The position numbers were made by a program, and so were the translations under genes. Below are positions 1 through 64,000 of a DNA stretch of 64,000 nt, piece by piece (positions within the stretch are counted from its first letter, which is position 1; each line of letters begins with the position of its first letter). The stretch is from Pseudomonas viridiflava (GTDB lineage Bacteria > Pseudomonadota > Gammaproteobacteria > Pseudomonadales > Pseudomonadaceae). The notes beneath the pieces are model-generated. The model ran no database searches and was not told the DNA's origin. It worked only from the letters and a program-made list of their open reading frames with translations. Where the stretch lies: assembly GCF_900573885.1 (NCBI RefSeq), contig NZ_UPSE01000453.1, positions 62,001-126,000 on the forward strand. The letters run 5' to 3'.

Positions 1-2
1 GC

Positions 3-1950
<1,948 letters not shown>

Positions 1951-1961
<11 letters not shown>

Positions 1962-2091
1962 TAAAACTACTGCGCTCGGCAGGGCCGCGTTGAGAACAGG
2001 CTCAAAATGCTCATTGGCTAATGCCAACTGCGCTTTTTCGCCTGCTCTCGCCTTACCCAGCCTTCGCTCGCTACGTTTTATCACGGCCTGC
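1951..2091. repeat. Nested palindromic intergenic element with 17-bp terminal inverted repeats
   Basis: The ends 1951-1967 (GCAGGTCGTGATAAAAC) and 2075-2091 are inverted copies matching at 16 of 17 positions. Inside, GAGAACAGGC pairs with GCCTGCTCTC (one mismatch), and TTGGC-TAAT-GCCAA forms the tip, so the whole unit of about 140 bp can fold into one long stem. It starts within the last codons of mfd and supplies its stop. I see no coding potential. It resembles dispersed intergenic repeats or MITE-like units known from Pseudomonas, but copy number cannot be judged from one window. Confidence 0.75.
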
Positions 2092-2123
2092 AACCGCTAC
2101 TGATTAATGAAAAGGACTACCAC

Positions 2124-2648
2124 ATGCGTGCCCTCCGTTATGTCGCCCTGCTGCTCAGCCTCGTTGCGCCCATGGCGTTTGCCGATGGCCTGTATCAGGT
2201 CGAGCTGATTATTTTCCGCCAGGCCGGCGAAGCGATTCCCGCCAGCCAGACCGCCCCCGATGACTGGGCTGCCGGCGTGCAAGGCAGCGCCGCCGACAAT
2301 GCCCGTGGCACCGCGCTGAATGGCGAGGCCGCCAAGCTGAACCCGAACAACGGCTACACCGTGCTGCTGCACCAGGCGTGGCAACAGAGCATGGGCGAGG
2401 CACCGACCAAGATTGCCGTAAACACTGGCAACCAGCAGTTCGGCCACTACCCGGTGGAAGGCACGCTCAGCCTCAAGCAGGTTCGTTTTGTCGACCTGGA
2501 CGCCGACTTCTGGATCAACCAGTTCGACGCCACCGGCATGCTCACCGGCAGCGAGCGCCTGAAGCGCACCGCGCGTTTGAAGGCGGGCGAATTGACGTAT
2601 CTGGACCATACGAATCTGGGGATGTTGATTCGTATCAGCCCGTTGTGA
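2124..2648 (+). CDS. CsiV-family periplasmic protein
   Basis: A 174-residue protein with a cleavable-looking signal peptide (MRALRYVALLLSLVAPMAFA) followed by the sequence LYQVELIIFRQ, typical of the CsiV (peptidoglycan-binding) family that follows mfd in Pseudomonas. The C-terminal part (GTLSLKQVRFVDLDADFW, LTYLDHTNLGMLIRISPL) is the conserved beta-rich segment of that family. The family has been linked to cell-wall sensing or division in Vibrio; the role in Pseudomonas is not established. It is transcribed away from mfd behind the palindromic element and converges on fleR, with a shared terminator between them. Confidence 0.8.
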   Translation: MRALRYVALLLSLVAPMAFADGLYQVELIIFRQAGEAIPASQTAPDDWAAGVQGSAADNARGTALNGEAAKLNPNNGYTVLLHQAWQQSMGEAPTKIAVNTGNQQFGHYPVEGTLSLKQVRFVDLDADFWINQFDATGMLTGSERLKRTARLKAGELTYLDHTNLGMLIRISPL

Positions 2649-2654
2649 GATGGC

Positions 2655-2685
2655 GTTGGGCCTGTTGAGCGCAGCGAAGCCCAAC
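2655..2685. repeat. REP-like palindrome
   Basis: GTTGGGC (2655-2661) and GCCCAAC (2679-2685) flank TGAGCGCAGCGAA. Read on the minus strand this gives the motif TTGGGCTTCGCTGCGCTCAA, a very common short intergenic repeat in several Pseudomonas species. It lies between the CsiV-family stop and the terminator. A related sequence lies downstream of flgL. Confidence 0.6.
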
Positions 2686-2700
2686 AAATCCAGCAACGAA

Positions 2701-2730
2701 AAAGGCCGCTCATATCGAGCGGCCTTTTTT
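2701..2730. terminator. Bidirectional intrinsic terminator between the CsiV-family gene and fleR
   Basis: An 11-bp perfect stem, AAAGGCCGCTC / GAGCGGCCTTT, with a 5-nt loop is flanked by A and T runs on the two sides. It therefore serves both convergent transcripts. Confidence 0.9.
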
Positions 2731-2743
2731 ATGGCGCGGGGCA

Positions 2744-4147
2744 TTAACTGGCGAACAAATACGCCTCAACATCCATTCCCGCATCGCGCATCTGCGCCAG
2801 CTTGTAGCGCAGGGTGCGCGGGCTGATGCCCAGACGTTCTGCGGCTTCCTTGCGACGACCACGTTCGGCGCGCAGGGTGTCGATGATCATCTGGAATTCA
2901 TGCCGGCGCAGGTCGTCGCCTAACGCGCTGCTGTCGCTGTTTTCATCGTTGATCGGCAACACGGCGCTGCCGCTGCTGACGGGCACCAGCGTGGCGACCG
3001 GGCTCGGTGCCAGGCCGATGGGGCCGCTCAGGCACAGGTCTTGCGGCTGGATCATGCCGCCTTGTTGGAGGATCAGCGCCCGTTGAATGGCGTTGTCCAG
3101 TTCCCGAACGTTGCCGGGCCACGGATACCCGGTCAGCGCGCGTTCCGCGTCGGCGGATAAACGGGCCGGGGCGTGGTTCATTTTCTTCGCGTGCTTGGCC
3201 AGCAGACGCTCGGCGAGCGGCAGAATGTCGGCGGTGCGCTCACGCAGCGGACGCCAGCCCAACGGAAATACGGAAAGCCGATAAAACAAGTCTTCACGGA
3301 AACGCCCGGCCGCCACTTCGCCCGCCAGGTCGCGGTTGCTGGTGGCGAGCACGCGGATGTCCAGGTCGATGGGTTTGCGCGCGCCGACACGCTCCACTTC
3401 CCGCTCTTGCAGCACGCGCAGCAGCTTGGCTTGCAGGCCGAGCGGCATTTCGGAAATTTCGTCGAGCAGAATGGTGCCGCCTTCGGCCAATTCAAATTTG
3501 CCCGGCTGCGAGGAGACCGCACCGGTAAAGGCGCCCTTCTCATGACCGAACAGCGTGGCTTCGAGCATGTTGTCGGGAATGGCGGCGCAGTTGATGGCAA
3601 TGAACGGTTTGCTCGCCCGTGGCGATTGCTGGTGAATGTAGCGCGCCAGTACTTCCTTGCCGGTGCCGGACTCGCCGGAAATCAGCACGGTGGAATCGCT
3701 TTGCGCCACGCGCTTGGCCAGTTCCAGCAACTGGCGGCTCGCTGGCTCCAGCGCGACCGGGCCGTCGCCTTCGTCTTTACCGACACGGCCAAGCGCGTGG
3801 CGCTCCACCAGTTCCAGCAGCGCTTTGGGCTCGAACGGCTTGACCAGGTAATCGGCGGCGCCACGGCGCATGGCATCGACCGCGCGCTCCACGGCGCCAA
3901 AGGCGGTCATCAACAGCACCGGCAATTGCGGGTATCGGCTGCGGATCAGGGCCAGCAGCTGGTGGCCGTCCATGCCGGGCATATTGACGTCGCTGATCAC
4001 CATGCCGAACGACTCGCGGCCCAATGCGGCAAGGGCCGCTTCGGCGCAGTCGACCGCGCAGAAATCGTGGCCGCCGATCACCAGGGTGTCAGCCAGTGCT
4101 TCACGCAGGGCGCGGTCGTCTTCGACCAACAGAACTTTGCTCGCCAT
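2744..4147 (-). CDS. fleR: Sigma54-dependent two-component response regulator FleR
   Basis: A 467-residue NtrC-type regulator. The receiver domain (residues 1-120) has acidic pocket VEDD, the phospho-acceptor aspartate in VISDVNMPGMDG and the conserved lysine in VKPFEP. The AAA+ domain (about 135-370) has Walker A GESGTGKE and the sigma54-contacting GAFTGA loop. A Fis-type helix-turn-helix ends the protein (EAAERLGISPRTLRYKLAQ). In P. aeruginosa FleS phosphorylates FleR, which then activates class III flagellar genes from RpoN promoters. fleR follows fleS with a 3-nt gap, so the two are surely co-transcribed; a strong terminator follows. The start fits the family N-terminus. Confidence 0.96.
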   Translation of the reverse strand: MASKVLLVEDDRALREALADTLVIGGHDFCAVDCAEAALAALGRESFGMVISDVNMPGMDGHQLLALIRSRYPQLPVLLMTAFGAVERAVDAMRRGAADYLVKPFEPKALLELVERHALGRVGKDEGDGPVALEPASRQLLELAKRVAQSDSTVLISGESGTGKEVLARYIHQQSPRASKPFIAINCAAIPDNMLEATLFGHEKGAFTGAVSSQPGKFELAEGGTILLDEISEMPLGLQAKLLRVLQEREVERVGARKPIDLDIRVLATSNRDLAGEVAAGRFREDLFYRLSVFPLGWRPLRERTADILPLAERLLAKHAKKMNHAPARLSADAERALTGYPWPGNVRELDNAIQRALILQQGGMIQPQDLCLSGPIGLAPSPVATLVPVSSGSAVLPINDENSDSSALGDDLRRHEFQMIIDTLRAERGRRKEAAERLGISPRTLRYKLAQMRDAGMDVEAYLFAS

Positions 4148-4150
4148 GGG

Positions 4151-5356
4151 TTACTCCTGAGAAGTCCGTGGGGCCACTGCAATCAGCGGCAATACCAGAA
4201 TGGCGCAGGTGCCGCGACCGGGGCGCGAGCGCAGCAGCAATTCGCCTTGGTGGGCGCGGGCCACCGCCTTCACCACGGCCAGCCCCAGGCCGGTGCCGGT
4301 GGTTTTGGTGGTGAAAAACGGTTCGCCCAGGCGGGCCAGGGTGGAGGCGTCGATGCCGGGGCCGTTGTCGCTGATGCACAGGCGCAGGGTCTGGCCACGT
4401 ACATAGAAGTGAACCTTGAGACTGGCCTCGCGGCCGGCAGCCTGAATGGCGTTTTCCACCAGGTTGAGCACGGTGCCAACCAGCGTGTCGCGGTTGCAAA
4501 GCAGCTCGCCGGTATGGGCGTCACACTGCCAGCGCACGTTCATGCCTTGCACGTGTGGCTCGGCAGCGGCGCGCAGGGCGTCGTAGAGTTTTTTCGGCGC
4601 CAGACGATCCGGTAACGGCAGTTCGCCACGGGCAAATACCAGCATGTCGCGAACCTGGTGTTCCAGCTCATGCAGACGCTCTTTCAAGCGGCTGGCGAAA
4701 CGCTGCTGCTGATCGACCGGCAGCACCTGCTCGGTCAAATGGCTGGCATACAGCAAGGCAGCGGACAGCGGCGTGCGAATTTGATGGGCCAGCGAGGCGA
4801 CCATGCGGCCCAGCGCCGACAAGCGTTCGTGGCGGGCAAGCTGATCTTGCAGCTGACGGGTTTCTGTCAGGTCATTCAGCAATACGAGCTGGCCGGGTTC
4901 GGCGGAGAGCGAGCGGGTGGCAATGGAGAGGCGGCGACCGTTTTTCAACGACACTTCGTGGCCGTCGTCTTTACGCGGGGCGAAGTTGCGGGCGATAACT
5001 TCACGCCAGAGCATGCCAACCAGGGGCTTGCCGAGCAGCGCGCAGGCCACCGGGTTGGCCTCGCGCACCACGCCTTGACCGTCGATAACGATCACACCAC
5101 CCGGCAGCACATCCAGCAGGCTTTGCAGGCGGTGCGCCAGGCGCTCTTTCTCTGCCAGCTCCTGCATGCGTTGCGCGCTGACGAGCGCCAACTCGCCCTT
5201 GAGCTCGGTCACCCGCGCTTCCAACAAATTGTAGGAGTCGCTGAGCTGCGCCGACATCTGGCTGAACATCGCGAAGGTCTGCTCAAGCCCTTGGCGGCTG
5301 GAGGCTTCGACGTCGTCAGCAGCGAGGCTGGAAGTTGGCAGTGCGGTTGGCTTCAT
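4151..5356 (-). CDS. fleS: Flagellar sensor histidine kinase FleS
   Basis: A 401-residue kinase without evident membrane segments, consistent with a cytoplasmic sensor. A coiled-coil-like N-terminus is followed by a PAS domain (about 75-180; LLDVLPGGVIVIDGQG). The H-box is LAHQIRTPLSAALL, with the phospho-accepting histidine. The HATPase domain shows N-box NLVENAIQAAG, G1 DNGPGIDAS and G2 GTGLGLAVVKAVARAH. It phosphorylates FleR. The input signal is not known. The gene is preceded by a good RpoN promoter and a short leader hairpin (5378-5391, CCGTC-ATAA-GACGG) just before the ribosome binding site. Confidence 0.95.
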   Translation of the reverse strand: MKPTALPTSSLAADDVEASSRQGLEQTFAMFSQMSAQLSDSYNLLEARVTELKGELALVSAQRMQELAEKERLAHRLQSLLDVLPGGVIVIDGQGVVREANPVACALLGKPLVGMLWREVIARNFAPRKDDGHEVSLKNGRRLSIATRSLSAEPGQLVLLNDLTETRQLQDQLARHERLSALGRMVASLAHQIRTPLSAALLYASHLTEQVLPVDQQQRFASRLKERLHELEHQVRDMLVFARGELPLPDRLAPKKLYDALRAAAEPHVQGMNVRWQCDAHTGELLCNRDTLVGTVLNLVENAIQAAGREASLKVHFYVRGQTLRLCISDNGPGIDASTLARLGEPFFTTKTTGTGLGLAVVKAVARAHQGELLLRSRPGRGTCAILVLPLIAVAPRTSQE

Positions 5357-5408
5357 GGTTCTCTCTCACCCGGTGAGCCGTCATAAGACGGTCAGTCGAG
5401 AGAGAACT

Positions 5409-5424
5409 AGCAATAGCCGTGCCT
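5409..5424 (-). promoter_or_regulatory. Sigma54 (RpoN) promoter for fleSR
   Basis: Minus-strand AGGCACGGCTATTGCT fits the TGGCACG-N4-TTGCW consensus, with exact GG-N10-GC spacing. The predicted transcript start is about 42 nt upstream of the fleS ATG. It agrees with the known FleQ/RpoN control of fleSR in P. aeruginosa. Confidence 0.85.
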
Positions 5425-5452
5425 AAAAAAATATCCTTATTTTTCAAGGCAC
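5419..5452. repeat. 34-bp palindrome overlapping the fleS promoter upstream edge
   Basis: GTGCCT-TG-AAAAATA and TATTTTT-TT-AGGCAC are inverted around AGGA. Its proximal arm contains the -24 GG element. It could be a FleQ or other protein-binding site, or the fleQ transcript terminator; the sequence does not decide between these. Confidence 0.6.
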
Positions 5453-5477
5453 TAGTTGGAGGGTAGGAATTTTCGCG

Positions 5478-6950
5478 TCAATCATCCGACTGTTCGTCAT
5501 CATCCCGACGACTCATGCCGTACTTGCGCATCTTCTCGACCAAGGTGGTACGACGAATGCGCAAACGCTCGGCAGCACGGGCAACAACGCCACCGGCATC
5601 GTCCAGCGCCTGTTGAATCAGGCCCTGTTCCAGGTTGCCGAGGTAGTCCTTCAGGTCGAGCCCTTCAGGCGGCAGCATGGCGGTGGTTTCCGGGCCGGAC
5701 ATGTTGCTGTTGAAGGAGAAACGCTCTTCCAGGTCGTCCCGTACGCTGGTGGCCTGCTGGTCGTGCTCGTCTTCAACCTGACGGAATTTCTTCGGCAGCT
5801 CCAGCACACCGATCACGCCATAGGGATGCATGATCGCCATGCGCTCCACCAGGTTGGCGAGCTCGCGCACGTTGCCGGCCCAGTCGTGGCGACAGAGCGA
5901 CATGATGGCGGCGGAGTTGAAACGGATCGAGCCCCGCTTCTCCACTTCCATGCGCGAGATCAGCTCGTTCATGAGCAATGGAATGTCTTCCACGCGCTCA
6001 CGCAGCGGCGCCATTTCGATGGGGAATACGTTGAGGCGGTAGTAGAGGTCTTCGCGGAAGGTGCCCGCTTCGATCATCTGCTCAAGGTTCTTGTGCGTCG
6101 CGGCAATGATGCGTACATCCGCGCTTTGGGTTTTGTTGCTGCCCACGCGCTCGAAGGTGCGCTCTTGCAGCACGCGCAACAGCTTGACCTGCATCGGCAG
6201 CGGCATGTCGCCGATTTCGTCAAGGAACAGGGTGCCGCCATTGGCCAGTTCGAAGCGCCCTGCCCGGCTGGTGATGGCGCCGGTGAACGCGCCCTTCTCA
6301 TGGCCGAACAGTTCGCTTTCAAGCAATTCAGCGGGAATCGCGCCGCAGTTGACCGGCACGAATGGCGCGTCGCGGCGCTTGGAGTGGTAATGCAGGTTGC
6401 GCGCGACCACTTCCTTGCCGGTGCCGGACTCACCAAGAATCAGCACGCTGGCTTCGGTGTCGGCCACTTGCGACATCATCTGCCGCACTTGCTGAATGGC
6501 GCGGCTGGTGCCGACCAGGCTGCGAAACAGGTTCGGCTCGCGCGCACGGGTCCCGCGCGCCTGGTCGTACATTTCGCGGTACACCTGGGCGCGGTGCAAC
6601 GAGTCGAGAAGCTTGTTGTAGCTGGGCGGCATTTCCAGCGTGCTCAGCACGCGGCGGCGCACGTCTTCAGGCCAGTCTGCCGGAGCGGCATCGCCTACCA
6701 GCAGAATGGGCAGTTGCTCATCCCAGGCGGCGAGTTGTTTGAGTAATTCGAGGGAGCCACCTTTGCCGGTGACCTCGCCGAGCAATACGCTCAGCACATC
6801 GCGTGGGCTGTCGAGGGCATCGACGGTCTCGCGCCAATTCTGGCTGGTGCAGGCCAGATGTTCTTCCCCGAGGAAATTTAGAATGACCGCCAAGTCGCGG
6901 CGGCGTTCGCTGTTGTCGTCGACCAGTAAAATTTTGGTTTCACGCCACAT
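5478..6950 (-). CDS. fleQ: Flagellar master regulator FleQ
   Basis: A 490-residue NtrC-family activator and c-di-GMP-responsive master regulator of flagellar genes, very close to P. aeruginosa FleQ (N-terminus MWRETKILLVDDN, C-terminus RKYGMSRRDDD). The receiver-like domain keeps the early acidic residues, but the region expected to carry the phospho-acceptor reads LSVLLGEVTGKG with no aspartate; this is a family trait, so control is not by phosphorylation. The AAA+ domain has Walker A GESGTGKEVVARN and GAFTGA. The helix-turn-helix is AAERLRIRRTTLVEKMRKYG. It should activate the RpoN promoters mapped in this window. A weak ribosome binding site precedes the start. Confidence 0.97.
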   Translation of the reverse strand: MWRETKILLVDDNSERRRDLAVILNFLGEEHLACTSQNWRETVDALDSPRDVLSVLLGEVTGKGGSLELLKQLAAWDEQLPILLVGDAAPADWPEDVRRRVLSTLEMPPSYNKLLDSLHRAQVYREMYDQARGTRAREPNLFRSLVGTSRAIQQVRQMMSQVADTEASVLILGESGTGKEVVARNLHYHSKRRDAPFVPVNCGAIPAELLESELFGHEKGAFTGAITSRAGRFELANGGTLFLDEIGDMPLPMQVKLLRVLQERTFERVGSNKTQSADVRIIAATHKNLEQMIEAGTFREDLYYRLNVFPIEMAPLRERVEDIPLLMNELISRMEVEKRGSIRFNSAAIMSLCRHDWAGNVRELANLVERMAIMHPYGVIGVLELPKKFRQVEDEHDQQATSVRDDLEERFSFNSNMSGPETTAMLPPEGLDLKDYLGNLEQGLIQQALDDAGGVVARAAERLRIRRTTLVEKMRKYGMSRRDDDEQSDD

Positions 6951-7027
6951 AGTGTCTGGTTCTGATCCGGGGAGTGAAGAGAGCGTCCATCGCGAACACG
7001 ATAAAATAACGCCAGCAATTGGCCACT

Positions 7028-7056
7028 AGTAGAGTCAATTTTTTGTACGCAGTCAA
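7028..7056 (-). promoter_or_regulatory. Possible sigma70 promoter of fleQ
   Basis: On the minus strand TTGACT (7051-7056) lies 17 nt from TCTACT (7028-7033), about 70 nt ahead of the fleQ leader end. The sequence AATTGACT is directly repeated in the -35 region. In P. aeruginosa fleQ is sigma70-driven and Vfr-repressed; I did not find a convincing Vfr site. Confidence 0.4.
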
Positions 7057-7124
7057 TTTTATGACGTGTTTTTTTCTACCCAGTTCAACCAGGTAGCACA
7101 ATGTCTTGGGAATTAACGCAGAGG

Positions 7125-7163
7125 TTTGTAGCTAACTCCTCTAGACGAAAGGTTAGCTACAAA
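7125..7163 (-). terminator. Hairpin downstream of fliT, probable terminator
   Basis: TTTGTAGCTAAC (7125-7136) and GTTAGCTACAAA (7152-7163) form a perfect 12-bp stem with a 15-nt loop just after the fliT stop on the minus strand. The stem is AT-rich and lacks a clean T run, so termination is likely but not certain. Confidence 0.6.
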
Positions 7164-7170
7164 ATTTTGA

Positions 7171-7470
7171 CTAGCCAAACATCTGATAGATTTTGGCGCT
7201 TTGATTGGATTTGACCAACACGGTCAGCTCTTCGCCAACCGCTTCACGCTTACGCACACAGGCGGCGGTCAGGTGGCGATACACCTCAACCAGCGCTTCC
7301 ATTTGCTCACGCAGGGCTTCTTCGATGCCGGTGCTGTCGGCCATGGCGGCGCTCACCTGTTCGCGGCAGGAGGTGTCCAGCGCGCCGATACGCTCCCAGT
7401 CTTCCTGTTGAAAGGCATCAATCAGGGCCAGGCGTGTACTTTCGATTTGTTGCAGCATGGAATTCGCCAT
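7171..7470 (-). CDS. fliT: FliT-like flagellar export chaperone
   Basis: A 99-residue, mostly helical protein directly downstream of fliS, in the position and size of FliT (the FliD chaperone, called FleP in some P. aeruginosa work). Sequence identity between FliT proteins is low, so position carries much of the call. I start at the ATG giving MANSMLQQIESTRLALI; an in-frame GTG five codons upstream has a poorer ribosome binding site. FliT normally keeps FliD export-competent and, in enterics, antagonises FlhDC; that second role has no counterpart here. The last gene of the fliST unit, followed by a hairpin. Confidence 0.75.
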   Translation of the reverse strand: MANSMLQQIESTRLALIDAFQQEDWERIGALDTSCREQVSAAMADSTGIEEALREQMEALVEVYRHLTAACVRKREAVGEELTVLVKSNQSAKIYQMFG

Positions 7471-7491
7471 CTCGTTATTCCTCACCCACCC

Positions 7492-7872
7492 TTACGGTGC
7501 GATTGCATCCCAGCCGGACTTCACTTCGCGCAGCAAACCCGACACTTCAACCAGTGGGGCTGGATCGTTGCTTTTGTTGGCTTCGAGCATGCGGGTGATC
7601 ATGTATTCATAAACGCGATCAAGGTTCTGCGCGACTTCGCCGCCCTTGCCCATGTCCAGGCCTTCACGCAGGCCGCCAACGATACCGATGGCCTTGCTGA
7701 TCAGCTCGCCCTTGACCGAAGCCTGGCCGCGCGCCATGGCGCCCTGGGCCTGAGCCAAACGCTCAAGACCGCCTTCCATCAGCATCTGGATCAAACGATG
7801 GGGAGTTGCTTCAAACACTTGAGACGACACGCTCACTTGTTTGTACTGATTCATCGCCGCCATCGCTCTCAT
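7492..7872 (-). CDS. fliS: Flagellin chaperone FliS
   Basis: A 126-residue helical-bundle protein with the FliS hallmarks near the N-terminus (EATPHRLIQMLMEGGLERL) and the conserved C-terminal LLREVKSGWDAIAP. It binds the C-terminal D0 segment of flagellin, blocking premature polymerisation and guiding it to the export gate. The start chosen (MRAMAAMNQYKQ) has GAGGG 8 nt upstream; the longer frame adds five codons without a site. Its own sigma28 promoter sits 40 nt upstream, and a terminator-like hairpin separates it from fliD, so it can be made together with flagellin. Confidence 0.93.
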   Translation of the reverse strand: MRAMAAMNQYKQVSVSSQVFEATPHRLIQMLMEGGLERLAQAQGAMARGQASVKGELISKAIGIVGGLREGLDMGKGGEVAQNLDRVYEYMITRMLEANKSNDPAPLVEVSGLLREVKSGWDAIAP

Positions 7873-7910
7873 TTTGCAAACCCTCATGAACCGTTGTTTC
7901 GATATTCAAG

Positions 7911-7937
7911 CTATCGGCGGGTTTTGCGGGAGCTTTA
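7911..7937 (-). promoter_or_regulatory. Sigma28 (FliA) promoter for fliST
   Basis: Minus strand: TAAA (7934-7937), 15 nt, then GCCGATAG (7911-7918), matching TAAA-N15-GCCGATAA at all but the last base. Predicted start about 32 nt before fliS. Confidence 0.85.
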
Positions 7938-7939
7938 AG

Positions 7940-7982
7940 CCCGGCCGTACTTTTTCTTCATCAAAAAAAGCTATCGGCCGGG
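7940..7982 (-). terminator. Long hairpin between fliD and fliS
   Basis: CCCGGCCG and CGGCCGGG (7940-7947 and 7975-7982) pair, with an inner CTTTTT / AAAAAG stem. It sits just after the fliD stop and immediately upstream of the fliS sigma28 promoter, so it probably ends the fliD transcript. It contains a second copy of the text GCCGATAGCTT found in the promoter. Confidence 0.65.
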
Positions 7983-7998
7983 TGAGAATCAGTAGGAC

Positions 7999-9447
7999 TT
8001 AATTCTTTTTCACCAGGCCAGGCAGACTGTCCAGCTGCGACATGAGACCGCTGCTGGTATTGGTCAGCTGCGACACCAGGGCGTCCATCGCGTTGTACTG
8101 CTTGTACAAGCGCGTTTGCAACGCCGTCATGCGCAGATCCAGGTCTTCCTGCTGCTTATCGAGGCTGGTAATGGTATTGGAAAGCTGGTCGGTGCGCTGC
8201 TGCAAAATGCCGCCACCATCGGTGTACGGCTTGAGCTTAGACGTAAGCCGGCTCGCCAGCCCGTCGTCGCCGGTGAAATAAGCGGCGACGCCTTCGTAGT
8301 TTTCGCTGATGGCCGTGTCGAGCTTGGCGCTGTTGACCTCCAGCGTACCGTCGGTCTTGGTGGTGATACCCAGATTGGCCAGGGCCGAAATCGCGCCGCC
8401 ATTATCCTTGTTCGAGACCAGCTCGCTGCGGATGGAGCTCACCAGCGAGCGCGCGGTGGAGTCGCCGGCCAGCCCGGCCACGACCGGGTCGCTGTTGGCA
8501 ACCGTGGTCACTTTGGTCAACGAGTTGATGGTGCTCATCATCTTGTTGTACGCGGTGACGAAGTTCTGCACGTTGGTTTTCACCGCCGTGGTGTTATCGG
8601 CGACGTTAAGCGTCAACGGCTCGTTTTCTTTGGTAACGGCAGTCAGCTTGATGGTCACGCCATCAATGGCTTTGTCGACTGTGTTCGAGTCGCTCACCAC
8701 TTCCAGCCCGTCGATCGTCATCTTGGCGCTCGACGCAGCGGCGAGGGTTTTACCACCCTTGGCCACGGCGGCGTCGTACTCGGCAGTACTGGCGAAATTG
8801 GCAGGGTCCAGCGTAGCGCCGGGGAACGTCAGCTCTTCCAGCGAGCCGTTACCGGTGCCAGTGCTGGTGCCGGTCATGGTGATGTCGTTGCCATCACCCA
8901 TCTTGGTGCTGCTCAGCACCAGGCGCGAGCCCTGGCTGTCGGTGACGATGGTGGCGCTGACCCCGGCGGTTTTGCCTTGGGCGTTGATGGCGTCACGCAC
9001 ACCGGCCAGGGTGTTGTTGGTGCTGTCGACATTGACGGTCAGCGCAGTGTCGCTGCCCACTTTGATTTCCAGCGAGCCGGTATTGAACTTGGCAGTGCTG
9101 CCGCCAGTGATTGCGGCAGAAGCAATCTTGCTGCTGCTGGCCAGTTTCGACACTTCAATCTTGTAGCTGCCGGCGATCGCACTCGAGCTGCCAGTGGCGC
9201 TGAGCGCGGCGGTGTTGGTGGAGGTCGCCGACTTGGTGAGGAAGCTTGTCGGGCTGTTGAGCAGCGCCAGCGCGGTCTGGAACTCGCTTACTGCGCTCTT
9301 CAGCGAACCGAGCGAGGTCAGCTTGGTCGTTGTTTTCGATTCGAGCTTGTCGATCTGGTTCTGCTTGGGCGCTTTTTCCGCCGCCACAGACGCCTTCACG
9401 ATTTCGTCAATATTGACGCCCGAACCAATGCCAGTTACGCCAGCCAT
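7999..9447 (-). CDS. fliD: Flagellar filament cap protein FliD
   Basis: A 482-residue hook-associated protein 2. The N-terminus MAGVTGIGSGVNIDEIV and the FliD_N coiled-coil (about 10-110), followed by a Ser/Thr/Ala-rich central region and the FliD_C coiled-coil (EDLDLRMTALQTRLYKQYNAMDAL region, about 400-470), are typical. It caps the filament tip, folds newly exported flagellin and is a mucin adhesin in P. aeruginosa. The ribosome binding site GGAGG lies 6 nt before ATG. It lies between flaG and fliS; a possible RpoN site overlaps the flaG end, while read-through from fliC is also possible. Confidence 0.95.
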   Translation of the reverse strand: MAGVTGIGSGVNIDEIVKASVAAEKAPKQNQIDKLESKTTTKLTSLGSLKSAVSEFQTALALLNSPTSFLTKSATSTNTAALSATGSSSAIAGSYKIEVSKLASSSKIASAAITGGSTAKFNTGSLEIKVGSDTALTVNVDSTNNTLAGVRDAINAQGKTAGVSATIVTDSQGSRLVLSSTKMGDGNDITMTGTSTGTGNGSLEELTFPGATLDPANFASTAEYDAAVAKGGKTLAAASSAKMTIDGLEVVSDSNTVDKAIDGVTIKLTAVTKENEPLTLNVADNTTAVKTNVQNFVTAYNKMMSTINSLTKVTTVANSDPVVAGLAGDSTARSLVSSIRSELVSNKDNGGAISALANLGITTKTDGTLEVNSAKLDTAISENYEGVAAYFTGDDGLASRLTSKLKPYTDGGGILQQRTDQLSNTITSLDKQQEDLDLRMTALQTRLYKQYNAMDALVSQLTNTSSGLMSQLDSLPGLVKKN

Positions 9448-9510
9448 CTCGCACCTCCGTCAAAAAAACGTCCCGAATTCCCTATGGGAAACGGGTCTGG
9501 CGAGTTGTAC

Positions 9511-9525
9511 TCAAGAACCGTACCA
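9511..9525 (-). promoter_or_regulatory. Possible sigma54 promoter for fliD
   Basis: Minus-strand TGGTACGGTTCTTGA resembles TGGCACG-N4-TTGC, but the -12 element is GA instead of GC. It overlaps the flaG stop codon and lies about 65 nt upstream of fliD. In P. aeruginosa fliD is RpoN-dependent, which makes it plausible. Confidence 0.35.
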
Positions 9526-9527
9526 AC

Positions 9528-9893
9528 TCACGCTTTAGCCTCGAACATGAGGCTGCGAATGTCTTCCAGGCGTTCGGCCAGTTTGAGCAGCTCCTCGGAA
9601 GGAATCTGCCGCACCAACTTGCCTGAGTCTGTATCGATAACTTTGACCACAACTTCGCCGCTTGAGTCATCGACGTTGAAATTCAATCCACGCTTTACCG
9701 TTTGCACGAAGGACTGAATGTCAGCAACCGCTGCATCAATACTTCCACTGTCGGCCTTGGCGTCGGAACTGGTATCCGCGCTTTGAGCGGATGCCGTCTG
9801 CTGTGCAGCTTGCTGGCCAGACCCTACCGATACTTGCCCTTCACGAGCTTGTCTGGGAAGACCTGCAACCGACGTAATATTGGAAACATCCAT
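9528..9893 (-). CDS. flaG: FlaG family flagellar protein
   Basis: A 121-residue protein between fliC and fliD. The C-terminal half has the FlaG domain: LNFNVDDSSGEVVVKVID followed by TDSGKLVRQIPSEELLKLAERL. The N-terminal half is low-complexity, rich in Ser, Ala and Gln. FlaG influences filament length and is co-exported or cytosolic; its mechanism is not well defined. The start MDVSNITSVAGL has GAGGT 7 nt upstream, which is better than the GTG three codons earlier. A stable hairpin separates it from fliC. Confidence 0.9.
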   Translation of the reverse strand: MDVSNITSVAGLPRQAREGQVSVGSGQQAAQQTASAQSADTSSDAKADSGSIDAAVADIQSFVQTVKRGLNFNVDDSSGEVVVKVIDTDSGKLVRQIPSEELLKLAERLEDIRSLMFEAKA

Positions 9894-9917
9894 TTTAGAC
9901 ACCTCACAATGGCCAAA

Positions 9918-9946
9918 TGGGAGGAAGGGTCATCCCCTTCCTCCCA
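9918..9946 (-). terminator. Strong hairpin between fliC and flaG
   Basis: TGGGAGGAAGGG and CCCTTCCTCCCA (9918-9929 and 9935-9946) form a perfect 12-bp stem with a 5-nt loop. No T run follows on the minus strand, so it may be an attenuator or a 3' mRNA stabiliser that keeps fliC mRNA far above flaG, rather than a full stop. Confidence 0.65.
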
Positions 9947-9970
9947 CCGATTTTGGCGTCTCTTTCTGCG

Positions 9971-11434
9971 TTATTGCAGCAGACTGAGAACCGACTGTGG
10001 CAGTTGGTTAGCTTGAGCCAGAATCGCGGTACCAGCTTGTTGCAGTACTTGGTTTTTCGACAGCTTTGCAGTTTCTGCAGCGAAGTCGGTGTCTTTGATC
10101 CGGCTACGAGCAGCGTCAGCGTTCTCAGAGATGTTCTGCAGGTTGCTGATGGTGTTGTCGAAGCGGTTCTGTACAGCACCGAGGTCCGCACGCTGAGCAT
10201 CGATGTTCTGCAGAGCGTTGTCGATTACAGCGATTGCACGTTGAGCGCCGTCGGCAGTGGAGATATCCACATCCGCTACGGTGTTCAGCGAGGCCGAGGT
10301 ATCACCGAACACTTCAGTCGTGTCGCCGGTGAGGGCGTACGAGTCTGGCGAGTTCAGTTGTACGAAGCCGATTGCAGTACCACCGGTTGCCAGCATGTCG
10401 GTTGCCGCACTGAAGGTGCCGTCCGAACCTTGCGAAGCCACATCTACGGTACCGGTTGCGCCGCCAGAGTCTGCGCCGAAGGAGATGTTCTCACCGGTGG
10501 CGGAGGTAATGGTGACTTTGTCGGTTTTCGAATCGTAGTTCGCAGTTACGTTCAGCTTACCGGCGTTCGAGTTGATCTGGTCTGCCAGCGTTTTGCTGTC
10601 AGTCACACCTACGATCGAAACGTCCTGACCGCCTACGCTCAGCGTGAAGCTGGCAGCGCCGGAGGTGATGTTCACGTCAGCCTGGATCACGTTACGAGCC
10701 GAAGCGCTCAGGCCAGAGATGGCGCCGTCGAACTTGGCAGCCAGCGATTTGGCGCTGTCACCCGAAGAGATCGACACGTCTTTGGTCTGGCCACCGCCCA
10801 CTACAGTCACAGTGCCCGAACCGAAACCTACGCCGCTACCAGCAGTTACGCTACCGGCTACAGTGGTACCGGCAGCCGAAGCGCCAGCGCTGGTGGTCGA
10901 AGCACCGCCACCGACCTGGTACGAACCCAGCGAAGTGGAGGAAGCGTTTTTCAGCGAAACGTCGATGGTTTCGTAAGCGTTGGAACCCACCTGGAAGCTG
11001 GTGGTGCCGAACGAACCGTCGAGCAGTTTGCGACCACCGAAAGTAGTGGTGTCAGCAATACGGCTCAATTCAGCTTGTTGGGCCGATACTTCTTTTTGCA
11101 GAGCGGCACGGTCGGTGTCGCTGTTCGAGCCGTTGGCTGCCTGAATGGACAGGTCACGGATACGCTGCAGAATGTTGGTCGACTGTTGCAGCGCGCCTTC
11201 AGCGGTTTGCGACAGAGAGATACCGTCGTTGGCGTTGCGGGTCGCTACGTTCAGGCCGCTGATCTGGTTGGTCAGACGGTTAGAGATCTGCAGACCGGCA
11301 GCGTCGTCTTTGGCGCTGTTGATGCGGTTACCGGTGGACAGACGTTGCAGCGAGGTGTTCAGCGAGCTGGACGAGGCGTTCAGGTTGCGCTGAGTGTTGA
11401 GCGATGCAATGTTCGTGTTAACTGTAAGTGCCAT
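9971..11434 (-). CDS. fliC: Flagellin FliC
   Basis: A 487-residue filament subunit. The D0/D1 helices are conserved at both ends (N-terminus [20 protein letters not shown]-terminus [18 protein letters not shown]), including the D1 stretch [13 protein letters not shown]. Residues roughly 165-390 are variable and rich in Ser, Thr, Gly and Ala, the usual surface-exposed D2/D3 part where O-linked glycans attach. The neighbouring sugar operon and giant glycosyltransferase suggest this flagellin is glycosylated; acceptor sites cannot be named. GGGAG lies 8 nt before ATG. Transcription starts from a perfect sigma28 promoter, and the leader carries a 9-bp hairpin. Confidence 0.97.
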
Positions 11435-11462
11435 TTGGGCGTCTCCCGAGTACCTAGTATTT

Positions 11463-11499
11463 GCCTGAGCTTGCGACGTTCAGGGCCTGCAGCTCAGGC
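11463..11499 (-). promoter_or_regulatory. Hairpin in the fliC 5' leader
   Basis: GCCTGAGCT and AGCTCAGGC (11463-11471, 11491-11499) pair perfectly around a 19-nt loop within the leader of about 85 nt. It may stabilise the message or regulate its translation; no function is shown by sequence alone. Confidence 0.6.
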
Positions 11500-11525
11500 G
11501 CCCCTAGAATTCGCATTCGAAGTGT

Positions 11526-11552
11526 TTATCGGCGCTAGTTCTTGGAGCTTTA
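11526..11552 (-). promoter_or_regulatory. Sigma28 (FliA) promoter of fliC
   Basis: Minus strand: TAAA (11549-11552), exactly 15 nt, GCCGATAA (11526-11533): a perfect consensus match. An A/T-rich stretch (about 11553-11575) lies just upstream and may act as an UP element. The rest of the interval to 11783 shows no gene; it contains two similar short stretches reading CGCTTTCCTGACGCC and CGCTTTTCTGACGCG. Confidence 0.93.
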
Positions 11553-11783
11553 GCAAAATTTTCAAAATTTTTGCTGGCTGCTTGCTGAACCGGTGCAAAC
11601 CGCTTCCACACTTTCTGTATCGGCAGAGCCCGCAGAACTAAAGGGCTGACTGGATTTTTTTAACACCTGCTGCACACCAATTAAGCGAAGCGGCCGCTCG
11701 CCCCACGCTTTCCTGACGCCAAATTTCAATACCAGTCGGCACTTAGCGACGTCGCTCGCGCCAGGCGCTTTTCTGACGCGGAT

Positions 11784-11820
11784 AAAAAAAGGCCAGGTAT
11801 TTTTCATACCTGGCCTTCTT
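11784..11820 (-). terminator. Intrinsic terminator of the glycan operon
   Basis: AAGGCCAGGTAT-GAAAA-ATACCTGGCCTT followed by a T run on the minus strand, about 40 nt after the glycosyltransferase stop. It insulates the long pse operon from fliC. Confidence 0.9.
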
Positions 11821-11859
11821 TACCGTGCTAACAGCCTAGTTCATCCGCAGGCGTACCGC

Positions 11860-14800
11860 TTAATCCGGCAGCCAAGCCTCTTTCCAGCTTTGCAGGTTGG
11901 CGCCTTCGAGCATCCAGTCACGACGAACGATACGGCGCAGTTCATCGCCGGCCGCTGCCGTCGCGTCCAGATCCGACAGGTGCATGCGGATCGCATCCAT
12001 CCAGTCCTTGTAGCGGTTCTTCACGCGCGTCACCGGCAACCCGTCGCGGTAGCACACCACATCGCTGCACACCACGGGGAAGCCCAGCACGCCGTATTCG
12101 AGCAACCGCAGGTTGCTCTTGCAGTCGTTGAACTGGTTCTGTTCCAGCGGCGCCAGGGCCAGGTCCAGATTCATCGCGGCCAGCATGGCGGGGTATTGCT
12201 CAATCGGAACCCCGGTATAGAACTCGTGCACGTAGGGCTTCAACGCTTCAGGGCACATGCCGAAGAACACCCACTCCACTTCCGCGGCCAGGTTCTTCAC
12301 CACGTCGACGATCAGTTCCAGGTCGCCGGTGTGGCTCACGCCCCCTGCCCAGCCAACCCGGGGTTTGCGCCCCACCCGGCGCTGACCGTTCAGCGCGCCC
12401 CACCAGCTCACCGGCAATCGGTTGGGCACGATGCGGATGTCGCTGTGCATGTCGGCAAACGCTTCGGCCAGTGGCGCGGTGGACACCACGAAGCGATCTG
12501 TCAGCGCCACCGCACGGCGCAACGATTTGCGCACGTCCTTGGGCATATGTTCGCGGTGATAGCTCTTGAGCGGCAGGTTCGGCAGGTAGTCGTCCAGCTC
12601 GTACACCTTGAACACGGACGACAGCCGTTTCACCTCCTCCATTTCGTCGATCTGGTGCGCCATGATCTGCCGCTGGAACACCACCGTCTGCGCCTGGAAG
12701 CGCTCGAGTTCCAGCGGCGGCAGGTGAATGTTGCTGATCAAACCATCCACCAGGCCGGCGTCACGCATGGCGGCGAATGGTTGCAGCACGCGGTAGTGGC
12801 CGCAGCCGGAGCTGTCGGCGGCATAGCACAGAATCTGCGGCAGCAACGGCTGCACACGGCGGTTGCCGTAATCGAACATAAAGCCCGAACCGGCCAGCGA
12901 AAGATTGGGGTTGTAGGCCGGGTCACGGGCCAGGTCGGGCAGCCAGCGGCGGTACATTTCTTCGCGCTCCGCCTTGAACGCCGCCTGCCGGGGCAAGGCG
13001 CCGTCGATGGCCAGCGCCGGCAGTTCAATGCCACTGCGCACCACCACCGCATGAGGCGTCCATACGTTGAGCAAGCCGGCGGCGCGAATGCGCAGGCACA
13101 GGTCCACATCGTTATAGAAGGTGGCCAGTTTCTGCTCGTCCATACCGCCGACTTGCACGAAGATTTCGCGCCGCACCATCAGGCACGCCGCGCCGACGGC
13201 GCTGTAGTTCTGTGTCACTTGCAGGCGGTTCATGTAGCCCGCCGCATCGCCAGGCTCACCGGCGAAGCCGCGCCCTGCTACGTCGTGCAGGCCCAGCACA
13301 ATGCCGGCCTGTTCGATTTTGCCTTGCGGGTCGAGCACCTTGGCACCCACCACACCCACTTCCGGGCGCTGCGCCTGGTTGAGCAGGTGCTCCAGCCAGT
13401 CTTCCTGAACAATCTGCACGTCATGGCTGAGCAGCACTAAATAGTCAGCGCTGACCGTCATCGCCACCGCATTGACCATTGCCGAGAAATTGAACGGGCC
13501 GTCGAAATGCCACACCCGCACCTGCTCGCTCCCCAACGCTTCAACGCTGTCGAGCCAGGTGCGTGTTGCCGTTTCCTGACTGCCGCAATCCACCAGCAGC
13601 AGCTCGTAATGGCCGTAGGCGGTTTTCTCCAGCAGGCTGTCCACGCAGCGTTGCACCAGCGCCAGGTGATCGCGCACGGCAACCACAATGGAAACCCGTG
13701 GCTGCTGCGCATGGCCGTAGTCGATGTAATACCGCCCCGGCAAAAACGCCTGCACGCGCGCCTGGGTATAACCGCGCGCCGCCAGGTGTTCCTCCAGCGC
13801 CACCTGCTCGGCCGGGTTGAAGGCCAGACTCGGTACGTCGGTAACCAGCAGCACTTCCGGTACGCGGTGCAGGCCACTGCCGGCGCAGCCGTGCACCAGA
13901 CGCAGTTGCAGATCGAGCTGGAACGCGTCGGCGAACAGCGGATTGAAGCCATCCAGCTCGACAAAACTGCGTTGGCGCAGCGCCCAGTGCCGGCCGATCA
14001 TGGCCGGGAAGCTGAGCAGCAAGTCGAGATTGAAGTCCGGCTTGAACAGCGCGCCGATGGCGCCTAGCGAAGTGCGTTGCAGCTCGTCGCAATAGAAGCC
14101 GTGGGCCACTTCGCCGCCCAGTGCCTCGGCTGCCTGCGCTTCGGCCAGCTCCAGGCTGAGCATCAGCAAGCCGGCCCGGGTGAACTCAACGCCCGCCTCA
14201 ACCAACACGAACCAGTCGAAAAGCGGCTGGCCATCCGCCCCGGCGATGTACGCGTTCAGCGCGTCTACCCGTTGCTCGGCGGCAACTGAAATGAGGTCGA
14301 CGTCAGCGGCCAAGGCCGGCTGGGCGGCGTGGCTGAACACCGCCACTTTCACCGGCGCCGGCAAAGCCCGCTTCAGGCTGTTCAGCGTGGTCTGCAAAGC
14401 GGCGGCGTTACCGGCCGTGTCCAGCACCAGCACACCCAACACCGGCCGTTGCAGAGCGCAGCGCTCCAGGCGTTGCGCAATCAGCGCCCGCTCGGTGGCA
14501 ACCGGCAGACGCGCTTCCAGCCAGGTGATGAGCTTGGGCACCAGGCCCACCGCCATTTCGCCCATCAGTTCGGCTACCCGCGCACCCGCCTGGCCGTCGA
14601 TGCCGAGGTTGAAGTACGGCAAACCGCGTGTGGCCTGCGCCACCTGTGCATCACGAAACGCCGGTTCCGTCAGTAGCCGTCGAATGGCGCCGGGTAGCTC
14701 GCGTGCTTCCACATCCAGCACGCCGGCAGTGGCGTCGTAGCAAGGGCCGAACACGGTATTCGCCGGGTGCTGCAGGTTGATCGCTGGCGTGCCGCATTGC

Positions 14801-15819
14801 ATCGCTTCGATGCAGTAGTTCGAGTCCACGGCAATCAGCACATCCGCAGCGGCTGCCCACAACGGCGCGTCATCGACGAGGTAAACGTAGTAAGCCGGGT
14901 CGGCGCCGCGCTCGGCGAGCAGTTCTTTGAAGCGACGCTCGCCGAAATGATAGTTGGGCGGGCGATCCTTGATGATCGGGTTGCACAGCACGCCGTCGCG
15001 GCGAAGCGCTTCGCAGGCGTCGATAAACTGGCCGACGGTCTGGCCGAAGATACCTTCATCACCGTTGGCGGTGAGCACGGAGCTCCAGGTGGTGCCAAAC
15101 ACCACGATCGGCTGCCCGTCGCGCAGTGGGTATTTTTCCCGCAGCTCGGTGTTGCGTACCGCCCGCTCGCCGCGCAGTTTGACGAACTTGTCCCACGAGG
15201 GGTTGCCCGTCACGCGCATGCGCTCGGCTGGCACGCCGTAGTCCAGATAGCCTTCCAGACCGCGCTGGCCATACACCGCGTGCATGTCGGCGGTGAGTTG
15301 GGCGTGCACGGTGTGCGGGTCGTTCAGGGCCAGTGCATGGGACAGGTGCAACGACGGCACGCCCTGCTCCCGCGCCCACAGCATGGCGATTTTGGCCACC
15401 GTCATCACGTCTTCACTGGCGATCATCAGGCTCAAGCGGTATTGGCTCTGCGCCAGTTCCAGACCTTGCAGCAAGGTGATCATCACCGGCACTTCGGCAT
15501 CCACGCGGGCTTTGATAACCGGCAGCAGGCCCAGGGGATTCTCTTGCGCCACCGCCGCCGGCAGCGCTTCGTTGAAGTAGCGTTCAATGCGTTCCTGAAG
15601 CGGCGCCAGCTCCACGCCAATGGACTGCGCGCCCACCAGGTCGAGCTCGTGATCGACCACAAACACCTTGCCGCCCACTTCGTTGACCACGTCCAGCAGG
15701 GCCTGGGTGGCGTAAGGAGACAGCGTGACAACCGTCATCGGCCCGTGGCGGCGGAAAAACTCGCGCAGCACGCCCAGCTGAGACTCCCAGAGGAAACTAA
15801 CAATCGCAGACGGCTTCAC
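11860..15819 (-). CDS. Giant multidomain flagellar glycosyltransferase (FgtA-like)
   Basis: A 1319-residue soluble protein. The N-terminal third resembles CDP-glycerol/surface-polysaccharide transferase folds (VVFGTTWSSVLT, YYVYLVDDAPLWAAADVLI... region). A weak GT2-like segment (about 480-700) is followed by a clear GT2 domain (about 735-990; PRVSIVVAVRDHLALVQRCV, YLVLLSHDVQIVQEDW, NDVDLCLRIRAAG). The last 320 residues look like a GT4-type transferase (VGWAGGVSHTGDLELIV, SNLRLLEYGVLGFPVVCSD). Size and location next to fliC match FgtA/Fgt1 enzymes that glycosylate Pseudomonas flagellin. I start at GTG 15819 (VKPSAIVSFLWE): it has GGAG upstream and a 4-nt GTGA overlap with the upstream gene. 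A longer frame adds 38 unlikely residues. Last gene of the operon. Confidence 0.82.
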   Translation of the reverse strand: MKPSAIVSFLWESQLGVLREFFRRHGPMTVVTLSPYATQALLDVVNEVGGKVFVVDHELDLVGAQSIGVELAPLQERIERYFNEALPAAVAQENPLGLLPVIKARVDAEVPVMITLLQGLELAQSQYRLSLMIASEDVMTVAKIAMLWAREQGVPSLHLSHALALNDPHTVHAQLTADMHAVYGQRGLEGYLDYGVPAERMRVTGNPSWDKFVKLRGERAVRNTELREKYPLRDGQPIVVFGTTWSSVLTANGDEGIFGQTVGQFIDACEALRRDGVLCNPIIKDRPPNYHFGERRFKELLAERGADPAYYVYLVDDAPLWAAAADVLIAVDSNYCIEAMQCGTPAINLQHPANTVFGPCYDATAGVLDVEARELPGAIRRLLTEPAFRDAQVAQATRGLPYFNLGIDGQAGARVAELMGEMAVGLVPKLITWLEARLPVATERALIAQRLERCALQRPVLGVLVLDTAGNAAALQTTLNSLKRALPAPVKVAVFSHAAQPALAADVDLISVAAEQRVDALNAYIAGADGQPLFDWFVLVEAGVEFTRAGLLMLSLELAEAQAAEALGGEVAHGFYCDELQRTSLGAIGALFKPDFNLDLLLSFPAMIGRHWALRQRSFVELDGFNPLFADAFQLDLQLRLVHGCAGSGLHRVPEVLLVTDVPSLAFNPAEQVALEEHLAARGYTQARVQAFLPGRYYIDYGHAQQPRVSIVVAVRDHLALVQRCVDSLLEKTAYGHYELLLVDCGSQETATRTWLDSVEALGSEQVRVWHFDGPFNFSAMVNAVAMTVSADYLVLLSHDVQIVQEDWLEHLLNQAQRPEVGVVGAKVLDPQGKIEQAGIVLGLHDVAGRGFAGEPGDAAGYMNRLQVTQNYSAVGAACLMVRREIFVQVGGMDEQKLATFYNDVDLCLRIRAAGLLNVWTPHAVVVRSGIELPALAIDGALPRQAAFKAEREEMYRRWLPDLARDPAYNPNLSLAGSGFMFDYGNRRVQPLLPQILCYAADSSGCGHYRVLQPFAAMRDAGLVDGLISNIHLPPLELERFQAQTVVFQRQIMAHQIDEMEEVKRLSSVFKVYELDDYLPNLPLKSYHREHMPKDVRKSLRRAVALTDRFVVSTAPLAEAFADMHSDIRIVPNRLPVSWWGALNGQRRVGRKPRVGWAGGVSHTGDLELIVDVVKNLAAEVEWVFFGMCPEALKPYVHEFYTGVPIEQYPAMLAAMNLDLALAPLEQNQFNDCKSNLRLLEYGVLGFPVVCSDVVCYRDGLPVTRVKNRYKDWMDAIRMHLSDLDATAAAGDELRRIVRRDWMLEGANLQSWKEAWLPD

Positions 15820-16886
15820 GCGCTTACTCCGGTGTGGGTCTTGAAATAATCGCGGAGCAGGTTCGCGGCCAATTGGTAGTGCAGGCCGGCCGCCAGGTCC
15901 ACGTCGCCGCGCAGCAATTGGCTGCCCGCCCATTGCTGCAAGATCGCCCCGTTGCGCGCGTCGATGTCATGGGCGGTGCGCCAGCGCAGCAGCTGGGCGT
16001 TGGTCTCGACATCCAGATAGGGTTCGGTGGCGAAGCCCGGCCGGTGCGCGGCCAACGCCCGTTGCAGCAGGTACAGCACATGGCGGGTACGCAGCGAAGT
16101 GGTCAACGGCACGGCCTCGGCGCGCAGCTGTTCGGTGCTGCGTTCGAGCAGAGCCTCGACGCCATTCAGGTCCGGGCTTTCCAGCACGCCTTCCAGCGTC
16201 GCCAGGCGCGACAGCCATTGCACATTGGCAGCCGGGTTTGCGCCTTTCTCCAGCGTCACCAGGTAGCGGCCACTGGCAGACGGCGCCAGCCTGGCCATGA
16301 CCTGCTGTTCCAGAAACAGCGCCAACTGAAAAAACGCCTCGTCGGTTTCCAGCCACGACAGCAACCGCAGCCATTTGAAACGATGCGGCAGGCTGCGATA
16401 GAGCATGGCGTTGTCCCACAACCCGGCGTAGGGCTGCAGGCTCACCAACGAAAAACCGCGCGCCGACGCCAGGGCGAGCAAATCGCTCGGGGCGCAAAAC
16501 GCAGTGGCGGCGTCCTCGCGGGCGTGTTGCGGCCACTGGCCCATGTCATCGGCAAACGCGGCTTGCCAGTGCGCCGGCGAACGCAGGTCGAGCACCAGCC
16601 GGCCGCCGGGACGCAACTGTTCGGCGCAGCGGTCCAGCAACTGGGTCAGGGAACGATCGGGCGAAAGCGCCGCGAATGCCTGAATCGCAGCGCAACCCGA
16701 CTCGGGCATGGCGGAATCGGCCGTCACGGTCTGCACCTCGGTTTGCTTCAATTGCTGGTCGGCAAATTGTTGCTCGACAGCACGGCGCAAGCGGCTGATG
16801 CCGGCGTTGGCAAACAGCTGTGGCCCGTCGGACAGTTGCAGGTGGGTGTTGGTCCAATCGGTCTGTTGCAGAGCGTCTGTGGTCAT
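15816..16886 (-). CDS. Methyltransferase-like protein of the glycan operon, probably degenerate
   Basis: A 356-residue protein I do not recognise as a named enzyme. Residues about 60-130 resemble the second half of a class I SAM-methyltransferase (LRPGGRLVLDLRS at 91-103). The glycine-rich SAM-binding motif I is not visible upstream, so it may be inactive or bind another ligand. The remaining two thirds are helical and of unknown fold. It overlaps the giant glycosyltransferase by 4 nt (GTGA), and the two are probably translationally coupled, suggesting a partner or tailoring role in glycan transfer. It follows the PIG-L gene after a 31-nt gap. Confidence 0.6.
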   Translation of the reverse strand: MTTDALQQTDWTNTHLQLSDGPQLFANAGISRLRRAVEQQFADQQLKQTEVQTVTADSAMPESGCAAIQAFAALSPDRSLTQLLDRCAEQLRPGGRLVLDLRSPAHWQAAFADDMGQWPQHAREDAATAFCAPSDLLALASARGFSLVSLQPYAGLWDNAMLYRSLPHRFKWLRLLSWLETDEAFFQLALFLEQQVMARLAPSASGRYLVTLEKGANPAANVQWLSRLATLEGVLESPDLNGVEALLERSTEQLRAEAVPLTTSLRTRHVLYLLQRALAAHRPGFATEPYLDVETNAQLLRWRTAHDIDARNGAILQQWAGSQLLRGDVDLAAGLHYQLAANLLRDYFKTHTGVSA

Positions 16887-16917
16887 GGTCTGGCTCGTTG
16901 CCGGGCGCGTACGCCCC

Positions 16918-17601
16918 TCAGTAAAAGTTCAGGCGGCGGCCCAGTACAAAGGCTTCAGCCGCGTCCACGCCCACAGTCGCACCGCGCCAGCGGGCGAGGT
17001 GCTCAAGGGCTTTAAGCGAGCGCGGGTGCGGCCAGGCGCGCATCTCCATGGCATAGGCATCCAGGGCGCGCAGTTTGGTCTCGAGTGTCTGGGAAATATC
17101 GCTGAACCAGTTGGGCAGGAAGGCCGGCGCGCTGTGGGGAATCTGCCATTCGGTGGACGACGCCACTTCAAAAAACAGCAGCGTGTGCACCGGGTGCCCG
17201 GGCTGTGGCCGACAGGCCGTGACAACCGCTTCATGCAACAGGCGATGGTCGATATTCACGTCGCCGCTCCAATGGCCATACACGATGCCTGGCTTGTGAC
17301 GCTGCACCAGCGCCTCGACTTTTTGCACGATATCCAGCAGATCCAGGCTGTCGAGGCGATTGTCCGGCAGGTCGAAGCATTCCAGGCTGGTGACGCCGAG
17401 GATGGCATTGGCTTTCTGACAGGCCTCGCGCAACGCTGCCTGTTCGGCTTCTGCCGGCGTGCCTCGGCTGAACAGTCCTTGCGCCATGATCGCGACATGC
17501 ACGTCATCGCCCCGGGAGGCGTGCCAGGCAAGGGTGCCGCCGCAGCCCAGCACTTCATCGTCCGGGTGGGCGGCGATGACTAAAACGGTTTCGCGCGTCA
17601 T
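16918..17601 (-). CDS. PIG-L/LmbE family deacetylase
   Basis: A 227-residue zinc-dependent N-acetyl-sugar deacetylase of the PIG-L family. The metal-binding motif AAHPDDEVLGCGG (residues 11-23) and a second histidine-aspartate pair (NIDHRLLHEAV) are intact, so it should be active. Family members remove N-acetyl groups from GlcNAc-like sugars. In this operon, flanked by pseudaminic-type sugar genes, it could deacetylate the nonulosonate or a linked sugar so that another acyl group can be added; this is inference. Its start overlaps the FAD-oxidoreductase stop by 4 nt (ATGA). Confidence 0.85.
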   Translation of the reverse strand: MTRETVLVIAAHPDDEVLGCGGTLAWHASRGDDVHVAIMAQGLFSRGTPAEAEQAALREACQKANAILGVTSLECFDLPDNRLDSLDLLDIVQKVEALVQRHKPGIVYGHWSGDVNIDHRLLHEAVVTACRPQPGHPVHTLLFFEVASSTEWQIPHSAPAFLPNWFSDISQTLETKLRALDAYAMEMRAWPHPRSLKALEHLARWRGATVGVDAAEAFVLGRRLNFY

Positions 17602-18947
17602 GGCGCCTCCTGGAAATCGGGTTTGCCAAAGCGTTGCTGCAACTGACTGGCGGTTTGCAGCAGCACTTCGGTCATAAAAAATGCGTCGGAAGCGTTGCGA
17701 CCGCAGAGCAGCAGCTGGTCTGAAAGACCACCAACCTGAACGCGCATGGCACGTTGCGCCGCTTCCTGCGTCAGTGTCACTTCCGGGAAGCCGTTACTCA
17801 CCGCCTGCTCTGCCGCCAGGTCTACCCGGCAATTTTCGCTAATCAGCCCGCTTGCGCGTAGTTCGTTGATCACCGCCTGAGCCTGCACCGCCGGCGTTTC
17901 GTGTGGCTGGTCGAGCGCTTCCACGGTGATGCGCCAGGGGTTGCCCGACGACGGCAGTACGTTGTCGTAGAAGGTGACACGAAACGAGCGCGCGCCCGCC
18001 TCGTTCAGGTACACGTAGTGGCAGTCGCACGCTGGCGGCTGGTCGAGCACTAAATGAAACAAGCGAATCGGCAGAAAACGCGGCGGCCCGCCCTGCACTG
18101 GCAAGCCCAGCGCCAGAGCCAGAAAAGCCACCGGCGCCGTCCATACCAGTTGTTCGAATTCAAGCTGGCTGCCGTCGGCCAGGGTCAGGGTGGCGGCCTC
18201 AAGGTTCAGCGAGCGGATTTGCGCCCCGGTACGCAATTGCCCGCCCTGCCCCACGAAGCCCGCGCACAACGCAGTGGTCCAGGCGCCCATGCCACCTTTG
18301 CGCGGGTACACGTGGCGAATGGCACTGCGCCCCTCGGTGTAATCGGCGAACCCCACTTTGCTGTCGTACACCGGCGAGCGTTTGAGCTCACGGCATACCT
18401 GCGGCGCCCCGACTATTACGCGGCTATAACCGAGAAACAGGTGCGCCTTGCTGCTGAGCTGATCCAGGCTGGCCTGATAAAACCGCGCCAGCAGCGGTGC
18501 GAATACGCGTTCCACCAGCGCCGCGCCAACGTGTTGGTGCAAGGCCTGCTCAAGATTGCTGACCGGTTGCGGCTCGGCCACGGCGTTGATCAGGCCGGCC
18601 AGGCAAGCCTGGTAATCGGCAACCGGCAGACGGCTGATGTCGAGAAACTGGCTGCGGCTGTTGAGCACGCCCTGAAACACGTTGCCGACCTTGAGCACCG
18701 GCACGTCTTGCCAGGCCAGGTCGAGGCTGTCGAACATCAACCGGTCCACGTCGGCATCGCCGGTGTAGGCCGGAATGTGGGTACCGATGTCGAACACGTT
18801 GCCGGCGGCGTCCTGCTGGGAACGCAGCAAGCCCCCGCAGGCATCGGCGCGTTCAAGTAACACAACCGGGCGACCGCACGCCTGAATCCAGCGTGCAGCC
18901 AATAGCCCTGCCACGCCGCCGCCGACCACCACAATTGGCTTTTCCAT
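17598..18947 (-). CDS. FAD-dependent oxidoreductase (protoporphyrinogen oxidase/UDP-galactopyranose mutase-like)
   Basis: A 449-residue flavoprotein of the amine-oxidase/mutase superfamily. The dinucleotide-binding motif VVGGGVAG (7-14), the ribose-binding acidic residue in VVLLERADACGGLL, and a C-terminal FAD segment (QLLLCGRNASDAFF) are visible. Such proteins in sugar loci include UDP-galactopyranose mutase relatives and desaturases; the substrate here is unknown. It is embedded in the glycan operon, 3 nt after a methyltransferase and overlapping a deacetylase by 4 nt, so a sugar or sugar-lipid substrate is the natural guess. No transmembrane segment is evident. Confidence 0.72.
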   Translation of the reverse strand: MEKPIVVVGGGVAGLLAARWIQACGRPVVLLERADACGGLLRSQQDAAGNVFDIGTHIPAYTGDADVDRLMFDSLDLAWQDVPVLKVGNVFQGVLNSRSQFLDISRLPVADYQACLAGLINAVAEPQPVSNLEQALHQHVGAALVERVFAPLLARFYQASLDQLSSKAHLFLGYSRVIVGAPQVCRELKRSPVYDSKVGFADYTEGRSAIRHVYPRKGGMGAWTTALCAGFVGQGGQLRTGAQIRSLNLEAATLTLADGSQLEFEQLVWTAPVAFLALALGLPVQGGPPRFLPIRLFHLVLDQPPACDCHYVYLNEAGARSFRVTFYDNVLPSSGNPWRITVEALDQPHETPAVQAQAVINELRASGLISENCRVDLAAEQAVSNGFPEVTLTQEAAQRAMRVQVGGLSDQLLLCGRNASDAFFMTEVLLQTASQLQQRFGKPDFQEAP

Positions 18948-18950
18948 GGC

Positions 18951-19622
18951 TTAGCCCAACGGCTTACGGGCCACCAGCAGCCACGAGGCGAAACGGTGGT
19001 TATCGGCAGGCTCGTAACGTACTGCCTGTTTCTCTTCCAGCATCACCAGCTCGAAATCCTGGAACAGGTCGCGCAGGTGCGCTTCGTCCGAGAAATGTAC
19101 ATTGCCGGTGTTGGCAAACGAGCCGCTGGTGAACGCCTTGCGGGTGAACGCGTCTTCGCCACGCTCGCCGTTGGCGTAGTCCGAATGCAGTGTGGAATAC
19201 CAGTCCACGCCGATGAAAAAGCCGCCGGGCAGCAACGCGTCGTAAGCCTGACGCAGGCAGCGGCGAATGGCCTGGCCGCCGTTGCAGGTCAGCGAGGCGC
19301 GGTCGATCACCAGGTCAAAGCCCGGGGCAAACGCCCAGGGCTGGGTGAAGTCGCCCGTGACAATGGAGTCGGCCAGATGGGGCAGGCGCTCATGCAAGGT
19401 GGCGACAATGGTCGGGCTGCCTTCAACCGCGTGATAGGCCACGCCCAGCGCTTCGAAGAACGGAATGTTGGCGCCTGCGCCGCAGCCCAGTTCCAGCACC
19501 CGGCTGCCGGCACCCAGCGTGCGGCAATGGCGGCGGGTCAGGCTGACCACGTCCGACCAGGGCCATACCGACAGATGTGTATTTTCGGCGTACCGCTGTT
19601 CCCACTCGTTGGAAAAACTCAT
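18951..19622 (-). CDS. Class I SAM-dependent methyltransferase
   Basis: A 223-residue methyltransferase with an intact SAM-binding motif I (RVLELGCGAGANI, 41-53), an acidic motif II (YHAVEGS) and post-I features (SIVTGDFTQPW, FDLVIDRASL). I use the ATG giving MSFSNEWEQRYAEN, which has GGGAG 5 nt upstream and an ATGA overlap with the WbqC gene; the longer frame adds five residues. It is likely a small-molecule or sugar methylase that tailors the nonulosonate or flagellar glycan. Substrate unknown; it is distinct from the Pse-associated methylase upstream. Confidence 0.78.
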   Translation of the reverse strand: MSFSNEWEQRYAENTHLSVWPWSDVVSLTRRHCRTLGAGSRVLELGCGAGANIPFFEALGVAYHAVEGSPTIVATLHERLPHLADSIVTGDFTQPWAFAPGFDLVIDRASLTCNGGQAIRRCLRQAYDALLPGGFFIGVDWYSTLHSDYANGERGEDAFTRKAFTSGSFANTGNVHFSDEAHLRDLFQDFELVMLEEKQAVRYEPADNHRFASWLLVARKPLG

Positions 19623-20314
19623 AGCCACTCCCTGCATTCAGTTCTGCTGTCACCGCTGTTCATCCACCAGTCCAGCACACTCAGCCCCGCAACGAACTCG
19701 CCCCACAGCTGTGGGTAAACGGGCGGTTTGAAGGCCTGATACTGAACGGCGATACCGGCATCGGCAAACGCCGGCTCGTCGAGGTAATCCTTGCCCAGCG
19801 CACCGGACAGGTAGGCGCTGGCGTTCAGGCGCTGGCAAATATCCAGCACCAGGTCTGACTTGCGGCTGGTTAACTGCAATTCGCCGGCGCGCACCAGTTC
19901 GGTGGCGATGCCCAGCTCGCCAAGCCAGAACCGCAACTGCTGCCAGCACAGCTCGGCGAGGTTGTCTTCGGCGGCGCTGTACAGCGCTTCAAGCTTGGCA
20001 AAGCGCTCGGCAAAGTGCGCCGTTTTGCGGTAATTGAGGCTGATGGCCTTAAGGTGATCGGCGCGCCAGTTCTTGCTGTTATCGATCTGCGTGTCGCGCA
20101 AGGTGCCGGCCAGATGCCCGCGGGTTTTCACCGGAATGGTCAGCCACTGGGCGCCCTGCGGCGTCTTGATCCGGTTGCGGTTGATAAAGCTGTTTTTCTC
20201 GAACTGCACATTGTCGAGAAACACGAACACGTCGGCCCGGGCAATGCGCTCGAAGTAACCCAGCCACGGCAGATACGCCGGCTGGTGGGCAGCCAGTGTG
20301 CGTACTTCAGCCAT
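19619..20314 (-). CDS. WbqC family protein
   Basis: A 231-residue protein of the WbqC family, recognised by the N-terminal AAHQPAYLPWLGYFERI, then NVQFEKNSFINRNRIK and SGALGKDYLDE. The family occurs in O-antigen, capsule and flagellar glycan loci and has no settled biochemical role; an acyl- or aminoacyl-transfer function has been suggested for relatives. It overlaps pseH by 8 nt and the downstream methyltransferase by 4 nt, so it is translated as part of the sugar operon. ATG 20314 is used; the preceding TTG is less likely. Confidence 0.82.
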   Translation of the reverse strand: MAEVRTLAAHQPAYLPWLGYFERIARADVFVFLDNVQFEKNSFINRNRIKTPQGAQWLTIPVKTRGHLAGTLRDTQIDNSKNWRADHLKAISLNYRKTAHFAERFAKLEALYSAAEDNLAELCWQQLRFWLGELGIATELVRAGELQLTSRKSDLVLDICQRLNASAYLSGALGKDYLDEPAFADAGIAVQYQAFKPPVYPQLWGEFVAGLSVLDWWMNSGDSRTECREWL

Positions 20315-20858
20315 CAAACAACTCGCTTAGCAGGCCCTGGCGCTTTTGCTGCCACGGCTCGGCGAACAAGGCGAACAGGTGAATATCGAACACCCCGTCG
20401 TCACGGTGAATATGCCGGCGGCGCAGACCTTCGCTTTCAAAACCCAGGCGTTGGTGCACGGCCAGGCTGGCGCCATTGAAGCTCAGCACCTCCGAGCAGA
20501 TTTTCTCCAGCGCCAGCTCACTGAAAACGTAGTCCGCCACTAACGCCAACATGCGCGCGCCGCTGCCTTTGGCCTGCGGCGTGTCGGTGAGGTTGAAGCC
20601 CCAGGCGCAACGACGATGGCGCCCGCTGATGTCTGTGAGGCTGGCATAGCCCACGGCGCTGGCGCTGTGCTCGAAAATCAGGTGACGGCTGTCGGGGTTC
20701 GCCAGCTCACGCGCCAACCAGCCCATGTGCTCGGGCATTTCGATAGGCGCGGTGTTGTACATGAACGGCCGGTTGCTCTCGGCGTTGCGCCAGCGCAGCA
20801 GCGCCTCGGCATCGGCCAGTTCAACAGGGCGCAAACGGTAGTCGCCCTTCTCCATCAT
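20307..20858 (-). CDS. pseH: PseH-like UDP-amino-sugar N-acetyltransferase (GNAT)
   Basis: A 183-residue GNAT acetyltransferase. Conserved features include LRPVELADAEALLRWRN near the N-terminus, the acetyl-CoA loop KGSGARMLALV, and VLSFNGASLAVHQRLGF before the C-terminus. PseH acetylates the 4-amino group of the UDP-altrosamine intermediate made by PseC, giving the UDP-diacetamido sugar used by PseG. Assignment rests on family match plus its place between pseI and WbqC. It starts inside the pseI stop (ATGA). Alternative acyl donors cannot be excluded. Confidence 0.85.
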   Translation of the reverse strand: MMEKGDYRLRPVELADAEALLRWRNAESNRPFMYNTAPIEMPEHMGWLARELANPDSRHLIFEHSASAVGYASLTDISGRHRRCAWGFNLTDTPQAKGSGARMLALVADYVFSELALEKICSEVLSFNGASLAVHQRLGFESEGLRRRHIHRDDGVFDIHLFALFAEPWQQKRQGLLSELFDG

Positions 20859-21925
20859 CGACCGGCCCCGACGAAATCGCCCAGTTGCAACAGTTCGCCT
20901 TCGGCAATGGCGCGCGTGGCAACGGTGCCCAGCGCCTGCTCGAACAACGCCGGCGACAAGCCATTGCCGGGGCGGCGCAGACCGATGTTGTCCGCGCTCA
21001 GGGTTTCACCGGGCGCGATGGCCTTGATCGCCACCAGGCTGCGGCGCGCCAGTACGCGCATGTCGAGCTCGGCAGCGGTGGGCCGCACAAAGGGCGAGCC
21101 GATAATGCGGTCGGCCCGATGGATGTGCTCAATCCATTCGGTCAGGCCCTGCACGTTTTCGGAAAACCAGTGGTCCGGACCCGGCAAGTCATGATCAAGG
21201 GTGAAGTGTTTTTCAAATAGGCGCGCGCCACGGGCCACCGCCAACGACGCCGCCAACGGCCCCTGGGTGTGGTCGGAAAAGCCCACCAGCAAACCGGGGA
21301 AGGCCTGCTGCAAGGTGGTGAGTTTGCTCAGGTTCACGTCCGCATCGGGCGTCGGGTACTGCGAGGTGCACAGCAGCAACGCAACCTGCTGGCCGGCGAA
21401 CCAGCCGACCGTCTCCAGTGCCTGATGCACCTCGGCCAGGTCGCTCATGCCGCACGACAGAATCAGCGGCAGCTGCGCTTCGGCATACGAGCGCAGCAAG
21501 GGCAGATTGGTGAAATCGTCCGAGCCGACCTTGATCGCCGGCACGCCAATTTGCATGAGCAGATCGAGGTCGCTGCGGTTCTGCGGCGACGAGAAAAAGG
21601 TGATGCCCACGTTCAGGCAATAAGCCTTTACCTGCTGCCACTGCCCGGCACTGAACTGGTAGCGCTGAAACATCGCCAGCATCGACTCGGTAACGCTTTT
21701 ACCCTGGGATTTATAGGTAAACATCTGCGTGGGGTCGCCGCAGAACTCTTCGGCCTTGAAGGTCTGAAACTTCACCGCATCGGCGCCGGCGGCCTTTGCT
21801 GCATCGATCATGCGCAGGGCCAGGTCCAGGTCGCCGTTGTGGTTAATGCCCACTTCGGCGATGCAGTACGGCGGCGCGTCGGCGCCAATGGCGCGGCCGG
21901 CAATGGCAAACGGGGTTTTCGACAT
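20855..21925 (-). CDS. pseI: NeuB-family nonulosonate synthase (in the PseI position)
   Basis: A 356-residue enzyme condensing phosphoenolpyruvate with a 6-carbon amino sugar. The NeuB barrel spans about 20-260 and the antifreeze-like SAF domain about 280-350 (VLARRSLVAIKAIAPGETLS, RRPGNGLSP). By position it should act on the PseG product to give a pseudaminic-type acid. However, its motifs (AEVGINHNGD, VKFQTFKAEEF, EKHFTLDHDLPGPDHWFS) are those of NeuB/LegI synthases; classical PseI has a GVDSAFS-type motif where this one has GPDHWFS. The symbol is therefore assigned by pathway context. It shares one base (TGATG) with pseG and overlaps pseH by 4 nt. Confidence 0.8.
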   Translation of the reverse strand: MSKTPFAIAGRAIGADAPPYCIAEVGINHNGDLDLALRMIDAAKAAGADAVKFQTFKAEEFCGDPTQMFTYKSQGKSVTESMLAMFQRYQFSAGQWQQVKAYCLNVGITFFSSPQNRSDLDLLMQIGVPAIKVGSDDFTNLPLLRSYAEAQLPLILSCGMSDLAEVHQALETVGWFAGQQVALLLCTSQYPTPDADVNLSKLTTLQQAFPGLLVGFSDHTQGPLAASLAVARGARLFEKHFTLDHDLPGPDHWFSENVQGLTEWIEHIHRADRIIGSPFVRPTAAELDMRVLARRSLVAIKAIAPGETLSADNIGLRRPGNGLSPALFEQALGTVATRAIAEGELLQLGDFVGAGR

Positions 21926-22995
21926 CAGTGACTACCTTCTGCAACGGCCGACGGCCTTGCCAACGATTCCAGCATCGCCAGGCTTACGCGCCCGGCACCC
22001 AAGCCATCCACCAGGTTCCACGCTGCAGCGGACATGGCTGCCAGTTGCGGCGGCACCAGCCCTTCCAGGGCATGGCGATACTGCTCCACGGTCAGCTTGC
22101 CGGCGTCGCCCAGATTGACTGCCGCGCCCAGGCGATGCAGGCCGGCCGCCAGGCTGCGCTGGTTGTCGGCGAGAATTACCAGCAACGACGGCACACCCAC
22201 GGCGCAGCGCTCCCACGAGGCCGAACCGGCAGCACCAATGGCCAGGTCCGCTTCGGCCAGCAGGCGCGCCATGTAATCCACTTGTACGTGCAATTGCCAG
22301 CGCTGCGCCTGGCAATAGGCAGCCAGCGATTTCTCGCCCGGATGGTCGCTGCCGATCACGACATCCACGTGCACATTCAGGCCCCAATGCACCAGGGCTT
22401 GCAGGCATTTGAACAGTTCGCCGCCGTCATCGCCGCCGGTAAAAAACACCACCACCCGCTGCACGCTGCCATTGCGCGGCGCGGCGCTGGCGCGAGCGAG
22501 CAGAAATTCTTCGCGCAGCAACGCGTATTGCGGGCCGAACAGCTGCATGGCCGGGCGCTGCAACAGCGGCGCGTAGCGCGCAGCGGAGTTGTCGTCGAAG
22601 CCCTGGTCGAGCAGCACGTCGCAATCGAGCGGCCGGTCAGCCAGGTCGTCGATCACCATGATGCGTTTGGCAAAGCGGCGGGCGGCCTGATGCCAGACGG
22701 CGTCGAGCGCGTAATGGTCGACCACGCACCAGTCGAAACGCCGCTCGCCCAGCCGCGCGGCCAGGCCTGCGCAATCTGCCGCGCCGTCGACTGTCGCATC
22801 GGCCGCCTCGGACCCGCGCAACCGCAGCACCTCGTACTGGCCTGGAATGATCGCCAACGGCGCACCGGGCAGGTCGCGGCAGGCAAACGTCACCTGCGCG
22901 CCCTGCTCGTGAAGCTGCCTGGCAAGCGTCAGGCAACGCAGCAGGTGGCCGCTGCCAATGGTCAGCGAGGCATCCACACGGACCAGCACGCGCAT
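21925..22995 (-). CDS. pseG: PseG-type UDP-sugar hydrolase
   Basis: A 356-residue GT-B-fold hydrolase that removes UDP from UDP-2,4-diacetamido-trideoxy-altropyranose with inversion. The start MRVLVRVDASLTIGSGHLLR includes His17, the position of the catalytic base described for Campylobacter PseG. The linker MVIDDLADRPLDCDVLLDQG and the nucleotide-binding GAAGSASWERCAVGVPSL are family hallmarks. It is longer than Campylobacter PseG, with a variable C-terminal tail. It follows pseF after one base and overlaps the synthase gene by one base. Confidence 0.92.
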   Translation of the reverse strand: MRVLVRVDASLTIGSGHLLRCLTLARQLHEQGAQVTFACRDLPGAPLAIIPGQYEVLRLRGSEAADATVDGAADCAGLAARLGERRFDWCVVDHYALDAVWHQAARRFAKRIMVIDDLADRPLDCDVLLDQGFDDNSAARYAPLLQRPAMQLFGPQYALLREEFLLARASAAPRNGSVQRVVVFFTGGDDGGELFKCLQALVHWGLNVHVDVVIGSDHPGEKSLAAYCQAQRWQLHVQVDYMARLLAEADLAIGAAGSASWERCAVGVPSLLVILADNQRSLAAGLHRLGAAVNLGDAGKLTVEQYRHALEGLVPPQLAAMSAAAWNLVDGLGAGRVSLAMLESLARPSAVAEGSH

Positions 22996-22996
22996 C

Positions 22997-23701
22997 TCAA
23001 ATGTCTCCGTTCTGCTTGAGGCTGGCGTACATCAGCTCAGCGCGGCGCCAGTCTTCGGGGGTGTCGATGTCTTGCACCAGGTAACGCGGCAACAGCACCG
23101 GCAACGAGTGCGGCGCGTGAATCGCCAGGCCCTCGGCCCACGCGTCGCGGCGGCCCCAATAGAACTGACCGGCGTCGTGGTACACCGGCTCCAGGTCTTG
23201 CGAGCGGGTGTCGTAATACTCAGGGTACAGCGACTCGACGCACTGCTCCGCATTCAGGCGCAACGCGCGCTGTACGGGCGAGCCGTAGCCGGTGATGCTG
23301 AAGGCGAAGGCTTTGTCCGGGCGCGCCTGCAGAATGTCCAGGCCTTCGCGCAGGCTGGCCGGTTGCACGAACGGCGCCGTGGCATACAGGCAGCAGGCGT
23401 ACTCGGGCTCGTAGCCGGTGGCGGCCAGATCTGCCAGCGCATGCTGAATAACCTCGACGGTACCGGCATGGTCATCGGCCAGCTCGGCGGGCCGCATAAA
23501 CGGCACCTCGGCGCCGAGACTGCGCGCCACCTCGGCCATCTCGACGTCATCGGTACTGACCACCACGCGCTCGAACACCCCGGCGGCCAGGCCGGCCTGG
23601 ATGGAATAGGCAATGATCGGCTGACCATGGAACAGCTTGATGTTCTTGCGCGGAATGCGCTTGCTGCCGCCACGCGCCGGAATGATCAGCACGTTGCTCA
23701 T
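22997..23701 (-). CDS. pseF: Pseudaminic acid cytidylyltransferase PseF
   Basis: A 234-residue CMP-sugar synthetase with the N-terminal signature PARGGSKRIPRKNIK (8-22), STDDVEMAEVARSLGAEVPF and CCLYATAPFVQP, typical of the PseF branch. It activates the nonulosonate with CTP to form the CMP donor used by the glycosyltransferase. Its ATG overlaps the methylase stop by 4 nt. PseF-like motifs, together with PseB, PseC and PseG, argue for a pseudaminic rather than neuraminic acid product. Confidence 0.93.
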   Translation of the reverse strand: MSNVLIIPARGGSKRIPRKNIKLFHGQPIIAYSIQAGLAAGVFERVVVSTDDVEMAEVARSLGAEVPFMRPAELADDHAGTVEVIQHALADLAATGYEPEYACCLYATAPFVQPASLREGLDILQARPDKAFAFSITGYGSPVQRALRLNAEQCVESLYPEYYDTRSQDLEPVYHDAGQFYWGRRDAWAEGLAIHAPHSLPVLLPRYLVQDIDTPEDWRRAELMYASLKQNGDI

Positions 23702-24318
23702 GGACGTTTTTCCAACAGAAACCAGTTGAGATCGTCAGCGGGAAAATTGGCGTCGCGGTGGTACACAAAGCCGTAATCCACCAGCTGCAAGTCGGCATAC
23801 AGGTCGAGCATCTCGCCGGCAAAATCGCGCTTGAACAGCTTGCCGCTGTGGCCGCGATAACCAATCTCCACGGGCGCCGGGTTGTAGTACTCGGCGATCA
23901 GCACGTAGCGACTGCTCGCTTCATACAGCTTGGCGTACGCCTGGGGCAGCAGCTCGGGCGGCAAGTGAATGAGCACGCCTTTGGTAAAGCTCAGGTCGAC
24001 ATTCTGGCTCACCGGGTAATCAAACAACGAACCCTGCCAGACCGTCGCCACGTTGAGGCTTTGGGCGATTTCGCAGGCTTTGGCGTTCAGTTCCACGCCG
24101 TGCAGCTGCGCACGCGGAAACAGCTGCGCCAAGGCTTGCAGATTGAGGCCGCGGTTAGTGCCCAGCTCCAGCACGCTGCCCAGGCGCCCGGCGCTGCGCA
24201 GCGCCTGCACAAAGAACGCCACGGCCCAGGCCACCGGCAGCTCGCCTTCGTTGCGGTCGACATACTGGTCGCCGAATTCGCCTTGCCAGAAACGTTCCTG
24301 CTCAGTCAGTTCACGCAT
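23698..24318 (-). CDS. Pseudaminic acid biosynthesis-associated methylase
   Basis: A 206-residue SAM-dependent methyltransferase whose N-terminus (MRELTEQERFWQGEFG) and motif I variant SVLELGTNRGLNLQAL match the family annotated as pseudaminic-acid-biosynthesis-associated methylases. The family is known from genome context; its target, probably the nonulosonate or a precursor, has not been pinned down as far as I know. ATG 24318 has GGAG 8 nt upstream; the ORF could start five codons earlier without a site. It lies between pseC and pseF and overlaps pseF by 4 nt. Confidence 0.85.
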   Translation of the reverse strand: MRELTEQERFWQGEFGDQYVDRNEGELPVAWAVAFFVQALRSAGRLGSVLELGTNRGLNLQALAQLFPRAQLHGVELNAKACEIAQSLNVATVWQGSLFDYPVSQNVDLSFTKGVLIHLPPELLPQAYAKLYEASSRYVLIAEYYNPAPVEIGYRGHSGKLFKRDFAGEMLDLYADLQLVDYGFVYHRDANFPADDLNWFLLEKRP

Positions 24319-24348
24319 GGGCGTGCTCTCCATGGAAGATCGCAGCGG

Positions 24349-25506
24349 TCAGCGCAGTGCGTTTTTCAACGCCTGCACGACCTGATTTTGTTGTTCGTCG
24401 CTCATGTCGGCGTAAAGCGGCAAGCTCACGGCTTCCCGGTAATAGCGCTCGGCTTCGGGGAAGTCGCCGGTGGCGAATCCACGCTGTTGGTAATACGGCT
24501 GCACATGCACTGGAATGTAATGCAGGTTCACGCCGATTCCGGCCTCACGCAGCGCGGTAAATATGCTGGCGTGGTCGCCTTGCAAGCGCTCGAGCTGCAA
24601 GCGAACCGGGTACAGATGCCAGGCCGACTCGGCACCGTGCTGGGCCACCGGCAGCGTCACTGGCAAATCCTTCAGCAGTTGGTCATAACGCGCCGCCAGT
24701 TCGCGGCGGCGGGCTACAAACGCGTGCAACCGGGTCAGTTGCGACAAGCCCAGTGCCGCCTGGATGTCGGTCATCCGGTAGTTGTAACCCAGCTCCAGCT
24801 GCTGGTAGTACCAGGGGCCATCGCTGGGCTGGGTCATCAGCGCCGGGTCGCGGGTAATGCCATGGCTGCGCAGGCGGCGCAGACGTTCGGCGAGTTCGCC
24901 GCTCTGCGTCGTCAGCAGGCCGCCCTCGCCCGTGGTAATGATTTTTACCGGGTGAAAGCTGAACACCGTGATGTCGGCGTAATCGCCACAACCAACCGGT
25001 CGCCCGGCGTAGCTCGCGCCCACGGCGTGGGAGGCGTCTTCAATCACCTTGAAACCGTAGTGCTGCGCCAGTTGCTGCACAGCGGCCATGTCGCAGCTCT
25101 GCCCGGCAAACGCCACCGGCACCACGATCTTTGGCAAGCACCCACGGCGTTCAGCCTCGGCCAGCTTGCTGGCGAGACGCGCAACGTCGAGGTTGAGGGT
25201 GTGCGGGTCGATATCGACAAAATCCACCGAGGCGCCGCAATACAGCGCGCAGTTGGCGCTGGCGACAAAGGTGTTCGGGCTGGTCCACAACAGGTCACCG
25301 GGGCCGAGGTCCAGGGCCAGACAAGCGATATGCAACGCGGCGGTGGCGTTGCTCACGGCAACGCCGTAAGCCGCCTGACACGTACTCGCCATCGCCTGCT
25401 CGAAGCGCTCGATGGCCGGGCCCTGGGTCAGAAAGTCGGACTGCAACACGGCGACCACGGCGTCGATGTCCGCCTGGGAAATACTCTGCCGGCCGTAAGG
25501 AATCAT
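24349..25506 (-). CDS. pseC: UDP-amino-sugar transaminase PseC
   Basis: A 385-residue PLP-dependent DegT/DnrJ/EryC1-family aminotransferase. The N-terminus IPYGRQSISQADIDAVV, the PLP-binding lysine in FSFHPVKIITTGEGGLL, the active-site EDASHAVGASY and C-terminal GIGVNLHYIPVHVQPYYQ are typical of PseC. It transfers an amino group from glutamate to the 4-keto sugar made by PseB, giving UDP-4-amino-4,6-dideoxy-GlcNAc-type altrosamine. I chose the ATG 4 nt after the pseB stop; the ORF extends eight codons further upstream into pseB. Confidence 0.94.
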   Translation of the reverse strand: MIPYGRQSISQADIDAVVAVLQSDFLTQGPAIERFEQAMASTCQAAYGVAVSNATAALHIACLALDLGPGDLLWTSPNTFVASANCALYCGASVDFVDIDPHTLNLDVARLASKLAEAERRGCLPKIVVPVAFAGQSCDMAAVQQLAQHYGFKVIEDASHAVGASYAGRPVGCGDYADITVFSFHPVKIITTGEGGLLTTQSGELAERLRRLRSHGITRDPALMTQPSDGPWYYQQLELGYNYRMTDIQAALGLSQLTRLHAFVARRRELAARYDQLLKDLPVTLPVAQHGAESAWHLYPVRLQLERLQGDHASIFTALREAGIGVNLHYIPVHVQPYYQQRGFATGDFPEAERYYREAVSLPLYADMSDEQQNQVVQALKNALR

Positions 25507-25510
25507 CGGC

Positions 25511-26506
25511 TCACGACCAGACTTCGCCAAGCTGACGCAGCTCGTCGATGTTCAGGTAATGGGTGTTGCTGTCGGACACGTATTCGAAGCCTTCCACTAC
25601 CGGCACGCCGCTGTCGCCCAGGCCGTCTACCGAGTAGTCACTCTGCTCGGTAAAGACAATGGACGGCGCGATCACGAAGTGCTCGGCAAACTCGAACGTG
25701 TGGGTGCTGTCGTCGCGGGAAATCATCATTTCGTGCAGCTTTTCGCCGGGACGAATGCCGACCATGCGGTGCGGCAGTGCCGGCGCGAGCGCGGTGGCCA
25801 GGTCGACGATGCGCGCCGAGGGAATTTTCGGCACAAACAGCTCGCCGCCGTGCATGCGCTCAAAGCTCTTCATCACGAATTCCACGCCCTGGTCGAGGGT
25901 GATCCAGAACCGCGTCATGCGCTCATCGGTGATGGGCAAATCCACCGCGCCGTCGTTGATGAGCTTGCGAAAGAACGGCAACACCGAACCCCGCGAACCG
26001 ACCACATTGCCGTAACGCACGACGGCGAAGCGGGTTTCCCGGCCGCCAGTGATGTTGTTGGCGGCGATAAACAATTTGTCGCTCAAAAGCTTGGTAGCGC
26101 CATACAGATTGATCGGGCTGGAGGCTTTGTCGGTGGACAGCGCTATGACTTTTTCAACGCCGTTGGCGAGGGCCGCGTGAATGATGTTTTCCGCGCCGCT
26201 GACGTTGGTGCGAATGCATTCCGACGGGTTGTATTCAGCAGCCGGCACTTGCTTGAGGGCGGCGGCATGCACGACGAAGTCGATACCGCGCATGGCTTGC
26301 TTAACCCGCTCGGCGTCTCGCACGTCGCCCAGAAAGTAACGCATGCAGGGTGCATGGAATTCCTGCTGCATTTCGTACTGCTTGAGTTCGTCGCGGGAAA
26401 ACACCACCACACGTTTCGGTTGGTAGCGAGCCAGCAGCGCGCGAATAAAGGCTCGACCAAACGAGCCGGTGCCGCCGGAAATGAATACGGACTTACCGTC
26501 AAACAT
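25511..26506 (-). CDS. pseB: UDP-GlcNAc 4,6-dehydratase (inverting) PseB
   Basis: A 331-residue short-chain dehydrogenase of the FlaA1/PseB type. The NAD-binding motif is FISGGTGSFGRAF (8-20), the active-site DKASSP is followed by NLYGATKLLSD (Tyr-x3-Lys), and RYGNVVGSRGSVLPFF is conserved. It performs dehydration with C5 inversion as the first step of pseudaminic acid synthesis. The start MFDGKSVFISGG has GGGGAG 6 nt before it. The open frame runs 53 codons further upstream but crosses an RpoN promoter and is rejected. First gene of the 12-gene sugar operon. Confidence 0.96.
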   Translation of the reverse strand: MFDGKSVFISGGTGSFGRAFIRALLARYQPKRVVVFSRDELKQYEMQQEFHAPCMRYFLGDVRDAERVKQAMRGIDFVVHAAALKQVPAAEYNPSECIRTNVSGAENIIHAALANGVEKVIALSTDKASSPINLYGATKLLSDKLFIAANNITGGRETRFAVVRYGNVVGSRGSVLPFFRKLINDGAVDLPITDERMTRFWITLDQGVEFVMKSFERMHGGELFVPKIPSARIVDLATALAPALPHRMVGIRPGEKLHEMMISRDDSTHTFEFAEHFVIAPSIVFTEQSDYSVDGLGDSGVPVVEGFEYVSDSNTHYLNIDELRQLGEVWS

Positions 26507-26608
26507 ACTGCTCTCCCCTGCCTGATCAGGACACCGACGCGCTCTATAGCACGGCATCCAGTTCCTCTGACAATTTAATGGCGCACGTCTTTGTTGTGCT
26601 GACACCAT

Positions 26609-26624
26609 AGCAAGCATGGTGCCA
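26609..26624 (-). promoter_or_regulatory. Sigma54 (RpoN) promoter of the pse glycan operon
   Basis: Minus-strand TGGCACCATGCTTGCT matches the RpoN consensus at all key positions, with GG-N10-GC spacing. It predicts a start about 92 nt upstream of pseB. No comparable promoter is seen inside the operon, so it should drive all 12 genes. Confidence 0.85.
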
Positions 26625-26666
26625 ACCAGCAGAAACGCAAGGCGGGAGGCGCAGCCGTCGAGCACG

Positions 26667-26708
26667 CAGCGTTTTAGATCGGGCCGCGCATTGCGAAGCC
26701 CAACGCTG
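26667..26708. repeat. REP-like palindrome downstream of flgL
   Basis: CAGCGTT / AACGCTG (26667-26673, 26702-26708) enclose GGGC / GCCC (26681-26684, 26698-26701). On the minus strand the core reads GTTGGGCTTCGC, like the element near 2.66 kb. It lies just past the flgL stop and may end or stabilise the flg transcript. Confidence 0.55.
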
Positions 26709-26725
26709 GAAGAAACGCCGCGAAG

Positions 26726-28045
26726 TTAACTGATGTAGTTAAACAAACTGAGGTTGGCGATTTTCACGTAGCTCTGCTGCGCGGCCGAGAGAATGGTCGA
26801 TTGCAGCGAGAGCCGGGAGATGGCGTCGGCGTAGTCGAGGTCTTCGAGGTCCGATTGCACGGACTGGTTGACCAGCGTTACGTCGGCAATGAAGTCACCG
26901 GTGGAGTCCAGGGTGTTCAGGCGCGCACCCACGGAGCCGCGTACGCCATCGACCTTGGCATACACCGCGTCGAGGTTGGAGAGCGCGATGGCGGCGGTGT
27001 CGCGAATCACGCGGTTGTCTTCCGCCGAATTGCCGGAGCCTTGCAGGGCTTTGCGCAGGTCGGAAACGGTGTTGAGCAGGCTGCGCTTTTCTTCGTCCGG
27101 CTTGCGGTTGATGGCGTAGTCATCACCGTTCTGCGGCACGCCGTCGATTTGCACACGTACACCGCCGTAGCTGACGAAGTCAGAGGTGGCGGCATTGGTG
27201 TCGATGGCGCCGGTGGCCAACTGGCCAGCGGGCGGCGTGGTCGGGTCGTAGGTGTTCCAGTCGTAGCCGGCGGGCAGCGTGGCCTGATCGTAGACCACGT
27301 AATTGGTCGGGCTGAGGAAGTGAATGCCGATGCCGTCGGTAGCAACCGGCGGGTTGCTCGAGGGGAACGTGTTGTCGTAGGCAGCCTTGTCGGTCACCAG
27401 GCCAAGGGAAATACGCCCGGTACTGACTGTGCCATTCACGTCGGCACCGGTGGCGGTTTTGTTGGTGCTGACGCGGTTGGCGTTGAAGACGTTTTCGAAC
27501 AGGTCCTTGCCGTCGTCGCCCAGTGCCACAAAGGTGCTACTGGCGATCTGCACGTTGCGTTCGGTTTCGTTGCCCTGATAGCTGTAGGTGCCATCGGGGT
27601 TGCGCACGAAGGGTTGCTGATCGGACTGCGAGCCGCCGAACAGGTAGTTGCCGCTGGCGTCTTTGCTGTTCATCAGGCTGAGCAGTTCGTCTTCACGCTG
27701 CTGCAATTCAGTACCCAGCGACTCGCGGTCGGTGGCGTCGAGGGTGCCGTTACCGGCCTGCACGCCAATTTCGCGGATGCGCTGCAGCACGGTGCCCACA
27801 GAGTTGAGAATGGCCTCTTCGGAGTTGAGGCTGTTCTGCGCGGCGGTGTTGTTCGAGGTGTACTGGGCGTTGAGCGCCTGCTCCTGGCTCAACTGCAGCA
27901 AGCGCACCGACGCAACCGGGTCATCGGCCGGGGTCAGAATGCGCTTGCCGGTGCTGATCTGTTCCTGGGTGCGAGAAACGTTGGCGTAGTTCTTCTGCAT
28001 CCCGCTAACGGACGTGTTGAAGGCTTGGATAGTGGAAATTCGCAT
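26726..28045 (-). CDS. flgL: Hook-filament junction protein FlgL (HAP3)
   Basis: A 439-residue flagellin-like junction protein. The N-terminal D0/D1 helix (MRISTIQAFNTSVSGMQ, then GKRILTPADDPVASVRLLQL) and C-terminal helix (YADAISRLSLQSTILSAAQQ) are conserved; the middle (about 150-330) is the variable outer domain. With FlgK it joins the hook to the filament. It is the last gene of the flgFGHIJKL row, 12 nt after flgK, and is followed by a palindrome. Start and end fit the family. Confidence 0.95.
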   Translation of the reverse strand: MRISTIQAFNTSVSGMQKNYANVSRTQEQISTGKRILTPADDPVASVRLLQLSQEQALNAQYTSNNTAAQNSLNSEEAILNSVGTVLQRIREIGVQAGNGTLDATDRESLGTELQQREDELLSLMNSKDASGNYLFGGSQSDQQPFVRNPDGTYSYQGNETERNVQIASSTFVALGDDGKDLFENVFNANRVSTNKTATGADVNGTVSTGRISLGLVTDKAAYDNTFPSSNPPVATDGIGIHFLSPTNYVVYDQATLPAGYDWNTYDPTTPPAGQLATGAIDTNAATSDFVSYGGVRVQIDGVPQNGDDYAINRKPDEEKRSLLNTVSDLRKALQGSGNSAEDNRVIRDTAAIALSNLDAVYAKVDGVRGSVGARLNTLDSTGDFIADVTLVNQSVQSDLEDLDYADAISRLSLQSTILSAAQQSYVKIANLSLFNYIS

Positions 28046-28057
28046 AACTAACTAGCC

Positions 28058-30094
28058 TCAGTTGAAGGCGCCTATAAGCGTATCGAACAACGATTGCGCA
28101 ACTTTAATCACCTGTGCAGACGCATTGTAGTACTGCTGGAACTGCACCAGGTTTGCGGCCTCTTCATCCAGGCTGACGCCCGACAGCGAGTCGCGGTTGT
28201 TTTGCGCCTGGGTCAGCACGGTTTCGGCGGCGTCGGAGTTGACCCGCACTTGCGCAGTCAGCGAACCCACCCGCTCTACCAGGCCGCTGTAGGCGTCGTT
28301 GTACGTCGCCCCGGCTCCGGCACCGCTGGTACCCACGGTTTTCTGCGTTTGCAGGTCGATCAGTTTCAACGCGTTGCGGTTGTCCGACGAACCGGCGGTG
28401 TTTTGCGCCAGCGTAAAGGTATCGCCCGATTGCGGCGTACCTGTAATGGTGAATTCGTAGGTGTAGCTGTTGTTGGTGCCCGGGTCGGTATAGGCCAGGC
28501 GCAAGGTGTTGGTCTGGCCAGGCGTCAGCGCGGTGGTCGAGGGCGACACATAGTTCAGCGTCGCGCCCGGCGGCAGCGTGCCGGTCAGGGTGTTGGTGGC
28601 GGAATCGAACGTCAGCGGCAAACCGGTACCGAACAGGTCTTGCAAGTCGTTGGTGTTGATTGGCGTCGGGCCGGCGGTGAGGTTCGGCTGGCTGATCACG
28701 CCAGTGCCACGGTTATTGGTGGTCGCCTGCGCACGGGCCGAACCGGCAAACGCCAGTTGATCCGGCGATTGCAGCTCGGTGCCGAAGTCGAACGCGCCGC
28801 GCCGGGTCGGTTGCAAGGTGAAGCGGTCACCGGCGTTGGGCGTGCCGTTGAGGGTGACTTCAAAGCCCTGGCTGGTCGCGGGTGTGGTGCCCGGGTCGGC
28901 CATGGAGATGGTGAAGGGCCCGGTGCCGGTGACGGTCACGTTCATACTCGCGCCGTCGCTCAGGCGGCGGGCGGTGAAGTTGGTGCCGTCGTAGTCCAGG
29001 CGGTAGTCGCTGGTGGTCAGCAAGGCGGCATTGGTGATAGTCAGCGAGCCGGTTGCGGTGCCGGTGTTGGTGGACTGCGCCAGCACCCGCAGGGCCGCAG
29101 CACTCGGGTCGTTGATATCGGTGAACAGCTGGCTGCCGGGGCGTCCGTTGAGGTCAAAGCCCTGGCCCAACTGGTCGTTGATGGTGTCGGTGAGCACAAT
29201 CGCCATCTGCCCGAGGCTGTTGTAGCTCTTGTCCAGCGTGGTGTCGCGATACGCCAGCAACCCGCCCATTTCGCCGCCGGAAATCTGCGAGGAAATGGTC
29301 TGCGATACGCCGTTGATGCTGAGGTCGATCTGGTACTTCATCGGGTCATCGATGCCCGGCTTGGCCGTCAGCGTCGACGCAGTGTTGCCCACCACCAGCG
29401 GCTGGCCGGTACCGACGAACAGGCTGACGCTGCCGTCGGTTTGCTCAACGCTCTGCACGCCGATGATTTCGGAAATTTTCCGGATGGTTTCTTCGCGCGC
29501 GTCCAGCAGGTCATTCGGCTCGGCACCGGCGCCACGGGCGCGGGCAATGGCGTCGTTGTAGCTGGCAACGCTGGCAGCCATGGAGTTGACCTGGGTGGTC
29601 AGCGCGCTCATTTGCTGGTTGATCAGGCTGTTCTGCTTGTCCAGCTGGTCGTACAAGGTATTGAACGAGTCGGACAAGCCGGCCGCCTGCGACAGCACCG
29701 CTTCACGGGCCGCCACGGACGAGGGGTTCTGCGAGGCGGTTTGCAGCGAGGCGAAGAACTTCTGCAACGCCGGGCTGATACCGGTGGTGCTGTTGGACAG
29801 CAGCGAATCGAGCTGCTCGATCTGGCCACGGAACGTTTGCAGCTCACTGGCGGAGCTGGTGGCGGTACGCACCTGGTTGGTGAGGAAGTCGCTGGCCAGA
29901 CGGCGCACGTCCACCACCTGGGCACCGGAGCCGATGTAACCGGCGCCGGTGAACTGGGCGATGTTGGTCTGCTGCACAGACTCCTGGCGCGAGTAACCGG
30001 GCGTGTTGACGTTGGTGATGTTATGCCCGGTCACCGTCAGCGCGGTCTGCGCGGCGCGCAGCCCTGACAGCCCTACCGATAACAAGTCAGCCAT
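28058..30094 (-). CDS. flgK: Hook-associated protein FlgK (HAP1)
   Basis: A 678-residue HAP1. The N-terminal MADLLSVGLSGLRAAQTAL with NITNVNTPGYSRQ and the C-terminal EEAANLVQFQQYYNASAQVI are the diagnostic rod/hook-family ends; the long Thr/Gly/Asn-rich middle is the exposed domain. It forms the first hook-filament junction ring. It is larger than enteric FlgK (about 550), as usual in Pseudomonas. It lies 35 nt after flgJ and 12 nt before flgL. Confidence 0.96.
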   Translation of the reverse strand: MADLLSVGLSGLRAAQTALTVTGHNITNVNTPGYSRQESVQQTNIAQFTGAGYIGSGAQVVDVRRLASDFLTNQVRTATSSASELQTFRGQIEQLDSLLSNSTTGISPALQKFFASLQTASQNPSSVAAREAVLSQAAGLSDSFNTLYDQLDKQNSLINQQMSALTTQVNSMAASVASYNDAIARARGAGAEPNDLLDAREETIRKISEIIGVQSVEQTDGSVSLFVGTGQPLVVGNTASTLTAKPGIDDPMKYQIDLSINGVSQTISSQISGGEMGGLLAYRDTTLDKSYNSLGQMAIVLTDTINDQLGQGFDLNGRPGSQLFTDINDPSAAALRVLAQSTNTGTATGSLTITNAALLTTSDYRLDYDGTNFTARRLSDGASMNVTVTGTGPFTISMADPGTTPATSQGFEVTLNGTPNAGDRFTLQPTRRGAFDFGTELQSPDQLAFAGSARAQATTNNRGTGVISQPNLTAGPTPINTNDLQDLFGTGLPLTFDSATNTLTGTLPPGATLNYVSPSTTALTPGQTNTLRLAYTDPGTNNSYTYEFTITGTPQSGDTFTLAQNTAGSSDNRNALKLIDLQTQKTVGTSGAGAGATYNDAYSGLVERVGSLTAQVRVNSDAAETVLTQAQNNRDSLSGVSLDEEAANLVQFQQYYNASAQVIKVAQSLFDTLIGAFN

Positions 30095-30129
30095 GTCGAT
30101 TCCTCACTAAAAACCTCATCACTGCATCC

Positions 30130-31386
30130 TTACAAACGCGTGGCGGTGGATTCGCCCGCGGCGATGGTTTGGTATGTCTGCATCTGCTTGGCAATCTGCG
30201 CCACTTTGTTGGCGTACTGCGGGTCGGTGGCGTAGCCGGCCTGTTGCAACTCACGAACGAACTGTTTCGGGTTGGCGGTGACATCCAGCGCATCGTCGTA
30301 ACGGTCGTTGTTCTGCAGGAAGCTCACGTAGTCGTTGAAGCTGTCCTGGAAGCTGTCGTAGGAGCGGAACTTCGCCGCTTCCTTCACCGCCTGGCCGCCT
30401 TTGTACTCGGTGGTCAGCGCGCGGGCCGCGTCGCCCTGCCAGCCACCTGCGGCCTTGATGCCAAACAGGTTGTGGCTGCTGGAGCCGTCGGAATCACGAA
30501 TGATCGACTTGCCCCAACCGGTTTCCAGCGCCGCCTGGGCCACCAGGTAGGAAGGGTCGACGCCAATCTTGGCGGCGGCTTCCTTGGCCATGGGCAGCAT
30601 GGTGGCAATAAATTCATCAGCCGACTTGAACGCCGCTTTGCCCGGCGCCAACGGCGGCTGGGCCAGACGGCGGCCGGTGCCAGCATCAATGGCATTGAGC
30701 TCGGCGCCCTTGTTGGCGCTTTTGCCGATGGACGCCACATTGCTGGTGGTGTTCGCCGCCAGCCAGTCGTTTTGCGCCAATGGCTTGCCGTCAGCGGTCG
30801 CCCCGGCTGTTGTAGTTGGGACAATACCGGCTAATAAACGATCAGTAAGACTGCCCGGCAGTGACAGGCGGCGCTTGTTGAGCATTTTCGAATCGTCGCG
30901 GCTGCTCTCTACCGCCGGCAGTTCCTTGACGGCACGGCTGGTGAGGGTCTTGTTCGCGCCGTCGGCAGCCGGCGTGGCGCTGGCGGCGGCCGTCGCGTTA
31001 ATGGCATTGGCATCGGCAGTTTGCGCAAACGGGTTGGGCCGATGGGTGCCCTTGTTCATTTTCGACATCTGCCGCGCCAGCACATCGGCCAGGCCAATGC
31101 CGCCCTCTTTGGACATTTTTACCGCCAGCTCCTGGTCATACATTTGCTGGTAGGTTTTGGCTTCGTTGCTGTTCATGAAGTTGCCTTCGGAGAACGCTTC
31201 GTTCGCCGAACGCTGGGCTTTGAGCATCTGATTGAGGAACAGCGACTCGAACTCCTGCGCCACCTTCTTGATGTTCGATTCGCTGTCGCGATCCTTGCCG
31301 ACTTTCAGGTTCGCCAGGCGGTTGATGTCGCTGTACGCGCCACTGTCGAGCGTGGAGCCCACCCCGGATGTGAATTTCGCGTCCAT
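30130..31386 (-). CDS. flgJ: Bifunctional rod cap/peptidoglycan hydrolase FlgJ
   Basis: A 418-residue FlgJ. The N-terminal rod-cap domain (about 25-110) contains KVAQEFESLFLNQMLKAQR and MYDQELAVKMS. An Ala/Thr-rich linker follows, then a glucosaminidase (GH73) domain from about 250 (SYLVAQAALETGWGKS, NLFGIKAAGGWQG, FRSYDSFQDSFNDYVSFL). The glutamate in AALETGWGK is the expected catalytic residue. It caps the growing rod and cuts peptidoglycan so the rod can cross the wall. The linker is longer than in enterics. Confidence 0.95.
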   Translation of the reverse strand: MDAKFTSGVGSTLDSGAYSDINRLANLKVGKDRDSESNIKKVAQEFESLFLNQMLKAQRSANEAFSEGNFMNSNEAKTYQQMYDQELAVKMSKEGGIGLADVLARQMSKMNKGTHRPNPFAQTADANAINATAAASATPAADGANKTLTSRAVKELPAVESSRDDSKMLNKRRLSLPGSLTDRLLAGIVPTTTAGATADGKPLAQNDWLAANTTSNVASIGKSANKGAELNAIDAGTGRRLAQPPLAPGKAAFKSADEFIATMLPMAKEAAAKIGVDPSYLVAQAALETGWGKSIIRDSDGSSSHNLFGIKAAGGWQGDAARALTTEYKGGQAVKEAAKFRSYDSFQDSFNDYVSFLQNNDRYDDALDVTANPKQFVRELQQAGYATDPQYANKVAQIAKQMQTYQTIAAGESTATRL

Positions 31387-31396
31387 GGCAGCCTCC

Positions 31397-32497
31397 TTAG
31401 ATGACGATCAGATCAGCTTGCAAAGCGCCGGCTTGCTTCAGCGCTTCGAGAATGGCCATCAGGTCGGACGGCGAAGCGCCCACCTGGTTAACCGCCCGTA
31501 CGATTTCATCCAGCGTGGTGCCCGGGCCGAACTTGAACATCGGCTTGGTCTCCTGCGCGGCATCCACTTTCGAGCGCGGCACCACGGCCGTCTCGCCGTT
31601 GGAAAAGGCGCCCGGCTGACTGACGATCGGGTCTTCGGTGATGCTCACGGTCAGGCTGCCGTGGGTAACGGCGGCGGGCTGAACTTTCACGTTCTGGCCA
31701 ATGACGATGGTGCCGGTGCGCGAGTTGATGATGACTTTCGCCACGGCCTGGCCAGCGTCGACTTCCAGATTTTCCAGAATCGACAGGTAATCCACACGCT
31801 GGTTGGGGTCCAGCGGGGCGCTGACGCGAACCGAACCGCCGTCGATGGCCTGCGCCACGCCCGGGCCGAGCAGTTCGTTGATCTGGTCGACCATATGCTT
31901 GGCGGTGGTGAAGTCGGGACGGTTGAGGTTAAGGGTCAAGGTATTGCCCTGATCGAAACCGCTCGGCACCGGCCGTTCCACCGTAGCGCCGCTGGGAATG
32001 CGGCCGGCCGAAGGCACGTTGACAGTAATTTTCGAGCCGTCGCCGCCTTCGGCATCGAAGCCGCCGACCACTAGGTTGCCCTGGGCAATGGCGTAGACGT
32101 TGCCGTCGATACCTTTGAGCGGCGTCATCAGCAGGCTGCCGCCGCGCAGGCTCTTGGCGTTACCAATCGATGAAATGGTGACGTCGATGGTTTGCCCGGG
32201 TTTGGCGAAGGCCGGCAGGTCGGCGTGAATCGAAACCGCTGCGACGTTTTTCAATTGCACGTTGCCGCCCGGCGGCACCTTGATGCCGAACTGCGCCAGC
32301 ATGTTGTTGAAGGTCTGCACGGTGAATGGCGTTTGCGTGGTCTGGTCGCCGCTGCCATTCAGGCCCACGACCAGGCCGTAGCCGATCAGCTGGTTGGCGC
32401 GCACGCCCTGAATGGTCACCAGGTCTTTGATCCGCTCAGCCTGCACCGCCGAGGCGGCGAGCAGGAGACAGCAGGCGGTTAACAGTCGTTTGATCAT
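31397..32497 (-). CDS. flgI: Flagellar P-ring protein FlgI
   Basis: A 366-residue periplasmic P-ring subunit. A signal peptide ([20 protein letters not shown]) precedes [20 protein letters not shown] and GLNGSGDQT, the standard FlgI start. The C-terminus [20 protein letters not shown] is equally conserved. The ring surrounds the rod in the peptidoglycan and is exported by the Sec system. I use ATG 32497; an upstream in-frame GTG three codons earlier would break the usual signal peptide. It follows flgH closely and precedes flgJ by 10 nt. Confidence 0.96.
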
Positions 32498-32506
32498 GAC
32501 CGGCAC

Positions 32507-33217
32507 TCAGAAAGGGAACAGCGGGCTGAGGAAGAAACGGTCGAACCAGCCGGGTTGGTTGGCGTCTGCGAACGCGCCGGTGCCCGAATAGGTAATACGC
32601 GCGTCGGCCACCCGTGCCGACGACACGGTGTTGTCGGTGGCGATGTCATCGGCGCGAACCAGGCCGGCAATGCGCACCAGCTCGTCGCCGGTGTTGAGCG
32701 TCATCCACTTCTCACCGCGCACCGACAGAATGCCGTTAGGCAGCACTTCGGCGATGGTCACGGTCACCGAGCCGGTGAGGCTGTTGCTCTGCCCTGCCGA
32801 CGCCTGCCCTTCAGCATTTCGCGAGCCACCGTAGTTGGCTTCCAGGCTCAGGTTGCCGGCCTTCAACGGGTTGAGGCTGGAGCTCGGGTTATCGGTGGAA
32901 ACATCGCCGCCAAACAGTGAGGTCAGGCCGAGCGCGGTGTTGCTGTCTTTGGAGATATCCGAGTTGGCCGCTTTGCTGGCCGACATGCGCTCGTTCAGGG
33001 TGATGGTGATGATGTCACCCACGCGATACGCCTTGCGGTCGCCATATAGGTTGTTTTCAAACCCGGTCTGGTAAATGGAGCCGTTGTTCTGCGCAGCCGG
33101 CAGCGGCGTGCGCGGCAGCACGGGCGCGTAGTACGGGTCGTTCGGCTTGGGTGGAGGCGAGACGCAGCCGCTCAGAGCAGCAAGGCCAAGCAGAGGAAGA
33201 AGAACAAGCCGATTCAT
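32507..33217 (-). CDS. flgH: Flagellar L-ring lipoprotein FlgH
   Basis: A 236-residue outer-membrane ring lipoprotein. The start [18 protein letters not shown] gives a lipobox LSGC with the lipidated cysteine at residue 18. Conserved downstream motifs are [20 protein letters not shown] and the C-terminal [25 protein letters not shown] lies 7 nt upstream of ATG 33217; the open frame extends 29 codons further but lacks the signal. FlgH with FlgI forms the L-P ring bushing. It is encoded between flgG and flgI. Confidence 0.96.
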
Positions 33218-33332
33218 AACAAGTACCTCACACATTCTTTGCAAAAGCGGTGCTAAAGCCAGACCTTGCCACCGTGTGCCTACCAGCTCCTTATGGCGGG
33301 CCAAACGGGCTACGGCCAGGTCAAGCCAGCGG

Positions 33333-34118
33333 TTAAAGATTCTGGGTTACAAACGAGAGCATCTGGTCGGCGGTGGAAATCACTTTCGAGTTCATTTCGT
33401 AGGCGCGCTGGGTGGTGATCATGTTCACCATCTCTTCCACCACGCTGACGTTGGAGTTCTCCAAGGTGTTCTGCTCAATGGTGCCAAGGCCGGTGAGGCC
33501 GGGCGTACCCACTTGCGGCGCACCGCTGGAGGCGGTTTCCAGGAACAGGTTGTTGCCGATGGCTTCCAGGCCGCCCGGGTTGATGAAGTCGGCGGTCTGG
33601 ATGTTGCCGACGATTTGCGGCTGGGCATTGCCGGCGGTGGTCACCGAGGCCGTGCCGTCTTCACCCACGGTGAAGGTGCGCACTTCGTTGGGCAGCACGA
33701 TTGCCGGTTCCAGCGGGAAGCCGTTGGAGGTCACGACCTGGCCGTCGGAGTTCAGGTGAAAGCTGCCGTCGCGGGTGTAAGCGATGGTGCCGTCGGGCTG
33801 CAGAATCTGGAAGAAACCACGGCCGTTGACGGCCATGTCCAGCGGCTGCTCGGTGGTTTGCAGGCTGCCGGCGGTGAACATTTTCTGCGTGCCGACAATG
33901 CGCACACCGGTACCCAGCTGCAAGCCGGACGGCAACTGGCTGTCCTGGGTGCTTTGGGCGCCTGGCTGGCGACGGATCTGGTAAAGCAGGTCCTGGAATT
34001 CAGCGCGGTCGCGCTTGAAACCCGTGGTGGACACGTTGGCCAGGTTGTTGGAAATGGTCGTCAGGTTCATGTCCTGGGCGGACAAACCGGTTTTACTGAC
34101 CCACAGAGCCGGAAGCAT
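33333..34118 (-). CDS. flgG: Distal rod protein FlgG
   Basis: A 261-residue distal rod subunit. Family motifs are [40 protein letters not shown] and the C-terminal [20 protein letters not shown] with [13 protein letters not shown]. It forms most of the rod that traverses the P and L rings. It lies 44 nt after flgF; the distance of 115 nt to flgH contains no clear terminator, so the row is likely one transcript from the flgF promoter. Confidence 0.96.
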
Positions 34119-34162
34119 GTTGATTCTCCTGACGCCGGTTTCACGGCGCCGTGTACTGATGG

Positions 34163-34903
34163 TTAGCTAAGTTGCAAAACACGCGCCAGTGACGTGGCGT
34201 CGTCTTCGGCCGTTCGCATCATCTTCACTTGCAGTTCGAACTGGCGGGACAGCGAGAGGATCGAGGTCATCTCTTCCACCGCGTTGACGTTGCTGGTCTC
34301 GACAAAACCGGACGTCAGCTTGACGTTGTTGTCGGCCAGCGGCGGCTCGGTGCCTTTGTAATGGATCATGCCGTCCGGGCCCTTCTCCATTTGCTTGAGG
34401 TCCGGGTTGACCAGCTTGATGCGGTCTACCTCGGCCAGCACGTTCGGCGCTTCGCCGAGTGCACGAATGGAAATGGTGCCGTCCTGGCCAATTTCCACTT
34501 TCTGCTCCGGCGGTACGGCAATCGGCCCGCCATTGCCCAACACCGGCAAACCGCTGCCGGTGCGCAGTTGACCGAGGGCATCGATTTTCAGGCTGGCGGT
34601 GCGCACATAGGCTTCGCTGCCGTCCGGCGCCTGCACGGCTACCCAACCCTGGCCGCTGACGGCGATGTCCATCGGGTTGCCGGTGTCTTGCAAGGTGCCC
34701 GGGGTGAAGTCGGTGCCGGGGCGCTCGCTCATGGCGTACACGCGCGACGGAAAGCTGTCGCCGAATACCTGCATGGAGCGCGCTTGCTCGAAGTCGCGAC
34801 GGAAGCCGTTGGTAGAGATGTTCGCCAGGTTGTTGGCATGGGCGCGCTGGGCCAGGGTGTTCTGGCTTGCCCCTGTCATGGCGACGTACAGCATTTTATC
34901 CAT
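34163..34903 (-). CDS. flgF: Proximal rod protein FlgF
   Basis: A 246-residue rod protein beginning MDKMLYVAMTGASQNTLAQR with NLANISTNGFRRDFEQARSM, and ending with FVETSNVNAVEEMTSILSLS, all typical of FlgF. The open frame continues about 220 codons upstream into flgE territory, but the true ATG at 34903 has GGAG 8 nt before it and lies downstream of a clear RpoN promoter. It forms part of the proximal rod. First gene of the flgFGHIJKL unit. Confidence 0.95.
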   Translation of the reverse strand: MDKMLYVAMTGASQNTLAQRAHANNLANISTNGFRRDFEQARSMQVFGDSFPSRVYAMSERPGTDFTPGTLQDTGNPMDIAVSGQGWVAVQAPDGSEAYVRTASLKIDALGQLRTGSGLPVLGNGGPIAVPPEQKVEIGQDGTISIRALGEAPNVLAEVDRIKLVNPDLKQMEKGPDGMIHYKGTEPPLADNNVKLTSGFVETSNVNAVEEMTSILSLSRQFELQVKMMRTAEDDATSLARVLQLS

Positions 34904-34965
34904 GGTGATTCTCCGAGATTGGGCCAGCCAAACGTTGACGGCCTGCGGCTCTATGCAAGCTTCAA

Positions 34966-34981
34966 AGCAGGCATCGTGCCA
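34966..34981 (-). promoter_or_regulatory. Sigma54 (RpoN) promoter for flgFGHIJKL
   Basis: Minus-strand TGGCACGATGCCTGCT fits the consensus (one change, C for T before the -12 TGC), with GG-N10-GC spacing; predicted start about 52 nt upstream of flgF. Confidence 0.88.
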
Positions 34982-35033
34982 ATCTTCGAAAAAATCTGTA
35001 TGCCATTGATAAAAAAGGAATTTCAGAAAACAC

Positions 35034-35057
35034 AAAGGGCTTCCAGAGAAGCCCTTT
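35034..35057 (-). terminator. Terminator after flgE
   Basis: AAAGGGCTTC and GAAGCCCTTT (35034-35043, 35048-35057) form a perfect 10-bp stem with a 4-nt loop, followed by GTGTTTTC on the minus strand. It separates the flgBCDE unit from the flgF promoter. Confidence 0.85.
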
Positions 35058-35097
35058 GCAGGTGTGCGGCGACGGTTTGCCGCCAGCGGCAAGCCCG

Positions 35098-36423
35098 TTA
35101 ACGCAGGTTGATGATGGTTTGCGTGACGGCGTTTTCGGTCTCGATGGTTTTGGCGTTGGCCTGGTAGTTGCGCTGCGCCACGATGAGGTCGACCAATTCG
35201 GTGGAGATATCCACGTTCGACGACTCCAGCGCACCGGCAGTCAACGAACCCAGCGTACCGGCACGCGGCGTACCGACCACCGGCTCGCCCGAGTCGGCGG
35301 ACTGCACCCACTGGGTTTTGCCGACTGGCGTCAGGCCCTGCACGTTGGCGAAGTTGGCGAGAATCACTTGCCCCTGAATCTTCGACTGACCGTTGGTGTA
35401 GCGCGCGAATACCTGGCCGGTGTCGTCGATTTCCAGGCCCGACAGCTGGCCGGTGGTGTAACCATCCTGCGTCACCTTGTTTACCGCGAAGGTGCTGGAC
35501 ACCTGCGAGGAACCGCGAATGTCCAGGGTCACCGCGGCCGATGCCGCCGCGCCGTTGGCAGACCACACCGGCGGCGTGCCGCCATCAGACTGTGCTGGCA
35601 CCCAGTTGTTGATGCTGAGCTTGTTGTCGGCAAAGGTCAGGCCGGCGGTGTTTGGCGTAACGGTTGCCAGCTGGCCCGCGCCGTCGAAGGTCAGGGTCGA
35701 GTTCAGCGGCGTGGTACTGGCCGGGTTCTGCGGGTTGCGACCGTCGATCAGTACGTTCATGGTCCAGTTGTTCGCCACCGGCGGAACAGCTGCCGGGTTG
35801 GCGTTATTGAGGAAGTACTGGGTCATGACGTGGGCGTTGCCCTGGGCGTCGTAGATGTTCACCGACGTGGACGAGGTGTAGCTCGTCGGGTCTGCCGGGT
35901 TGAACGGCGTGGTGGTGGGTGCCTTGCTCGAGGAGTTCAGGTTGAAGCTCTGAGTGATGGCGGTGGTCGCACGCGGCGCCTGGTTGGCGGTTTGAATGCT
36001 CAGGTTGCCGACGATGCCGTTCTGCAGCTGACCGTTGCCGTCTACCGAGTAGCCTTGCAGGTTGTAGCCGTTGTTATCGACGATAAAACCTTCTTTATCG
36101 GTACCGAAATAACCGGCACGGGTGTAGCTGATCGAACCGTTGTTGCTGGTCACGAAGAAGCCGTTGCCGTTGATACCCATATCCAGGGCGTTTTCGGTGT
36201 AGTCGATGGTGCCCTGGTTGAACAGCTGCGCCACGTTGCCCAGTAGCACGCCGCTACCGATGGCATTGCTGCTGGAGGCCAGCATGGACGAGGAATACAG
36301 GTCCTGGAACTCGGCACGGGACTGTTTGAAGCCCACGGTGCCGGCGTTGGCGATGTTGTTGCCAGTGATATTCAGGTCACTGGAGGCGGCTTTGATACCG
36401 CTAAGTCCGATATTGAACGACAT
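35098..36423 (-). CDS. flgE: Flagellar hook protein FlgE
   Basis: A 441-residue hook subunit. The N-terminal MSFNIGLSGIKAASSDLN with NNIANAGTVGFKQSRAEFQD and C-terminal ELVDLIVAQRNYQANAKTIE are the conserved D0 parts; the central region forms the exposed hook domains. A FlgE-specific segment (LDMGINGNGFFVTSNNGSIS) is present. It polymerises under the FlgD cap to make the universal joint. Last gene of the flgBCDE unit, followed by a terminator. Confidence 0.96.
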   Translation of the reverse strand: MSFNIGLSGIKAASSDLNITGNNIANAGTVGFKQSRAEFQDLYSSSMLASSSNAIGSGVLLGNVAQLFNQGTIDYTENALDMGINGNGFFVTSNNGSISYTRAGYFGTDKEGFIVDNNGYNLQGYSVDGNGQLQNGIVGNLSIQTANQAPRATTAITQSFNLNSSSKAPTTTPFNPADPTSYTSSTSVNIYDAQGNAHVMTQYFLNNANPAAVPPVANNWTMNVLIDGRNPQNPASTTPLNSTLTFDGAGQLATVTPNTAGLTFADNKLSINNWVPAQSDGGTPPVWSANGAAASAAVTLDIRGSSQVSSTFAVNKVTQDGYTTGQLSGLEIDDTGQVFARYTNGQSKIQGQVILANFANVQGLTPVGKTQWVQSADSGEPVVGTPRAGTLGSLTAGALESSNVDISTELVDLIVAQRNYQANAKTIETENAVTQTIINLR

Positions 36424-36454
36424 GGGATGCTCCTGAACGCCGGGTTGCCGGCAG

Positions 36455-37132
36455 TTATTGACCTATCACTTGAACTTTGGAAATGCCGATGCTGCCGAGC
36501 CCTGCAAGGTTGAGCAGCATTTCGCCGCCATTGATCCCCAGAGTCACGCTGTCGACGTTGGCAGGCAGACTGGTGCCCATGGCAACTTCTTTGCCACCGA
36601 CCGACGCCTTCGCTTCGAAACTGTATTTGCCAGGCGGCAAGACATTGCCGCTGGAATCCTTGCCATCCCACATAAACGTGACCTGGCCGGTTTTTTGCTG
36701 CCCCAGGTTGACCCGCGCCACTTGCGAACCCTTGCTGTCGAGCACGTTGACGAACAGGTTGTCGGTGCCGCTGGTAAGGGCGATGGAGCCTTTGAAGGTT
36801 TCCTTGGTATCGACCATGGCCGTATCGGTCGACAGGATCACCTTGCGGCCCACCAGCGACGAGGCTTGCAACGCCTGCGACGACTGCGTGCTGGAAAGAA
36901 TGCTTTCCACGCTGGTGTTGAGGTTGTCCAGACTCTCCACCTGAGTGAACTGGGCCAGTTGCGCCACGAATTCACTGTTGGTTTGCGGGTCCAGCGGGTT
37001 CTGGTTGTTCATTTGGGCTACCAGCAATTGCAGGAACTGATCCTTGCCGAGGGTGTTGTCCTGAGGACCGTCGCCTTTGATGGCGTACTGATCAAGGATC
37101 GACGACTGGTTGCTTACGCTATCGACGGCCAT
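36455..37132 (-). CDS. flgD: Hook cap/assembly protein FlgD
   Basis: A 225-residue hook scaffolding protein. The N-terminal export and assembly region has LGKDQFLQLLVAQMNNQNPL followed by NSEFVAQLAQFTQVESLDNL, the FlgD signature; the C-terminal half carries the Ig-like FlgD domain (VTFMWDGKDSSGNVLPPGKY). It caps the growing hook and is released when FlgK arrives. It lies between flgC (20 nt) and flgE (31 nt) in one unit. Confidence 0.95.
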   Translation of the reverse strand: MAVDSVSNQSSILDQYAIKGDGPQDNTLGKDQFLQLLVAQMNNQNPLDPQTNSEFVAQLAQFTQVESLDNLNTSVESILSSTQSSQALQASSLVGRKVILSTDTAMVDTKETFKGSIALTSGTDNLFVNVLDSKGSQVARVNLGQQKTGQVTFMWDGKDSSGNVLPPGKYSFEAKASVGGKEVAMGTSLPANVDSVTLGINGGEMLLNLAGLGSIGISKVQVIGQ

Positions 37133-37152
37133 TTCTTACCCCTAAGTCCGGC

Positions 37153-37605
37153 TTACTGACCCAGGGTCAGCACCTTGGTCATCATTTGTTTGGCGGTATT
37201 CATCATTTCGGTATTGGTCTGGAACGCGCGGCTGGCGGAGATCATGTCGGCCATCTCTTCCACCACGTTGACGTTGGGGTAGTAGACGTAACCGTCTTTA
37301 TCCGCCGCCGGGTGATTGGGTTCGTAACGCGGCGTCAGGCTGCTCTGGTCTTCCACCACGCCCGTTACCTGCACACCGAGACCGGCATTGTCCTGGTCGG
37401 CAAACAGCGAGCCACGGTCGCCGTTCTGCTGCGCCTGCTGGTCGGTAAACACGGTGGCGAACACCGGGTGACGGGCGCGGTAGGTTTTGTCGACGCTGGA
37501 GGAAACGGTCTCGGCGTTGGCGATGTTGCTGGAGATGGTGTTCAGGCGAGTGGTTTGAGCACTCATGCCGGTACCGGCAATATTGAAAACACTGGAAAGG
37601 GACAT
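37153..37605 (-). CDS. flgC: Proximal rod protein FlgC
   Basis: A 150-residue rod subunit: MSLSSVFNIAGTGMSAQTTR with TISSNIANAETVSSSVDKTY at the start, and VNVVEEMADMISASRAFQTN at the end. Length and both terminal heptad regions match FlgC. It lies 14 nt after flgB and is part of the flgBCDE transcript. Confidence 0.95.
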   Translation of the reverse strand: MSLSSVFNIAGTGMSAQTTRLNTISSNIANAETVSSSVDKTYRARHPVFATVFTDQQAQQNGDRGSLFADQDNAGLGVQVTGVVEDQSSLTPRYEPNHPAADKDGYVYYPNVNVVEEMADMISASRAFQTNTEMMNTAKQMMTKVLTLGQ

Positions 37606-37619
37606 GGCAGTGGTCTCCG

Positions 37620-38027
37620 TTATTCGCCGCGCAGGGCAGCAACAAGGCCTTTGAATTTGGAATTCAGCAGGGTGAAGCTGGCCTGGAACTGCACAGCGTT
37701 CTCTGCGTAATTGGATTGCTCGATTTGCTCGTCGACAGTGTTCTGGTCGATGGAAGGCTGCGTCGGCACGCGAAACTTCAGACCCGGATCGGCAATGGCC
37801 ATGCCTTCGGCGGCAATGTGGCCGCTGTTGGTGGTGGCCAGGGAAACCGGCGAGCGCTGGGTTTTTTCCGCCTGGGCAGCGAGCACCGAGGCGAAGTCCA
37901 GGTCACGGGCTTTGAAGTTGGGGGTGTCAGCGTTGGCCAGGTTGTTGGCCAACACTTCGGCACGCTGGGCACGGAAGCCCAATGCCTTTTCGTGAATGCC
38001 GAGTGCTGAATCGAAGCTGATGCTCAT
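37620..38027 (-). CDS. flgB: Proximal rod protein FlgB
   Basis: A 135-residue rod protein. MSISFDSALGIHEKALGFRA, NLANADTPNFKARDLDF and C-terminal YAENAVQFQASFTLLNSKFK fit FlgB. ATG 38027 has AAGG 9 nt upstream; the open frame extends six codons further without support. It sits at the base of the rod. First gene of the flgBCDE unit, about 41 nt after a predicted RpoN start site. Confidence 0.95.
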   Translation of the reverse strand: MSISFDSALGIHEKALGFRAQRAEVLANNLANADTPNFKARDLDFASVLAAQAEKTQRSPVSLATTNSGHIAAEGMAIADPGLKFRVPTQPSIDQNTVDEQIEQSNYAENAVQFQASFTLLNSKFKGLVAALRGE

Positions 38028-38078
38028 GTCTGCGAACCTTGCCAAAACTGGCGAACTGGTTTTCCGTGCAAGACATTT

Positions 38079-38094
38079 AGCAAACCCTATGCCA
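38079..38094 (-). promoter_or_regulatory. Sigma54 (RpoN) promoter for flgBCDE
   Basis: Minus-strand TGGCATAGGGTTTGCT has the -24 TGGCA and -12 TTGCT boxes with GG-N10-GC spacing, about 41 nt of leader before flgB. Confidence 0.88.
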
Positions 38095-38253
38095 ACTATT
38101 TTATTCCTTTATCTTCAGCTACTTAACCGGAGCGCGTGCCAATTTCCCAACGAAACCGGCAAGGCTTTTCCGCTGCCCGGCAATGGCAACGTCTGGAAGG
38201 CAGGCGGGTTTTGCCGCTTCAGGGCAAACGCCAAGCGATAAAACGCAGGCGAT

Positions 38254-38277
38254 AAAAAGGGAGGCACCTGGCCTCCC
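38254..38277 (-). terminator. Terminator of cheVR
   Basis: GGGAGGCCAGGTGCCTCCC followed by TTTTT on the minus strand, just after the cheR stop. Confidence 0.88.
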
Positions 38278-38298
38278 CTCTTCGTACCGCAACGACTG

Positions 38299-39126
38299 TT
38301 ATTTGACCTTATAAATGATGCCCGGACTGCATTGCACCATCTGGTAGTGATCCGGCAGGCCGTTAAGCGCTTCCGAGGCACCGAGGAACAAATATCCGCC
38401 GGGTTTCAACGTGGCGTGGATGCGCAGCAGAATGTCTTTCTTCACCTCTGCCGAGAAGTAGATCAACACGTTGCGGCAAAACACGATGTCGAACTTGCCA
38501 AGGCTGGCGTAGCTGTCGAGCAGGTTCAGCGCGCGGAATTCAACACGGGTGCGAATGGCCGGCTTGATTGCAAAGCGGCCGTTGCCTTTGGGATCGAAGT
38601 AACGCTGCAAACGCTCCTGCGACAAACCCCGACCAATCGCCAGGCTGTCGTACTCGCCCGATTTGCACGCTTGCAGCATGGCGCTGGACAGGTCGGTGGC
38701 AACAATCTGCACGCCACCCTTGAGCTGGCCAAGGTTGCTGCGCTCGAACTCGTCGGTGGCCATCGACAACGAATACGGTTCCTGCCCCGACGACGACGCT
38801 GCCGACCAGATGCGCAAGCGCGCGCTCGGGTTGGCCTTGAGCAGTTCGGGGTAGACGCGGTTCTTCAATACTTCGAAGGGATAGGTGTCGCGAAACCACA
38901 GGGTTTCGTTGGTGGTCATGGCATCGACCACCTGCTCGCGCAAACCGCCGCGCGGCATGCTCTGCATGCGTTGCACCAGCTCACCGAGGGTTTTGATGCT
39001 GTTCTGTTCCATCAGCTTGTTCAGCCGGCTGGAAACCAGATACTGCTTGTTGGCCCCCAACACGATGCCACAGGCCTTTTCCAGGAAAATCCGGAACTGC
39101 TCAAAATCCACGTTACCTGAAGACAC
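38299..39126 (-). CDS. cheR: Chemotaxis protein methyltransferase CheR
   Basis: A 275-residue SAM-dependent glutamate methyltransferase for chemoreceptors, almost identical in pattern to P. aeruginosa CheR1. The N-terminal helical domain (VDFEQFRIFLEKACGIVL) is followed by the SAM-binding domain (RLRIWSAASSSGQEPYSLSM) and FDIVFCRNVLIYFS. The C-terminal EALNGLPDHYQMVQCSPGII is conserved. Translation appears to begin at GTG 39126 with GAGG 8 nt upstream; the next in-frame GTG is five codons on. It follows cheV with a gap of 54 nt and precedes a terminator. Confidence 0.95.
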   Translation of the reverse strand: MSSGNVDFEQFRIFLEKACGIVLGANKQYLVSSRLNKLMEQNSIKTLGELVQRMQSMPRGGLREQVVDAMTTNETLWFRDTYPFEVLKNRVYPELLKANPSARLRIWSAASSSGQEPYSLSMATDEFERSNLGQLKGGVQIVATDLSSAMLQACKSGEYDSLAIGRGLSQERLQRYFDPKGNGRFAIKPAIRTRVEFRALNLLDSYASLGKFDIVFCRNVLIYFSAEVKKDILLRIHATLKPGGYLFLGASEALNGLPDHYQMVQCSPGIIYKVK

Positions 39127-39180
39127 TAGCGCCGCCTCACCATACCTGTAGGTTGCTAAAGGGCCGTGCGGCCCTCAGCC

Positions 39181-40107
39181 TCAATCTGAAACGTTAATGC
39201 GCTCAATCACGCGGTTGGCCAGATCGTCTGGCCGGAATTTGGCGAGGAAATCGTCAGCCCCCACCTTCTTCACCATAGCTTGGTTGAATACGCCCGACAG
39301 CGAAGTATGCAGGAGGATGTGCAGCTTCTGCATGCGCGAGTCCGCACGGATCTCGGCGGTCAGGGTGTAGCCATCCATTTCCGGCATTTCGATATCGGAA
39401 ATCAGCATGATGAATTCGTCTTCCGGCCGCTTGCCCTCGTCTGCCAGCTTGCGCAGGAATTCCAGGGCCTGACGTCCGTCATTGAGCGCCGTCACTTCAA
39501 CGCCCACAGACTGCAGACAACGGGTGACCTGCTTTCGTGCCACTGACGAATCGTCAACGATCAACACGTGCTTGGTTACTGCCTTGCCTTGCGTCTCGAC
39601 GTCGATCACGCCCGCCGTGATGGCTTCGGAAATAGGCGCCACCTCGGCGAGAATTTTTTCAACGTCGATGATTTCCACCAACTGCTGGTCCAGGTGGGTC
39701 ACTGCCGTGAGGTAGTGATCGCGCCCGGTACCCTTGGGTGGCGGATGAATTTCTTCCCAGTTCATGTTGACGATGCGTTCAACCGAGCGCACCAGAAAGC
39801 CCTGAACCTTGGTGTTGTATTCGGTAATGATGACGAAGCTGCTGTCCAGATCCGCCAGACCCGCACGGCCCGTGGCCATGGACAAGTCAAGAATGGGAAT
39901 GGTGCCGCCGCGAATGTTGGCCACCCCGCGAACCACCGGGCTGGATTTGGGCATGATGGTGAGCTTGGGGCATTGCAGCACCTCTTTCACCTTGAACACG
40001 TTGATGCCGTACAACTGTTTGCTGTCCAGGCGGAATAACAACAGCTCCAGTCGGTTTTGCCCCACCAACTGCGTACGCTGGTTAACCGAGTCCATCACTC
40101 CGGCCAT
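39181..40107 (-). CDS. cheV: Chemotaxis coupling/receiver protein CheV
   Basis: A 308-residue CheW-receiver fusion. The CheW domain (about 20-160) includes RLELLLFRLDSKQLYGINVF and VVRGVANIRGGTIPILDLS. The receiver domain (about 178-305) has HVLIVDDSSVARKQVTRCL, the phospho-acceptor aspartate in FIMLISDIEMPEMDGYT and a lysine near the end. It couples receptors to CheA and may serve as a phosphate sink. It is divergent from flgA, with an 81-nt shared upstream region, and is co-oriented with cheR. Confidence 0.95.
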   Translation of the reverse strand: MAGVMDSVNQRTQLVGQNRLELLLFRLDSKQLYGINVFKVKEVLQCPKLTIMPKSSPVVRGVANIRGGTIPILDLSMATGRAGLADLDSSFVIITEYNTKVQGFLVRSVERIVNMNWEEIHPPPKGTGRDHYLTAVTHLDQQLVEIIDVEKILAEVAPISEAITAGVIDVETQGKAVTKHVLIVDDSSVARKQVTRCLQSVGVEVTALNDGRQALEFLRKLADEGKRPEDEFIMLISDIEMPEMDGYTLTAEIRADSRMQKLHILLHTSLSGVFNQAMVKKVGADDFLAKFRPDDLANRVIERINVSD

Positions 40108-40160
40108 ACCCTGCCCCTCTTTAATATGTTGACCACCGTGCCCCCGCTTAGCCTAGCAGC

Positions 40161-40176
40161 CGGCACGGGCTTTGCT
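40161..40176 (+). promoter_or_regulatory. Sigma54 (RpoN) promoter near flgA
   Basis: CGGCACGGGCTTTGCT fits the RpoN consensus with GG-N10-GC. The predicted start is near 40187, only 2 nt before the flgA ATG at 40189, which leaves no room for a leader or ribosome binding site. Confidence 0.7.
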
Positions 40177-40188
40177 TTGTAGCTGAGC

Positions 40189-40947
40189 ATGAAACTGAAA
40201 ACGCCACTTTCTCGACGCTTATCTCTGCGACCTCGTTTGAAGGGCGCATCATGGCTGGCTTTGCTGGCGTTAGGCCACATTAACAGTGCGGCCGCTGAGC
40301 TGACATTACCTGAACAGCTTATCGGCGCAAGCCAAGGCTTTCTTGAGGTCACGGTTCAGGACTATTTAGAGCGTAGCGAAATCCAGGCGCGGCAAGAGAT
40401 TCAAATTAATCGACTCGACCCGCGGTTGCAGCTGCCACTGTGCGATGAAGACTTGACCACCTCGCTGGAAAGTCCCGCGCAGCCAGTCGGCCGCGTGACG
40501 GTACGGGTGAGCTGCGAAGGCTCGACGCCCTGGACGGTATTCGTACCGGCGCAGGTAAAGTTGTATCGCAAAGTCGTAATCGCCATTCGTCCGCTCAAGC
40601 GCGGTGTCGAACTGAGTGGGGCAGACGTGGCGCTGGTAGAACGGGACGTCGGCCTGCTGACGCAAGGCTACCTGACCGATATGGCCCAGGTGCTGGGCAC
40701 CCGGCTGACGCGCGGGGTGATGACCGACCAGGTATTGGCGCCGGTGACCATCGAACAGGCCGAAGCCGTACGCAAGAGCGAGCAAGTGGTAATCAGCGCC
40801 CGCAAGGGCGGTATCAACGTGCGCATGCCGGGTGAAGCGTTATCGGGCGGCGTGGTTGGCGAGCAGATACGTGTGCGTAACCTGAGCTCCAAGCGGGTGA
40901 TCAAAGCGCGCATCGTCGGCCCTGGCCAGGTGGAAGTTGGCATGTAG
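40189..40947 (+). CDS. flgA: Flagellar P-ring assembly chaperone FlgA
   Basis: A 252-residue periplasmic chaperone for FlgI. A signal-like segment (ASWLALLALGHINSAAA, about 20-36) is preceded by a basic stretch. The C-terminal SAF-type domain includes RPLKRGVELSGADVALVERD, LTRGVMTDQVLAPVTIEQA and VRNLSSKRVIKARIVGPG, typical of FlgA. The N-terminal region before the signal is unusually long. With the RpoN start predicted 2 nt upstream, translation may begin at a later non-ATG codon (for example TTG 40237); the sequence does not settle this. It is upstream of flgM. Confidence 0.92.
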   Translation: MKLKTPLSRRLSLRPRLKGASWLALLALGHINSAAAELTLPEQLIGASQGFLEVTVQDYLERSEIQARQEIQINRLDPRLQLPLCDEDLTTSLESPAQPVGRVTVRVSCEGSTPWTVFVPAQVKLYRKVVIAIRPLKRGVELSGADVALVERDVGLLTQGYLTDMAQVLGTRLTRGVMTDQVLAPVTIEQAEAVRKSEQVVISARKGGINVRMPGEALSGGVVGEQIRVRNLSSKRVIKARIVGPGQVEVGM

Positions 40948-41032
40948 GCGGATTTTTGCGGGCATTTTGCTGTCCGTTTTCATACACTGATGCCCAGCTG
41001 GATGCAGCGAAAAGGCCGGTGAAAAAAAATCC

Positions 41033-41059
41033 TAAAGTTTTCTCAACCAACGCCGACAA
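41033..41059 (+). promoter_or_regulatory. Sigma28 (FliA) promoter of flgMN
   Basis: TAAA (41033-41036), 15 nt, GCCGACAA (41052-41059): one mismatch to the consensus. Predicted leader about 33 nt before flgM. It makes an autoregulatory loop, as FlgM inhibits FliA. Confidence 0.85.
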
Positions 41060-41098
41060 GCTAGGCAAGCGTCCAAACACCGTCAGAGGTTCTGCATC

Positions 41099-41437
41099 AT
41101 GGTCATCGATATCAACCGGCTAAATAATGCCGCCGCGTCCACCAGCACAGGGCGTACCAACGCTACCCAAACTGGTCGAAGCAACGATACCGCGAACGCC
41201 ACTCAACCTGCCGCGCCGGCTAATGCTGCCGAACAAAGCACCGCTAAAACCGGTGAATCGGTTCAGCTCAGCCAACAGGCTCAGCAGCTGCAAAAAGTTA
41301 CCGACAAACTTAGTGAGCAACCGATTGTCGACAAAGAACGTGTGGCTCGCCTGAAACAGGCGGTAGCCGACGGCAGCTATCAAGTCGACAGCAAACGCGT
41401 AGCCAGTAAACTGCTCGATTTCGAATCCCAGCGTTAA
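41099..41437 (+). CDS. flgM: Anti-sigma28 factor FlgM
   Basis: A 112-residue protein with a disordered Ser/Thr/Ala-rich N-terminus beginning [10 protein letters not shown] and a helical C-terminal half ([20 protein letters not shown], then [20 protein letters not shown]) that holds FliA. The match to the FlgM family is clear at the C-terminus. It is exported through the hook-basal body after hook completion, freeing FliA for fliC, fliS and its own gene. AGAGG lies 9 nt upstream. Confidence 0.94.
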
Positions 41438-41493
41438 CCCGTCAGCGGGCGACTCTGGGGGTGTTGTTGGACGCCTAACTCCGAGAGTTCGCC

Positions 41494-41964
41494 ATGCACG
41501 ATACGACCTTGCTGCACCTGTTCAACGAAGACATCGGCACCGCCTCGCAGTTACTTGAACTGATCGATGCTGAATTCCAGGCACTCACCGAACGTGACCT
41601 TCCCCGCCTGGAAAGCATTCTTGCCGACAAGCAGCCTCTGCTTGCGGTACTCGGCCAGCACGGCGCCGAGCGCAACAAGCTCCTCACTTCCCTCTCGCTC
41701 AAACCCGACCAAAGCGGCCTCAATGCCGTGGCCGAGCAATCGCCGGTGGGCAGCGAATTGCTTGAGCGCGGCGCCGAACTGGGTGCATTGCTGGAACGCT
41801 GCCAGGCAGCCAACACGCGTAACGGCCGCCTTATTCGGGTAAACCAGGCATCGGTCGGCGGCATGCTCGGCATTCTGCGCGGCAACTCCGATACTCCGGG
41901 GCTCTATGACAGCCGCGGTGGTGCCGCTAGAATCGGCCAGCAGCGCCCGCTCAGTCAGGCCTGA
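41494..41964 (+). CDS. flgN: FlgN-type chaperone for hook-associated proteins
   Basis: A 156-residue helical protein downstream of flgM. The motifs LLELIDAEFQALTERDLPRL and LLAVLGQHGAERNKLLTSLS and the C-terminal LYDSRGGAARIGQQRPLSQA are typical of Pseudomonas FlgN. It keeps FlgK and FlgL monomeric and brings them to the export apparatus. It sits 56 nt after flgM, with GAGAG upstream of its ATG, and about 100 nt before flgZ, so the three genes probably form one transcript. Confidence 0.9.
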   Translation: MHDTTLLHLFNEDIGTASQLLELIDAEFQALTERDLPRLESILADKQPLLAVLGQHGAERNKLLTSLSLKPDQSGLNAVAEQSPVGSELLERGAELGALLERCQAANTRNGRLIRVNQASVGGMLGILRGNSDTPGLYDSRGGAARIGQQRPLSQA

Positions 41965-42065
41965 CAAACTAATAACAAGGTGCAAGGGACGTACAGGCAC
42001 AATGCCAGTATGCTAGAACCCAACCTGGGTCGTGCCACCGTATTTTGCTCGGAGAATTCTGGACC

Positions 42066-42809
42066 GTGTCCAACCCCTTCGCCGCGGGTGATGGCCCGCA
42101 ACCACCGAAAGTCCTGAAAGCTCCTTTAGAAGTTTTCGCTGCGCTGCGCCAGTTGGAAGAACACCGAGACCCGCTGATCATCACTTTCCATGAGCGCTCT
42201 CAACGCTTCCAGACGTTCATCGTGCAGATCAACCGTGAACGCGGCCTGGTGGCGCTGGACGAAATGGTCCCCAACGACGGCGAACGTTTTCTCAAGGCCG
42301 GCGAAAGCTTTCGCATTGAAGGTTTTCACGAAGGCGTGCGCATCGCCTGGGAATACGACCAGCAAATTCAGATCGGGCAACTGGAGGGCTCCAATTGCTA
42401 TTGGTGCCCGATGCCGACCGAAGTGCTCTACCACCAGCGCCGCAACGCCTATCGAGCGCCGCTCAAACAAGCCCAAGCGGTGAAAATCGAGCTCGGCGGC
42501 GAGCGCTTGAAAACCCCGATAAAGGGCCTGTTGCTGGATATCTCCGCCACTGGCTGCAAGCTGCGCTTCTCCGGCGACGCCACTAAAGGTTTGCAATCCG
42601 GTCAGGTGTACGAGCGCCTCGTCGCGCAGTTGCCGATTGGCACCATCACCACCGCTGTCGAGCTGCGCCACCTGGTGTATGACGAGAAGCTCGACATGAC
42701 CTTCGCCGGCATGCGCTTCCACCGCATGAATGGCCTGGAGCAGCGTCAGATCGACCGCTTCGTCTATCAGCTGCAACGCGAAGCCCGCCGCGACGATATC
42801 GACGACTAA
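42066..42809 (+). CDS. flgZ: YcgR/FlgZ-type PilZ c-di-GMP flagellar brake
   Basis: A 247-residue protein. An N-terminal YcgR domain (about 25-115) is followed by a PilZ domain whose c-di-GMP motif RRNAYR (RxxxR) and [12 protein letters not shown] (DxSxxG) are intact, so it should bind c-di-GMP. Proteins of this type slow the flagellar motor when c-di-GMP is high. Start: GTG 42066 ([10 protein letters not shown]), with GGAG 11 nt upstream; the open frame begins seven codons earlier at TTG. It follows flgN and ends before a strong bidirectional terminator. Confidence 0.9.
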
Positions 42810-42817
42810 CGCCCCAT

Positions 42818-42855
42818 CAACAAAAACGCCACCCGATGAGGTGGCGTTTTTGTTG
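42818..42855. terminator. Bidirectional terminator between flgZ and the MFS gene
   Basis: CAACAAAAACGCCACC (42818-42833) and its perfect complement (42840-42855) form a 16-bp stem with a 6-nt loop; A and T runs inside the stem serve both directions. Confidence 0.92.
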
Positions 42856-42867
42856 GGGCAGTAAACG

Positions 42868-44175
42868 TCAGGTCGATTTGGTGTCGGCCGGGTCGTCCAC
42901 GTCTGCCGGGGTTTGCGTCTGCATCTGGTCCTGCACGATGTGCTCGTCAACGCGCGGGTCCAGGGCTGCTACCAAGGGCGAGCTGGTCATGTTGTCGGGC
43001 ATGGACATGTGATGCAGCGGCGCGTCGTCTACCTGATGCAGATTGGTGACCGCATCCGGACGAATGCGCAGCACCAGCACCGCCGCGCAAAAGCACACAA
43101 AGGCGAACAGCATGTTCGGCCCGAACTGACGCATCAGCCCGCCCGCTACCAGCGGCCCCACACAGGCGCCAATGCCAAAGGTCACCAGCAAAATAGCCGT
43201 CAGCGACACCCGCCGCTCTGCCTCGACATGGTCATTGGAAAACGCCACTGCCAGCGGATACAGGCTGAACTGCAACACGCTCAAGGCGAAGCCAATCGGC
43301 AACAGCAGCTCCAGCGGCACACTGGGCATTACCGCCAGCGGCAACGCCGCCAGCACCAGCAGCAATGCGCAGCCGCGAATCAGCACCGCGCGGTTGTGGC
43401 GATCAGACAACCACCCCAACGGCCACTGCACCACCAGCGCGGCGAACACACAGCAGCCCATAAACAGGCCGACCTGCTCGTTGCTCAGTCCCTGACGCGC
43501 CGCATACAGCGGCGCCAGGCCATAGAAGGAGCCGATGATCAGCCCCGACACCAGCGTGGTCTGCAACGACTGCGGCACGCGCTCAATAAAGAAGCGCGGT
43601 TCCAGCGGTGCCGGGCGCATGGGCGCCGGGTGAATCTTGCGGGTGATGGCCACTGGCACCAGGCACAGCGAAAAACACAGCGCCACCAGAATCAACAGTT
43701 CCAGACCCAACGCCGGGTGCACGATGAGCACCAGCTGGCCGAGCACCAACCCCAGATAGGAAGCGATCATGTAGCCCGAAAACACCAGGCCGCGCTGACT
43801 GGCTTCAGCCTGCTCGTTGAGCCAGCTTTCGATGACCATGTATTGGCACATCATGCCCACGCCGACGATGGCCCGCAGCACCGTCCAGGCTGGCAGCCAA
43901 TCAAGCAGCCCGTGGCCCAGCACCGCAGCCGTGACGATGCCGGCGCACGACACGTACGCGCGAATATGCCCCACGCGCGCAATCAGCCGGTGGCCGACCT
44001 TGCCGCCCAGCACCAGGCCAAAGTAGTACGCCGCCATAAGGGCGCCGACCCACAGCGAGTCGACTTTGTCGGCCGCCAGGCGCAGGCCCAGGTAGGTGCT
44101 CAGCAAACCCGAGCCAATCAGCATCAGCAGGCTGGCGAAGTACAGCGCTCGAAAAGACTTCCAGATTCGACGCAT
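42868..44175 (-). CDS. MFS transporter
   Basis: A 435-residue major facilitator with about 12 hydrophobic segments. The MFS signature between helices 2 and 3 is visible (LGGKVGHRLIARVGH). A long acidic, hydrophilic C-terminal tail of about 60 residues (ending DVDDPADTKST) is unusual for a plain transporter. The substrate is not evident; the gene follows a glutamine synthetase-family gene, so an amine or amino acid is possible. I start at ATG 44175 (MRRIWKSFRALYFASLL), avoiding a 20-codon extension. A 60-nt gap separates it from the upstream enzyme gene. Confidence 0.82.
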   Translation of the reverse strand: MRRIWKSFRALYFASLLMLIGSGLLSTYLGLRLAADKVDSLWVGALMAAYYFGLVLGGKVGHRLIARVGHIRAYVSCAGIVTAAVLGHGLLDWLPAWTVLRAIVGVGMMCQYMVIESWLNEQAEASQRGLVFSGYMIASYLGLVLGQLVLIVHPALGLELLILVALCFSLCLVPVAITRKIHPAPMRPAPLEPRFFIERVPQSLQTTLVSGLIIGSFYGLAPLYAARQGLSNEQVGLFMGCCVFAALVVQWPLGWLSDRHNRAVLIRGCALLLVLAALPLAVMPSVPLELLLPIGFALSVLQFSLYPLAVAFSNDHVEAERRVSLTAILLVTFGIGACVGPLVAGGLMRQFGPNMLFAFVCFCAAVLVLRIRPDAVTNLHQVDDAPLHHMSMPDNMTSSPLVAALDPRVDEHIVQDQMQTQTPADVDDPADTKST

Positions 44176-44235
44176 CGGCTTTCCGAACGGCTCCTTGAAT
44201 AGAGGCCGGACCACAGCGGTCCGGCAGGGTGGCAC

Positions 44236-45579
44236 TTATGCCTGGGCCGCCAACACGCGGCGTTCCCATGGCGTGATTTCATCGTAGAAGCTGGTGAGCT
44301 CCAACGTCTTGGTAGCAATGTAGCCGTCAATGAACTCGTTGCCGAATAGCTCGCGCGCCAGGGTGCTGCGCTGCAAGCGGTCTATCGCGGCCTGCATCGT
44401 AGACGGCAGCCGCAAGGCATCGGGCACCTCGAACTCGCCCTGAATGGCCTCGCTCGGTTGCAGCTGCTGCTCCATGCCATACAAGCCGGCAGCCAGACTC
44501 GCCGCCAGGGCCAGATAGGGATTGGCGTCAGCCCCCGGCAGACGGTTTTCAACCCGACGCGCGGCCGGCGAACTGGCCGGAATGCGCAGGCCGGCGGCGC
44601 GGTTGTCATGCGACCAGCAGGCGTTGTTGGGCGACGCATAGGGATGGAACAGGCGCTGGTACGAATTCACGTTGGGCGCGAACAACAACGTGAAATCGGC
44701 CATTGCCGCTTGCTGCCCGGCAATGAACTGAAAGAACGCGGGCGTCGCTTCGCCGTGTTCGTCGCTGAAGATATTCCGGCCACCACCCTGCTCCACCACG
44801 CTTTGGTGGATGTGCATCGAACTGCCCGGCGTGTGGGCAAGCGGCTTGGCCATGCACACCACGATGACGCCATGCTTGAGCGCCACTTCTTTGAGCAGGT
44901 GTTTGAACAGGAACGTCTGGTCGGCCAGCAACAGCGCGTCGCCGTGCAGCAGATTGATCTCGAACTGGCTGACGCCCATCTCGTGCATAAAGGTGTCGCG
45001 CGGCAAACCCAGGGCTGCCATGCAGCGGTACACCTCGTTGAAGAAGGGTCGCAAGCCGTTGTTCGACGACACGCCAAAGGCCGAGCAACCGTCTTCACGA
45101 CGACCATCCAGACCGAGCGGTAGCTGAAACGGCTGCTGCGGATCGGCATTCGCCGCGAATACAAAAAATTCGAGCTCGGTGGCAACCACTGGCGACAGGC
45201 CACGCGCCGTGTAATTGCCCAGCACACGCTTGAGCAGCCCGCGTGTGGACAGGCCGGAGCTGCTGCCGTCCAGTTCATCGGCATCGCAAATGGCCAATGC
45301 TCGCGGCACGTCGCTCCAGGGCAGGCGATGAATTTGCGCGGGATCGGCGTTCAGCGCCAGGTCGCCGTCATCGCCACCGTAAAACGGCGCGGGCGGGTAA
45401 CCGCCCATAATGCATTGCAGGAGCACCCCGCGCGCCAACTGCAGCCGGCGCCCCTCCAGGAAGCCAGCGGCGGTCATCACCTTCCCGCGCGGCACGCCGT
45501 TGAGGTCAGGTGTTACGCATTCGATTTCGTCGATGCCGGCCAGATGCGCGGCAAGTGAACCGGGGCCATCAGTGCTCAT
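44236..45579 (-). CDS. Glutamine synthetase-family enzyme (gamma-glutamyl-amine ligase-like)
   Basis: A 447-residue GlnA-fold ligase. Catalytic-core motifs include ATELEFFVF (metal-binding glutamates), HEMGVSQFEINL, HTPGSSMHIHQSV (catalytic histidine) and RVENRLPGADANPYLALAA. It lacks the adenylylation-type C-terminus of housekeeping GlnA and looks like the PuuA group that glutamylates putrescine or other amines. The exact amine is unknown. Its neighbour is an MFS transporter in the same direction. No nearby puu-type catabolic genes are seen, so a specific polyamine role is not claimed. Confidence 0.85.
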   Translation of the reverse strand: MSTDGPGSLAAHLAGIDEIECVTPDLNGVPRGKVMTAAGFLEGRRLQLARGVLLQCIMGGYPPAPFYGGDDGDLALNADPAQIHRLPWSDVPRALAICDADELDGSSSGLSTRGLLKRVLGNYTARGLSPVVATELEFFVFAANADPQQPFQLPLGLDGRREDGCSAFGVSSNNGLRPFFNEVYRCMAALGLPRDTFMHEMGVSQFEINLLHGDALLLADQTFLFKHLLKEVALKHGVIVVCMAKPLAHTPGSSMHIHQSVVEQGGGRNIFSDEHGEATPAFFQFIAGQQAAMADFTLLFAPNVNSYQRLFHPYASPNNACWSHDNRAAGLRIPASSPAARRVENRLPGADANPYLALAASLAAGLYGMEQQLQPSEAIQGEFEVPDALRLPSTMQAAIDRLQRSTLARELFGNEFIDGYIATKTLELTSFYDEITPWERRVLAAQA

Positions 45580-45727
45580 AACGTCTGTCCTTAGTAAGAG
45601 CCGTCACGCATGGAACGCGGGCGCGTACAAAATACGCATCGGCTGTTCAGGATTTCAAGCAGCGAGCACAGATAAACCGCCCGAGCGGTGGGCGGGGCGC
45701 AACAGGAAGGGAAGCAGAAAAGAGAGA

Positions 45728-45802
45728 TGGTGTCCCCTGCTGGAGTCGAACCAGCATCTAGCCCTTAGGAGGGGCTTATTCTATCCATTGAACTAAGGAG
45801 AC
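45728..45802 (-). tRNA. tRNA-Arg (anticodon CCT)
   Basis: The 75-nt cloverleaf reads GTCTCCT...AGGGGAC with encoded CCA. The anticodon stem AGCCC/GGGCT holds the loop CTCCTAA, anticodon CCT, reading AGG. The T-arm GCTGG-TTCGACT-CCAGC is perfect. It stands alone between the glutamine synthetase-family gene and the ferredoxin oxidoreductase gene. The rest of 45580-45727 holds nothing I recognise. Confidence 0.93.
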
Positions 45803-45887
45803 AAATCGAGCCAGCCGGCAGAGCAGCCGACCGGCCGGCATGTTAACGGCGGGCTGCGTTTTTGTCATGTGTTTGCCAGACGTGAAA

Positions 45888-45922
45888 GCGCCGCTGCGTG
45901 AATTCCTGCACGGCAGCGGCGC
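45888..45922 (-). terminator. Hairpin after the ferredoxin oxidoreductase gene
   Basis: On the minus strand GCGCCGCTGC-CGTG pairs with CAC-GCAGCGGCGC (one bulge) around an 8-nt loop, followed by TTT. It probably ends the upstream transcript before the tRNA. Confidence 0.65.
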
Positions 45923-45933
45923 ATGTGCTGCGA

Positions 45934-48900
45934 TCAGGCTGCGGCGACGTATAACGGCGAAGACTCGCTGCCCTCGTCTCGCAACGAACGACGCAGTTCT
46001 TCCGCCTGACGTGTCACCGCCAGCAGTGCCTGATCCTTCACGTGCCCATAACCGCGAATACGTTCTGGCACCCGCGCCAGTGCCAATGCGCTATGGCGTT
46101 TTGCTTCACTGATTCGCTCAAGAATCAGCGCCACGTCTGCTTCGTAATGGCCGATCAGCTCACGCTCCATGCGCCGCTCGTGGCTATAGGCAAAGGGATC
46201 GAACCGCGTGCCGCGCAGGAACTTGAAGCGCGCCAATAGCGAAAATGCCTGCAACATCCACGGTCCAAAACTGCGTTTGCGTAACTCGCCAGTACGCGCA
46301 TCGCGCTTGCTCAGCCACGACGGCGCCAGGTGGAATTGCAAGCGGTAGTCGCCTTCAAACTGCGCCGCCAGGCGCCGCGTGAAGTCGCCGTTGCTGTACA
46401 GGCGCGCCACTTCATACTCGTCTTTGTAAGCCAGCAGTTTGAAATAGTTGAAGGCAACCGCCTCGGTCAGCGCCAAGGGCTGGCCTGGGAACAGTCGAGA
46501 CTCACTGGCGCGCACTTGACCGAGCAAAGCCAGGTAACGGTCAGCGTAAGCGTCATCCTGATACTCGCGCAGCGTGGCGGCGTTTCGCTCGATGCGCTGT
46601 TCCAGCGTCAGCTCTTTATCGGCCAATTGCGCAGCGGCATCTGGCTTGGCCAGCGCCTTGACGGCATCCGGCGAATGAGCCGCACGGCGACCCCATAGAA
46701 ACGCCTGCTGATTCAGCGGCACAGCGACCGCATTCAGCTCGATGGCCTGATTGATCGCTTCCGCGCTCACCGGCACCAGCCCGAGCTGGTAGGCGTAGCC
46801 CAACATAAACAGGTTGGTGGCGATGCTGTCGCCGAGCAGGCCGGTCGCCAGTTCGGTGGCTTCGACGAAATGGGTTTTGCTCGCGCCTACCGCCTCGACA
46901 ATGGCTTGCTGCATCGCCGCGCCGGGGAATTCAGCGTTGGGGTTGCGCGTGAATTCGGCAGTCGCTGCTTCGTGGCTATTCACCACGGCGTGGGCAATTT
47001 GCTCGTTGAGCTTGGCCAACGCTTCCTCGCTGGCGGCGACCACAAGGTCGCAGCCCAGCAGCAGGTCGGTTTCGCCAGCGGCGATGCGCACGGCATAAAT
47101 GTCGTCTTGCTTGGCGGCAATGCGGATGTGGGTAATCACCGGCCCGAACTTCTGCGCCAACCCCGCCTGGTCCAGCACGCTGCAGCCCTTGCCTTCCAGA
47201 TGCGCCGCCATGCCCAGCAGGGCGCCAACCGTCGTCACGCCGCTGCCGCCTACGCCCGGCAACAAGATGTTGTAAGGACGTTCCAGAGTCGGCTGCACGG
47301 GCTCCGGCACCGCCGCGAAATCGGCACCGTGGCCCAGCGCTTGCGGCTTGCGCAGCTGGCCGCCGTGCACGGTTACAAAGCTCGGGCAGAAGCCATCGAC
47401 GCAGGTGAAATCCTTGTTGCAGGAGTTCTGGTCGATCTCGCGCTTGCGGCCCTGCGCGGTTTCCAGCGGCAGCACCGACAAGCAGTTCGACTTGACGCTG
47501 CAATCGCCGCAACCCTCACACACGGCGGGGTTGATAAAGGCGCGCTTGGCTGGATCGGCCAATTTGCCGCGTTTGCGCCGCCGCCGTTTTTCAGTCGCGC
47601 AGGTTTGGTCATAGATGATCACCGAGGTACCTTTGAACTCGCGCAGCTCACGCTGCACGGCATCCAGTTCGCGACGATGGTGGAACGTAACGATGGGCGC
47701 AAAGGTAGTGCGGGTCGGGTATTTGTCCGGTTCATCGGACACCAGGGCAATGCGTTTCACGCCCTCGGAGAACAGTTGCTGGCTGAGCTGATCAACGCGC
47801 AGTTCGCCGTCAATCGGCTGGCCGCCGGTCATGGCGACCGCGTCGTTGTAGAGAATTTTGTAGGTGATATTCACCCCGGCCGCGACCGCTGCCCGCACCG
47901 CCAGCTGGCCCGAGTGGAAGTAAGTGCCGTCGCCGAGATTCTGGAAAATGTGCGGCGTGTCGGTGAACGGTGCCTGGCCGATCCACGTCGCGCCCTCGCC
48001 GCCCATTTGCGTGAAGGTATCGGTGTTGCGGTCCATCCACTGGGTCATGTAGTGGCAACCGATGCCGCCTTGGGCGCGACTACCCTCCGGCACTTTCGTC
48101 GACGTGTTGTGCGGGCAGCCGGAACAGAAATGGGGGGTGCGCACGGTTTTATGTTTGGGCGCGGCCAGGGCTTTTTCCTTGGCGGCAAGAAAGGCCAGAC
48201 GCGATTCGATTTGTTCGCTGGAATAGATCGGCGCAAGGCGCTTGGCAATCGCGCGGGCGATCATCGCGGGCGTCAGTTCGCTGAGGTTAGGCAACAGGGA
48301 AACGCCCTGCTCGTCGAACTCGCCCACCACACGAGGTCGTTTGTCGACCGGCCAGTTATAGAGCTGCCCGGTGAGCTGGTCTTCGATAATGCTGCGCTTC
48401 TCCTCCACCACCAGAATCTCGTCCAGGCCTTGCGCAAACTCGTGCACCGATACCGGCTCCAGCGGCCAGCTCATGCCGACTTTGAGCACACGCAGGCCGA
48501 CTTGCGCGCAGAGCTCATCGTCCAGACCGAGGTCCACCAGCGCCTGGCGCACGTCGAGGTAAGACTTGCCGGTGGTGATAATGCCGAGGCGCGGATTGGG
48601 TGAATCGAGCTTCACCTGGTTCAGATTGTTCGCCAGAGCAAAGGCGCGGGCGGCGTAGATTTTGTAGGTATTGAGGCGCTTTTCCTGCACCAGGGGCGGG
48701 TCCGGCCAGCGGATGTGCACGCCGTCTTCAGGCAGCTGGAAATCAGTGGGTAGCTGGATTTGCACACGCAGCGGATCGACATCCACTACGGCGGAGGAAT
48801 CGACGTTCTCGGCGATGGTTTTCAGGGCCACCCAGCAACCGCTGTAGCGCGACAACTCCCAACCGAGAATGCCGTAATCGAGAATTTCCTGAACGTTGGC

Positions 48901-49419
48901 CGGGTTGAGAACCGGAATGGACGCCGCGATAAACGCGTGCTCGCTCTGGTTGGCGATGCTCGAAGACTTGCAACCATGGTCGTCACCGGCCAGCAGCAGC
49001 ACGCCGCCATGGGCCGACACGCCGGCGGAGTTACCGTGTTTGAACACGTCACCACAACGGTCGACGCCCGGCCCTTTGCCGTACCACATGGCGAATACGC
49101 CGTCGTAGCGCGCGCCGGGAAACAGCGAAGTCTGTTGGCTGCCCCACACGGCAGTTGCGGCCAACTCTTCGTTGACGCCGGGCTGGAAGTGAATGTGGTT
49201 GTCTTGCAGAAAGGTTTTGGCTTCCCACAGGCTTTTATCGAGATTGCCTAACGGTGAGCCCCGGTACCCGGAAATAAAACAGGCGGTGTTCAGGCCGTGG
49301 GCGCTGTCACGCTGTTTTTGCAGCATAGGCAGGCGAGTGAGTGCCTGGGTGCCGGTGAGGTAGAGATGACCGGTTGCGAGTCGGTACTTGTCATCCAGGC
49401 GGATCTCGGCCAGAGACAT
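45934..49419 (-). CDS. Indolepyruvate ferredoxin oxidoreductase, fused alpha/gamma type
   Basis: A 1161-residue fused 2-oxoacid:ferredoxin oxidoreductase. The N-terminal alpha-like part and the TPP region (HFCSGCPHNTS, GGIGCHYMTQW) are followed by a cysteine-rich segment (CEGCGDCSVKSNCLSV, NKDFTCVDGFCP) for iron-sulfur binding, and a gamma-like domain (LPGVGGSGVTTVGALLGMAA). It oxidatively decarboxylates aryl or branched pyruvates from amino acid breakdown to acyl-CoA. The start MSLAEIRLDDKYRL has AAGGAG 8 nt before it; the open frame extends 14 residues. It is divergent from an Lrp-type regulator that probably controls it. Confidence 0.9.
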   Translation of the reverse strand: MSLAEIRLDDKYRLATGHLYLTGTQALTRLPMLQKQRDSAHGLNTACFISGYRGSPLGNLDKSLWEAKTFLQDNHIHFQPGVNEELAATAVWGSQQTSLFPGARYDGVFAMWYGKGPGVDRCGDVFKHGNSAGVSAHGGVLLLAGDDHGCKSSSIANQSEHAFIAASIPVLNPANVQEILDYGILGWELSRYSGCWVALKTIAENVDSSAVVDVDPLRVQIQLPTDFQLPEDGVHIRWPDPPLVQEKRLNTYKIYAARAFALANNLNQVKLDSPNPRLGIITTGKSYLDVRQALVDLGLDDELCAQVGLRVLKVGMSWPLEPVSVHEFAQGLDEILVVEEKRSIIEDQLTGQLYNWPVDKRPRVVGEFDEQGVSLLPNLSELTPAMIARAIAKRLAPIYSSEQIESRLAFLAAKEKALAAPKHKTVRTPHFCSGCPHNTSTKVPEGSRAQGGIGCHYMTQWMDRNTDTFTQMGGEGATWIGQAPFTDTPHIFQNLGDGTYFHSGQLAVRAAVAAGVNITYKILYNDAVAMTGGQPIDGELRVDQLSQQLFSEGVKRIALVSDEPDKYPTRTTFAPIVTFHHRRELDAVQRELREFKGTSVIIYDQTCATEKRRRRKRGKLADPAKRAFINPAVCEGCGDCSVKSNCLSVLPLETAQGRKREIDQNSCNKDFTCVDGFCPSFVTVHGGQLRKPQALGHGADFAAVPEPVQPTLERPYNILLPGVGGSGVTTVGALLGMAAHLEGKGCSVLDQAGLAQKFGPVITHIRIAAKQDDIYAVRIAAGETDLLLGCDLVVAASEEALAKLNEQIAHAVVNSHEAATAEFTRNPNAEFPGAAMQQAIVEAVGASKTHFVEATELATGLLGDSIATNLFMLGYAYQLGLVPVSAEAINQAIELNAVAVPLNQQAFLWGRRAAHSPDAVKALAKPDAAAQLADKELTLEQRIERNAATLREYQDDAYADRYLALLGQVRASESRLFPGQPLALTEAVAFNYFKLLAYKDEYEVARLYSNGDFTRRLAAQFEGDYRLQFHLAPSWLSKRDARTGELRKRSFGPWMLQAFSLLARFKFLRGTRFDPFAYSHERRMERELIGHYEADVALILERISEAKRHSALALARVPERIRGYGHVKDQALLAVTRQAEELRRSLRDEGSESSPLYVAAA

Positions 49420-49617
49420 AGCGGGCGCTCCTTTTATTTTTATGGCGACCTGGGCGGCCACGGTAAAGCCACCCCACTTGGCTCACGGCAGGATTTCTGC
49501 CGAGGCACATGCATAAGAATATGACCGGACGGTTCCGATTTTTTCTTTCTATTTTCGAGCCGCAAAGCCACTCTTGTGCATGAGTTATCCAGTAACAACA
49601 ACAACAGAGACTGGCTT

Positions 49618-50091
49618 ATGCAAAACACGCTTAGCCCCATCGACCGGAAGATTCTGCGACTGCTGCAACACAACGCCGATTTGTCTGCCGCCGAGATCGC
49701 GGAAAAGGTCGAACTGTCGCAGTCGCCCTGCTGGCGACGCATTCATCGAATGCAGGAAGAAGGCTTGATCGAGCGAAAAGTCGCACTGCTCAACCCGACG
49801 CTGCTCGGCTTCTCGATTACCGTATTCGTCAACATCAAGCTCTCGGCTCATGGGCGCAATAACCTGACCGAGTTCGAGGAGGCGATTGTCGGTTATCCCC
49901 AGGTGCTGGAGTGTTTCACCATGGCCGGTGGCTCGGACTACCTGCTCAAGGTCGTGGCCAAGGACATCGCCAGCTACGAACGTTTCCTGCGCGACCAACT
50001 GTTGCAGCGGCCGCATGTGCTGGAAGCGCATTCGAATATCGCCATGAGCGAGGTGAAGCGCACCACCGAACTGCCGCTGGATCTGGTCTAG
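49618..50091 (+). CDS. Lrp/AsnC family transcriptional regulator
   Basis: A 157-residue regulator. The N-terminal winged helix (LSPIDRKILRLLQHNADLSA, then VELSQSPCWRRIHRMQEEG) and the C-terminal RAM ligand-binding domain (ILECFTMAGG-type segment with GGSDYLLKVVAKDI) are complete. I use the ATG giving MQNTLSPIDRK; a GTG 14 codons upstream would give an unusual extension. The gene is divergent from the fused oxidoreductase across a 198-nt gap, implying control of that enzyme by an amino acid ligand. Its stop overlaps the convergent phnN stop. Confidence 0.9.
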   Translation: MQNTLSPIDRKILRLLQHNADLSAAEIAEKVELSQSPCWRRIHRMQEEGLIERKVALLNPTLLGFSITVFVNIKLSAHGRNNLTEFEEAIVGYPQVLECFTMAGGSDYLLKVVAKDIASYERFLRDQLLQRPHVLEAHSNIAMSEVKRTTELPLDLV

Positions 50092-50639
50092 CGGCGCGCG
50101 CTGGCGATCAGCCCGAGCAGCGCCGTGACGGTGGCTGCGAGCGGGCCGGAGTTGTCGAGGATATGCAGCTTTTCTGCGTCTGCGCTGGATTGAAGCTGGG
50201 CACTGCGTGCCAGACGCGCCTCTATCTCCTCAGGCGTTTCGCGCCCGCGAGCCATAAGCCGTGCGCGCAGCACTTGGGGCTCAACGTTGAGCACAATGGC
50301 CAGAAGGTCGGGATACCGGTTTCGCGCCTGGGGCAGATAACCGCGTGATCCGTTCACCAACACGTTGTCGCCGCTTTCCAGCCAGTGATCTATTTGCGCG
50401 GGAATGCCGTAAGCCAGGCCATTGGCCCGCCAACTCATGGCGAAAGCGCCCTGCCCCTCGAGGCGTTCAAACTGCTCTGGCGTTACCGCGTCAGCGTCTT
50501 CACCGACCGCCTCGGCTGAACGCGTGATCACCCGCCGAACCAGCCGGCAATGCTGCGCCTCAAGCTGGGCGCGCGCGGCTTGCAACAAACTGTCCTTACC
50601 TGAACCCGACGGCCCCATCAGGTAAATCAACGTGCCCAT
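50088..50639 (-). CDS. phnN: Ribose 1,5-bisphosphate phosphokinase PhnN (orphan)
   Basis: A 183-residue P-loop kinase. The start MGTLIYLMGPSGSGKDSLLQ contains Walker A; VRRVITRS, NGLAYGIPAQID and VLVNGSRGYLPQA are PhnN motifs. It converts ribose 1,5-bisphosphate to PRPP in phosphonate breakdown. No other C-P lyase gene is present in the window, although in P. aeruginosa the phn operon lies next to amrZ, the neighbour here. Its stop codon lies in the CTAG shared with the convergent Lrp gene. Confidence 0.9.
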   Translation of the reverse strand: MGTLIYLMGPSGSGKDSLLQAARAQLEAQHCRLVRRVITRSAEAVGEDADAVTPEQFERLEGQGAFAMSWRANGLAYGIPAQIDHWLESGDNVLVNGSRGYLPQARNRYPDLLAIVLNVEPQVLRARLMARGRETPEEIEARLARSAQLQSSADAEKLHILDNSGPLAATVTALLGLIASARR

Positions 50640-51050
50640 CTACAACACCTCACTACAAATGCCTAGCGCTAATACTGCCCCGGCCCGGCGGAGCGGCAAT
50701 CTTGCCTGATCAGGTCTCACCCTTGGCAAGCAATTGGTGATGCCGCTCTATATTGCGAACAAGTTGTATGACGACAGGGCAAACATGGGCTTAAATGCAC
50801 AGTACTTCCGTGCCAGAAATAACCACTTTGACAAATGGCGCGCATTTTCGACAGTTGGTGCTGGCACAAAGCCGCTAGGCGGTTCAAACTGCGACACAGA
50901 TTTGGCGTCAAATAACTGATGCAGCGACTCATGGGTCAACTGGGGATAATTGCCCTCCCGTTGAACGGCTAGTGCTAATGATGGTCAAACCGGTGACAAT
51001 CATGCAGCCAAGTGCCAGCATCGCTTCCCTGAACTAACCGGTTTAAATGT
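50640..51050. other. 410-bp intergenic region upstream of amrZ
   Basis: No credible gene is present; short open frames on either strand lack family features and ribosome binding sites. Several TGGCA/TGCCA half-sites occur (for example TGCTGGCAC near 50858 and GTGCCAG near 51010), as expected for AmrZ autoregulation. A possible extracytoplasmic-sigma (AlgU-like) match, AAACTG-N16-TCAAA, ends near 50912. Neither is strong enough to call separately. Confidence 0.4.
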
Positions 51051-51383
51051 ATGCGCCCTATGAAACAGGCTATTTATTCCAGCCGTACGGCTGACAAGTT
51101 CGTCGTTCGTTTACCCGATGGCATGCGCGAGCGCATCGCGGATGTAGCGCGTAATCATCACCGCAGCATGAACTCCGAGATCATTGCTCGTCTTGAACAG
51201 AGCATGCTCCAGGAAGGCTCGCTGGACGAAGACCTGAGCATGCGCTTGGATAGACCGGAACTTTCCCTGCATGAGCGCGAGCTGCTGCAACGGTTTCGCC
51301 AACTGTCCCGTCGTCAGCAAAATGCTTTGGTCGCTTTGATCGCTCACGATGCCGAGATGAATGCTGAAGCAGAAGAAGCCTGA
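51051..51383 (+). CDS. amrZ: Ribbon-helix-helix regulator AmrZ (AlgZ)
   Basis: A 110-residue Arc/MetJ-type DNA-binding protein, very close to P. aeruginosa AmrZ. The flexible N-terminus [14 protein letters not shown] is followed by the DNA-contacting strand DKFVVRLP (Lys16, Val18 and Arg20 correspond to Lys18, Val20 and Arg22 of P. aeruginosa), the helices [20 protein letters not shown] and an oligomerisation C-terminus. The N-terminal arm is two residues shorter. It controls alginate, twitching, c-di-GMP and, in P. aeruginosa, represses fleQ; fleQ is in this window. No clear ribosome binding site precedes the ATG. Confidence 0.94.
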
Positions 51384-51417
51384 ATAGGCCGGACTGTTTC
51401 AGGTAACAAGCCTCCAT

Positions 51418-51444
51418 AAAAAAACCGCCACCGGCGGTTTTTTT
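51418..51444. terminator. Bidirectional terminator between amrZ and mgtE
   Basis: AAAACCGCC and GGCGGTTTT (51421-51429, 51433-51441) pair around a 3-nt loop with A and T runs on both flanks. Confidence 0.93.
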
Positions 51445-51465
51445 ATGTCTGCGATTCGGGCCCCG

Positions 51466-52908
51466 TCAGAGCAGGAACAACGTAGCCAGCCCGAGGAAGA
51501 TAAAGAAGCCGCCGCTGTCAGTCACCGCCGTGATCATCACGCTGGAACCCAGCGCCGGATCGCGCCCCAGGCGCGTCAATGTCATCGGAATCAGCACGCC
51601 CATCAGCGCCGCCAACAAAAGGTTGAGCGTCATGGCTGCCGTCATCACGATTCCCAGCGACCAGCTGCCGTACAACATATAGGCAACAACACCGATAACG
51701 CCGCCCCACACCACGCCATTGAACAGCGATACCGCCAGCTCCTTGCGCATTAAACGCGAGGTATTGCCGGTGCTCACCTGGTCCAGCGCCATGGCGCGAA
51801 CAATCATGGTGATGGTCTGGTTGCCCGAGTTACCACCGATGCCCGCCACAATTGGCATCAGCGCCGCCAATGCCACCAGCTTTTCAATGGAGCCTTCAAA
51901 CAGCCCGATCACACGGGAAGCAATAAACGCGGTAATCAGGTTGATCGCCAGCCAGGCCCAACGGTTGCGCAGCGATTTCCACACCGAGGCGAATATGTCT
52001 TCTTCCTCGCGCAGACCCGCCATGTTCAGTACTTCGGTTTCGCTTTCTTCACGAATCAAGTCGACCATTTCATCGATGGTCAAACGACCGATGAGCTTGC
52101 CGTTCTTGTCCACCACCGGCGCGGAAATAAGGTCGTAACGCTCGAACGCTTGCGCCGCGTCGTAGGCATCTTCATCCGGATGGAAGCTCACCGGATCGTC
52201 GGCCATGACTTCAGCCACTTGCTTGTCCGGATCATTCACCAGCAGGCGCTTGATCGGCAGCACGCCCTTGAGCACGCCGTCGTAATCGACGACGAACAAT
52301 TTGTCGGTGTGACCCGGCAATTCTTTCAGGCGGCGCAGGTAGCGCAGAACCACTTCCAGGCTGACGTCTTCGCGGATGGTGACCATCTCGAAGTCCATCA
52401 GGGCGCCGACTTGATCTTCCTCATACGACAATGCCGAACGCACGCGCTCACGCTGCTGCGCGTCGAGGGTTTCCATGAGTTCGTGCACGACATCGCGGGG
52501 CAGCTCCGACGCCAGGTCCGCCAGTTCGTCGGCGTCCATGTCTTTCGCGGCCGCGAGAATCTCGTGATCGTCCATGTCGGCGATCAGGGTTTCGCGTACC
52601 GAGTCGGATACTTCGAGCAGGATGTCGCCGTCGCGCTCGGCTTTGACCAACTGCCATACGGTCAGACGATCATCGAGCGGCAACGCTTCGAGAATGTGGG
52701 CAACGTCAGCGGAGTGCAGGTCGTCGAGCTTGCGTTGCAGCTCAGCGAGATTCTGGCGATGGACGAGGCTTTCAACCCGCTCCTGATTCTGGCCCTCCTG
52801 GCGGTGGGTCAGGTCTTCAACGAGCTTGTGCCGGTGCAGCAGTTCAACGACTTGGGCAAGTCGGTCCTGCAGGCTTTCTTGCGGCTTTTTTGCTTCTACT
52901 TCTGTCAT
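51466..52908 (-). CDS. mgtE: Magnesium transporter MgtE
   Basis: A 480-residue MgtE. The N-terminal domain (about 40-160; VAHILEALPLDDRLTVWQLV) is followed by two CBS domains (about 165-290; VSFHPDEDAYDAAQAFERYD) and five membrane helices near the C-terminus, with the pore region GGNSGNQTITMIVRAMA. The CBS domains sense cytosolic Mg2+ and gate the channel. ATG 52908 has GGAG 6 nt upstream; the open frame could start four codons earlier. It converges on amrZ. No recognisable Mg riboswitch precedes it. Confidence 0.94.
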   Translation of the reverse strand: MTEVEAKKPQESLQDRLAQVVELLHRHKLVEDLTHRQEGQNQERVESLVHRQNLAELQRKLDDLHSADVAHILEALPLDDRLTVWQLVKAERDGDILLEVSDSVRETLIADMDDHEILAAAKDMDADELADLASELPRDVVHELMETLDAQQRERVRSALSYEEDQVGALMDFEMVTIREDVSLEVVLRYLRRLKELPGHTDKLFVVDYDGVLKGVLPIKRLLVNDPDKQVAEVMADDPVSFHPDEDAYDAAQAFERYDLISAPVVDKNGKLIGRLTIDEMVDLIREESETEVLNMAGLREEEDIFASVWKSLRNRWAWLAINLITAFIASRVIGLFEGSIEKLVALAALMPIVAGIGGNSGNQTITMIVRAMALDQVSTGNTSRLMRKELAVSLFNGVVWGGVIGVVAYMLYGSWSLGIVMTAAMTLNLLLAALMGVLIPMTLTRLGRDPALGSSVMITAVTDSGGFFIFLGLATLFLL

Positions 52909-53225
52909 AGCACACTCCACCCCCAGCGGCAGAGCGCGCCAAAGGGATCAATCAGTCAATTCTTGATTGGTAAAGCGAGGTCTTGAGCTACTACTGGGTA
53001 AGTCCATGATGGCAATCCATAAGCCTCGGCGAGGCTGACCGGCAAATGATACCACTGCGCCCTGGCTTTGCATGCGACAAAATCTAGGCAAGAACAAGTG
53101 CTTGCGGCGCAAAGCTAGGTTTCTTCTGAATCCTTCGTACGACGCATTGCAAGTGCCGGGAGGCACTACAGACCGAAGGTTTTTTACGCGCTAGGGTGGT
53201 GTTTTCTGTCATGGAGGACGAACCG
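52909..53225 (+). other. 317-bp intergenic region with several hairpins; possible small RNA on the plus strand
   Basis: No gene found. Perfect hairpins occur at 53022-53036 (AGCCTC-GGC-GAGGCT) and 53152-53167 (AGTGCC-GGGA-GGCACT). The latter is enclosed by CCTTCG (53132-53137) and CGAAGG (53174-53179), followed by six T residues (53180-53185), a terminator-like end on the plus strand. A transcript ending there would stop about 40 nt before the next gene, so this may be an attenuator or an independent small RNA. The GGGA loop is the sort of site RsmA/CsrA can bind. Confidence 0.4.
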
Positions 53226-53738
53226 ATGCACCTCTCACTAACCGCTGCCGCACTTCTGCTGACCTTCGGCCCAGCCACCGCTTTCAGCGCAACCGTACAC
53301 AAGTGCCAGGATGCGCAAGGCAACATTACCTTCACTCATCTTGGCTGCCCGCCCGAGCACGCACTGGAAATCCACGTGCTCAATACGTTAACCCCGACCG
53401 GGGCCGCCGTTACCGAAAAGACTGGCAAGCCGGCCAGGATTTCAAAGCAGCCAACACGAGCAAAAACGCAGGGCATGAGTGATAACCCGGCGGCGGTGGT
53501 CGGCATTGGATTGCGGGCCGACGGTTGCGGCAACGTGTTGACACCCGCTGCACGGCGCAAGGCAATGATCGATAAGGAAGCGCGGGCCGGCATGTCGCAA
53601 ACCGATGTGCAAAGCATGCTCGGCAAGCCAGACAGCATCAGCAGCCAGAACGGCAAGGTACGGTTCAATTACGTCGACAAACAGCGCGACCGCAAACGCA
53701 CGGTCAGTTTCGATGCGGACGGCTGCGTGAAACCGTAG
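53226..53738 (+). CDS. Secreted DUF4124/BamE-like protein
   Basis: A 170-residue exported protein. A signal peptide (MHLSLTAAALLLTFGPATAF) is followed by a DUF4124-like segment (VHKCQDAQGNITFTHLGCP) with two cysteines, a charged linker, and a C-terminal SmpA/OmlA (BamE-like) motif GMSQTDVQSMLGKPDSIS leading to VSFDADGCV. Such proteins are periplasmic or outer-membrane associated, with no firm function. ATG 53226 has GGAGG 8 nt upstream; the ten-codon longer frame lacks this. It stands alone, converging on tRNA genes through a shared terminator. Confidence 0.75.
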   Translation: MHLSLTAAALLLTFGPATAFSATVHKCQDAQGNITFTHLGCPPEHALEIHVLNTLTPTGAAVTEKTGKPARISKQPTRAKTQGMSDNPAAVVGIGLRADGCGNVLTPAARRKAMIDKEARAGMSQTDVQSMLGKPDSISSQNGKVRFNYVDKQRDRKRTVSFDADGCVKP

Positions 53739-53746
53739 GCAATAAA

Positions 53747-53774
53747 AAAGGGCCTGCATGTCTGCAGGCCCTTT
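53747..53774. terminator. Terminator for the tRNA cluster and the DUF4124 gene
   Basis: AAAGGGCCTGCA and TGCAGGCCCTTT form a perfect 12-bp stem with a 4-nt loop; TTTTTTATT follows on the minus strand. Confidence 0.92.
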
Positions 53775-53779
53775 AAATA

Positions 53780-53856
53780 TGGTGCACTCAGGAGGATTCG
53801 AACCTCCGACCGCTCGGTTCGTAGCCGAGTACTCTATCCAGCTGAGCTATGAGTGC
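53780..53856 (-). tRNA. tRNA-Arg (anticodon ACG), copy 1
   Basis: The 77-nt cloverleaf GCACTCA...TGAGTGC-A-CCA has anticodon stem CTCGG/CCGAG and loop CTACGAA, giving anticodon ACG (read as ICG). CCA is encoded. It is identical to the second copy 94 nt upstream in transcription order. Confidence 0.96.
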
Positions 53857-53950
53857 AAAGTACAACTTTCAACAACGTTCAGAGACTCTCAACTTACATC
53901 TCTGACTTTAAATAACCGACTTGTTTTGGCAACAAATCAGGCTGTTTAAA

Positions 53951-54027
53951 TGGTGCACTCAGGAGGATTCGAACCTCCGACCGCTCGGTTCGTAGCCGAG
54001 TACTCTATCCAGCTGAGCTATGAGTGC
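53951..54027 (-). tRNA. tRNA-Arg (anticodon ACG), copy 2
   Basis: Sequence identical to the neighbouring copy, including encoded CCA. The spacer of 94 bp holds no other feature. Tandem ACG tRNAs downstream of csrA and tRNA-Ser are usual in Pseudomonas. Confidence 0.96.
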
Positions 54028-54134
54028 ATTTGCGGAGCAAATTATAAAGCTTCGAAACTGATTTTCAATCAATTTTTCCAGTAATTTCAACGACTTAACG
54101 CTAAACACCAGAACATCAATTTCGTCGAAATTAA

Positions 54135-54225
54135 TGGCGGAGAAGGGGGGATTCGAACCCCCGACACCCTTTTGAGGTGTACTCCCTTAGCAGGGGAGCG
54201 CCTTCGGCCACTCGGCCACCTCTCC
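54135..54225 (-). tRNA. tRNA-Ser (anticodon GCT)
   Basis: A 91-nt tRNA with a long variable arm (TACACCTC-AAAA-GGGTGT), acceptor GGAGAGG/CTTCTCC, anticodon loop CTGCTAA (GCT, reading AGC/AGT) and encoded CCA. It lies directly downstream of csrA. Confidence 0.96.
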
Positions 54226-54286
54226 GCAACACGGGGCGCATGATATCCATGTTTTCCCCGTTTGCAAAGCCAAAAATTGATAAAAA

Positions 54287-54472
54287 TTAGTGGCTTGGTT
54301 CTTGGTCCTTCTCTTTCTGGATGCGCTGGTAAATTTCTTCACGGTGCACAGCAACTTCCTTTGGCGCATTGACGCCGATTCGCACCTGATTACCTTTAAC
54401 GCCCAACACGGTGACAGTGACATCGTCACCTACCATCAGGGTCTCTCCGACCCGGCGAGTCAGAATCAGCAT
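54287..54472 (-). CDS. csrA: Translational regulator CsrA/RsmA
   Basis: A 61-residue RNA-binding protein, [20 protein letters not shown] onward, with the strand residues Leu4 and Arg44 region ([15 protein letters not shown]) that bind GGA-containing loops. It represses translation of many targets and is controlled by GacA-dependent small RNAs in Pseudomonas. ATG 54472 has GGAG 7 nt before it; the five-codon extension is spurious. The leader holds an 11-bp hairpin, and a possible stress-sigma promoter lies beyond it. Transcribed toward the tRNA cluster, downstream of lysC. Confidence 0.96.
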
Positions 54473-54532
54473 TCCCTTTCTCCTCACGGATTACAGTTCA
54501 GGACAACTAGACAGTCTGCAAATTAAAATGGC

Positions 54533-54570
54533 GACGGCAGCGGTGCATATCAACCTACGCCGCTGCCGTC
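54533..54570 (-). promoter_or_regulatory. Hairpin in the csrA/rsmA upstream region
   Basis: GACGGCAGCGG and CCGCTGCCGTC (54533-54543, 54560-54570) form a perfect 11-bp stem with a 16-nt loop, about 60-100 nt before the csrA start. Confidence 0.6.
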
Positions 54571-54578
54571 ACCCAAGT

Positions 54579-54607
54579 ATTGACTAGTGTAGGCAGAAAG
54601 AAAGTTC
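54579..54607 (-). promoter_or_regulatory. Possible AlgU-type promoter of csrA
   Basis: Minus-strand GAACTT (54602-54607) and TCAAT (54579-54583) are separated by 18 nt, close to the AlgU pattern GAACTT-N16/17-TCnAA. A distal AlgU promoter is known for P. aeruginosa rsmA; the spacing here is one base long. Confidence 0.35.
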
Positions 54608-54629
54608 CACCTACCCTGCCAAAAAGACA

Positions 54630-54655
54630 AAAGGCGCGGAATCAACCGCGCCTTT
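54630..54655 (-). terminator. Terminator of lysC
   Basis: AAAGGCGCGG-TTGATT-CCGCGCCTTT followed by TGTCTTTTT on the minus strand, 11 nt past the lysC stop. Confidence 0.9.
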
Positions 54656-54666
54656 CGAATAATCGC

Positions 54667-55902
54667 TTATTCGCCTTGTCGAGCCGGGGCGTCCAGCTCG
54701 AATGCGGTGTGCAACGCTCGCACGGCAAGCTCCAGGTACTTCTCTTCGATCACCACCGACACCTTGATTTCGGAGGTCGAGATCATCTGGATATTGATGC
54801 TTTCCTTGGCCAGCGCCTCGAACATACGGCTGGCAACGCCCGCGTGGGAGCGCATACCAACGCCAACGATCGACACCTTGGCAATCTTCAAATCGCCGCT
54901 GACTTCGCGCGCATTGATCTCACGGGCCGTCTGCTCCAGCACTTGCTGGGCGCTCTGATAGTCATTGCGGTGAACGGTGAAGGTGAAATCGGTGGTGTTA
55001 TCGTGCGCAACGTTCTGCACGATCATGTCGACTTCAATGTTCGCGGCGCTGATCGGGCCGAGAATCTTGAAGGCAACGCCTGGGGTATCCGGCACGCCAC
55101 GGATGGTCAGCTTGGCTTCGTCGCGGTTGAAGGCGATGCCGGAGATGATCGGCTGTTCCATGGATTCCTCTTCATCAATAGTAATAAGGGTGCCCGGACC
55201 CTCTTGGAAGCTGTGCAGCACGCGCAGCGGGACGTTGTATTTGCCGGCGAATTCCACCGAACGAATCTGCAGCACCTTTGAACCCAGGCTGGCCATTTCC
55301 AGCATTTCTTCAAAGGTGATCTTGTCCAGACGACGCGCTTGCGGCACCACACGCGGGTCGGTGGTGTAAACACCGTCGACGTCGGTATAGATCTGGCACT
55401 CATCGGCCTTCAATGCAGCAGCGAGCGCCACACCAGTGGTGTCCGAGCCGCCACGACCGAGTGTGGTGATATTGCCCTGCTCGTCCACGCCCTGGAAACC
55501 GGCTACCACAACCACACGCCCGGCCTTGAGGTCGGCGCGAATCTTCTGATCGTCAATCTGCAGAATGCGCGCTTTGTTGTGAGCGCTGTCGGTGAGAATG
55601 CGCACCTGGTTACCGGTGTACGACACGGCCGGCACGCCACGTTTAATCAGGGCCATGGCCAACAGGGCGATGGTCACTTGCTCACCGGTAGACACCATGA
55701 CGTCCAGCTCACGGGGAACCGGCTGGTCGCTAATCTGCTTGGCCAAGTCGATCAGGCGGTTGGTTTCACCGCTCATGGCCGACAGCACGATTACCAGGTC
55801 GGTCCCGGCTTCGTGGAATTTCTTGACCTTCTCGGCTACCTGCTCGATACGCTCGACGGTGCCGACGGAGGTGCCCCCAAACTTCTGTACGATCAAAGCC
55901 AT
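54667..55902 (-). CDS. lysC: Aspartate kinase LysC
   Basis: A 411-residue aspartokinase, first step to lysine, threonine and methionine. The kinase domain starts ALIVQKFGGTSVGTVERI and includes VVVVAGFQGVDEQGNITTLG with GGSDTTGVALAA and the regulatory TDPRVVPQARRLDKI. Two ACT domains follow (about 265-400), with VSIVGVGMRSHAGVA in the second, implying feedback inhibition by lysine and threonine. Position between alaS and csrA is the conserved Pseudomonas order. A large hairpin lies between alaS and lysC. Confidence 0.96.
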   Translation of the reverse strand: MALIVQKFGGTSVGTVERIEQVAEKVKKFHEAGTDLVIVLSAMSGETNRLIDLAKQISDQPVPRELDVMVSTGEQVTIALLAMALIKRGVPAVSYTGNQVRILTDSAHNKARILQIDDQKIRADLKAGRVVVVAGFQGVDEQGNITTLGRGGSDTTGVALAAALKADECQIYTDVDGVYTTDPRVVPQARRLDKITFEEMLEMASLGSKVLQIRSVEFAGKYNVPLRVLHSFQEGPGTLITIDEEESMEQPIISGIAFNRDEAKLTIRGVPDTPGVAFKILGPISAANIEVDMIVQNVAHDNTTDFTFTVHRNDYQSAQQVLEQTAREINAREVSGDLKIAKVSIVGVGMRSHAGVASRMFEALAKESINIQMISTSEIKVSVVIEEKYLELAVRALHTAFELDAPARQGE

Positions 55903-55936
55903 TTGCAGCTGCCTCAGCCCCTCATTAATCAGTCGC

Positions 55937-55987
55937 CTCGCCCCAATGCCTGTGCCTGCCGGGCAGCAGGCGGCATTGTCGGGCGAG
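55937..55987 (-). other. Three-tier nested hairpin between alaS and lysC
   Basis: Outer CTCGCCC/GGGCGAG (55937-55943, 55981-55987), middle CAATGCC/GGCATTG (55944-55950, 55972-55978) and inner GCCTGC/GCAGGC (55954-55959, 55966-55971) pair in order, giving one stem of 20 bp with a 3-nt bulge and a 2-nt bulge. No T run follows. It starts 2 nt beyond the alaS stop and could set the alaS/lysC expression ratio. Confidence 0.65.
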
Positions 55988-55989
55988 CG

Positions 55990-58614
<2,625 letters not shown>

Positions 58615-58705
58615 CAATTTTTTTCCACGGGAAAGGCGGCGATCTAATTAGGTACAACGCGCGATAGGGCTAACAACTACCGCTTTTAGGCCGGCAAAGG
58701 GCCGC

Positions 58706-58711
58706 ATTATA
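58706..58711 (-). promoter_or_regulatory. Sigma70 -10 element of alaS
   Basis: A perfect TATAAT on the minus strand lies about 92 nt before alaS; the -35 region 17 nt upstream is poor. The rest of 58615-58825 holds no gene. Confidence 0.45.
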
Positions 58712-58825
58712 TCGGCCTCGGCCCCGGGGTACAGTGCCTTTGTCGCTATGGGGGCGATGAAAACGTTTGTGCCCGGCCTGGCATCATCCAGGAGTGGGCC
58801 AAATCCTTACCGGCCCCTGCGAATT

Positions 58826-59839
58826 TCATACGGCCTGTTTTCCCTCGAAGGCGGCAAACGCGTCGATCACTTGATCGATATCGCGACGGCTGACATCCAG
58901 ATGAGTAACCAGACGCAAACGATCCGCCGCCGAAATGGTGATGCCGCGCTCGGCCATAAACGCTTTCAATTCTGCCGCGCGCCCGTTCATCTGCACGTAG
59001 ACCATATTCGTCTGCACCGGCTCCACGCTATACCCCAGCTCAACCAATCCGGCCGCCAGCGCCGCGGCATTGGCATGATCATCAGCCAGGCGCGCCACCT
59101 GGTTTTCCAGTGCGTACAGCCCCGCCGCTGCAAGAATACCGGCCTGGCGCATGCCGCCGCCGACCATCTTGCGAAGGCGCCGGGCCTTCTCGATCAGCGC
59201 ATCACTGCCCAGCAGCACCGAGCCAATCGGCGCGCCCAGGCCTTTGGATAAGCAAACGGAAACGGAGTCGAAATACTGGGTAATTTCCCGCGCTTCAACG
59301 CCCAGCTTCACCGCTGCGTTGTACAGCCGCGCGCCGTCCAGATGCAGTTGCAGCCCACGCTCTTGCGTGAGTTTTCGCGCCGCCGCCAGGTAAGTGAGGG
59401 GCAGCACTTTGCTTTGCATGGTGTTTTCAAGGGCTAGCAAACGGGTGCGGGCAAAGTGGAAGTCGTCGGGTTTGATAGCCGCCGCCACGCGCGTCAGGTC
59501 CAGAGAACCGTCAGCCTCAACCTGCAACGGTTGCGGCTGAATCGAGCCCAACACCGCCGCGCCGCCGCCTTCGTATTTATAGGTGTGCGCTTCCTGACCG
59601 ACGATGTATTCGTCGCCCCGCTCACAGTGCGCCATCAGGCCAAGCAGGTTGCTCATGGTGCCGCTGGGCACGAACAGGCCCTGTGCGAAGCCGAGCTTGT
59701 CAGCCAGGTAGTCTTGCAAACGGATAACGGTTGGGTCTTCGCCGTATACATCGTCGCCGACCGGAGCCTGCAGCATGGCCTCGCGCATTCCGGCGGTGGG
59801 CTGGGTGACGGTGTCGCTACGCAGGTCGATAACGGGCAT
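58826..59839 (-). CDS. ltaE: Low-specificity L-threonine aldolase LtaE
   Basis: A 337-residue PLP enzyme that splits L-threonine or L-allo-threonine to glycine and acetaldehyde. It starts [20 protein letters not shown]. The PLP lysine lies in [37 protein letters not shown] holds the cofactor aspartate; [18 protein letters not shown] follows. Length and motifs are complete. It stands between alaS and the ast genes, with 80 nt to astE, and probably has its own promoter. Confidence 0.94.
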
Positions 59840-59919
59840 TGCAGGTCTCCTCTACGGCGGACCCACGACCCTAATGCAGCCGCCCCACAGCGGCAAGTGG
59901 CTCTACGACTAAATGGCGA

Positions 59920-60939
59920 CTAAAGCGCGGCGGCGCTGGTGGGCACCACGAGAATGCCGGCACGCAGGCCGTTTTTGACTTTGGGATTGGGGAAGATAAT
60001 CCGCGCGCCCCGCTCTTCCACGACCCAGCGCATGCTGGCGATGTCTTCGGCAAGCACATAACCCACCGGCAGCTCGCTGAAGTTTTCGATGTCGGCCGGC
60101 AGGTTCAGGTGGAAGGAATCGCTGTGCTTGATGATTTCTCGCGACACGGCAAACAGCTGCAGGCCGTCCAGATCGCTTTCATCCAGAGGCGGCTCGTTGT
60201 TTTCGATCAGCCGGTGCAGCCGCTCTTCCAGCGCATCCAGGTTTACCGCCTCGTTCTGACCGAACGCGCGCGCCTTGCCCAGCTCCAGCGTGAACGCTTC
60301 GGCATCGAGTTGCGCGTAGGTGTAGGCGCTAAAGGTGATCGACGCTTTGCTTTGCAACAGCACGGCAGCCACTCCCGCCGCCTTCAGACGCGCCAGTTCC
60401 CGCACCGAATGCTTGCAGCCCTCGCGCCACGGATACAGCGCGAACTGCTCGATCTTCGAGCCGCGAATGGCCGTGTGCAGGTCGTAATGCAGGCGTTGGC
60501 GAACAGAATCAGCCGGTGCCTGGTTGAAGAACGTGGCGCTCAGACGTTCCAGCTCGCAGGCGCGCAGGGCCTCGAAGCCACTGCTTTGCTCATGGCGGCC
60601 GTTGAACAGACGGTTGATGTCCTGCTCGATATAGCGCTCGCCTTTGCGCATGGCTTCAGGGTTGCCAAGCAGGAACAAGATACGGGCGCGAGGCTTGAGT
60701 TCGCCTCGCGCGATACGGTGCAGGAGACGGTCCAGCAGCTCGATAGGCGCGGTTTCATTGCCGTGAATGCCGGCGGACAGCAGCAAGTCGAGGCCGCTGT
60801 CCTGGCCGGCAGGCGGCGTGATCTCCAGCGCGCCTTCGGCCAACCAGCGCAACCGTGCGCCCTCAGGCGTCAGCTGAATCTTCGCGGCCGGCTCGCGGCC
60901 CACCAGGGTCAGTTCCAGCAGTTTGCCGAGCGCTAGCAT
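59920..60939 (-). CDS. astE: Succinylglutamate desuccinylase AstE
   Basis: A 339-residue zinc hydrolase, the last step of the arginine succinyltransferase pathway, giving glutamate and succinate. Zinc ligands are in [14 protein letters not shown] (His, Glu) and [11 protein letters not shown] (His). Further motifs are [20 protein letters not shown] and [20 protein letters not shown]. It is the last gene of the ast/aru row, 29 nt after a small conserved protein. ATG 60939 is supported by the family N-terminus. Confidence 0.95.
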
Positions 60940-60968
60940 GGCTAAGTTCCGTCTAGATGAGGCTGGTT

Positions 60969-61256
60969 TTAGTGATTGCAGTCCGGGCCGTGCACGTGGC
61001 CGTCTTCGTCGTCCATCTGGCCGGCCGGCTCCATTTCAAGTTCCAGGCTGACCAGGTTGGTGGCGAGCGGGCGCAGCAACAGGTTGGCGTATTCCTCGTC
61101 GCCCTCCTCCACGTCCACGCCAATGATCAACTGGCCGCGGCCGTCTTGCTGAATCCACACTTCCTTGCCCTGCCAGATTACGGCGAAGCGAGTGCAGGAG
61201 GTTTCCAACTGGGTGCCGTCGGTATCTTCGAGGATCAGTTGCAGGCTATCGGACAT
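60969..61256 (-). CDS. Small conserved protein of the ast/aru operon with an acidic His/Cys tail
   Basis: A 95-residue protein between astB and astE that I cannot assign to an enzyme. It begins [20 protein letters not shown] and has a beta-rich middle ([19 protein letters not shown]). The last residues are strongly acidic and end [13 protein letters not shown], a His/Cys cluster that could bind zinc, nickel or copper. A similar gene sits between aruB and aruE in P. aeruginosa as far as I recall. ATG 61256 is used rather than a TTG two codons earlier. It may be a metal handler for AstE; this is inference. Confidence 0.8.
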
Positions 61257-61269
61257 GGTCAAGGCACTC

Positions 61270-64000
<2,731 letters not shown>

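Follow-up and report, generated by a model that had tools for sequence, protein, structure and literature searches.

Nonulosonate synthases have been sorted into three pathways, Neu, Leg and Pse, and from a comparison of the three Campylobacter jejuni synthases it has been proposed that the orientation of the C2 N-acetyl group is selected by a single residue. As described there, this residue is Gly in Neu and Leg synthases and Phe in Pse synthases, and the rule holds mostly but not strictly (PMC7371886). In Caulobacter, NeuB is reported to be replaceable by C. jejuni NeuB3 and by RkpQ, but not by NeuB1 or NeuB2 (PMC7591256). Synthase sequences are also used to infer the nonulosonic acid that a bacterium produces. 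Here we describe a synthase that stands among pseudaminic acid genes in a 64,000-nucleotide stretch of Pseudomonas viridiflava DNA (the window).

On the minus strand of the window the genes follow one another in the order flgL, pseB, pseC, methylase, pseF, pseG, synthase, pseH, wbqC, methyltransferase, FAD protein, PIG-L, a gene of unknown family, glycosyltransferase and flagellin (Table 1). Since the operon spans flgL to the flagellin gene, it is a flagellin glycosylation island. Six operon genes other than the synthase pass NCBI pseudaminic acid models (NCBIfam): PseB (547.7 bits against a cut-off of 407.75, TIGR03589), PseC (577.2 against 423.5, TIGR03588), the Pse_Me-ase methylase (295.5 against 112.05, TIGR03587), PseF (322.5 against 205.7, TIGR03584), PseG (260.5 against 153.55, TIGR03590) and PseH (106.5 against 93.1, TIGR03585). 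The initial annotation, which had called the flanking PseB, PseC, PseF and PseG steps pseudaminic, is therefore borne out on this point. The name flgL is one that we presume from likeness, and the start of pseB was set at MFDGKSVF by inspection (the mechanical open reading frame starts at 26665). The best NCBIfam model of the island's PIG-L protein is BshB1, at 72.6 bits and under its cut-off of 182.5, and the product of 15816..16886 has no Pfam or NCBIfam match. Compared with Pseudomonas sp. GV071, flgL is 89%, pseB 92% and the synthase 91% identical. The G+C content of the island (0.63-0.65, against 0.56-0.64 around it) does not support a foreign base composition, and no tandem repeats were found.

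Table 1. Features of the flagellin glycosylation island (positions in the window)
Feature	Position	Strand	Basis
flgL-like gene, one end of island	26726..28045	minus	sequence; 89% to same-placed gene of L064
pseB, inverting 4,6-dehydratase	25511..26506	minus	TIGR03589 above cut-off
pseC, aminotransferase	24349..25530	minus	TIGR03588 above cut-off
pseudaminic-acid-associated methylase	23698..24333	minus	TIGR03587 above cut-off
pseF, cytidylyltransferase	22997..23701	minus	TIGR03584 above cut-off
pseG, UDP-sugar hydrolase	21925..22995	minus	TIGR03590 above cut-off
nonulosonate synthase P0001, GSDD clade	20855..21925	minus	PF03102 249.3 bits, SAF 47.7
KVGSDD (K132-D137), with Asp136 at the proposed C2-selector position	21515..21532	minus	alignment; position defined in PMC7371886
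pseH, GNAT N-acetyltransferase	20307..20858	minus	TIGR03585 above cut-off
WbqC-family protein	19619..20317	minus	PF08889 258.2 bits
SAM methyltransferase	18951..19637	minus	methyltransferase Pfam families
FAD/NAD(P)-binding amine-oxidase-like protein	17598..18947	minus	PF01593
PIG-L family de-N-acetylase, HPDDE motif	16918..17601	minus	PF02585 90.5 bits
protein of unknown family	15816..16886	minus	conserved in related islands: 68% in L064, 41% in L052
large glycosyltransferase	11860..15933	minus	PF00535
flagellin gene (stop-to-stop frame), other end of island	9974..11479	minus	Flagellin_N + Flagellin_C

The synthase gene (P0001) lies where it was initially placed and reads from 21925 down to 20855 in 356 codons, its start overlapping the pseG stop and its stop overlapping the pseH start. 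A chance open reading frame is ruled out by the operon setting and the family matches. Both Pfam domains of the NeuB superfamily (PF03102 and SAF) are above cut-off. The best NCBIfam score is that of the NeuB_NnaB model (TIGR03569, 346.7 bits), below its curated cut-off of 399.65, and the PseI model (TIGR03586) gives 243.9 bits, also below its curated cut-off (340.25). By sequence, the nearest solved structures are SpsE (210.8 bits), Neisseria meningitidis NeuB (185.1) and then C. jejuni PseI (8h2c, 159.5). The order is different for L225, a Sinorhizobium fredii NGR234 gene without annotation in its record that we take to be RkpQ, which scores 280.1 with PseI, 178.5 with SpsE and 157.0 with NeuB. 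The predicted structure of P0001 (pLDDT 92.3) matches both NeuB 2wqp (Z 36.8, rmsd 3.8, 345 aligned) and PseI 8h2c (Z 35.3, rmsd 2.5, 337 aligned). Measured against what we take to be the active-site residues of N. meningitidis NeuB, P0001 is identical at E24, K52, Q54, K132, S135, S157, Y190, S217, H219, E238, H240, D251 and R318 and departs at N74, T110, G133, E134 and N184. Judged from its sequence, P0001 is a NeuB-family, PEP-dependent nonulosonate synthase with predicted PEP condensation activity. The RefSeq label of a related copy in Mariluticola reads only “N-acetylneuraminate synthase family protein”.

We collected synthases from bacterial genomes, GTDB contigs, viral contigs and plasmids, one of the scans keeping the best 80 of 549 rows. 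Among these matches, bacterial sequences with a GSDD motif are 91, 73, 68, 66, 60, 59, 56, 56, 54, 53, 51, 48, 48 and 45% identical to P0001, while the sister group with NGSD reaches at most 45% and other full-length bacterial matches at most 44%; viral GSDD members are 39-48% identical. Because this step in identity is distinct for the closest sequences and fades among the more distant ones, a tree is needed to delimit the clade. In a tree of 67 rows (30 of the 97 having been dropped as long branches or near-duplicates), the GSDD sequences form one clade (20 rows, support 99/96) that joins the NGSD sequences (25 rows together, 99/96), beside PseI (11 rows, 100/100) and the NeuB-model group (20 rows, 98/97). 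The deep order of the clades is left loose, because the join of PseI with the NeuB-model group has support 81/24. The assayed enzymes in this tree are N. meningitidis NeuB, SpsE, C. jejuni PseI and probably RkpQ, with no assayed LegI among them; N. meningitidis NeuB sits alone at the root on a very long branch, outside the NeuB-model group too. Constraining P0001 with PseI makes the tree 117 log units worse (AU p 1.1e-5) and constraining it with the NeuB-model group 204 log units worse (AU p 5e-73), both constraints also splitting P0001's own clade because they move P0001 alone; when all members of the clade are constrained together with core PseI, the loss shrinks to 27 log units (AU p 0.011). 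A position of P0001 inside PseI or inside the NeuB-model group is thus rejected. The initial annotation had suggested an enzyme of the NeuB/LegI branch, which in the strict sense it is not, and had set against its own idea a placement well inside PseI, which did not occur. Instead, the sequences place P0001 in a third, well-supported clade outside both groups. Its members are found in at least seven phyla and in phage contigs, and one copy is located between phage packaging genes. The clade is larger than the 32 members known here, since that scan kept the best 80 of 549.

The tree also bears on the kind of acid produced. The cluster might make a legionaminic-type (D) acid, for which the Bacillus subtilis sps genes, with PseG-like SpsG and the synthase SpsE, are a precedent (PMC7439481), and SpsE is the best match of P0001 among PDB sequences. 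We regard such a product as most improbable, given that PseB passes the C5-inverting model by 140 bits, which points to L-sugars, and that SpsE, with Tyr at the selector position, appears, on a long branch, to join L242 and L243 beside PseI (97/81) and not this clade.

By alignment, the selector position is four residues past the second active-site Lys, where P0001 has Asp136. To follow this position we used a FastTree of 257 rows in which the columns around the selector motif and GPDHWFS were masked. The set of 32 rows centred on P0001 (support 76, and 87 for its 25 GSDD rows) has Asp in 31 rows and Glu in one. In the smallest set that takes in both C. jejuni PseI and L225, 26 of 29 rows have Phe, two Met and one Pro, and in the smallest set that takes in eight genes passing TIGR03569, 34 of 35 rows have Gly. 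The Asp signature is thus established for the clade. The GSDD motif alone is insufficient for membership, because one sequence that carries it (L048) groups with NeuB-model genes. Among 119 genomes of the window's family, PseG is present in 27, whose synthases, G026, G035 and G082 apart, read KIASFE in 22 and KxGSDD in two (G000 and G022).

The motifs AEVGINHNGD (residues 23-32), VKFQTFKAEEF (51-61) and LPGPDHWFS (247-255), from which a likeness to NeuB and LegI had been claimed, are all present in P0001. The likeness stands for the shared GINHNGD-, VKFQTFK- and GPDH-type motifs, but not for the Phe of GPDHWFS (Phe254), which is common to PseI (100% of 15 rows); in the NeuB-model group the sixth letter of this motif is Ala in 97% of 37 rows (GPDHxAS). 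Similarly, the idea that PseI is marked by a GVDSAFS-type motif agrees with the GVDxxFS of the seven flgL-linked PseI islands in the window's family, but does not extend to every PseI, as C. jejuni has ESEDSKFS and L225 has GPDDSFS. At the level of sequence, Asp136 is a sharper difference from known synthases than the GPDHWFS motif. The other active-site residues of P0001 are largely kept.

P0001 is the only NeuB-family gene in the window's genome, and no ordinary PseI was found elsewhere in this assembly (664 contigs, 99.96% complete). Among 18 further clade-bearing genomes, several of which are MAGs, PseI is above cut-off in one (G682, a partial gene at a contig end) and the clade member is the sole hit at E 1e-20 in 10. 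Of 185 genomes sampled from the class, 17 have PseG above cut-off. PseI is above cut-off in 11 of these, one (G654) has a PseI-like fragment, and five (G000, G125, G587, G611 and G613) have another synthase type, three in the clade and two (L242 and L243) joining SpsE.

Relatives have an ordinary PseI at the same flgL-linked place. We compared 13 PseI islands and give ranges for the seven with flgL in the stretch, among which L056/L257 and L053/L256 are close pairs. The window is 64-75% identical to them in flgL, 79-84% in pseB, 72-78% in pseC, 64-74% in pseF and 71-80% in the methylase (present in five of the seven), and 42-45% in pseG and 35-37% in the synthase. Both of the PseI islands checked for this have a PseG with a PseH-like domain joined to it and a PseI synthase (495 and 497 bits). 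The GSDD island of another genus (G022) shows flgL 67%, pseB 80%, pseC 72%, pseF 69%, methylase 70%, pseG 56% and synthase 68% identity to the window. Identities so high in pseB, pseC and pseF, and of 35-37% in the synthase, mean that the condensing step is exchanged at a locus where CMP activation and the early steps are conserved. A PseG line of their own is unsupported for these clusters, as the label needs seven changes on the PseG tree; the drop in identity is consequently the one sign that pseG was exchanged with the synthase.

The conservation of pseF with the PseI islands is pertinent to whether the product is a stereoisomer, as the initial annotation had offered as one option. One example would be fusaminic (L-gluco) acid, which we read from the names in PMC7371886 as the C4 epimer of Pse; in that case the synthase would attach PEP on the opposite face of the sugar that PseG releases. 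From chemistry, C4 would be set by the synthase, and a Vibrio cluster that includes PseB, PseC and PseG apparently produces an epimer of Pse5Ac7Ac or a positional variant of it (PMC7371886). We nevertheless find a stereoisomer improbable, because pseF is conserved, the active-site positions that correspond to the surroundings of PEP and C1 show no change, and the Vibrio synthase is PseI-like and outside this clade, as far as PMC7371886 tells.

We then counted neighbors within 9 kb for 26 of the 32 clade members (15 bacterial and 11 viral, with L148-L150 being near-copies), the window itself and five members with short flanks (L023, L069, L072, L073 and L074) being omitted. The 114 comparison loci, one row each and none with a clade member, were chosen by likeness to P0001 or picked out individually and are not a random sample. 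WbqC was found in 25/26 clade loci versus 4/114 others, a methyltransferase in 20/26 versus 1/114, a hexapeptide protein in 16/26 versus 0/114, PIG-L in 21/26 versus 13/114 and PseC in 20/26 versus 29/114. PseB (20/26 versus 47/114) and PseF (17/26 versus 48/114) were more evenly spread, and at a relaxed threshold their excess is gone (20/26 versus 72/114 and 17/26 versus 74/114). The same relaxation leaves WbqC at 25/26 versus 5/114, the methyltransferase at 24/26 versus 4/114, PIG-L at 21/26 versus 15/114 and the hexapeptide protein at 16/26 versus 7/114. When loci are grouped by motif, with several rows per locus allowed, WbqC is found in 19/19 versus 23/150 and PIG-L in 16/19 versus 35/150. 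PseG is present in 14/26 versus 13/114. A separate clade next to pseG genes, the outcome that the initial annotation had named as support for its idea, is what we see in bacteria, with a pseG homolog in 14 of the 15 bacterial loci with enough flank; none of the 11 viral loci has PseG within 9 kb. PIG-L is absent from five of the 26 loci, in two of which the contig ends early, and 21 of the 22 PIG-L genes in clade loci carry HPDDE.

Because these search models were built from clade loci, Pfam's WbqC model was used as well. By this model, two of the 38 NeuB-bearing genomes of the family have WbqC no more than 10 kb from a NeuB gene. They are G000 and G022, the two in which this synthase was found; in some of the other genomes WbqC and the NeuB gene sit on separate contigs. 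In the class sample of 185 genomes, WbqC is near the synthase in the clade members G000, G125 and G613, but it also adjoins an above-cut-off PseI in G506 and is found some 4 kb away from a different NeuB-family gene in G658, so that WbqC is not exclusive to the clade. The slot after the synthase is taken by PseH (the window, L064 and L052), the hexapeptide protein (16/26) or a formyltransferase-like protein (L069, above Pfam's cut-off, and L224, just below it). Three kinds of N-acyl-type transferase in one slot point to a variable N-acyl group. The linkage of the clade to these genes is clear in the loci compared. Among the papers listed for the words searched in the open literature, we found no link of WbqC or PIG-L to a nonulosonate synthase.

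These counts bear on whether P0001 is simply a nonorthologous replacement of PseI that takes the ordinary PseG product to plain Pse5Ac7Ac, with PIG-L, WbqC and the methyltransferases decorating it later or acting on another glycan sugar. The full Pse gene set, PseG and PseH above cut-off, the lack of any other synthase in the genome and a pseF 64-74% identical to that of the same-place PseI islands, which suggests a like product, all agree with such a replacement, and Campylobacter is described as having C5 derivatives such as Pse5Am7Ac beside Pse5Ac7Ac (PMC3068675). However, WbqC, PIG-L and the methyltransferase are tied far more to this clade, which later decoration would not require, and the selector is Asp, not Phe. 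We therefore consider a plain pseudaminic product unlikely, though of the explanations weighed against our own it deserves the most attention.

Characterized members of the PIG-L family target the acetamido group at C2 of GlcNAc compounds. The linked genes are better accounted for by a changed N-substituent than by either option of the initial annotation, a new enzyme for the usual product of PseG or a product of different stereochemistry. Our tentative proposal, which we hold at a little short of an even chance, is that P0001 condenses PEP with a PseB/PseC-made L-sugar with altered amino substituents, yielding an N-modified pseudaminic-type acid. The conservation of PseB, PseC and PseF speaks for a Pse-like product with L configuration. 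In favor of altered N-substituents are the exchange of the synthase, its Asp at the position for C2, and the fact that WbqC, methyltransferase and PIG-L nearly always accompany it.

The pathway outlined next is inferred, from its substrate and product to the part played by WbqC and the relative timing of de-N-acetylation and condensation. PseB and PseC would form UDP-linked 4-amino-4,6-dideoxy-L-AltNAc, and an N-acyl step would follow, by PseH in the window and by the hexapeptide or formyltransferase-like protein in relatives. PseG would release the sugar, the synthase would join it to PEP, and PseF would activate the product for transfer onto flagellin. This branch might differ in the substituent that one sugar amine carries, most likely the amine at C2, which becomes C5 of the product. 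The acetyl group would be taken off by the PIG-L enzyme, WbqC and the methyltransferase would add another group, and Asp136, in place of the Phe of PseI or the Gly of NeuB and LegI, would accommodate an amine that is free or bears a different substituent. The island may well still yield the ordinary intermediate, since its PseG passes the model named for the di-N-acetyl sugar and it encodes a PseH. The linked genes might instead work after condensation or on a different sugar, and Asp136 might contact the N-H of a normal acetamido group.

A broader version of this proposal, which we put forward with more reserve and as a doubtful but real possibility, is that the clade is a third synthase class taking a 2-amino rather than a 2-acetamido L-altro sugar through the Asp in its C2 pocket. 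Together with PIG-L, WbqC and the methyltransferases it might constitute a portable module for undescribed 5-N-substituted pseudaminic acids, spread over several phyla and phages. The data hint at an undescribed chemical version of a flagellar surface sugar, and the clade names organisms in which to search for it. It also offers a direct test of the proposed specificity rule (Gly, Phe and now Asp). Predictions of the acid from the synthase sequence fail for these clusters, because this further clade differs in its selector residue and brings helper genes of its own. Given the copy located between packaging genes of a phage, nonulosonate synthesis would reach phages as well.

Among known systems, PseI (TIGR03586; 8h2c) resembles P0001 in its fold, in the active-site residues aligned with N. 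meningitidis NeuB, in Phe254, in having pseB, pseC, pseF, pseG and pseH as neighbors and, in relatives, in its place between flgL and flagellin. P0001 differs in scoring below the PseI cut-off, in having Asp for Phe at the selector and Gly26 where PseI has Ser (100% of 15 rows), in lying outside the PseI clade and in its link to WbqC, PIG-L and methyltransferase genes. With the NeuB/NnaB model group (TIGR03569), into which LegI-type genes fall, P0001 shares the GINHNGD-, VKFQTFK- and GPDH-type motifs, but it has Asp for Gly at the selector and Phe254 for Ala, forms a separate clade and has Pse-type rather than Leg- or Neu-type neighbors. B. subtilis SpsE, like P0001, is paired with a PseG-like hydrolase in a system that lacks an ordinary PseI, but it has Tyr at the selector, lies beside PseI in the tree and belongs to a system for which legionaminic acid is reported (PMC7439481). 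For the kind of product proposed here, a precedent is the flagellar nonulosonate of Shewanella oneidensis, described as having a single N-acetyl group and as further substituted by a methylated moiety of 236-264 Da, although the genes involved (sfmABCDE) differ from those of the island (PMC3765264).

Several loci of the GSDD clade, the third synthase clade with Asp at the proposed C2-selector site, carry a second NeuB-family gene, and these genes are of two further odd types. One type has KIGSWD together with GHHH where GPDH is expected, and the other has SVEH. In the synthase tree, the two types group together (supports 91/82) and join the GSDD/NGSD clade as their closest relative (96/85). 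These second genes may serve in the making of a second acid.

The GSDD synthase module also occurs in an IMG/VR viral contig (L146), where it comprises PseB, PseC, two NeuB-family genes, a hexapeptide protein, WbqC, a methyltransferase, a cytidylyltransferase and PIG-L; PseG was sought in this module and not found. It is flanked by terminase small subunit and ParB-like genes on one side and by terminase large subunit and portal genes on the other, and is immediately preceded by a gene resembling phage HMC glucosyltransferases. Comparable gene sets are found in IMG/VR contigs L144, L147-L153 and L175. Among 50,697 phage records searched, no GSDD members were found, the three matches showing at most 33% identity.

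Outside the clade, the L048 synthase is placed within the NeuB-model group despite its GSDD motif at the selector position, and is adjoined by a weak PseG match. It is possible that Asp was gained independently in L048. Two PseG-linked synthases (L242 in genome G587 and L243 in G611), with the motifs KVASFD and GPDHxFA, group with SpsE, beside PseI. Perhaps they represent another PseG-associated synthase type, or use a substrate resembling that of SpsE.

In the window's own island, one 356-residue protein has no match in Pfam or NCBIfam; its counterparts in the related islands L064 and L052 share 68% and 41% identity.

Features of GSDD-clade and related loci
Feature	Locus	Coordinates	Remark
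Second NeuB-family gene (also in other loci)	L144	6871-7989	
	L146	6892-7986	
	L151	6883-7986	
	L066	7164-8276	
	L071	15926-17029	
	L241	4616-5704	
GSDD module	L146	2207-13864	IMG/VR contig
Synthase with GSDD motif, in NeuB-model group	L048	1468-2484	G363
356-residue protein	window	15816-16886	minus strand; between PIG-L and glycosyltransferase
Ordinary PseF replaced	L065	4422-6062	
	L067	4998-8087	
	L072		
	L073		

In certain GSDD-clade clusters, ordinary PseF is replaced by a cytidylyltransferase accompanied by an aldo/keto reductase and a class III aminotransferase. The first two are fused in L065 and encoded by two separate genes in L067. A similar fusion has been described in Vibrio sp. 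B9-25K2 (PMC7371886).
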